Source: SAR324 cluster bacterium
Lineage (GTDB): Bacteria; SAR324; NAC60-12
Assembly (NCBI GenBank): GCA_028282505.1
Contig: JANQHV010000031.1
Location: 1-36,767, forward strand
Direction: 5' to 3'
DNA: 36,767 nt
The translations under genes were made by a program, and so were the position numbers. Below, one piece after another: positions 1 to 36,767 of this stretch. How positions within the stretch are numbered: position 1 is the stretch's first letter; each line of letters starts with the position of its first letter. Under the pieces are notes generated by a model. It was given only the letters and a program-made list of their open reading frames with translations, was not told the DNA's origin and searched no databases.

Positions 1-415
1 GCCCAATCACAATGTCCAGCGTGAAATCTTCCATGGCCGAATAGAGCACTTCCTCAACAACTCGATTCATGCGATGAATTTCATCAATGAATAAAATTGC
101 TCCTGGCTCCAAATTGGTCAGAATTGCGGCTAAATCGCCCTGCCTCTCGATCACAGGACCCGAAGTCGGATGAATGGGAACTCCCATTTCCTGGGCAAGA
201 ATATTGGCCAGTGTCGTTTTTCCAAGACCTGGAGGGCCACTGAACAATACGTGATCGAGGGCTTGCCGACGACGCTTTGCTGCTTCAATAAAGACCTGCA
301 TGTTCTCTTTAATTTCTGTTTGTCCAACATAATCACGCAACCGCGATGGCCTCAAAGACTGGTCATACTGTTCTCCAATCTGCGGCTCCGGATTGACAAC
401 ACGTGTTTCTTCCAT
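1..415 (-). CDS. ruvB: Holliday junction branch migration helicase RuvB, N-terminal part (runs off window)
   Basis: Reverse-strand translation [78 protein letters not shown]...[30 protein letters not shown]; Walker [10 protein letters not shown] is typical of RuvB. Confidence 0.95.
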
Positions 416-420
416 GATAT

Positions 421-1908
421 TTAATGACTGGTGATGGGTTTGTTCTGGGACTCTTTTTCAGCAACTTCAGGAGAAATTCGCCATGTGAGCAAGGGAGAGA
501 TGACATACAATGATAAGTAGAATAAGGCTGCATGTCCAAAATATGGTGTAAACGCCAGGAGTAGCAACAGAGCTGTAAAGCGAAGAAACCAGGGATGTCT
601 CCCCATGAATCGTCCAATATGCAAGTAACGAATCGGGTAAACATTCATGAGAACAGATGCGGCAATCATTAAACTGAAACAAACCAATCCCCAAAATTTA
701 ACTTGATCTGGAGATTTTATAATGGCTTCTTGTAACATAATCAATGGCGCGGCCACCCAAAGGGCTGCCGCTGGTGTTGGGATTCCTTTAAAAAACCCAG
801 GAATTGGAGCACGATCAATGGTAAAATAAACGAGCCTCCCTACACCTGTCACAACATACAAAATCGCAATCCATCCATATGGCAAATTGAGTGGTGCCAC
901 ATTCTCAGCGTGACTGAAGATAATGTAAAAAATAGCGGCTGGAGCAATACAAAAACTGACAGCATCTGAGATATCATCCAGTATTCCACCAAAACTGATG
1001 TAACGGGATTTTGTAAAATTAGTTGGCGGCTCTGTCAACCCCAACTTTCTAGCCACCGCACCATCCATTTTATCAAACATGGCAGCACCAATCAAAATCA
1101 GATATGCCTCTTCAATTCGCCCTTGATACGCAAAGAAAATTGCTAAGATTCCCATCATTGCATTCATCACTGTCAGTGCATTGGGAAAAAAAGAAAGAAT
1201 ACGCCGTCTCAATATTTCATCCCCTAAGCACAGATCATCGAGACAGTATGATCCATATTTTCGGCAATACATCGCGACAGATCCAAAGTTGATGATCAAA
1301 AAGACAATTTCAATAAAAAATAAAACCCGTAGCGGGATATTTCCTAACCACGAAATCCAAAAATAAATAGAAGATGGTGGCCCCTCTGGGACATAAAATG
1401 CGTGAGCATACAATAATGCAACAACAGGAGCAGCAACAACGGTTCGCAATCGGTTAATTTCTGTCAGTTCTTCGCTTTCTCCTTTTCGCAGAGCAAAATT
1501 GCGCATAAAATGAGCAAAATTGTCTCGAACCAACACGCTGACACACAAAATTAAGACAAAAATCACATGTAAAAATTGCTGTTTGTCACCATACCCACCC
1601 GTCAGATGAAATTGCCACATCATGCCTAACGCAACTACAGGAAAAATGATAGAATAAACCAGTTTATCCATGATCCGGTCTGCCAGATGAGAGAGCTTGG
1701 AATGAGGATGAAACCTGGCAGCAAACCATCCATCTACCAAATCAAAGGACATGGAAATGAACAAGCACATCACCCCCATGATGTATATCATAGGGTGTTG
1801 CGTCAACATCACAGCAATCGCGCATAACATCCCGGCAAAAACTAAGGGGGGTCTGCCATATACCAGAATGATTGCGACATTACGAGAAATGAATTGCCTT
1901 TTTGGCAT
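421..1908 (-). CDS. Tandem CDP-alcohol phosphatidyltransferase (two domains in one chain)
   Basis: Two CDP-OH-P signatures: [27 protein letters not shown] (N-half) and [12 protein letters not shown]...[14 protein letters not shown] (C-half, PssA-like); many hydrophobic segments. Confidence 0.85.
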
Positions 1909-2137
1909 TGGGGGTTCTCTCTTTGATTAGAAAAAGTATGGTTGAGCGGTGTTCAACAAAAAACACATATGCTCTCAGAAACCATGTCAAAAACATCTAC
2001 TGTTAAGAAACTTTGTCAAAACGTCCTATTTTTTTGGAAATTTGAGGCGAATATCGAGAATATTTAACAAAAATTTTCAAAAAATAAAACGTTTTGGCGG
2101 ATTTCGAGATTAGGATAAATATTTTTAACACAGCTTC

Positions 2138-3196
2138 TCAATAATCAACCAGACGATGTTCCATATTGAACAAATAAAGCAACAAAGCAGCCCGGATATA
2201 CATACCATTACGCAATTGTCTCCAGTACATTGCTCTAGGATTAGAATCCAACAGAGGGTCTATCTCATTGCGTCTGGGTAAAGGATGTAAAATAATGGCA
2301 TCTTGCTTCATTAAATCGATATTTTTTGTCGTTAAATGAAACTTGGAATAATCTAGAATTTCAGACTCACCCGACAGATCATACTCATCCTGCACCCGAG
2401 TCATATACAAGCTATCCACATGTGGGAGCGCTTCTCCCAAATTATCTGTCTTATGCACCTTGACTCCATGAGCCTGTAAGTGGCTTTCCAGGTCTGGAGC
2501 AATCTGCAAACGAGGAGGAGCCACCATGAACATTTCCAAATTGGTATATCGTGTCAGGAGATAAATAACCGAACGCACCGCTCTTCCTCTCAACAAATCC
2601 CCCACAAAACCATAAATTTTTCCTGAAATTCCACCACGATCCTGAAAAGAACGATGCAGAGTGTATACATCCAGTAAAGCCTGTGTCGGATGCTGATCTT
2701 TACCGCTGCCCCCATTGATAATAGGAACACTCCTTCCTGTTAAATCTAGTAAATAGGACATGTATTCGCAAAACCCTGCTTTGCTGTCACGCATGATGAT
2801 TAAATCAAAATAGCTACTGAATGTACGCAGCCCATCTTCCTGGCTTTCTCCTTTCATCTCCGAAGAAAGCGAGGGATCTCGCACTTCTCCGGTATTTATC
2901 CCAACCATTTGACAAGCACTCAAAAATGATAAAAAAGTACGAGTAGAAGGTTGAGTGAAATACAACATCGCACGCTTATGACTGAGCAAAGAAGTGAGAA
3001 ATTCTATTCCATTTGGCTTACGCGTGATATGCTTGATCAAATCTGCCGTATCAAACAAATTGTCCAGAAAGGAATGGGAAAATTGTTGAGAAATCATAAT
3101 GTGATACAATCGCCCATCTTTTTCATAATAAGGAAGCCGTTCTCCAATGGGTTGACGCAAAAAACTTTCAAGTGTGTAGATCTCTTCAGTACTCAT
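2138..3196 (-). CDS. pyrB: Aspartate/ornithine carbamoyltransferase family protein (PyrB-like)
   Basis: STRTFLSF carbamoyl-phosphate motif, GSGKDQHPTQALLD, HPLPRRNEID; preferred start MSTEEIYTL at 3196 behind an AGAGGGA RBS. Confidence 0.8.
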   Translation of the reverse strand: MSTEEIYTLESFLRQPIGERLPYYEKDGRLYHIMISQQFSHSFLDNLFDTADLIKHITRKPNGIEFLTSLLSHKRAMLYFTQPSTRTFLSFLSACQMVGINTGEVRDPSLSSEMKGESQEDGLRTFSSYFDLIIMRDSKAGFCEYMSYLLDLTGRSVPIINGGSGKDQHPTQALLDVYTLHRSFQDRGGISGKIYGFVGDLLRGRAVRSVIYLLTRYTNLEMFMVAPPRLQIAPDLESHLQAHGVKVHKTDNLGEALPHVDSLYMTRVQDEYDLSGESEILDYSKFHLTTKNIDLMKQDAIILHPLPRRNEIDPLLDSNPRAMYWRQLRNGMYIRAALLLYLFNMEHRLVDY

Positions 3197-3610
3197 CAAA
3201 TTTTCCCTCTGATAAAAATTATTAACATATAACGGCCCCAATTTCACATGTCTTTACTTTTATCATGCTCCTATCCAGGAAACAAATAATTTATGGAAAC
3301 ATTCTCTTTCTACGATTATCTTTGTAAGATTTTATAGCAACAAACGACTAATTTTGCACTCTTTAAACTATTATCGCCTAATTGAAAATGAAAAATTAAG
3401 CGTGAAAAATGGAGTTCAAAGCTATTGATTTTATTATACTCTCTACCAAAACCTATTGAAGACACTCCTCCTGATTCTTAATTTCGCGACAATAACAACT
3501 AATGATTTGACAAATCCAGGATGTTGCATAAAGATTAATCCGCTTCCTGGATTATAGTTTATTTTCACTGACCAATTGGGTTTTTCCCATAAGAATAGAA
3601 AGTATGGTTT

Positions 3611-4606
3611 ATGGAAAATCTTGCTTTTCCTGCTTTAGGCACATTGAAAAAATTCAATTTTCATAGCCACTTGCAACATCATGGACTTTCGTTGTTGCGT
3701 GAACAATTAACAACATTACAAATCAATCTTGGCAAATTATGCAACCAGGCCTGTCATCATTGCCACGTCAATGCCGGTCCAACTCGTACAGAGCAAATGA
3801 CTCGCCATACGGCAGACCGTATTCTCAATATATTGGAGAATTCGCCTTCTATCACGACTTTGGACATTACAGGAGGTGCACCGGAATTAAACGCTAATTT
3901 CCGATATTTGGTAGAAGAAGCACGAGGGTTACAATGTCATGTAATGGATCGCTGTAACCTCACTGTACTTCTGGAACACGGACAGGAAACACTAGCCGAT
4001 TTTTTAGCAACACACCGTGTAGAAATTGTTGCATCATTGCCTTGTTACCTTTCCGAAAACGTTGATAAACAACGAGGGCGTGGAGTTTTTGATAAAAGTA
4101 TTCAAGCTTTGCAAAAATTAAATCAAGTTGGATACGGAAAACCTGAGAGTCAATTAATTCTGAATTTAGTTTATAATCCCACTGGAAATTCCTTGCCACC
4201 ACCACAACCTCCTTTAGAAGCAGAATACAAAAAACAGTTGAAAACGCAGTTTGATATTGAATTCAACAATCTGTTCACGATCACCAATATGCCCATCAAC
4301 CGTTTTGCCCAGCAACTGAAACGCAATGACCAATTGGACAGTTACATCACTTTATTGATTCAAGCCTTCAATCCTTCCACAGTAGAAAGTGTGATGTGCC
4401 GCAAACTGGTTTCTGTCGATTGGCAGGGGAATTTATTTGACTGTGATTTCAATCAAATGCTTGAGGTTCCTGTTCCTGGGGAAAAAAAGACCCTTTGGGA
4501 TATTGAGTCCATTGATGATTACCAAGAACATCGTATTGCTACCGGAACACATTGCTTTGGATGTGTTGCTGGCGCTGGTAGTAGCTGTGGTGGAGCATTG
4601 GTTTAA
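3611..4606 (+). CDS. ArsS/rSAM_SeCys-type radical SAM Cys-rich protein
   Basis: CNQACHHCHVNAGP (CxxxCxxC radical SAM motif) and C-terminal HCFGCVAGAGSSCGGALV Cys-rich tail. Confidence 0.85.
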   Translation: MENLAFPALGTLKKFNFHSHLQHHGLSLLREQLTTLQINLGKLCNQACHHCHVNAGPTRTEQMTRHTADRILNILENSPSITTLDITGGAPELNANFRYLVEEARGLQCHVMDRCNLTVLLEHGQETLADFLATHRVEIVASLPCYLSENVDKQRGRGVFDKSIQALQKLNQVGYGKPESQLILNLVYNPTGNSLPPPQPPLEAEYKKQLKTQFDIEFNNLFTITNMPINRFAQQLKRNDQLDSYITLLIQAFNPSTVESVMCRKLVSVDWQGNLFDCDFNQMLEVPVPGEKKTLWDIESIDDYQEHRIATGTHCFGCVAGAGSSCGGALV

Positions 4607-4650
4607 CAGGAGCAAATGGAAAATTCCATCTCCACTGCATAAATTACCGC

Positions 4651-5355
4651 ATGAAACTATCTAAACAACACTGGATCAAAATTGGTATTCTCCTGGCACT
4701 TTCCACAGGAATCGCCGTTTTTTTTATTTTGGATCTACAACAATACTTAACACTGGAATATTTACGCAATTCTAAAGAGCAATTTGCTCAGCAAAATGCG
4801 GAACACCCGGTGCTAACCATCGGGATCTATATGATCCTCTATATTGCTGTCACGGGGCTTTCCCTTCCAGGAGCAGCAGTGCTCACACTTGCTGGAGGAA
4901 CGCTATTTGGACTGGTCAAAGGAACAATCGCTGTTTCGTTTGCCAGTACCATTGGAGCGACCTGTGCCATGCTGGTGGCCCGTACACTCATGAGAGATTA
5001 TGTACAGGAGCGTTTTCATAAGCAGGTGCAGGTGATCAATCAAAAGATTGAACAAGAAGGAGCTTTTTATTTATTTACGATGCGGCTGGTACCAGCGTTT
5101 CCGTTTTTTGTCATCAACCTAGTGATGGGGCTCACTCCCATGCGAGGATTCACGTTTGCCTGGGTCAGCCAGGTGGGTATGCTGGCAGGAACAATCGTCT
5201 ATGTCAATGCGGGTTCTGAACTTGGAAAAATCGAATCACTGGGAGATATTGCATCTCCTCGTTTACTGCTTTCCTTCGCACTTTTGGGAATTCTGCCTCT
5301 GCTTCTTAAAAAAATCGTTGACTTGTTGTCACGTAAGAAAAAAATGGAGGAATAA
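4651..5355 (+). CDS. TVP38/TMEM64 family (DedA-like) membrane protein
   Basis: Hydrophobic; LSLPGAAVLTLAGGTLFGLVKGTIAVSFASTIGATCAMLVAR and RLVPAFPFFVINLVMGLT motifs. Confidence 0.85.
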   Translation: MKLSKQHWIKIGILLALSTGIAVFFILDLQQYLTLEYLRNSKEQFAQQNAEHPVLTIGIYMILYIAVTGLSLPGAAVLTLAGGTLFGLVKGTIAVSFASTIGATCAMLVARTLMRDYVQERFHKQVQVINQKIEQEGAFYLFTMRLVPAFPFFVINLVMGLTPMRGFTFAWVSQVGMLAGTIVYVNAGSELGKIESLGDIASPRLLLSFALLGILPLLLKKIVDLLSRKKKMEE

Positions 5356-5384
5356 TATTATGAAGTCGGAAATTGAAATATTGT

Positions 5385-5490
5385 GTCATTCCGGGCTTGA
5401 CTCAGAATCTAGAAGCTTACACACGTTTCCTGGATAGCGGACGGGCTGGCGTATCAAGCGAGTCCAGCATGATAAATTCTTTTTACGAGA
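5385..5490. repeat. Possible degenerate dispersed intergenic repeat (GTCATTCCGGGCTTGACTCAGAATC type)
   Basis: gtcattccgggcttgactcagaatctagaag...cctggatagcggacgggctggcgtatcaagcgagtccagcatgat resembles the common 'CHSGLDPESR' intergenic repeat; only one copy seen in the window. Confidence 0.35.
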
Positions 5491-5536
5491 TATTGATTTC
5501 ATAACAAGAATTTTAAATTCAGATTCACATGAATAA

Positions 5537-6772
5537 TTAAAAACCAAGATCGGCCAATAGGGAATCCACATCGCTTTGTGTACTTTTCTTACTTTCTGTT
5601 TCATCAGGCCCATGTAATTCAATGGCCTCTCCTTCAGCTCCTTGATCCACTTTTGTCAGGAAGCTTTCTTTCTCATCAGCACCAGCCATTACATCTCCCA
5701 TCATACCTTTTGGCAAATCCTCTGAAAATTTTTGAATCAGCTCCAGTAAGCGTAATTCCAGATGTTCAATGAAGTCAACGATTTTCTTCAAAGTCTGCCC
5801 TGTCAAATCCTGAAAGCCCTGGTTGGTCATGATAGTGAGAAATAAATTTTCATTCTCATGAAATGTATTTAATAAAGTTTCTGCTTTACTGCGCATATCC
5901 TTGTTGACCAACTCTTTCATTGCTTCCACTTCTTCTGTGAATTCGCCATGTTGCTCAGCAAAGCTTGTCAACATCTCATCTAATTTTTTAAAAGAACTAT
6001 CCAGGTCTTCGACCAGCCCAACATTATGCTCACTTTGCTGAATCAATTGCTCTAAAAATTCTAAGTTATCATTGGCAGCTTCTTCCAATTTCAGAATTAC
6101 TGAATTCAACTTATCCACTGCATCCGGCATCTCACTGGTCACATTCCGAATTTGCTCGGCATCTAAATCCTGAGAGAACACTTGAAGCGAATTATAGATT
6201 TCTCTTGTGATTTTACCCACTTCCTGGATCAACAAATAACTTTCTTTGGTGGAAGTCAATAAATTGATTTGACTGAGCTGCACCTTCATGTCATCACCAT
6301 CCTGACGGATGACGGCTTTGAAAAGCGCACCAATGGACTGGAGAAGTGCCGTAAACTTCTCTTCACTATCTTCCGGTAAATGACGGGAGAGGTACAAGAC
6401 CTCCTCAACAACCCTCTGTAAAGCCAGTTCTGTTTGATGGGCCTGTACCGATAAATTGACAACATCTTTATATTCTTCTGGTGTCACAGGATCATCGACG
6501 GGAAGCCGAAATGTCAGTTTTTCCGGGTTAATTCTTTGTAAGGCAAATATTAATACAGAACCAACCATATCAAATACATGCAGTTTGACTCGAGTATTGA
6601 TCAGGTTTTGATGCTGCTCCCGCAAATGCTCTATAATTTGTCCATCATCTGCAAAAACATCCAAAGGAAAATGTTCTAAAAAATACCAATATTGTTTCAA
6701 CCATTGCGTCAATGCCGAAAAATTAGATAGTAACTGATCTTTTGTAACGACTATTTGTTGAACTTCTGACAT
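5537..6772 (-). CDS. cheZ: CheZ-type CheY-P phosphatase, unusually long (411 aa)
   Basis: NQGFQDLTGQTLKKIVDFIEHLE (catalytic D/Q of the CheZ DLTGQ motif) and C-terminal DVDSLLADLGF CheY-binding tail. Confidence 0.85.
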   Translation of the reverse strand: MSEVQQIVVTKDQLLSNFSALTQWLKQYWYFLEHFPLDVFADDGQIIEHLREQHQNLINTRVKLHVFDMVGSVLIFALQRINPEKLTFRLPVDDPVTPEEYKDVVNLSVQAHQTELALQRVVEEVLYLSRHLPEDSEEKFTALLQSIGALFKAVIRQDGDDMKVQLSQINLLTSTKESYLLIQEVGKITREIYNSLQVFSQDLDAEQIRNVTSEMPDAVDKLNSVILKLEEAANDNLEFLEQLIQQSEHNVGLVEDLDSSFKKLDEMLTSFAEQHGEFTEEVEAMKELVNKDMRSKAETLLNTFHENENLFLTIMTNQGFQDLTGQTLKKIVDFIEHLELRLLELIQKFSEDLPKGMMGDVMAGADEKESFLTKVDQGAEGEAIELHGPDETESKKSTQSDVDSLLADLGF

Positions 6773-7208
6773 TCATCCTCTCCAATTGGTATCTCAGATA
6801 CGATTCTTACAACAAGTCCTTGGCTTGTTTCTCCATTGATAAATATGAGATATCGGGCTATTATTGAGTGCAAATTATTTTCTAATCATACAACCAATCT
6901 CAAAAACTGAAATCTTTATCATATACATGACCTTTCCAGCACAAGAAAACAAGTAAAATTCTATAAATTTCATAGGCAGAATCTAGATAGATTTCGTTCT
7001 CATTTCAAAGATCGTGTCATTCATTTAAGAAAAACTGCAATGATTTCAATACCATGATTCAGTCAGTGAAGCTTTACGAGTTCTGGTATCTATTTATGGA
7101 AAGGTAAGAAAAAAGACGGGCTGAGTAAATCAATGAATCGGAGCGTTAAAATATAAACCCATAGTATAATTTTTTTATTTTCAATAGCTTAACAAAAAAG
7201 GAAACAAC

Positions 7209-7925
7209 ATGATTGTCATACCAGCAATCGACTTAAAAAATGGAAAATGCGTTCGGTTACTCCAGGGAGAAGCCAGTCAGGAAACAATCTACTCCGATGA
7301 TCCCGCTGCTATGGCTCAATCCTTCGAAAGTGCCGGAGCACAACGCTTACACTTGGTTGACCTGGATGGTGCGTTTGCCGGAAAGACAGCAAATTTGAAC
7401 AGTATTCAAAACATCGTTCGTGCCATTAATATTCCTATCGAATTGGGAGGAGGAATTCGTAATCTGGATGATATCAAACGGATGCTGGATTTAGGCATCT
7501 CCTCTGTGATTGTAGGAACAATGGCAGTGAAAGAACCAAAGACTCTAGAAACTGCTTTAAAAGAGTACCCGGGGGAGCAAATTATCCTGGGAGTTGATTC
7601 ACGGCGTGGAAAAGTGGCTGTACAAGGCTGGGAAGAACAAACCGAAATCAATGATGTAGAATTTGGCAAGCACTGGAAAAATCAAGGAGTGGAGCGTATC
7701 ATTTTTACAGACATTGCCCGGGATGGGATGCTAACCGGCCCGAATCTGGAAGCACTCCGTCACTTTGCAGCAGGCACTCAATTAAAAATCACAGCGTCTG
7801 GTGGTGTCTCTGCTAAAGAAGATATTGATAATCTGAAAAATTTAGAAATACCTGAAATCGACCATGTTATTGTCGGTAAAGCCATCTATGAAGGCAAAGT
7901 CCAATTGAATGAAATTTTACCATAG
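7209..7925 (+). CDS. hisA: HisA (phosphoribosylformimino-AICAR ribotide isomerase)
   Basis: MIVIPAIDLKNGKCVRLLQG, LVDLDGAFAG, ELGGGIRN, FTDIARDGMLTGPN, ASGGVS. Confidence 0.95.
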   Translation: MIVIPAIDLKNGKCVRLLQGEASQETIYSDDPAAMAQSFESAGAQRLHLVDLDGAFAGKTANLNSIQNIVRAINIPIELGGGIRNLDDIKRMLDLGISSVIVGTMAVKEPKTLETALKEYPGEQIILGVDSRRGKVAVQGWEEQTEINDVEFGKHWKNQGVERIIFTDIARDGMLTGPNLEALRHFAAGTQLKITASGGVSAKEDIDNLKNLEIPEIDHVIVGKAIYEGKVQLNEILP

Positions 7926-8063
7926 TCTTTAAGCCCCAACAGTTCAGGAAATTTTATTGGACACAGATGACCATGATTAAGAAGGATTTGGACAAAACAT
8001 TACCTGGACAGCTATAATTGTAGAATCCATTTAATCGGCGTTAATCTAAGTCCCGAAATTAAT

Positions 8064-8762
8064 ATGACAACATCCATCGATTTGTATTATTGGCCAACTC
8101 CCAATGGTCATAAAATCACCATTTTACTGGAAGAATTGGAAATACCGTATCGTGTGATCCCAGTCAACATTGGCAAAGGCGATCAATTCAAACCTGACTT
8201 TCTCAAAATCGCTCCCAACAATCGCATGCCTGCTATTGTTGATCATGCACCACAAGATGGAGGAGAGTCGATTAGTATTTTTGAGTCAGCAGCCATCATG
8301 CAGTATCTGGCAGAAAAGCATGATCGATTTCTTCCGAGAGAGACCAGAAAAAAAACAGAAACCATGCAATGGTTGTTCTGGCAGATGGGAGGACTAGGAC
8401 CCATGGCAGGACAAGCTCATCACTTCCGCCAATATGCCCCAGAGAAGATCGAATATGCCATTACACGCTACACCAATGAAGTGAATCGACTTTATGGTGT
8501 CATGAACAAACGTTTGGGAGATCGGGATTTTCTTGCTGGAGATTATTCCATTGCAGACATGGCCTCCTGGCCATGGGTAGTCCCTTACGAACGCCAGGGA
8601 CAAGACCTAAACGAATTTCCAAATTTGAAACGCTGGTTCGAATCCATCCAAGCCAGACCTGCCGTTGAAAAAGCGATGAACGTAGGAAAGGAATATCGGC
8701 AAAAACCAGAAGATATGAATGATGAATCACGCAAAATACTGTTCGGTCAACGGTCTAAATAA
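8064..8762 (+). CDS. Glutathione S-transferase family protein (YghU/YfcG-like)
   Basis: DLYYWPTPNGHKITILLEELEIPY N-terminal thioredoxin-like domain; ESAAIMQYLAEK; C-terminal GST helices. Confidence 0.85.
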   Translation: MTTSIDLYYWPTPNGHKITILLEELEIPYRVIPVNIGKGDQFKPDFLKIAPNNRMPAIVDHAPQDGGESISIFESAAIMQYLAEKHDRFLPRETRKKTETMQWLFWQMGGLGPMAGQAHHFRQYAPEKIEYAITRYTNEVNRLYGVMNKRLGDRDFLAGDYSIADMASWPWVVPYERQGQDLNEFPNLKRWFESIQARPAVEKAMNVGKEYRQKPEDMNDESRKILFGQRSK

Positions 8763-8787
8763 CCTCTGTCGCGAAATTAATCGTAGG

Positions 8788-9117
8788 CTACATATTCAGA
8801 CCAGGAATATTCATCCCGGCAAGCCCACCGAGTTGCTTGCCCAACTCTTCCTGGACCACCTTCTGGCTTTGGCGAATTCCCTCATTGACAGCTGATAAAA
8901 TCAAATCTTGCAGGGTTTCAATATCTTCTGGATCAACAACTTCTGGATCAATTTGAATAGAAACAGCTTCCTGTTTGCCATTGAAAGTCATTTTCACCAT
9001 CTCTCCCCCCACAGAAACATCGATTTTCTTCTTTGCTAGTTCTTCCTGCTTGGCTTGCATATTTTGAGAGACTTCCTGTGCTTTTTTTAATAAATCTCCC
9101 ATTGGACCATCAAACAT
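8788..9117 (-). CDS. ebfC: YbaB/EbfC nucleoid-associated protein
   Basis: GDLLKKAQEVSQNMQAKQEELAKKKIDVSVGGEMVKMTFNGKQEAVSIQIDPE; downstream of dnaX, the classical arrangement. Confidence 0.95.
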   Translation of the reverse strand: MFDGPMGDLLKKAQEVSQNMQAKQEELAKKKIDVSVGGEMVKMTFNGKQEAVSIQIDPEVVDPEDIETLQDLILSAVNEGIRQSQKVVQEELGKQLGGLAGMNIPGLNM

Positions 9118-9139
9118 AATTTTCCTTTTGGCAAAATGA

Positions 9140-10981
9140 TTACAATTCTGGTTCCTGGATTCGAATATCCGTAATTTTACTACCAGGAAAGGTTTTTAAA
9201 ATCATTTGGGTGGTCGCGTCGTCTCGAGCAACCCCACGCTTTCGCTCCCGTTCTGCATCCAATAACTGCTGCTGTTTTTCGGCCAGTGTTAAGGACATGG
9301 AAGACAATGGGGAGTCCTGAATCAGGATCTCCATCGAAGATTGAAAAAAATCCTGTGCCAATCCATGCAAAGATTTCTGCTGCTCTCCCGCTAACATTTT
9401 AGCAAACTGAATTTCACGAAATCCTATCTGGATTTTCTGCTCATTTATTTCCAATACCACAGCATGTTTTAAAACACCACCTATTCTAGGAGAAGACTGT
9501 TGAACATAAGCCACAAAATTTTCCCATTTCCTTGGTGGAAACAGTTCCTTCTCATTTTTCTCAATCAATCTGGCAGGAGAGGAAGGCTGACTTTCTGTCT
9601 GTTCCAACAAAGTTTCCTGTGCTGATGGTGGGGATTCTGGTGCTTTGGTAACTACTTCCTTTGGGGATTCTGGTGCTTTGGTAACTGGTTTCGTTACCGG
9701 CTGAGGTGCTGTTTTTTTAAATACAGGAGCCCTCTCGGATACAATACTGGGAGACACCGATTGCTTTTGATAAGCTGGAGGGGAAGCTTTGGCAACCTGG
9801 GGTGTTCCTCCTTGACTTCCTCCACTGCCTTGCAAATTCTGCACTTGATTTAATAAATCAGGAATACCAACCAGGGGTTGCACCGAGGTAATTTGCATCA
9901 ACGCCATTTCAAAACAAATTTGAGCATGAGTGCTGCGCTTTATACGTTCTTCCAATTCCAATAAAATATGAAATACCTGCTGCAACTCATCCATTGTGAC
10001 AGCCGTACTGATTGTCTGATACTGTGCCAATTCCTCTTGAGAGATGTCCTGAAATAGTGTGGGTGGTACTTTTCCTGAACTATCCATCAATGTGCGAACC
10101 AGAGAAATCGTTTTAACCGACTGCATTATTTCTGAAAGAATATCTTGGTAATCATGACCATGCTGTTGCATCGCATAAAAAGCCTCCATGGCTTCTGCAG
10201 GTTTCTTCTGAAGCAGGGCCTTCAATAATCGAAAACGGACTTGAGTATCCATCATTCCCAGAATTTTTGCGACTTCCTCATCGCTTGCAGAAACCCCCGC
10301 ATAACTGATCACTTGATCAATGGCAGTCAAAGAATCACGCATTCCACCCACAGCATGCTTTGCAATCATTTCCAGTGCTTTCCGGGATAACTCGATTTTT
10401 TCATCCTGTGTGACCTTCTCTAAATAATCCACTATCTTGCCAAGTGGAATACGGACAAAATCATAGCGTTGGCAACGAGAGATGATGGTCTGCGGAATTT
10501 TATGAGGGTCGGTAGTGGCGAGAATAAATTTCACATGAGGAGGCGGTTCTTCCAATGTCTTCAAGAGAGCATTGAATGATTCCAATGTCAGCATGTGTGC
10601 TTCGTCAATAATATATACCTTGTATCGACAATTGGCGGGTGCATACTTGACATTCTCCCGTAACTCCCGAATGTTATCAATACCCCTGTTGGAGGCAGCA
10701 TCAATTTCAAACACATCGGGAGAAGCATTGTCTGTAATCTCTGCACAATTCTGACACTCATTACAAGGGTTAGCTTGCTGAGGATTGAGACAATTGATAG
10801 CTTTCGTCAATATCCGTGCCGCACTGGTCTTTCCTACTCCACGAGACCCCGTGAACAAAAAAGCATGACTGACTCGATTGGCAATGATCGCATTTTTGAG
10901 TATCTGGGCACTGGTCTCTTGTCCAATCAGATCATCAAATCGGGTAGGTCTTAGTTTGCGGGCAAGAACAACATACGACAT
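9140..10981 (-). CDS. dnaX: DNA polymerase III subunit gamma/tau
   Basis: MSYVVLARKLRPTRFDDLIGQE..FTGSRGVGKTSAARILTKAINC.. four Cys zinc module, IDEAHMLT; true start taken at MSYVV (10981), not the track start at 11131, which runs through the SRP RNA. Confidence 0.95.
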   Translation of the reverse strand: MSYVVLARKLRPTRFDDLIGQETSAQILKNAIIANRVSHAFLFTGSRGVGKTSAARILTKAINCLNPQQANPCNECQNCAEITDNASPDVFEIDAASNRGIDNIRELRENVKYAPANCRYKVYIIDEAHMLTLESFNALLKTLEEPPPHVKFILATTDPHKIPQTIISRCQRYDFVRIPLGKIVDYLEKVTQDEKIELSRKALEMIAKHAVGGMRDSLTAIDQVISYAGVSASDEEVAKILGMMDTQVRFRLLKALLQKKPAEAMEAFYAMQQHGHDYQDILSEIMQSVKTISLVRTLMDSSGKVPPTLFQDISQEELAQYQTISTAVTMDELQQVFHILLELEERIKRSTHAQICFEMALMQITSVQPLVGIPDLLNQVQNLQGSGGSQGGTPQVAKASPPAYQKQSVSPSIVSERAPVFKKTAPQPVTKPVTKAPESPKEVVTKAPESPPSAQETLLEQTESQPSSPARLIEKNEKELFPPRKWENFVAYVQQSSPRIGGVLKHAVVLEINEQKIQIGFREIQFAKMLAGEQQKSLHGLAQDFFQSSMEILIQDSPLSSMSLTLAEKQQQLLDAERERKRGVARDDATTQMILKTFPGSKITDIRIQEPEL

Positions 10982-11000
10982 AGAGACCACTATCTCAAAT

Positions 11001-11096
11001 GGGTGGCTGAGTTTCGCGGCACATCTCCAGAGTCTTAGTGCTGCTTCCGTTAGGACCTGACACGGTTCGAAACTTTCAATTGCGCGAAACCCAACC
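11001..11096 (-). ncRNA. ffs: Bacterial small SRP RNA (4.5S RNA)
   Basis: Reverse strand GGTTGGGTTTCGCG...GTGTCAGGTCCTAACGGAAGCAGCACTAAG...CGCGAAACTCAGCCACCC: conserved GUCAGGUCC/GGAAGCAGC apical domain plus pairing GGGTTTCGCG/CGCGAAACTC ends. Confidence 0.92.
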
Positions 11097-11159
11097 ATAT
11101 CTTGGGTAATCAGTTCCAAGATAGCAAACAAGATTTTCTATTCTTGGATTTACTGATTT

Positions 11160-11249
<90 letters not shown>

Positions 11250-11499
11250 TACTCAAAACGACAAAGATCCTCTTTTGAGGGCGGTATGAGTTTTTAATAA
11301 TGCTAAACTATTTATGATATATGACCAGCCTCACGATTTCAAGCCGTTTTCCAATCCATTTCTCATAATTTGTGCAATGCTCCCTTAAGAAAAGGAAAGA
11401 ATCCTTCTGAAAATCTTTTATTTTGAATCGTTTAATGATAATTTTAGTGTCCTTCAATTCTTTTACAAATTATCCACCTTTTTAGATATAGGTCTATCT

Positions 11500-12504
11500 A
11501 TGAGTCAGCATGTTGCTATTGTTGGTGCGACTGGTGCAGTCGGCACAGAATTTATGAAACTATTGGAAGCCCGTAATTATCCACTGAAAAGTTTAAAACT
11601 CCTGGCCTCTGCCAGATCTGCTGGAAAGACTCTTTCTTTCCAGGGAGAAACGTTGGAAGTCCAAGAACTCACCCCGACCTCTTTTCAAGGAATTGATCTG
11701 GCTTTCTTTTCAGCAGGAGGGGATCGCAGTAAAGAATTTGCCCCACATGCGGTTGATGCAGGAGCATTGGTCATCGACAACAGTAGCGCCTTTCGCATGG
11801 AAGAAAATGTTCCACTCGTGGTACCAGAAGTGAACCCTGAAGCAGCCAAAAAACATCAGGGAATCATCGCCAACCCAAACTGTTCAACCATTCAAATGGT
11901 AGTGGCCCTGGCTCCACTGCATCAGGCAGCTCATATCAAACGAGTGGTGGTTTCCACATACCAGGCGGCTTCTGGAGCAGGAGCTTCCGGAATGCAAGAA
12001 TTACTAGATCAAGTAAAAGCGTATAACCAGGGAGAACCATTGACCCCAGAGGTTTTTCAAGCCCAGATTCTCTTTAATGTCATTCCTCACATTGATGTGT
12101 TCATGGACAACGGTTACACCAAAGAAGAAATGAAAATGGTTTATGAAACACAAAAAATCATGTCAGCGCCTGACATGCAAATTGCTGCAAACTGTGTTCG
12201 GGTACCTGTGCTGCGCTCTCATTCTGAAGCAATCAATGTTGAAACTGAAAAGAAACTGACCGTTGAAGAAGCACGCAATCTTTTCTCCAATGCTCCCGGT
12301 ATTGTTGTCAAAGATATCCGAGAGGCTGGAGGGTATCCTTTACCTTGGGATGTGACCGAAACTTACGAAACCTATGTTGGCCGTATCCGGGAAGACATTT
12401 CTACACCAAATGGCCTAGCCTTTTGGGTCGTGGCGGATCAACTATACAAAGGAGCGGCTTTGAACGCCTTGCAAATTGCCGAATGGCTTCGTGACAATGC
12501 TTAA
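11500..12504 (+). CDS. asd: Aspartate-semialdehyde dehydrogenase
   Basis: VAIVGATGAVGTEFM, FFSAGGDRSKEFAP, NPNCSTIQMV active-site Cys. Confidence 0.95.
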   Translation: MSQHVAIVGATGAVGTEFMKLLEARNYPLKSLKLLASARSAGKTLSFQGETLEVQELTPTSFQGIDLAFFSAGGDRSKEFAPHAVDAGALVIDNSSAFRMEENVPLVVPEVNPEAAKKHQGIIANPNCSTIQMVVALAPLHQAAHIKRVVVSTYQAASGAGASGMQELLDQVKAYNQGEPLTPEVFQAQILFNVIPHIDVFMDNGYTKEEMKMVYETQKIMSAPDMQIAANCVRVPVLRSHSEAINVETEKKLTVEEARNLFSNAPGIVVKDIREAGGYPLPWDVTETYETYVGRIREDISTPNGLAFWVVADQLYKGAALNALQIAEWLRDNA

Positions 12505-12621
12505 AAGAATTGTTTTTTTTAGAAAGTGGAAATGAATTTTCCAGCACCAATAGGAGAAAGGGGTTTATAAAAATTTATGCCAGCAACTTAACAAATTTTG
12601 ATTAGAAAAGATGTAACTGTA

Positions 12622-14721
12622 TCATTCAGGCTTGCTTTCCATGCTAGCTTGTAATGCTTTCAGATTTCTTCCGGCATTATGGTGATTGGGCTGAAGTTGT
12701 AGTGCTTTTTGAAACGCTTGGATAGCAGCAGAGCGGTTGCCTAATATCTGATGCGCAATACCCAGGTTGTTATAGTTATCCGGTTCCTGGGGTGCCAACT
12801 GGATGGTCATCAACAGATGAGGGAGTGCTTGCCGTGGCTGATTAGCCTGTAGCCACAAAGCTCCCAAATAAAAATGAGCAGCAGGGGAAGCAGGATTCTT
12901 CTCCACGGCATATTGAAAATGCTGGAATGCTTCTGCCTGTTGTCCTAGATGGATATTCACCTTCCCCAATACTTCATGGACTCCAGTATCCTCCGGCTTT
13001 CTCTGCATTGCTTCTAACAGCAGGGGCAGCGCATCCTGCCATCTCTTCAATTGCGTATAAAGTTGCCCCAGCTCATAGTAAGCTTGAAACCCAATTTCTC
13101 CCCAATCCCAATAGGGATACTGCTTTTCCAAAGATAGCAATTCCTGGTATTCAACAATGCTCTGCTCAGGAAGTTGATTGCGTACATAAAATCGGGCCAG
13201 GCTGATTTGTGAATGCACAGAAGCTCGATTCATTTGCAGAGATTTTTGAGCATACAGGATAGCAGCAGTGTAATGTTTTTCCTGGGCATAGGCATAACCC
13301 AGGTTATACAAAACTCTGGATTTATAAGGAGAGGTCTGAATAGCATCTTTCCACAAGCTCAACAAATCTTGATGGACTTCCACACGTTTCCATGTTCCGA
13401 TAATACCCAAACCAACTAAAATAATGACAAACACTTTGAGGCTGGTTGGATACACTCTAGTTCGAGAAGAATTTTGATAAGATGCTTCTCGATCACTTTG
13501 CTGAGTAACAAGCAATCGTACCGTTGGATTTTTAAACAGCCAACATAAAAGACTGGCCACAATCAAAATCCCACCAGCAGCAGGAAGATAGGTTTTATAT
13601 TCCACAAAGACATCTCTTTCCGGCACAATCATATAAGGAGCTAAGCTGATATAAAACCAGCCAACCCCCAGAGACAACAAAATATTTCTTCTCTTCGCTG
13701 CCCAATAGGCCAATCCCAGAATGACTAGGTGCACAGCAAAGCTGAACAATGCCCAAACATCGAAAAACGCATAAGAAATTGAAAAACCATGGTCAACACT
13801 CATCCACTGCGGTAGAGGTAAGATCAGCAGTTTCCAATAATGTATTAAAACTCGCAACATTGTCTGCCAATGGGGCCACATACCCCACAGATGTTTCGAT
13901 CCAAAACCAATAAAGGCACTATCCTCAAACAAATGGGACGCATTGTTCAGATAAATTCCCATGACTGCTCCAAAAATCACCAACCATAACGCTACCCACT
14001 TCAGAAAATTGCGCTGACGCTCTGGATTCGGTACTCGGATGATTCCCTCGTACCACAATGGAATCAGCAAAGCTGCCAATACGGCTTCTTTACATTTAAA
14101 TGCCAGCCAAAAACACAACAATGTAGTACCAAACCACCACCAACGTTTTGTTGAATGGGAAAGGTGAGAACGCAGTTGCAAATAACTCAAAAATGCCAAT
14201 AAATAAAACATTGTTGCTAACAGCCCACTGCGTTGAGTGATATAGAGTACTGAAGCAGACATCAGAGGATGGACAGCAAAAAGAGACGCACCACTGCAGG
14301 CAATCCACCAAAGAGGAAAATATGGTGTTTTCGTAATGGCCGATTGACTGATAAGCTCTAATTGTACAGGGAGTAAACGCAAAATCAGAAAAAAAACCAG
14401 AAAAGTATTGAATGCATGAATGCACGTGTTGACAAGATGATATCCCTGCACTGCAAAACCATGAACAACATAGTTCAGGTGCAGCGTCAACAGAGAAAGA
14501 GCACGTCCTGAAGAGAAAGGTCTTGCCAATGAGCGTATGATTTCGGCAAAATTTGGAAGTATCTGATTGTCGAGGATAAATACCTGGTCATCGAAATGGA
14601 AAGGCCCCTCCAGGGAACCATAATATGCTAACCAGGTCAGACCGAATAGCCAGACAAATGCCACAGTAGTCGGCCAGCTTTTCATGTTTTTTGCCATTCG
14701 ATCACAAATGGGGAACAACAA
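12622..14721 (-). CDS. TMTC-like multi-pass membrane protein with C-terminal TPR repeats
   Basis: Hydrophobic N-terminus with FHFDDQVFILDN; repeated TPR units (e.g. DNYNNLGIAHQILGNRSAAIQAFQKALQLQP) at the C-terminus. Confidence 0.85.
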   Translation of the reverse strand: MLFPICDRMAKNMKSWPTTVAFVWLFGLTWLAYYGSLEGPFHFDDQVFILDNQILPNFAEIIRSLARPFSSGRALSLLTLHLNYVVHGFAVQGYHLVNTCIHAFNTFLVFFLILRLLPVQLELISQSAITKTPYFPLWWIACSGASLFAVHPLMSASVLYITQRSGLLATMFYLLAFLSYLQLRSHLSHSTKRWWWFGTTLLCFWLAFKCKEAVLAALLIPLWYEGIIRVPNPERQRNFLKWVALWLVIFGAVMGIYLNNASHLFEDSAFIGFGSKHLWGMWPHWQTMLRVLIHYWKLLILPLPQWMSVDHGFSISYAFFDVWALFSFAVHLVILGLAYWAAKRRNILLSLGVGWFYISLAPYMIVPERDVFVEYKTYLPAAGGILIVASLLCWLFKNPTVRLLVTQQSDREASYQNSSRTRVYPTSLKVFVIILVGLGIIGTWKRVEVHQDLLSLWKDAIQTSPYKSRVLYNLGYAYAQEKHYTAAILYAQKSLQMNRASVHSQISLARFYVRNQLPEQSIVEYQELLSLEKQYPYWDWGEIGFQAYYELGQLYTQLKRWQDALPLLLEAMQRKPEDTGVHEVLGKVNIHLGQQAEAFQHFQYAVEKNPASPAAHFYLGALWLQANQPRQALPHLLMTIQLAPQEPDNYNNLGIAHQILGNRSAAIQAFQKALQLQPNHHNAGRNLKALQASMESKPE

Positions 14722-14736
14722 AGAGGAAAAGGAGTG

Positions 14737-14910
14737 TTACAATAATTTGACAAGAGTGGCAACAACACTTATTCCAATAACCAGCATGCCACCAAGTCGT
14801 ACCGTAAGATCATGTTCTAACTGGATTTCCAATTCTTTCATATCGCGACGAAGAGAGGTCTCTAATTTTTTTATAGCATGTTGCCAACAACTTAACAAAT
14901 TTTGATTCAT
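14737..14910 (-). CDS. Small coiled-coil + C-terminal TM protein (57 aa), below the ORF-track cutoff
   Basis: Reverse-strand translation MNQNLLSCWQHAIKKLETSLRRDMKELEIQLEHDLTVRLGGMLVIGISVVATLVKLL*; resembles the common '..ELRLTVRLGGM..ALVKLL' membrane-anchored coiled-coil proteins. Confidence 0.6.
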   Translation of the reverse strand: MNQNLLSCWQHAIKKLETSLRRDMKELEIQLEHDLTVRLGGMLVIGISVVATLVKLL

Positions 14911-14919
14911 AAATACCTA

Positions 14920-16410
14920 TCAACTAGAAGTAACCAGTTTGGTGGAGATTTTCAATCGTTTGCGGATTATCTGGGATGTCGTGTCAATGATCATATTCAA
15001 GAGGGCTGTGATCAGAATCAGAAAAACAGCTTTGTCCATTTTGTCATCGGAAATAGCACTATCAATATAAAAACCAAGGGTATAGATCCCCAGAATTCCC
15101 AAAATGGCAGACTCCCGCATCATCACCTCCCAGCGATAAAAGAGGAAAGCCAGAAATTGCCCATACACCCTGGGCAATACTTCAAAAAAATAGCGATTGA
15201 TTTTCCCTTTGGGAGCATCGGCTCTCAGTTGAATCAGGTCAGCATTTTGTCCTGTTAAATGTCCTAAAATTGCTCCATTGTGCAGACCAATTGCCAAAAT
15301 AGCGGGTAACATAGAGGGACCCCACAGTTGAAGAAATGCATAGGCCAGAATATATTCCGGAGTGGTTCGGATGATAATCAAAATATAACGGGAAAAATGC
15401 TTAGGAAACCCTTGTTGAAAATGCCGGCAAACCAATGGAAACGCCAACAGCGTCAGCACACCTGTCCCCACCAACACAATCTGTGTCAGCACAACAGTTT
15501 CCCATACTCCAGCAAACCCTTCTGTTTGAAGAATATCCTGTCCCCAGCCCCAAACCTGATCCCAGGAAAATGATATATCCTGAGTACCACTCAACACTCC
15601 TTCCCGTCGCATGGGCCAGGGTAAAATTTCATATGTAAAAAAACGGGTGACATTGCCCCAGGATAAGGAAATCTCTTTGGAAATGAAGGCAAATGCCAAA
15701 ACCACATAGAGCCAGGAAATTTTTTCTTTAACCCAATACTTCAACGAGGCAATCAAGAAATAAAAGCAATACAGGATTGCGAACACTTCTGAGTACAGTC
15801 CTTCTCGAAAAGCTGTTTCTAAATGAAATCCCAGCGTAGGCAACCCGACAAATCCTAGAATTGCACTGGAGCGTAACGCACACTCCAGACGATATGACGA
15901 GTAGTGCTTGATATCAGCATAGATAACCGGCAAAACGCCATAAAAAAAACGACTGATGGGATGAGTCTGAAATGGAACACCAGCCAGTGGGGAGTGGTCG
16001 GATTCTTGTCGAATTTCGGCATAAACCTTGGCAAAAATCCCGGTGTACGGTACCGCAATCGCCAAAACACCACAGAGTGGATTCAGTCCAACGACTGGTA
16101 AAAAAATAAGCGCCCAAAAAATTTCATGAACTGCACGAATGAATGCGCAAAACAATCGGACTGGTTTCCATTCAAAGAAAAACGCCAGAACCGAGCCCAT
16201 GACAATGGAAAGAAAAATTCCACAAAACGCAAAAATCACCGTATTGAGAAACGCTTGCTTGACTTCATAAACTGCCATAAAATCAGGAGTCACCGCCCCA
16301 ATAGCCAAGCGCTGTAATTCTTGCCAGGGATGCAGAGTAGTTACCTCCAAATCTGCCACAAAAAAAAACGCACAAGCGATTGAGACAAACAGAAGGCTTG
16401 TTTTTAACAC
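14920..16410 (-). CDS. PhnE-like ABC permease, two permease modules fused in one chain
   Basis: Two hydrophobic halves with PhnE-like coupling motifs (HEIFWALIFLPVVGLNPLCGVLAIAVPYTGIFAKVYAEI and PEYILAYAFLQLWGPSMLPAILAIGLHNGAILGHLTG). Confidence 0.85.
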   Translation of the reverse strand: MLKTSLLFVSIACAFFFVADLEVTTLHPWQELQRLAIGAVTPDFMAVYEVKQAFLNTVIFAFCGIFLSIVMGSVLAFFFEWKPVRLFCAFIRAVHEIFWALIFLPVVGLNPLCGVLAIAVPYTGIFAKVYAEIRQESDHSPLAGVPFQTHPISRFFYGVLPVIYADIKHYSSYRLECALRSSAILGFVGLPTLGFHLETAFREGLYSEVFAILYCFYFLIASLKYWVKEKISWLYVVLAFAFISKEISLSWGNVTRFFTYEILPWPMRREGVLSGTQDISFSWDQVWGWGQDILQTEGFAGVWETVVLTQIVLVGTGVLTLLAFPLVCRHFQQGFPKHFSRYILIIIRTTPEYILAYAFLQLWGPSMLPAILAIGLHNGAILGHLTGQNADLIQLRADAPKGKINRYFFEVLPRVYGQFLAFLFYRWEVMMRESAILGILGIYTLGFYIDSAISDDKMDKAVFLILITALLNMIIDTTSQIIRKRLKISTKLVTSS

Positions 16411-17057
16411 GGTTGGTACAGTTGAGAAAGCAGACGATCATCGACTTTTTCAGGCGGCATATCAAAAATTACCTGGCCAAGGCGCATACCAATGATGCGT
16501 TCAGCAAACTGCAGTGCCAAATCGACGGAGTGCAAAGAAAGAATAACCGTTTTTGTGGTACGAGTGATTAACTGCAACACCGTTCCCGCTTGATGGGGGT
16601 CGATAGAAGAGACAGGTTCATCGGCGAACAAAGTGTCCACCTGCCGAAACATAGCCCTGGCAATGGCCGTGCGCTGCTGTTGTCCACCAGACAATGCCCC
16701 TACCCGTTTGAACATATTTTCGGCCATGCCCAAAGAATCAAGAATGGGATAAATCTTCTCGATCTCCTTCTTTTGTGGTTTAAGCAGATTTAACAAATTG
16801 TAAGTTGTCCGATGGTGATCCAAACGCCCCATATAGACATTATGGAAAACCGATAATTGAGGCACCAGCGCATAATGTTGATGGACAAATGCGGAAGACT
16901 GCTTTTCCAATTCATATAAGGTATAGAGCAGTGTCGTTTTTCCTGCACCACTTGGTCCAATGAGAGCGACTTTTTCTCCCTCCTGGATATGAACGGTAAT
17001 GTTTTTCAAAGCCAATGTATCTTTGTATGAAACACTGACATCTTGTAAGCGAAACAT
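16404..17057 (-). CDS. PhnC-like ABC transporter ATP-binding protein
   Basis: Walker A GPSGAGKTT, signature LSGGQQQRTAIARAM, Walker B LFADEPVSSID. Confidence 0.92.
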   Translation of the reverse strand: MFRLQDVSVSYKDTLALKNITVHIQEGEKVALIGPSGAGKTTLLYTLYELEKQSSAFVHQHYALVPQLSVFHNVYMGRLDHHRTTYNLLNLLKPQKKEIEKIYPILDSLGMAENMFKRVGALSGGQQQRTAIARAMFRQVDTLFADEPVSSIDPHQAGTVLQLITRTTKTVILSLHSVDLALQFAERIIGMRLGQVIFDMPPEKVDDRLLSQLYQPC

Positions 17058-17058
17058 A

Positions 17059-17916
17059 CTATTTTTCTATAATTCCGACTTCTATTGCCGTTTCCAAAAT
17101 AGTAGCGTACATAGAATTGTCTGCTTTGATAAATTGTTTACGAGGGAAAGAATCGAGCAACGTCTTATCATGCATGGTAATCAAAGCATCCTGCAATTTG
17201 CTGGTAAAACCTTGACCAAATTTTTTATCCGCATCTCCACGTACTGTCCAATTATAGTCCACATAGGTTGGAGTTTTCCAAATGATTTGAACCTGGCTGG
17301 TGTCTATCTTTCCTTCCTTCAACTCATGTTTCCAGACTTTGAAATTGACAGCGCCGACCTGATAACTGCCAGACTGAACCAAGGCAATCGTTTTGGAATG
17401 ATCCCCACTAAAACCAACGCGTTTGAAAATGGATTTTGGTGCTTTTTGGAAATGCTGGCGGATGAAATATTCCGGCATCAAACGCCCCGAAGTTGAGCCT
17501 TTTGAACCAAAAGTAAATGTTTTGCCTGCAATGGATTTAGGAAATTCATCAGAAGGTTGAAACCCTGTACTGGCATGTGCAATGAAATAAGTTTCAAAAT
17601 ATTGGTCTTCCTCTCCCTGTGCAATTGCCTGGGAACCAGGTACTGCACGACGAGCTTGAACTCCGGAAAGCCCGCCAAACCAAGCTAACTGCACCTGATC
17701 ATTTTTAAAAGCATTGACTGAAGCACTATATGATTTAACAGGAATGTACTTGACATCGACCTTCAGACGATTAGCAAGATACTGGGCCACCTTTCCAAAA
17801 CGTTGCTCCAAACGGGCAGTATTCTGATCAGGAATTGCAGTGAAACGAAGAGTTTGTGCCTGAGCCCAGGCACTGAATAATAACATCACCAAACAACCTG
17901 CAATCAATTTTTTCAT
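17059..17916 (-). CDS. PhnD-like periplasmic substrate-binding protein, putative selenate-type (ABC_peri_selen-like)
   Basis: Signal peptide; LRFTAIPDQNTARLEQRFGKVAQYL, VQLAWFGGLSGVQARRAVPGSQAIAQG, FTFGSKGSTSGRLMPEYF. Confidence 0.8.
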   Translation of the reverse strand: MKKLIAGCLVMLLFSAWAQAQTLRFTAIPDQNTARLEQRFGKVAQYLANRLKVDVKYIPVKSYSASVNAFKNDQVQLAWFGGLSGVQARRAVPGSQAIAQGEEDQYFETYFIAHASTGFQPSDEFPKSIAGKTFTFGSKGSTSGRLMPEYFIRQHFQKAPKSIFKRVGFSGDHSKTIALVQSGSYQVGAVNFKVWKHELKEGKIDTSQVQIIWKTPTYVDYNWTVRGDADKKFGQGFTSKLQDALITMHDKTLLDSFPRKQFIKADNSMYATILETAIEVGIIEK

Positions 17917-18077
17917 TTTTACTCCTGAGATAAAAGATTATCCAAAGATAGTGAATTCGACTAAGTAAGATTAAAAAATCATTGATAGAATTATCCAATA
18001 TATAGTATAGGAATGTCAAATAGGTTGTTTTGATAAGAACAAGTATTCCATAGAAAAATCCAATAACTTGTGAAATA

Positions 18078-18971
18078 TTGATGAAATTACAATACTTAGA
18101 AATTTTTGTTTCTGTTTATAAAAATAGGAGCTTTTCCAAAGCCTCAGAACATTTTTATATCAGCCAGCCCACGGTTAGCGAGCATATCAAAAACCTGGAA
18201 AATGAACTGGGATACAAGTTGTTCGACAGACTGGGACGTACAATTATCCCAACCAGAGAAGCAGATACTATCTATCCCAAAGCGGTACAAATTCTGGAAA
18301 ACATAGAAGATCTCATTGCAACCGGTTCTTCGACAAACAATGAAATTCATGGCAAGCTCATTATTGGAGCAAGCACTATCCCAGGAACCTACGTCTTGCC
18401 AGAAATCTTGCTGGAATTTCACAAACAAAACCCCAAAGTTTTCTTTGAAACAATTATAGAAGATTCCAGAAAAATCACAGATATGGTATTAAATCATGAA
18501 TTGTTACTGGGTATTGTTGGAGCAGTCATGGCACCTGAAAAATTATACCATTTTCCATTTATCAAAGATGAACTGATTCTTGCCTGTTCTGCAAAACTAC
18601 TGAAAAAAAACACAATCATCCTCCAAGAAATATTCGATGTCCCTTTTGTATTCAGAGAAGCAGGATCAGGTACTCAAAGCAATGTCGATCTTTTCTTCGA
18701 AAAGCATGAAATCGACAGGGCACAATTACAAGTGATTGGGACAATGGGTTCCACTGATGCAATAAAACAGACATTACAAAAAGGATTAGGTGCCTCAATT
18801 CTTTCAAGAATAGCTATTCAAAAAGAACTCCAAGAAGGAAGTCTCAAAGAAATCAAAATCAAAAATTTAAAGATGAATAGAAAATTTTACCTGATTACTC
18901 ATAAAAAACGAACATTACCAACTCCTTTCAGGGAGTTCTGTCACTATATCCAATATCATACCTCTCATTAA
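18078..18971 (+). CDS. LysR-family transcriptional regulator, divergent from the transporter operon
   Basis: FVSVYKNRSFSKASEHFYISQPTVSEHIKNLENELGYKLFDRLGR HTH; GASTIPGTYVLPEIL; FREAGSGTQ, similar to the selenium-metabolism-associated LysR group. Confidence 0.85.
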   Translation: MMKLQYLEIFVSVYKNRSFSKASEHFYISQPTVSEHIKNLENELGYKLFDRLGRTIIPTREADTIYPKAVQILENIEDLIATGSSTNNEIHGKLIIGASTIPGTYVLPEILLEFHKQNPKVFFETIIEDSRKITDMVLNHELLLGIVGAVMAPEKLYHFPFIKDELILACSAKLLKKNTIILQEIFDVPFVFREAGSGTQSNVDLFFEKHEIDRAQLQVIGTMGSTDAIKQTLQKGLGASILSRIAIQKELQEGSLKEIKIKNLKMNRKFYLITHKKRTLPTPFREFCHYIQYHTSH

Positions 18972-18993
18972 TCCTTTGGTAGAAAGTCATATC

Positions 18994-19353
18994 ATGAGCA
19001 ACGATTTACTTCAGCAGCGCATTCGTCAATTCCTGATCCACTCTTTTTTATATTATCAGTTAGGAGAATCCGTGATTTCTGATCAAGTCTATGACAAACT
19101 TTGTCAAGAACTAAAATCTTTATTAGAAACACATGTGGACAGTTCTGCACCTTATCCGGAATTAATCAAAGATTTGGGTGTTGAGGCATCTGGATTTTCT
19201 ATCAAAAAATACCCTCCTGCCATCATCAGTGCCGCCATGCATTTATTGTATCAGGAAAGCTATGCTACCCAGATCAGCTTTCCTGATTTTGTTGCCCGCC
19301 ACGGCTATCAGTTGGAAATGTATTCCACTCATTCGAAAGAAGAGGTACCCTGA
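18994..19353 (+). CDS. Small protein resembling the NAD-dependent DNA ligase Ia domain (stand-alone)
   Basis: FLYYQLGESVISDQVYDKLCQELKSL resembles LigA Ia (YY..d.p.ISD.eYD.L..EL); start at MSNDLLQQR. Confidence 0.5.
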   Translation: MSNDLLQQRIRQFLIHSFLYYQLGESVISDQVYDKLCQELKSLLETHVDSSAPYPELIKDLGVEASGFSIKKYPPAIISAAMHLLYQESYATQISFPDFVARHGYQLEMYSTHSKEEVP

Positions 19354-19458
19354 GGAAGAAGTGGATTTGACTTGAGATTTTTACTGAAAACCTTGCATAT
19401 ATTTCAATTTTTTGAAGAAAATTCTTATTCTTACTTTCACACATAACCAAGGCAAATT

Positions 19459-20313
19459 ATGAAAGTTGGTGTAATCGGTGGTAGTGGGCTGTATGACTTA
19501 CCAGGCCTGACCAATATCCAGGAAGAACAAATCTCTACTCCTTTTGGAGAGGCATCAGATATCTTTGTAAGTGGGACACTCCATGATACTGATGTCGTTT
19601 TTTTACCTCGTCATGGCAAAGGACACCGTTTACTACCGACAGAAATCCCATTTCGTGCCAACATCTGGGGAATGAAAAAGTTAGGAGTGACTCATCTCAT
19701 TTCGGTGAGTGCCGTTGGCAGCCTGAAAGAAGAAATTGCACCAGGACACATCGTATTTCCAGATCAATTCATTGATCGCACTCGACAACGAATTTCTACC
19801 TTCTTTGGCAATGGCATTGTGGCCCATGTTCAATTTGGAGATCCTGTCTGTTCTGATTTACTGGATACTGTTGCTCAAGCAGCTGAAGATGTCTCTGCTA
19901 CTTATCACAAAGGCGGAACGTACGTGTGTATGGAAGGACCCGCATTTTCCACACAAGCCGAATCCAATCTCTATCGTTCCTGGGGAGCATCTATCATCGG
20001 TATGACCAATATTCAGGAAGCCAAGCTTGCCCGAGAAGCAGAAATGTGTTTTGCCACCATTGCCTTAGCCACTGATTATGATTGTTGGCACGATGCAGAA
20101 GAAGAGGTCACGATTGACCAAATCCTGGAAGTCATGCGCAATAATATTGAAACATCAAAAAAAATTCTGGCGCGTACGATAGAGATTCTACCTGCAGAGC
20201 GTCCATGTTCTTGTGGCTCCGCCTTGCAAGATGGTATTATTACTCAACCTGATTTGATTCCAGCAAAAACTCGATCAGATTTAGACGTGATCATTGGCAA
20301 ATATCTCCCGTGA
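19459..20313 (+). CDS. mtnP: S-methyl-5'-thioadenosine phosphorylase
   Basis: IGGSGLYDL, LPRHGKGHRLLPTEIPFRANIWGMK, CMEGPAFSTQAES, GMTNIQEAKLAREAEMCFATIALATDYDCW. Confidence 0.93.
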   Translation: MKVGVIGGSGLYDLPGLTNIQEEQISTPFGEASDIFVSGTLHDTDVVFLPRHGKGHRLLPTEIPFRANIWGMKKLGVTHLISVSAVGSLKEEIAPGHIVFPDQFIDRTRQRISTFFGNGIVAHVQFGDPVCSDLLDTVAQAAEDVSATYHKGGTYVCMEGPAFSTQAESNLYRSWGASIIGMTNIQEAKLAREAEMCFATIALATDYDCWHDAEEEVTIDQILEVMRNNIETSKKILARTIEILPAERPCSCGSALQDGIITQPDLIPAKTRSDLDVIIGKYLP

Positions 20314-20363
20314 AAAGCAAGCAATGATGACTTTTCGACAGACTAAATGCAACCCATTTTCCC

Positions 20364-21332
20364 ATGAATGAATTAATGACTGAGGCAACTGAGCAAAATA
20401 GTGACGGACTCCAGCAGCTTGGGCAAAAATTAAGAGAAGTACGCGAGCAAAAACAATTATCGCTGGAAAACGTTGCAGAAACCACCCGTATCAATATAGA
20501 AATCTTGAAAAAAATTGAACAAGGCCAGTTAGAACAAGGCCCTGCTCCTGTATTTATGCGTGGTTTCATCAGAACCTACAGCACGCTGTTGGGGTTAGAC
20601 AACGAGATGTTGCAGGAAGAATTTGATAAAATCCCAGAGCTTCAAGAAAATTCCAATCTCCGTGAAGCCCCTGGCCTTCCACCGCAGTTGGATTCATCCT
20701 CCTGGCATAAAAAATTAACTCTCGTTGTCCTATCATTGCTGATTCTTGTGGCTGGCTATTTCACATTTGCCAACCTCGACCAGATGCATGGTTTATTCAA
20801 TGAAGCTTTCAACACGTCTGAGCCTCAACAAGAAAATATTGCCCAGCTTGAGCCAACTCCTGCTCCTGAAAAAAAGGAAGAAGTTCATGAACCATCGACT
20901 CCATCACCTGAAAAAGAATCGTCTCCTGTCGAACTCTCTCAAGAAACAACTGCTGAGCCTATGGTTTCTGCCAATACAGAGCCAGAGAAACCAGAGCCTC
21001 CCTCTACTCCAGAAGTCGTAATGGCCCCTCCGACAGTAGAACCTGTTTCTGACACAGAAAATACGGTTATCACAGAAAAACTGCAACTCTCTATCAAAGC
21101 CCTTGCTACTACCTGGTTGGATATCACGGTTGACAATGATAATCCTATTGAGATATCTCTCCAATCCGGCGAAGAATTTTCCTCTGAGGCAAACGAACAA
21201 TATGTTTTAACCATTGGCAACGCAAAAGGTGTTCAACTTTTCTTGAATGGGAAACTCCAAATTATTGATCAACAAAAAGACTTGCTCGAAAATTTGGTAC
21301 TTGACCAAACCTCTCTCACCAGTTCAGAATAG
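20364..21332 (+). CDS. rodZ: RodZ-like protein (HTH_25, TM helix, C-terminal DUF4115-like domain)
   Basis: GQKLREVREQKQLSLENVAETTRINIEILKKIEQG; FMRGFIRTYSTLLGLD; single TM; Pro/Glu linker; LSIKALATTWLDITVDND. Confidence 0.85.
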   Translation: MNELMTEATEQNSDGLQQLGQKLREVREQKQLSLENVAETTRINIEILKKIEQGQLEQGPAPVFMRGFIRTYSTLLGLDNEMLQEEFDKIPELQENSNLREAPGLPPQLDSSSWHKKLTLVVLSLLILVAGYFTFANLDQMHGLFNEAFNTSEPQQENIAQLEPTPAPEKKEEVHEPSTPSPEKESSPVELSQETTAEPMVSANTEPEKPEPPSTPEVVMAPPTVEPVSDTENTVITEKLQLSIKALATTWLDITVDNDNPIEISLQSGEEFSSEANEQYVLTIGNAKGVQLFLNGKLQIIDQQKDLLENLVLDQTSLTSSE

Positions 21333-21335
21333 CCC

Positions 21336-21605
21336 ATGACTATTTTATTCAGCATCTTCTTATTGATTATTACTATCATTGTCATTACTTATCCTCTTTA
21401 TTTTCAGAAAATAACAAAACACATTTCTGAAGAAACAACATCATCCAGTTTTAATGAGCAAGATGCCTTGTTATCTGCTTTAACCGACTTGGAGGAAGAA
21501 TTTCAATTAGGACGTTTGTCGGAAGCTGATTATCAGCATTTAAAATTACATTTCCAAAAACGCTATTTGCATGCAAAACAGATTGCAGAATCAGAAAACA
21601 CATGA
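21336..21605 (+). CDS. Small membrane-anchored protein (CcmH/CcmI-like short domain)
   Basis: N-terminal TM, then ALLSALTDLEEEFQLGRLSEADYQHLKLHFQKRYL. Confidence 0.55.
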   Translation: MTILFSIFLLIITIIVITYPLYFQKITKHISEETTSSSFNEQDALLSALTDLEEEFQLGRLSEADYQHLKLHFQKRYLHAKQIAESENT

Positions 21606-21759
21606 TGCTATCCCAGCAACTGATAGTCGTAGCATCATTGCCTTTAATTTTAAACCATTCTCTGACTAATAAACTAAAGAGGGAAGCCTAAAGCAATCCC
21701 CAAAACACTATGTTTTATAAGCTATCCAGGATATTCCATTTTTTCAAAAAATAGCCTTA

Positions 21760-21778
21760 GTGTCCATATAGGTGTCCA
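21760..21778 (+). repeat. Putative att site, left copy (GTGTCCATATAGGTGTCCA)
   Basis: Exact 19-bp match to 33262-33280; 12 bp beyond the integrase stop. Confidence 0.8.
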
Positions 21779-21790
21779 CCGTTCCTCGAA

Positions 21791-23008
21791 CTACCCCATT
21801 TTTGAACCAGAATTCCCATTTTGTTGATTGAGCATTTTTTTGACTTCTTCTGGGTCAAATCCTGCTGCAATGAGTCGATCTTCAATTTCTTGTGGATTGG
21901 ACTTTTCTTCACCTTTCCATTTCATACCTGCCACATCCTCTTCATCTACCAGATTGTACCGGAAAAACATGCTCATGGTTTTGTGACCAGATGCTTTCAT
22001 GATCGTGCTGTAATCATTACCCGCTTTGCGTAAATTGGTGATAGCGCAATGACGAAAATCATGGAAGACAAAATCTTTGATTCCTGCCTTCTTTTTTGCC
22101 GTAGTAAAGGCGTCTGTAAAACTGTTAAATGGTTTACCGTTTTTCAAAAAGACCCTCCCACCTTTGAAGCGACTGGGAAGATGCAACAAAGTTTCTCTGA
22201 CTCTAGGGTGCAGTGGAATAGCACGGCCCGATTTTTTGCCCTTGGTGCGCTTTGCTGCCAGGCGTATGAATCCAGGATTACCTTTCAAGTCAACCTCTGA
22301 CCACACAAGCTTGATAATTTCATCTTTTCGCATGGGTTCATAAAAGGCAGTTATCAATACGGGTTTAAGGTGGATTGGAGAGCAATCAAGCAAGCATTCA
22401 AATTCCACGTCACTCAATACCCTTTCCCGGACATTGTCTTCCTTTAGCATGGCAATTTTTGCTACAGGATTACTTTCGATTTTTCCATAGAAGAGGGCGC
22501 GGTTCAACAAGTGTTTGAGTGCAGCAACCTCCCTATTAATGGTTGCAGGTGTGGTGAGTTGGTTTTTGCGTCTGGCTGATGGTTCCTGACTACGCAGGGA
22601 GCGGTATTCATTCACACATTCGATATCAATTTGACTGACGGTACGATTGCTCCCTAAAATTCGGAGGATGTTGGATAATTGGGCTTTCTTGCCTTGATAG
22701 GAATCCAGTTCCTTGACTTCAGGTAATTCAAGATACCATTCTTTCAATTGCCCAAGAGTGACCTTCACATTTTTATTTTTATCAATTTCTCTTTCTTCAA
22801 CGATGTTGGTCTGCACTTTCCGTAATCGATTTTCAGCAGCTACTTTGCTTGGTCCAATGCGCTCACGCTTTCTCTTACCATTCACACGGTAATCAATCCA
22901 GTAGGTTTTGTGTGGGACCTTGATGATATTATATCCGCACTTCGAACACAGTTTATTCTTGGTACTGTTGCGTGTGTTACACTTGGGGCATTCTGATAGC
23001 AGGGCCAT
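21791..23008 (-). CDS. Tyrosine recombinase/integrase with N-terminal zinc-ribbon
   Basis: CPKCNTRNSTKNKLCSKCG; catalytic residues in YEPMRKDEI, HDFRHCAI, SGHKTMSMFFRY. Confidence 0.93.
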   Translation of the reverse strand: MALLSECPKCNTRNSTKNKLCSKCGYNIIKVPHKTYWIDYRVNGKRKRERIGPSKVAAENRLRKVQTNIVEEREIDKNKNVKVTLGQLKEWYLELPEVKELDSYQGKKAQLSNILRILGSNRTVSQIDIECVNEYRSLRSQEPSARRKNQLTTPATINREVAALKHLLNRALFYGKIESNPVAKIAMLKEDNVRERVLSDVEFECLLDCSPIHLKPVLITAFYEPMRKDEIIKLVWSEVDLKGNPGFIRLAAKRTKGKKSGRAIPLHPRVRETLLHLPSRFKGGRVFLKNGKPFNSFTDAFTTAKKKAGIKDFVFHDFRHCAITNLRKAGNDYSTIMKASGHKTMSMFFRYNLVDEEDVAGMKWKGEEKSNPQEIEDRLIAAGFDPEEVKKMLNQQNGNSGSKMG

Positions 23009-23067
23009 TATTCCTCCTTTGCGCTGTTGCGGATGTTACACTTGGGGCATTCTGATAGTAAAACCAT
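23008..23067 (-). CDS. 19-aa leader ORF duplicating the integrase N-terminus
   Basis: Reverse strand MVLLSECPKCNIRNSAKEE*, with TAATG overlap into the integrase start; integrase begins MALLSECPKCNTRNSTK. Confidence 0.5.
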   Translation of the reverse strand: MVLLSECPKCNIRNSAKEE

Positions 23068-23069
23068 AG

Positions 23070-23792
23070 CTAACTCCAGACATCAAATATTTTTTGGATT
23101 TGATTTTGTGCGTCATTCAATATTCCTTGAATTGATTCTTTGTGACCTGAGCTACTGTCTAGCTCACTACTTTGAAAAATATATTTATGATAAAGATTAG
23201 CTATTAATACCTGGAAATCTTTTTCATGTGGCCCTTTCGTAAACTGGTGTTTTCGCCTAAACTCTCTCAAAATAAATTCTTCAAAAATTTCCTTGTGATG
23301 GGTTTCAATGGATTCCTTGTTTCTGAATAAAAGTACTTTATCCTTTTCCTCATCTGTGAGTTTTTCAGGCTCATCAGTAGCCTTCTTTATCAAGTCATAA
23401 GTTATTCCTTCATTCTCTCTAAAAATGTTTCTTCGATCAAGAACCAGTTTGTACAAACTGGTTAAGAATCCATCCTCAAGAAAGCGGTTTTGTTCATCTG
23501 TGAATAAGTTATGAAAGCCTTCTATGACGGCTTGCTCTAGTTGAGATAATTTCTTTGTTGTGATCTTTTTTGGATCTTTCCCTTCAAGTATCCATTCCGA
23601 ATTGTACCCATACGTAGCCTCAAATGCTAAAGCAAGCGCCTTGGTGATTTTGCCCGTTCCTTTAAATACTGCTGAAATTCCACCTGAAGACATATCCAGA
23701 TCATCACCAATTGACTTCTGAGACAACCCTAATTCACTCTGTAATTGTCGAAGTCTTGCTCTTACTTCAGAATAATCCATGTATTTCTCCAT
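23070..23792 (-). CDS. Phage repressor-like XRE/CI-type HTH protein
   Basis: VRARLRQLQSELGLSQKSIGDDLDMSSGGISAVFKGTGKITKALALAFEATYGYNSEWILEG. Confidence 0.8.
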   Translation of the reverse strand: MEKYMDYSEVRARLRQLQSELGLSQKSIGDDLDMSSGGISAVFKGTGKITKALALAFEATYGYNSEWILEGKDPKKITTKKLSQLEQAVIEGFHNLFTDEQNRFLEDGFLTSLYKLVLDRRNIFRENEGITYDLIKKATDEPEKLTDEEKDKVLLFRNKESIETHHKEIFEEFILREFRRKHQFTKGPHEKDFQVLIANLYHKYIFQSSELDSSSGHKESIQGILNDAQNQIQKIFDVWS

Positions 23793-23913
23793 TTTATCGA
23801 TAAATGAAATTTTTATTGACTATATTCGATAATCGAGTTAGTTTTTAATTTCGATTAAAAAACTAAATTAAAATATTACTCATTTATCGAACTATCAAGA
23901 GAAAAGGAATTTT
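23793..23913. promoter_or_regulatory. Divergent promoter/operator region between repressor and Cro-like gene
   Basis: CATTTATCGA present in opposite orientations near both gene starts (tttatcgataaatg; catttatcgaac), plus ATTCGATAATCGA between; very AT-rich. Confidence 0.6.
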
Positions 23914-24156
23914 ATGAAAAAAGTTAGAGAACGATGTGATGTTATTCATGACTATATTTTGGGAGAATTGAAAAAACGTGGAATGACATTGAAGGATGTG
24001 GCTAAAGCTACTGGAAAGGGCCAAACGACCGTGCGTTCATGTACCTTTGGAATTACAGAAACCAAGGAAATTAGAGACTATATTATCGGTGTTATTGGGG
24101 AAGATCCTTGGTTGAAATTCCCTCCTGTTGAATATCCTTACCCCACGGGTTGCTAA
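23914..24156 (+). CDS. Small Cro/Ner-like DNA-binding protein
   Basis: DYILGELKKRGMTLKDVAKATGKGQTTVRSCTFG; position divergent from repressor. Confidence 0.55.
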   Translation: MKKVRERCDVIHDYILGELKKRGMTLKDVAKATGKGQTTVRSCTFGITETKEIRDYIIGVIGEDPWLKFPPVEYPYPTGC

Positions 24157-24184
24157 TTCGACTAATGAAACTCAAGGAGGAAGA

Positions 24185-24355
24185 ATGATTAAGGAAAAAT
24201 TTTATACGGTTGATGAATTCGTTAAAATGGTACCCGTCAAAACCCCAACCGTCCGGGCCTGGATTCATCAGGGGAAATTGCCGGTTGTGCGGTTTGGGAG
24301 GAAGGTTTTCATTAAACAGTCAGTGGTTGAAAAAATTTTAGATGAGGGATTGTAA
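24185..24355 (+). CDS. AlpA/MerR-like helix-turn-helix protein (excisionase/regulator type)
   Basis: MIKEKFYTVDEFVKMVPVKTPTVRAWIHQGKLPVVRFGRKVFIKQSVVEKIL; AAGGAGGA RBS. Confidence 0.75.
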   Translation: MIKEKFYTVDEFVKMVPVKTPTVRAWIHQGKLPVVRFGRKVFIKQSVVEKILDEGL

Positions 24356-24361
24356 GTTGAT

Positions 24362-25702
24362 ATGGAACGATCAAAAAAAACACAAATAACAGTCAACCCT
24401 GAAGTTTTGGAACAGGTTGTGGAGCAGGAAGCTTCTACCATTAATACCGATCCAGAGCCATTTGACCAAGTGGGCTGGCCCACGCTTGATGGAAAAGCTT
24501 TGAATGGTTTTGCTGGTAGGTTTGTTGATTTCGCAAAACAGAATAATGAGGGAGACCCCGCCGCTATTTTATTCACATTCCTGGTTCGTTTCAGCATTGA
24601 GGTTGGCAGGTCTCCACACCTCATGGTTGGAGATGCTACCCATCATACGAATGAATATGTTGTCATTGTCGGGAATTCGTCAAAGGCCCGTAAAGGCACA
24701 TCGGCCAAACCTGTTGAACGTCTGTTTGAGAATCTTGAAAATATAGCACGCCTTTCTCCAGGGCCATTATCCAGTGGAGAAGGGTTGATTTATGCCGTTC
24801 GTGATGAAATTCAATCATGGGTGGTTGACCGGAAAAATGGGGATGGTGAATGGAAAACGACCGATCCAGGTATTGACGATAAAAGACTGTTCGTGATGTC
24901 TGAAGAATTTGGCTCTGTGTTGGATGCGGCAAGGCGCGAGGGTAATTCAATTTCTGCCATCATACGCACCCTGTATGATACTGGAAACGTTGATCCACTA
25001 ACCAAAAGCTCTAAGATCAAAACGACCGGTACCCACTTTGGGTATGCGGCCCATATTACCCAACATGAACTGCACCAAAAATTGAGCGAAAGCGACTCGT
25101 TGAACGGCTTTGGTAACCGTAACCTTTGGGTATGTGCCAGGCGCTCGCAAATTTTACCAATGCCTAAGCCAATGAGCTCCAGACAATTAGAAAGGTTTCA
25201 AGGTGAATTGAAAAATATCCTTGCTTTTGCCAAAGATGTTGAGGGGATGGAGTGGAGTTCAGATGCGCGTGAATTATGGTGGGAAAAATATGAGGGTTTG
25301 ACCAAAGAGATTGATGGTCTATACGGCACCCTCATCGCACGTTCAGAGGCTCATGCCGTCAGATTGGCAATGATTTATGCCCTGCTGGATAAATCGAAAA
25401 TGATTACAAAACCTCACTTAGAAGCGGCTTTAGCAGCCATTCAATATTCAAATGATAGTGCCAAATTTATCTTTGATGAGCATGAAAACGATCCTATTTC
25501 AGAAAAAATCATGAATGCTCTGCAAAGTAACAAGGACGGGTTAACCGCAACTCAAATTTCAGAAGTGTTCGGTAGGAATTTGGAAAGCAAAGTGATCCAA
25601 TCCCATATCAAAAAATTGATTTCTTCTGGTAAAATCGATGCAGAGAAAAAACGAGGGGCATATCAAAGGAAGCCTACTACTTATTATAAGATACGAATTT
25701 AA
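24362..25702 (+). CDS. DUF3987-type replication/helicase-like protein
   Basis: VVIVGNSSKARKGTSAKPVERLFE degenerate P-loop; LSSGEGLIYAVRD; RLFVMSEEFGSVLDAARREGNSISAIIRTLYD; GFGNRNLWVCARRS. Confidence 0.75.
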   Translation: MERSKKTQITVNPEVLEQVVEQEASTINTDPEPFDQVGWPTLDGKALNGFAGRFVDFAKQNNEGDPAAILFTFLVRFSIEVGRSPHLMVGDATHHTNEYVVIVGNSSKARKGTSAKPVERLFENLENIARLSPGPLSSGEGLIYAVRDEIQSWVVDRKNGDGEWKTTDPGIDDKRLFVMSEEFGSVLDAARREGNSISAIIRTLYDTGNVDPLTKSSKIKTTGTHFGYAAHITQHELHQKLSESDSLNGFGNRNLWVCARRSQILPMPKPMSSRQLERFQGELKNILAFAKDVEGMEWSSDARELWWEKYEGLTKEIDGLYGTLIARSEAHAVRLAMIYALLDKSKMITKPHLEAALAAIQYSNDSAKFIFDEHENDPISEKIMNALQSNKDGLTATQISEVFGRNLESKVIQSHIKKLISSGKIDAEKKRGAYQRKPTTYYKIRI

Positions 25703-26078
25703 CGAATTTGACGAGTTTAATAATTTTAATGATTTATATCAATGATTTATATCAATGATTTATATCAATAAAAAGCTCGTAATAAGCTTCGAAATTAATA
25801 CGAATTTAATATGATTTACTAACTTGGGTAAATAAAATTCGTGATAATTCGTAACGGGAAGCGAATTTAATAAAGGCATCCAGCACAGTAAAATCAGGGG
25901 ATGAAGCTTTAATTTCGTATAATTCGTTAAATTCGTAAGGAAATAAAAATACACATTTAAGAACCAAAATAATAAATTCGTATTAAATGCGTTTCAAATT
26001 ACGAATTTAATAAAGGCATCAATCCCAGTAAAATCAAGGGATAAAGCTTTAGTTTCGTATAATTCGTTAAATTCGTAA
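25693..26078. repeat. Origin-like repeat region: 9-mers, three perfect 13-mers, two 77-bp direct repeats
   Basis: ACGAATTTA/ACGAATTTG/ACGAGTTTA at 25693-25719; AATGATTTATATC x3 at 25728-25766; 77-bp copies at 25862-25938 and 26002-26078 ending TTTCGTATAATTCGTTAAATTCGTAA. Confidence 0.85.
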
Positions 26079-26091
26079 AAACATAAAAAAT

Positions 26092-27302
26092 ATGCTTTTA
26101 AACTTACTGGCACAAGATAACATCATTCCAAAACAGGCAACCGCTAATGAATACCATTCATCATGCCCTGGTTGTGGAGGGAAAGATAGATTTTGTGTTT
26201 TCTTGGATTCGGGCCGTTATTGGTGTAGGCAATGTGGAAAACAAGGGGATACCATTCAATACCTCAGAAACTTTAGAGGAATGTCATTCCAGGAGGCCGC
26301 CAATGTTGCAGGAAAAGAAGTTTCTTGCCCCCCCAATCAACTCTATATAAGCCAAAAAAAACTGAGTGGGTGCCAAAGGAGTGCTCTATCTTACCAAACC
26401 AGTGGATGGAGAATGCAGGAATGTTGGTTGACTGGGCGAAGAAAAACCTTTGGAACAATCCCGAATGGTTGACCTGGTTAAAAGAGAAAAAAGGGCTGTC
26501 TGAGGAAACAATTCAAAGAAACGAGCTTGGTTATATCCCTCAAAACATTTGGCGAGATAGGACGGAATGGGGCATGGGTAATGGAAAAAAACTATGGTTT
26601 CCCCAAAGCTTGGTTCTTCCTTATCGAAACAATGGACGGGTTGTCCGGGTTCGTTTTCGCCGGCCCTCTGGTGAACCTCGTTATGTCCCCCTGTCAGGGT
26701 CATGCATGGCACCTGGGATTTATGGAACCAATCGAGACACGTTGATCATTGTTGAAAGTGATCTGGATGCCATGCTGTTAGAGCAGGAGGGGAGGGACCT
26801 TATTTCATCCATCAGCATGGGTAATGCTACAAACAGACCGGATGAGGAAACAGCAAAGGTTATCAAGGCAGCAAAGCGCGTGTTTATCTCATTGGATTCT
26901 GATAGCGCAGGAATCAAGGAGTCCTGGCAGTGGTGGCTTGATAAATTCCGCAATTCTCTGAGAGTCCCAATAGTGGGAGGCAAAGATCCTTCTGAAGCTT
27001 GGGGAAATGGGCTCGATCTGAATGAATGGATTCACGCGGGCCTGGGATTGTTTGAACCTGCCCCTGTCAAATCTTTAACGGAGAAACAAGAATCCGTGCC
27101 CACTCAAACAAACCATCATGATCTATCAATTGAATTGAGAGGATTCTTTCAACGATCCATCATAGATGGATCTGGATTGCATGAGTGTAAATCCAAAGAA
27201 CAGGCGGAGGAGTATTTACAGATAATCGACCCAGTCCTTCCCAAAGACATGGGAGTGTGTATTGTTCGAGATAAAGAAATAAACATCTATTCTTGGGAAT
27301 AG
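26092..27302 (+). CDS. CHC2 zinc finger-Toprim primase, split into two frames at a C7 run (26327-26334 region)
   Basis: Frame 1: CPGCGGKDRF..YWCRQCGKQGDTIQYLRNFRGMSFQEAA (26092-26472); next frame: Toprim IIVESDLDAMLL..VFISLDSDSAGIKES (26325-27302); homology switches frame at ttgCCCCCCCaatc. Confidence 0.8.
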
Positions 27303-27322
27303 AGGTAAACTAAAAAGGAAAT

Positions 27323-27754
27323 ATGAGTACCATTGAAGCTTTACATGAAAGGAACTCTTCATTATCTGCCAGACCAATCATAGAAATCAAAACCTACATC
27401 CACGCGCCAGAGGTAATGTTTTTTGATTTCCCTGATGAGTTGGAACAACAATTACGATCCAACGGTTACAACCCGTACCATGATCAACGTTTTGGGTTGA
27501 AAGCCCTGGTGATTCGGCCCACCACAAAAATAAACTGGATCCACACCGAGTGGCAAGGATTCCAGTTTGTCCAATTCAATCCAGAGCTTGGGGTGGAGGA
27601 TCGCCACAGGTTTATGTGTCCCCATTGCCCAGGCTCTCCCGTGACAGAGTCTAATGGAAATTTCTGCATGACATGTTTCAGATATTATGGGGAATTGAGC
27701 CCTGGAGATCAGCCTCAAGATGAGGATGGCTGGTTGGATAGTAATTTGTTTTGA
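27323..27754 (+). CDS. Hypothetical zinc-ribbon protein following the primase
   Basis: CPHC...CMTC four-cysteine motif in the C-terminal half; directly downstream of the primase. Confidence 0.55.
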   Translation: MSTIEALHERNSSLSARPIIEIKTYIHAPEVMFFDFPDELEQQLRSNGYNPYHDQRFGLKALVIRPTTKINWIHTEWQGFQFVQFNPELGVEDRHRFMCPHCPGSPVTESNGNFCMTCFRYYGELSPGDQPQDEDGWLDSNLF

Positions 27755-27835
27755 ATCTCTCGTTTAAACACCCATCTGTGTACAATAATTCCACCGGAAC
27801 TGATGCCAGTGGTTTAATCAAAATTGAAAGTAACT

Positions 27836-28501
27836 ATGATTAAAATCGAATCCAATATTAAAGATTTGCAAAAGCGCTTGAAAAACCTTGAAAAACAAAA
27901 GAATTTTGCACTTCGCAATGCCCTCAATGCTACAGCCTTTGCTGCCCAAAAGGAGGCCAAAAAACAGCTTTCAAAAAAATTGGATAGGCCCACCCCGTTT
28001 ACAGTTAAAGGAGTGCAGGTTGAGAGAGCGACGAAACAAAATTTACAGGCTGTTGTTAAAATCCCATCAAATCGAAATTACATGAAATATCAAATTGAAG
28101 GAGGCATTCGACGTCCAAAACGGTGGTCGGTGGGGATAACGACCCCCGCGCCATCTCAACCGCTCAATCAATATGGCAATGTACCCAACAAAAGGTTTTC
28201 TTCATTGTCTAAAAGGCGGGATGTATTTGTTGGAACCCCAAAGGGCCATCGAGGTAAGAGACGAGGGGTTTATCAAAGAGTGGAGCCGACTAACGCCCCT
28301 AGAAAAAAAATCAGAGGACGGGGAAACACAAAAAAGAGGCATATGGCTTTGAGAAAATGGTTGAATCTGATTCATAGTGCCAAATATCAACAACGTTTTC
28401 CATTTGGAAAAATCGTCCAAACGGTAGTCAAAGAACAGTTTCCCAAGGAATTTGATAAGGCCCTCAAACACGCTTTCAAAACTTCTAATGTTTTTAGGTA
28501 A
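27836..28501 (+). CDS. Phage minor tail protein Z-like protein
   Basis: MIKIESNIKDLQKRLKNLEKQKNFALRNALNATAFAAQKEAKKQLSKKLDRPTPFTVKGVQVERATKQNLQAVVKI..MKYQIEGGIRRPKR: the 'RPTP[FY]T..AtKqnL..yqIeGG.R..KR' layout of GPZ-like tail proteins. Confidence 0.65.
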   Translation: MIKIESNIKDLQKRLKNLEKQKNFALRNALNATAFAAQKEAKKQLSKKLDRPTPFTVKGVQVERATKQNLQAVVKIPSNRNYMKYQIEGGIRRPKRWSVGITTPAPSQPLNQYGNVPNKRFSSLSKRRDVFVGTPKGHRGKRRGVYQRVEPTNAPRKKIRGRGNTKKRHMALRKWLNLIHSAKYQQRFPFGKIVQTVVKEQFPKEFDKALKHAFKTSNVFR

Positions 28502-28536
28502 AGTTGAATTGTTAAATTTAACGCCACCTGTCCCAT

Positions 28537-28687
28537 ACGGATAGCATCTGTTCTCCTTAAACACACTCTCATCTAAAATAAGGGCCTACACCAGCCTTTT
28601 TAATCAAACGGATAGCCCCATCTCGACTTTCTTTAAACAGGCTCTCATCTACAATGAAAGCCTATACCAATCAATTCTTTTTATCAA
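28537..28687. repeat. Degenerate tandem repeat, two units of about 71 and 80 bp
   Basis: ACGGATAGC..CTTAAACA..CTCTCATCTA.AAT.A..GCCTA.ACCA..C..TTTTTATCAA present twice in tandem. Confidence 0.55.
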
Positions 28688-28781
28688 GCAACTGCTTGTC
28701 TCATTACCAAGTCAACAGAAACCATTGCCACAACCTCCATCAAAAAATCATTGCAGTTGATCTAGTGTGTATTTCTATATC

Positions 28782-28897
28782 CTTACGAATTTAACGAATT
28801 ATACGAAATTAAAGCTTCATCCCTTGATTTTACTGGGCTAGAACCTGATTTAAGATTCGTAATTTCAAACGCATTTAATACGAATTTATTACTTTGG
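28782..28897 (-). repeat. Inverted copy of the origin-like repeat
   Basis: Reverse complement aligns gap-free over 116 bp to 25963-26078, about 14 mismatches counted by eye. Confidence 0.85.
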
Positions 28898-29411
28898 TGC
28901 TTAATGGAACATTACTCATAAACCAAAAGCTTGTTGAATGGGCCAAGACTAAATGTTCCGAAGAGTACGAAGCCTTGGTATTTTATTTTCCACCAAAATC
29001 TGGAATGAATATGAAATACGATGGTTATAAATGGCTTAGATGTTGATACGTTTTTTAATTATCGAACGCTTTATATTTGCCCCATTAGGGTTATTTTTTT
29101 CGTGGTAGGTTCTTCCAGAGCCTTGCTAATATGGGGTTAATTTGAGCGCACCATTCTCCTAGCGCCAGGAAATTTTTAAACCATTTTCATTTCCTTTTTT
29201 GGATCTTTACACATTACTCTATATTATGGATAGGTTTTACTATTGGAATCCTGAATATTTCAGATAGGATTGCTATCCAGGACTGGATTTTCAAGGCTGG
29301 AAAAAGGAGTCAAGTTTTTGTGGATTTTTCAGCAATTTGATTTTGCACACTGCAAAAAATGCAGAAAAAAACGGAAAAAAGCGAAATCGTGTTAAATAAA
29401 AACGAAATCAG

Positions 29412-29654
29412 ATGTCATTTGAGCCATATTTTAAAAACTATCAAACTCTTATGAATAAAGGGGTAGAGAGGAATGAAGGCTTTCAAAAAAATGAAATTGA
29501 TGCCGAAAGGGAAGAAAGTGCATGGAGTTTTTTGGTCCCGGACCGGGGAAATTTCAAGAAGTCCGCGCGCGTGTTGGAATCAATTAAGAATTCTCCGCGC
29601 GCGTTTGTATCTAACAGCTTCTGGCTTTACCATGGGAAATCAATTCAAATTTAA
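29412..29654 (+). CDS. Hypothetical small protein
   Basis: Open frame of 80 aa only; no family recognised; contains unusual GC-rich repeats. Confidence 0.25.
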   Translation: MSFEPYFKNYQTLMNKGVERNEGFQKNEIDAEREESAWSFLVPDRGNFKKSARVLESIKNSPRAFVSNSFWLYHGKSIQI

Positions 29655-30064
29655 TCTTCAGACTCCCCAAGCCTTTGCTTCAACTCTTTAATAGTTTGTT
29701 TATTCTCATCATAAGATTTTTCCAACAAATTTTGTGTCCTGCAACGAGTATTCATTTCCTTAATTTTAGCATCTTGCACTTTTATTTCATGGCGTTGGGC
29801 TTCTATGATTTCCACCAATTGATCCAAACAGTAATCAAAATTGTCACGCAGATTACCCAAGACTTCAGCTTTCTCTTCCAGGATGAAAAGACTTCCAGCA
29901 TCTGAATCACTCTGCCCAAATTTTTTCGAATATTCTAAAGTATCTTTAGCAGAAAGGATTTGAACTTTTATCACTACAAGTTTGTTTAAGTTTTCATTGA
30001 ATTCATTGACTGTTTTTTGATAGTCAAAAGACATGGTATTTCTCCTTGATTGGAGATTAACCAC
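29651..30064 (-). CDS. Hypothetical coiled-coil protein (127-137 aa), start GTG 30064 or ATG 30034
   Basis: Charged heptad-rich sequence; both starts have SD sequences (AGGAGGT before GTG; AAGGAGA before ATG). Confidence 0.6.
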   Translation of the reverse strand: MVNLQSRRNTMSFDYQKTVNEFNENLNKLVVIKVQILSAKDTLEYSKKFGQSDSDAGSLFILEEKAEVLGNLRDNFDYCLDQLVEIIEAQRHEIKVQDAKIKEMNTRCRTQNLLEKSYDENKQTIKELKQRLGESED

Positions 30065-30087
30065 CGCCTACCTCCTGACTCTTCCCA

Positions 30088-30185
30088 TAAAAAAAGGGTG
30101 AGAGATCAGAAGGTAAACGGTGTGCAAGCACCATAAGGCAAGGTTAGCGGCCTTGCCGTAGTTCACCCTCTGACCTTTCACCCTT
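30088..30185 (-). ncRNA. Candidate C4-like antisense RNA / structured leader ending in T7
   Basis: 25-bp outer stem (30094-30118 with 30161-30185, three A.C mismatches) enclosing GGCAAGG-CCGCTAA-CCTTGCC and GGTG-CTTGCA-CACC hairpins, followed by TTTTTTT on the minus strand. Confidence 0.6.
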
Positions 30186-30532
30186 CTTTCTCTACCCTGG
30201 CCTGCTAAAGCACGAATCTTTCTTGCATAAGATTCTCAAGATAATCAAAAAGTGTAAATGGATCAGAAAGTATAATAATCCATTTTACCTTTTTGTCATG
30301 GGGATGCAATAGAATTTTCACATAAAATATTTGATCTGTCTATGGGGAGGGACTACTCATTTTTTCAGGGATCTGCATTTTATTTATAGGGGATGAGGTA
30401 CCTATTTTATCAGGGAAAGGTGAAAAGCTGGCTCTTGGCACTGGGTGAATTGAAAGAACTCCAGTCAAAAGGAATACTTGATAATGGGGGGACTGGGCCA
30501 GTATACCTTCGTGAGTCAAAATGGATAATGAT

Positions 30533-30635
30533 TCTTCACTTCTTCACCACTTCTTCACTATAGGTGAAGGGGGGGGGTAAGCCCTTATATTTACTGCCAT
30601 TGAAGGGCATTTCTTCACTTCTTCACCATTTTACT
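30533..30635. repeat. CTTCTTCAC iteron cluster around a G9 tract
   Basis: TTCTTCACTTCTTCACCA occurs twice with an extra CTTCTTCAC, separated by GGTGAAGGGGGGGGGTAAGCCCTT..AAGGGC. Confidence 0.55.
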
Positions 30636-30655
30636 AAAAAACAGTGTGTGTAAAG

Positions 30656-30859
30656 TTACTCAGTGCGTTTTGATTCCAGTAGTTGAATGATTGAGGATTT
30701 TGGGATTAAATGCATGCCTGCTGGCTGGAAGCTAACTAAACGTCCCTCATCAATCCATCGCTGAATAGTGCTTGTGGATCTATTGAAAAACTTAGCAGCT
30801 TCTCTTTTCCGAAAAAATCGCTTGGGATTGTCTTTTAATTCCTGAATCAGTTCTTCCAT
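30656..30859 (-). CDS. Small helix-turn-helix protein (MerR/AlpA-like)
   Basis: FFRKREAAKFFNRSTSTIQRWIDEGRLVSFQPAGMHLIPKSSI. Confidence 0.7.
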   Translation of the reverse strand: MEELIQELKDNPKRFFRKREAAKFFNRSTSTIQRWIDEGRLVSFQPAGMHLIPKSSIIQLLESKRTE

Positions 30860-30943
30860 TTCAAACTTCCCGAAAATATCTTTTCCAACACACGCACGCA
30901 GACTTGTGAAATTCTCTCAATTATTTCTTGGTGTTTTCAGCAA

Positions 30944-31420
30944 TCATTCTGAGTAATTCTGCTTTTCATTGGCAAGCTTCAAAGCCTTATTGTACCTTTT
31001 GTTAGTAATTCCTTCATTATTTGCAATCATCAAATCCAGTGCGTCTTTGACCGAAGAAATGAGCTTCATATCTTTTGCCAACAAGATCACAGTAATGGCG
31101 CTAATTGGCTCAAGTCCGTATTTTAGGGCTTTATTCCACCCTTTTTGATCATCAATGATGACTGTCTTAATATTGAGTTCAACGGCTAGACTGATGGCTT
31201 CCCTTTCCCCTGATCCGAGACTTTGAAACAGGGTTGAATGTACAGATTCCACTTTGACGAAAGATGTTTCAAGAAATTTGATAATTTCTTTATCCCTGCA
31301 TTCGTCTTTGACTCCTTGAGGGATGATGAGTTTTTCAAAAATTTGGGGGAGTGAATGAAGGATACCACTTTTTTGAAGTTTGACCAGTGAAGAAGTGTCA
31401 CAGACAACAATTGGATTCAT
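30944..31420 (-). CDS. PIN-domain (DUF3368-type) toxin-like protein
   Basis: VVCDTSSLVKLQKSG; LGSGEREAISLAVELNIKTVIIDDQKG. Confidence 0.85.
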   Translation of the reverse strand: MNPIVVCDTSSLVKLQKSGILHSLPQIFEKLIIPQGVKDECRDKEIIKFLETSFVKVESVHSTLFQSLGSGEREAISLAVELNIKTVIIDDQKGWNKALKYGLEPISAITVILLAKDMKLISSVKDALDLMIANNEGITNKRYNKALKLANEKQNYSE

Positions 31421-31421
31421 G

Positions 31422-31697
31422 CTAGGACACTAGGTTTGTTTTGAGTTTTTCGTAGTTCAGTTGCTCGATTTCTGCTAAGTTTTTGGGTAGTTCTCTTGTT
31501 GTGGCAATGCCTCGTTCGTGTAGCCAGTCCATGGCATCCTCGATGTACTGAAAACCCAGAATTTCCTTAACCTCACCTAAACTTAATTCTGCCTTGATAT
31601 AGCCACGAATGATTAAGCCTTCGTTGATTTGTTGCTCAAGTGTGGCTTTATCGTCACTGAAAACCAGCCTGTCGTCTAAAGCAATTTGTATTTGCAT
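31422..31697 (-). CDS. UPF0175-type antitoxin
   Basis: GYIKAELSLGEVKEILGFQYIEDAMDWLHERGI; immediately upstream of the PIN gene. Confidence 0.8.
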   Translation of the reverse strand: MQIQIALDDRLVFSDDKATLEQQINEGLIIRGYIKAELSLGEVKEILGFQYIEDAMDWLHERGIATTRELPKNLAEIEQLNYEKLKTNLVS

Positions 31698-31814
31698 CGC
31701 GTGTGTTTCGTTAATGGTGAAGAACAGGGTTAAAATTTGTTTACAGTATATCGTTTACAGACCTTGATTGCAAGGAAGGGTGGCAAGCTTGAACATCTCC
31801 CGATATTCATATTG

Positions 31815-32693
31815 TCAATTCAAATACATCCCGCTCGACTCTCCCGGCTTTGCGTGAACATAACCACTGGTTGTATTGAGAGAAGCATGACCCAGGGTTT
31901 GCTGGACCAGGTGAATGGGAGCATTGTTATCCAGGGAGTGGCTCGCGTGGGCATGGCGGAACCAATGAGGAGACACATTAGCAGATAATCCTATTCGCTT
32001 TGCCGCAGCCTGCACAATTCTCATCACCTGAGATCGATGTAAGGCCCCTCCTTTTTGTGACCTGAATACATGGCTATCTCTGTCTGAGTCTTTACCAAAA
32101 GTAACAAATTCCTGGTAAAGTGGCGCGGGCAAAGCAATGAATCTTGTTTTTCCACCTTTGCCAAGTACGGTTATTTGGCCCCCATTTTTTCCTTCCTGGA
32201 CATCACACCATTTTAAAGAGCACAGTTCTGAAACTCGAACACCAGAATAGTATAATAGTTTCAGCATAAGTTTGTTTCTCATTTTTGGCTCATTGTCAAT
32301 GATAGATTGAATTGTATCCTCACTGACTATTCGTTCAGCCAAATCATTTTTGACTGTGGGTAGCTTCACAGGTGCTGCTGGATTGAAAGGAAGATAACCA
32401 ATCTTACAGGCAAAAGTGAACAAAGATTTGATACTGGCCAGTTTTCGCATCTGGCTTCTTGGCTTCAGATGGCCCAATGAATCTGAATACTGTTGCACAT
32501 CTCCCAGAGTGATTTGACTCAAACTTTTCCCAGTGAATTCTAAAAAACGTTTCATGTCATTGGTATAACCCTCCTGAGAGGATGGAGCTTTACCATGCAG
32601 CCATAATTCAATCAGCTGCTCATCATTATTTGCTTGTCTGGGAATAACATTGACTGCTTCAGTGTTATTTTTGATGACTACCGCATTTTCCAT
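31815..32693 (-). CDS. XerC/D-like tyrosine recombinase (second recombinase of the element)
   Basis: YYSGVRVSELCSLKW, VLGKGGKTRFIAL, HWFRHAHASHSL, LGHASLNTTSGYVH. Confidence 0.92.
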   Translation of the reverse strand: MENAVVIKNNTEAVNVIPRQANNDEQLIELWLHGKAPSSQEGYTNDMKRFLEFTGKSLSQITLGDVQQYSDSLGHLKPRSQMRKLASIKSLFTFACKIGYLPFNPAAPVKLPTVKNDLAERIVSEDTIQSIIDNEPKMRNKLMLKLLYYSGVRVSELCSLKWCDVQEGKNGGQITVLGKGGKTRFIALPAPLYQEFVTFGKDSDRDSHVFRSQKGGALHRSQVMRIVQAAAKRIGLSANVSPHWFRHAHASHSLDNNAPIHLVQQTLGHASLNTTSGYVHAKPGESSGMYLN

Positions 32694-33064
32694 TGGGGCC
32701 TCTTTTTTAAAATAATGAATACAACAAAATAATTCTTATGTTGCATAATTTATACATTAAATTTTTGGATAAGACAATAGAATTTTTTCTATTTTTAGAG
32801 TTAAAATCAACTTATAAATATTTACTTAGAATCCTTAATTATGCTAGAATTGTAAGATTTTATTTAATGGTCTAATTCTATGGTATAAAAAAGTCAGAAT
32901 CAACTTAATGATTTTTGGTGATTTTCAGTAAACATGCTTATTGGGCTATACGTCAATAATGACTCTTGTAATTCGTGCGAGATATGGGGGTCTAATTCGA
33001 AAAAAAACAGGATGCTAGCTCTTACGGATTAAGGGCTTGATGGTCGTTGAGAAAGAGTGGAAAT

Positions 33065-33235
33065 ATGGCAAGGAGACAAACAGCACCAAAGGAAAAAGTA
33101 AACTATTATATAAGCTCAGAAACCGTCAAAAAATTGAAGAGAATTTCGGAGGAACAGAACGTTACTTTATCATACGCTGTTGAATATATTTTGGAGGATT
33201 TCTTCAGTAAGCCGGGCAGGAAAACAATTCACTGA
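33065..33235 (+). CDS. Small ribbon-helix-helix-like protein
   Basis: MARRQTAPKEKVNYYISSETVKKLKRISEEQNVTLSYAVEYILEDFF. Confidence 0.6.
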   Translation: MARRQTAPKEKVNYYISSETVKKLKRISEEQNVTLSYAVEYILEDFFSKPGRKTIH

Positions 33236-33261
33236 TTCAAAATAAGAGGGGGTCTTTTTAG

Positions 33262-33280
33262 GTGTCCATATAGGTGTCCA
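33262..33280 (+). repeat. Putative att site, right copy (GTGTCCATATAGGTGTCCA)
   Basis: Exact 19-bp match to 21760-21778. Confidence 0.8.
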
Positions 33281-33424
33281 ACAGCACCATAAAATGGTAT
33301 AGTTTCATATAAATTGACATAATTCACATACTGAGTTAATTTGCTGAAATGTAATAAGAAATATCAATAAATAACACTCAGTATAAATCAGTAAAAACCC
33401 TTGTTATAGGACTAATAAACTAAA

Positions 33425-34249
33425 ATGGGTTTCTCTACAAAGCCCCTGATCATTGGTCAACCTTCTACGGAACGACATGAAAGCCCAACACCATTTTCAG
33501 TCAAACTGCCTAATGGAATGTTTGCTGCGGCCTCTTCTCGTGGGACAGGATACAAGAGTGTTAATGAAGATCGATTAGTCATCCTACCTCAATTTCCATT
33601 ATTTTCTGTGATTGGTGGAATGGGTGGACCTGGGGATGGAGCAAAAGCAGCAGAAATACTGGCTGAAGAATTAATAGCCATTCAGCCTCCCTTTCTCAGT
33701 TCTTTTAGCAACATTCAAAATCGAGTGACTGACAGAATCCAAAAAGAGTGCATTACCCCAAATTCTGGCGCCTGTTATTTAATATGCTGGGTGGAGAAAT
33801 CACTTCTCCACATTTGTTATCTGGGAGATGTGAAACTGATTCTTCTTGACAAGACACAAGGTATCAAATGGGAGAGTCGAGACCACTCTTTGATCAATTC
33901 CTGGATTGATACAGGGTACCTATCTCCAGAAGAGGCGCTCCATCACCCACAACGACATATTATCACCAAAGCTTTGACAGGCAATGATACTCCGGAACCT
34001 GACTCACACCAAATCTCTTTTGATACTGGAGATCGTATGATTGCTGCAACCGACGGACTTTGGGATAATTTTACAATAGATGAAATTTTAGAAATGACCA
34101 AAAGTTCTTCTCCCCAGGGAAGTACAAGTTTGTTGATGGAAAAAACCATCACAAAAATGCAACAATCCCATACTACAAATTGGGATGGCATTTTATTACC
34201 CAAACCAGATAATATCAGCATTCTGATTGGAGATTTAAATCACTCATAA
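33425..34249 (+). CDS. PP2C/PPM-type phosphatase-like protein with altered metal site
   Basis: KSVNEDRLV, FSVIGGMGGPGDGAKAAE (DGMGG expected), CYLGDVKLIL, RDHSLI, AATDGLWDNF, PDNISIL. Confidence 0.8.
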   Translation: MGFSTKPLIIGQPSTERHESPTPFSVKLPNGMFAAASSRGTGYKSVNEDRLVILPQFPLFSVIGGMGGPGDGAKAAEILAEELIAIQPPFLSSFSNIQNRVTDRIQKECITPNSGACYLICWVEKSLLHICYLGDVKLILLDKTQGIKWESRDHSLINSWIDTGYLSPEEALHHPQRHIITKALTGNDTPEPDSHQISFDTGDRMIAATDGLWDNFTIDEILEMTKSSSPQGSTSLLMEKTITKMQQSHTTNWDGILLPKPDNISILIGDLNHS

Positions 34250-34270
34250 ACAACATACCTTGATATCCAT

Positions 34271-35578
34271 ATGCAGAAAAATTCCCTCCTATTGATACAA
34301 ATATTGTTTTTAACATCCTTTTTCCTGGTTGTAACAGCCTGCGGTTTTAAAGAACGTGAATTAGATGATGATGAGGATACCGCAACTACTACAGAAATCA
34401 GCATCATTCGAGCCGATGGTTCCACAGAAGAACTGAAATTCGCGCCTCCTCTAGAACTGGATAATATTGGCAAAAGTCCTCTGGCACTTACAGTCAAAGA
34501 TATCAACGAAGACCAACTGGCAGATATAGTCCTACTGAATAATGCAACAAAACAGGAAGATGAAGCCATTCGGATTCTGCTACGTACTTCTGTGGAGACT
34601 TCTGACAATCCTGAAGATTTATTCGAAACAGACATGATTATCACCACCAACTTGGACCGTCCTCAATACCTCCTCGTTGAAGATGTGAACAATGATGGCA
34701 TACAAGACTTCCTGACCGTCAGCACAGAAACAGACACCCTTAATTTCTGGGAAGGACAATTGGAAAACAACCATTTTTCAATTGCTGTCACACCTACAGA
34801 TATTAATGTGGGGGATTTTCCAGTTTTCATGGTAGCTGCTCCATTTAGCCCAGATGGAACAATTGGAGTTGCTACAGTCAATCGAGGCGACGATGATGTT
34901 TCCATTATCTTAGACTTCAACTCCACAGAGGAACTCAACCTGGATGAAGATCAGGGAGTTGGAGAAAATCCCATACAAATTACATCTGGAGATTGGAATA
35001 ATGATGGTTGCCCCGATTTAGCCGTCTTGAGCCGTAATGAAGACCGAGTTGACTTTTTTGAAAACACTCCATGCTCTTCCGATGAAACGGAATCTTCACA
35101 AAATAGAGTTTTTCAAAAAATCCGGGATCACAAAGTAGGCGAATTTCCGCAAGCGATCATCACGGGAGATTGGGATAATGATGGAAATATGGATGTTGCT
35201 GTCACTAATCAAACGGATGAAGATATTTCGCTGTTATATGGTCAGGGAGATGGAAATTTTGAACGAAAAGATATTAATGTTGGTAATGGCCCTGGACAGT
35301 TAGCATCTGGAGATTTCAATCAGGATGGTGTGCAAGATTTTGTCATTGGTGATATCAGAGATCTGGATTTAACCATTTTATTAAGCAATGGAGATGGAAG
35401 CAGACCTGGTGAAAATGGCCAAAAAGCCTACTCGCGTGGAGACATTGCGGCAGGAACTATCCCATCCGGCAGTCGTCCTGGCTATATTCGTATCATCGAT
35501 ATCAACTACGACGACAAACTGGATATTGTACTAACCCTCCCCTTTGAAGACAAACTGGCCATTTTATTACAAAAATAA
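34271..35578 (+). CDS. FG-GAP/VCBS repeat lipoprotein
   Basis: Lipobox VVTAC; repeated GDWNNDGCPDLAVLSR, GDWDNDGNMDVAVTNQ, GDFNQDGVQDFVIGD. Confidence 0.85.
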   Translation: MQKNSLLLIQILFLTSFFLVVTACGFKERELDDDEDTATTTEISIIRADGSTEELKFAPPLELDNIGKSPLALTVKDINEDQLADIVLLNNATKQEDEAIRILLRTSVETSDNPEDLFETDMIITTNLDRPQYLLVEDVNNDGIQDFLTVSTETDTLNFWEGQLENNHFSIAVTPTDINVGDFPVFMVAAPFSPDGTIGVATVNRGDDDVSIILDFNSTEELNLDEDQGVGENPIQITSGDWNNDGCPDLAVLSRNEDRVDFFENTPCSSDETESSQNRVFQKIRDHKVGEFPQAIITGDWDNDGNMDVAVTNQTDEDISLLYGQGDGNFERKDINVGNGPGQLASGDFNQDGVQDFVIGDIRDLDLTILLSNGDGSRPGENGQKAYSRGDIAAGTIPSGSRPGYIRIIDINYDDKLDIVLTLPFEDKLAILLQK

Positions 35579-35626
35579 ACAGGCAACCTGAAATCTTCAA
35601 TTAGCGTTCAACAAATTCTCGTTCAA

Positions 35627-35989
35627 CTACCCCTCTGGATCTTTGATTTTATCAACAAGTTCAAGAATAGAGCGGTCATCTAAGTTGCTCCATAATTCTA
35701 AATTTTCTACATACTCAAAGGCTGTGACAAGAATAGTGCTGCCGCTAAGAGTGAATACAATTCGATAGCCTTCTGGATATTGAAATCCGTCAAACTCCTC
35801 AGCTTCCAGTAATAATTCATACAATGGAGGATGATGAGAAAGTTTTCTCACCTCTGGTAGTTGCTCAGCATGATAACTTAAAGCTCTTGCCTGTTCGACC
35901 AGCACTTCCGCATGTTGCCCATAGCCGTAATTAATAATTCTTACTATTTCTAAACCTGCTCCTTTATCATATTGGACCACTCTTTCCAT
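35627..35989 (-). CDS. Putative toxin partner (RelE/ParE-like tail) of a Phd-type antitoxin
   Basis: GYRIVFTLSGSTILVTAFEYVENL; overlaps the 3' end of the antitoxin gene. Confidence 0.5.
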   Translation of the reverse strand: MERVVQYDKGAGLEIVRIINYGYGQHAEVLVEQARALSYHAEQLPEVRKLSHHPPLYELLLEAEEFDGFQYPEGYRIVFTLSGSTILVTAFEYVENLELWSNLDDRSILELVDKIKDPEG

Positions 35990-36236
35990 GTTTCGCCTCT
36001 TCCATGAGTTGTCTCAATTCTGTTTCGGACAAGATCCGTGACTCTCCGTTTAATGCTTTTTGAGCACGTTTAATGGCTTCTGCATTCCTTTGTCTTTTCC
36101 ATGTACGATACATTTTTTGATAGAGTTCATAAGGAACCACTGCAGCCGCAGGTTTCCCATTTTTACTAATTAGAGTGGTTTCCGGCTTTGAAATGAGAGC
36201 ATTGAATTGTTTTTTTGCCTCAGAAACTGTCTGCAT
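35967..36236 (-). CDS. Phd/YefM-type antitoxin
   Basis: MQTVSEAKKQFNALISKPETTLISKNGKPAAAVVPYELYQKM. Confidence 0.8.
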   Translation of the reverse strand: MQTVSEAKKQFNALISKPETTLISKNGKPAAAVVPYELYQKMYRTWKRQRNAEAIKRAQKALNGESRILSETELRQLMEEAKHGKSGPI

Positions 36237-36564
36237 CCTGACCTCTTTGTTAAATATTGGCTACTAAATTTAAGATGTAAAAAATATACCATAAAACGGT
36301 CCTTAAAAAAAGTTTTTAGGTTGGCATATAGTAATTAAAAAATAGTTAGGTAAAAAGTTACGTATCAAGCACATCTGTTTCATAATTTATAGTGGTCAAG
36401 AAAAATTTTTTCCTATAGCCTAATTTTTATGCGTTACCAAAGGTTTAACCATTGACCTTAAAACCGCCAAAAAAAATCTTTTTAGTGCGGTCGGCGTTCC
36501 GATTTTTCTTGAGTTTTGTGGCCATCAACCTGATTGACTGACACATCTTTTCATAGCCCAGCGA

Positions 36565-36767
36565 TCATGTGAGAGCGGGTAGCGAATAATGTAATTTAAA
36601 ACGTCTTCTTCTTTTCCGATGTTGCGCTTTAGAGGCAATAGCCGGATCGGGATCTTTCCAAGAATGAAAACGGATTCGACGAATGATTTTCAAAGGTCTG
36701 ACTAAAGTACTCAAGATCCATTTCCAACCAATTTTGAGATAACTATCGCCTCTAAACCAATGGGGAT
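36565..36767 (-). pseudogene. C-terminal part of an IS4-like transposase (runs off window; intactness unknown)
   Basis: Reverse strand PHWFRGDSYLKIGWKWILSTLVRPLKIIRRIRFHSWKDPDPAIASKAQHRKRRRRFKLHYSLPALT*; RG.SY..IGW.W...L pattern of IS4-family ends. Confidence 0.5.

Follow-up and report, generated by a model that had tools for sequence, protein, structure and literature searches.

A candidate phage-satellite-like integrative element in a SAR324 bacterium

A contig of a SAR324 cluster bacterium carries a compact island in which integration, regulation and replication genes are accompanied by a single tail gene. It raises two questions: where does the island begin and end, and is it a satellite that travels in the particles of another phage or the residue of a prophage? 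The analysed stretch of DNA, called here the window, comprises 36,767 nucleotides, and its features are listed in Table 1. Among the explanations considered, we favour an integrative phage-satellite-like element of the SAR324 bacterium, with chances slightly better than even; a decayed prophage is its main rival.

Table 1. Features of the element, in window coordinates
Feature	Position	Strand	Basis or remark
Whole inserted element	21664..33409	.	homology breakpoints against the G001 empty site; neighbours adjacent in G001, G003, G005
Left core repeat GACTAATAAACTAAA (attL)	21664..21678	+	exact repeat at homology breakpoint
Int-side arm-type site GTGTCCATATAGGTGTCCA	21760..21778	+	two GTGTCCA heptamers, 12-bp period; putative binding site
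Tyrosine recombinase (integrase), N-terminal zinc ribbon, 405 aa	21791..23008	-	PF00589 6e-19, phrog_1 3e-51
CI-like repressor, 240 aa	23070..23792	-	phrog_8 1e-9; homologue adjoins int in L059
Inverted repeat, divergent repressor/Cro intergenic region	23825..23891	.	repeat search; possible operator
Cro-like HTH protein, 80 aa	23914..24156	+	HTH_3 and phrog_769, weak
AlpA/excisionase-type HTH_17	24185..24355	+	PF12728 3e-10, phrog_66 6e-8
DUF3987-like replication ATPase, C-terminal winged helix, 446 aa	24362..25702	+	phrog_5311 helicase 2.5e-13
Origin-like repeat block	25692..26089	.	two 88-bp copies 140 bp apart, 90% identical, and short repeats
Primase, CHC2-type zinc part	26092..26472	+	PF01807 8e-8
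Primase, linker and Toprim part, -1 frame	26325..27302	+	phrog_47 9e-17; overlaps zinc part at C7
Orphan, 143 aa, C-terminal Cys pairs	27323..27754	+	no family match
Tail-completion/minor tail (gpZ-type) protein, 225 aa	27824..28501	+	phrog_1924 1.6e-45; 49% to G001 homologue; model and fold search
Inverted copy of repeat block, 133 bp	28772..28904	-	86-87% identity
Coiled-coil-like gene downstream of leader RNA	29651..30034	-	ORF with ribosome site; no strong family
C4-like structured leader RNA, alternative downstream pairing	about 30060..30200	-	z -4.2 this strand, -4.4 other strand
Second HTH_17 protein	30656..30859	-	PF12728 3e-9; 43% to HTH_17 after TerL in G001 C6
PIN/DUF3368-like protein, likely toxin or defence cargo	30944..31420	-	PDC-S70 2.4e-31; DUF3368 3e-5, below cut-off
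UPF0175-like protein, likely antitoxin	31422..31697	-	PF03683 4e-5, below cut-off
Second recombinase, XerD-like, 292 aa	31815..32693	-	PF00589 3e-31; TIGR02225 7e-51, below equivalog cut-off
Small possible ribbon-helix-helix protein	33047..33235	+	weak RHH/DUF6364 matches
Distal arm-type site, same 19-mer GTGTCCATATAGGTGTCCA	33262..33280	+	then ACAGC as in L060
Right core repeat GACTAATAAACTAAA (attR)	33410..33424	+	stops just ahead of PP2C start codon

Element ends and arm-type sites

According to the original prediction, an exact 19-bp direct repeat bounds the island. The repeat itself was recovered at 21760 and 33262, with no such pair expected by chance, and the stop codon of a tyrosine recombinase gene does lie 12 bp from the left copy. 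Its role as the boundary had to be abandoned. Homology comparison with the window revealed an empty site in a sister genome (G001), and the same left and right neighbours stand together in G001, G003 and G005. Left homology to G001 ends at window position 21673 and right homology begins at 33410, with a 10-bp overlap in G001. Both junctions are covered by the exact 15-bp repeat, whose length was reached in none of 2000 shuffles. The true element is 11,746 bp long if the 15-bp core is counted once, and the 19-bp copies are located inside its ends, by 81 bp on the left and 129 bp on the right. An empty attB with a single 19-bp copy had been expected; the empty site is present in G001, but no 19-mer stands in it and its break falls at the 15-bp core. 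The 19-mer was rejected as the att core. The insertion site has a PP2C gene on one side and, on the other, a small gene that lies downstream of a RodZ-like gene; it is neither at a tRNA gene nor at fis.

On sequence grounds, the 19-bp repeat is best read as an arm-type site of the integrase and not as a boundary, and it is common to many SAR324 islands. It was found in 74 places in 23 of 52 SAR324 genomes, and in all eight loci read it separates a relative of the left integrase from a tRNA gene. In a 4.2-kb element (L060), the 19-mer pair sits within a 51-bp tRNA-Met att repeat, with the core outside and the arm inside. A degenerate third heptamer occurs 12 bp ahead of the distal 19-mer. The reverse assignment, in which the 19-mer would be the att core and an older or chance duplication would have produced the outer 15-bp repeat (for instance, if the island lies inside a small older insert), could draw on the exactness of the 19-mer at both ends, on its greater length, and on outer strips without a clear gene. 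We judge it highly improbable, given the break in the empty site, the analogous pair in L060, and the position of the 19-mer 46-72 bp off the tRNA end, instead of at the end, in the integrase loci read.

The left integrase belongs to a SAR324-wide lineage, and the subterminal repeats accompany this lineage across the phylum. Several of its relatives are fragments or carry stop codons. Arm sites also flank islands whose cargo is plain, an AcrB-type efflux pair being one example, and an integrase of this type is therefore not enough to mark a satellite; this observation speaks against the satellite-like reading. Scans of IMG/VR with single proteins or pairs gave no close relatives of the ATPase, the tail protein or the integrase. 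Distant relatives were disclosed there by integrase alignment, including a 4.6-kb contig (L157) that combines an integrase of 42% identity with AlpA.

Gene content of the element

The genes and sites predicted for the left half were mostly recovered. Profile searches identified the pair of CI-like and Cro-like genes and the AlpA-type HTH_17 protein, while the CHC2-zinc and Toprim parts of the primase are present in two overlapping frames. The predicted origin-like repeat block is also there, and it occurs nowhere else in its own genome outside the element. The DUF3987 assignment stood in part: PHROG helicase/primase profiles and 28% identity to a protein of phage P318 annotated as DUF3987 argue for it, but the Pfam search did not reach PF13148.

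Integrase, repressor, AlpA and ATPase genes are all open and follow operon order, and the tail gene is open as well. A C7 run (26328-26334) interrupts the primase frame, for which slippage, mutation and assembly error are possible causes; the break counts against the satellite-like reading. Programmed frameshifting with a stimulatory structure was rejected, as the downstream sequence folds no better than shuffles.

In the right half, the predicted C4-like RNA proved to be a real structured leader (z about -4.3) whose pairing follows a C4-like logic, yet searches with E limits of 5 and 10 gave no match to Rfam C4 and no credible Rfam match. Its alternative duplex, at -33.5 kcal/mol, is below all 300 shuffles. 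One of its segments complements the leader of the next downstream gene, as is also the case in the G046 homologue. Pattern scans of viral contigs gave hit numbers near chance and did not add a third convincing example. The second recombinase, also foreseen, is XerD-like.

Conservation of the gene order next to different flanks had been proposed as a check, and the left-end order int-cI-alpA-DUF3987 was indeed found in another SAR324 family, at a tRNA-Arg site (L059). The relatives in L059 and L061 do match in the PF13148/PF19263 test, unlike the ATPase and primase parts of the window. No CRISPR spacer of G001 matches the element.

The likely toxin-antitoxin pair and second recombinase, together with arm sites that bound plain-cargo islands, would also suit a non-phage integrative element or genomic island. 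In that case the tail gene would be a passenger, the replication genes would serve a plasmid-like circular phase, and vesicles, conjugative helpers or general transduction would bring about transfer. This we consider decidedly unlikely: repressor/Cro, AlpA, DUF3987/primase and tail-completion genes, arranged in operon order, make up an early region of phage type, and profile searches of the element ORFs matched no relaxase or transfer gene.

Tail-completion gene, satellite and prophage

As predicted, the element holds a single tail-like gene; this gpZ-type tail-completion gene is its only virion gene, and no terminase, portal or capsid was matched by profile searches among its ORFs. The tail-protein profile had no match among PDB sequences, and the fold matches in PDB are weak; of these, only the SaPI1/80alpha tail-completion protein (9mu2_P) is relevant. 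Lambda-type particles without a tail-completion protein look normal but mostly fail to infect. In phages, tail genes of the phrog_1924 type usually precede TerS/TerL directly, as they do in eight of the ten other loci tested, and in RcCronus the tail-completion gene stands ahead of the genome end. Since the gene usually abuts TerS/cos, an origin from the tail-gene/cos end of a temperate phage is suggested, and the element is perhaps derived from the arm of a cos phage.

Sequence 3' of the tail gene was compared with the gpZ-TerS gap of G001 and with the ends of RcCronus, and similarity stayed at chance level; this lack of a cos-like match after the tail gene weighs against the satellite-like reading. 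So does the search for a resident helper in the element's own assembly (G000, 88% complete), which found no GpA terminase and no HK97-type capsid. A Methylobacillus locus (L048) was rejected as a second satellite with a lone tail gene, its order being primase, tape-measure-like gene and then tail gene.

The main rival, which the original prediction had itself named as the refuting case, is a prophage in decay. It would have retained the int-to-gpZ arm of a temperate cos phage and lost everything from TerS through the tail and lysis genes; toxin-antitoxin and recombinase cargo would have moved in, and the element would now be immobile. The phage genes of the element stop right after the tail gene, exactly where TerS would follow. 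This gene is the expected remnant of a truncated prophage, which tells against the satellite-like reading. The split primase and the fragmentary or interrupted integrase relatives point in the same direction, as does G001 C6, from the same genus, where TerS and TerL come after a related tail gene and the run ends there, without portal or capsid. Against such decay stand the open integrase, repressor, AlpA, ATPase and tail genes, both arm sites and both cores intact, and the similarly compact layout of L059 at another site. Furthermore, only a clean internal deletion would remove exactly all head and packaging genes and leave both att ends in place. We regard a decayed prophage as possible but unlikely.

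The satellite-like reading is preferred because the insertion is discrete, with an empty site in sister genomes and a 15-bp core, and because the arm sites are conserved with the integrase beside tRNA genes, with the same geometry in L060. It is further supported by integration, regulation and replication modules that are open and in operon order without head or packaging genes, by the order kept in L059, by element-specific origin-like repeats, and by the phage-type arm of the same genus with related tail gene, TerS and TerL. Judged from sequence, the island probably copies itself. It probably travels in the particles of another phage, because it has only one virion gene and no terminase, portal or capsid.

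In the proposed mechanism, the integrase would bind the 19-bp arm sites at both ends and recombine the 15-bp core, with AlpA as the putative excision factor. The CI/Cro-like pair would keep the early operon silent until repression is lifted by a helper phage. The DUF3987-like ATPase and the primase would then replicate the circle from the repeat block, and the element DNA would be packaged in helper phage particles; a packaging signal may sit downstream of the tail-completion gene. A more specific version, which we find quite unlikely, is a satellite that has kept two things from its phage ancestor, the tail-completion gene and the cos-type packaging signal next to it. With the signal the satellite would recruit helper heads, and it would supply its own tail-completion protein, thereby influencing which particles deliver DNA, as a member of a SAR324-wide family marked by one integrase lineage and 19-bp arm sites.

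SAR324 is a common marine group, yet our literature search found nothing joining it with phage satellites. The 19-bp signature makes mobile elements of one integrase type easy to list across SAR324, and, with the corrected ends, existing ocean reads and viromes can be searched for attP/attB junctions. In addition, the lone tail-completion gene beside a missing terminase offers a concrete, testable model for a phage arm turning satellite.

Comparison with known systems

P4-like satellites carry an integrase, an AlpA-type regulator, a replication ATPase/primase, separated ori/crr repeat blocks and an RNA regulator. The element resembles them in its integrase, AlpA, ATPase/primase, separated repeat blocks and leader RNA. 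It differs in that ATPase and primase are separate genes and not a fused primase-helicase (alpha), and in that its RNA does not match Rfam C4; no sid/psu/delta-type match was obtained among its main ORFs, such genes diverging fast. With PICIs and SaPIs it shares the left-end order of integrase, divergent repressor, AlpA/Xis and primase, whereas a TerS-type packaging redirector or capsid-size gene was not matched. The phages RcCronus (Cronusvirus-type), phi2LM21 and phiAP1 likewise have replication genes, hypotheticals and a tail-completion gene at the boundary of the terminase module, but they continue into a full structural module, while the element stops.

Tycheposons and VEIMEs are marine integrative elements proposed as satellites. 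By description, not by sequence, they are similar to the relatives found here, which have a single integrase type in common, insert at tRNA genes and in some cases carry cargo; the window's own site, in contrast, is not a tRNA gene. Both are named among marine elements in PMC11389934.

The phage-inducible chromosomal minimalist island (PICMI) is a small marine element with an integrase, AlpA and a DUF3987-type replication protein, without capsid-remodelling or structural head genes, and PICMI115 is about 6 kb long (PMC10803314). PICMIs are defined by a primase with PF13148 (DUF3987) or PF19263 (DUF5906) and by integration adjoining fis, and their concatemer is packaged in helper particles (PMC10803314). 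The element agrees in its integrase (PF00589, 6e-19) and in AlpA, for which a PICMI may have PF05930 or PF12728 and the element has PF12728 (3e-10). Its ATPase and primase parts match neither PF13148 nor PF19263 and the primase is separate; it is 11.7 kb long, lies away from fis, and adds repressor/Cro, the tail-completion gene, the structured leader RNA and the second recombinase. The original prediction of a possibly undescribed satellite type is thus retained in its satellite-like part, the best available reading, while "undescribed" is too strong, because an integrase, AlpA and DUF3987-type replication without capsid genes come close to the PICMI layout.

Ends of the element and nature of the 19-bp repeat

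The small gene and the PP2C gene that flank the element are direct neighbours in G001, G003 and G005, and the region between them is thus a true insertion. In comparison with G001, a sister genome of the same genus with an empty site, left homology extends to 21673 and right homology starts at 33410, with a 10-bp overlap in G001. This overlap is spanned by an exact direct repeat, GACTAATAAACTAAA, with a spacing of 11,746 bp, whose length was reached in 0 of 2000 shuffles of the outer strips. The G001 sequence at the empty site is GACTGATAAAAAAAA, immediately 5' of ATG. The 19-bp repeat of the original prediction is present in exact copies, 81 bp and 129 bp inward of the true ends. Its proposed role as the island boundary was abandoned: the G001 empty site lacks it and homology breaks at the GACTAATAAACTAAA repeat.

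Features of the element and of compared loci
Feature	Sequence	Position
Element	window	21664-33409 (11,746 bp)
Small gene, left flank	window	21336-21605
Terminal direct repeat	window	21664 and 33410
19-bp repeat	window	21760 and 33262
Partly duplicated integrase gene start	window	22958-23067
Imperfect 40-bp repeats	window	28554-28669
Gene behind the leader RNA	window	29651-30034
Leader RNA	window, minus strand	30200-30060
PP2C gene, right flank	window	33425
Leader RNA homologue	L113 (G046)	about 1093-1240
Cassette region	L025 (G001 contig C6)	7658-10830
CRISPR array	L025 (G001 contig C6)	10818-11285
Efflux-pair segment	L101 (G025)	1614-6710
Tail-gene locus	L048 (Methylobacillus)	4169-11367

Integrases of the same lineage as that of the element occur across the SAR324 phylum (~ 37-67% identity for longer matches). 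The 19-mer lies shortly after the integrase stop, without change, in five loci (L062-L065 and L069); L059, L061 and L060 carry variants with one, three and four changes. The 19-mer is flanked on the opposite side by a gene for tRNA-Arg, tRNA-Met or tRNA-Asn, the 3' end of which is 46-72 bp off. Phylum-wide, 74 sites were detected in 23 of 52 SAR324 genomes, and the reversed control pattern gave 0 matches in the same scan. The outer repeat of a 4.2-kb element in L060 is a 51-bp tRNA-Met att repeat, and an exact subterminal pair, TGACCACCTATATGACCAC, lies inward of it, the same core-outside, arm-inside geometry as in the window element. Distal copies in these two, the ones compared, run on into AACAGC-type sequence; continuation of the integrase-side copies differs. 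In the simplest reading, the 19-mer is a putative arm-type integrase site. Plain cargo can also lie between such sites: in L101, two of them, spaced by 5 kb, surround an HlyD/AcrB-type efflux pair without an integrase, a possible non-autonomous cargo island. The integrase family thus serves several element kinds, only some of them satellite-like.

Gene content, repeats and leader RNA

According to ORF family matches, the predicted gene inventory was broadly right. The leftmost gene, the integrase (PF00589, 6e-19), is followed by a CI-like repressor, a Cro-like HTH and an AlpA-type HTH_17 (3e-10), in this order. The integrase gene start is partly duplicated directly upstream (51 bp, 82%, 59 bp apart). 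The supposed DUF3987 protein, next after the AlpA-type gene, is a DUF3987-like ATPase (phrog_5311, 2.5e-13); PF13148 itself gave no match. CHC2 zinc and Toprim parts of the expected primase were found in overlapping frames; they overlap at a C7 run, and the primase is either frameshifted, slipping or damaged. After them come a 143-aa orphan and the tail protein (phrog_1924, 1.6e-45), and farther rightward a coiled-coil-like gene, a second HTH_17, a PIN/UPF0175-like pair, a XerD-like recombinase and, last among the listed genes, a small one with weak ribbon-helix-helix matches. Of the pair, the PIN-like protein matches PDC-S70, a candidate defence family (2.4e-31).

Two 88-bp repeat copies, 140 bp apart, lie upstream of the primase, and the tail gene is followed by an inverted copy of 133 bp; these repeats are absent elsewhere in the host genome. 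P4 has separated ori and crr repeats, which these separated blocks recall.

The leader RNA folds into a three-way junction with a U-run at its end. Its 3' arm can alternatively pair with the leader segment that precedes the ribosome site of the following gene, at -33.5 kcal/mol against a mean of -13.9 and a minimum of -26.1 in 300 shuffles. The homologue in G046, another SAR324 genome, keeps both structures despite sequence changes (-31.3), with compensatory changes. The alternative pairing follows a C4-like logic; the Rfam search with the leader returned no match, to C4 included. The leader is conserved in two SAR324 elements and possibly represents a new RNA family.

Tail gene and the terminase position

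In phages phiAP1, phi2LM21, phi3LM21 and phiNP, phrog_1924 genes lie directly upstream of TerS/TerL, and in eight of ten other loci near-upstream of TerL (exceptions L039 and L048). In linear RcCronus, 66 bp separate the end of this gene from the right terminus and 48 bp separate the start of TerS from the left one; the phrog_1924 gene is therefore followed by the genome end and presumably by cos. A cos-like match sought 3' of the window tail gene was not found. Two imperfect 40-bp direct repeats (80%, 76 bp apart) lie shortly after that gene, coinciding with the expected position of a packaging signal.

The closest relative of the window tail protein (49%) is encoded on G001 contig C6, where genes for a TerS-like protein and a GpA terminase come next. 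This contig is identical to the named contig JADGAT010000105, which identifies the host as SAR324. The predicted fold, together with secondary matches to "tail completion or Neck1" families, identifies the window protein as a tail-completion protein; the PDB match is weak. Lambda particles lacking such a protein look normal and are mostly non-infectious (PMC11099176).

On contig C6, an HTH_17 gene and then three toxin-antitoxin-like cassettes come after TerL. The final portion of the HTH_17 gene recurs as a 115-bp direct repeat (80-86% identical) at the end of every cassette, as if small cassettes had inserted one after another into a single gene. A CRISPR array with six spacers and repeats of about 37 bp adjoins the phage-like block; its spacers matched none of the sequences compared. 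The order in L048 is primase, tape-measure-like gene and tail gene of phrog_1924 type. No terminase was recognised in its vicinity, and the locus is another possible compact tail-gene element.

Related elements and comparison with known systems

L059 resides at tRNA-Arg in G050, from another SAR324 family. Its integrase (61% to that of the window), CI-like homologue (E 5e-12), AlpA and PF13148-matching protein (4e-19) have the same order and orientation as in the window element. The ORFs tested included no recognised capsid, portal or terminase gene, and a search for the right end of L059 was negative. In L061, an integrase and AlpA are accompanied by a DUF5906/D5-type primase and a terminase-like gene; neither a portal nor a capsid gene was recognised in the part of this locus that was read.

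Of the original satellite proposal, a satellite-like hitcher is retained as the most likely reading, held with moderate confidence; excision, replication, packaging and helper dependence we infer. A decayed prophage is a serious rival, if distinctly less probable, because of the broken primase frame and because the phage genes stop exactly at the gene normally abutting the terminase module. The satellite-like reading and this rival would converge on a proto-satellite that arose from a defective phage; PMC11389934 discusses such a route. Membership in the phage-inducible chromosomal minimalist islands (PICMI) is not claimed, because the window proteins are negative in the PF13148/PF19263 test and the insertion site is not fis; at most, the element works like a PICMI.
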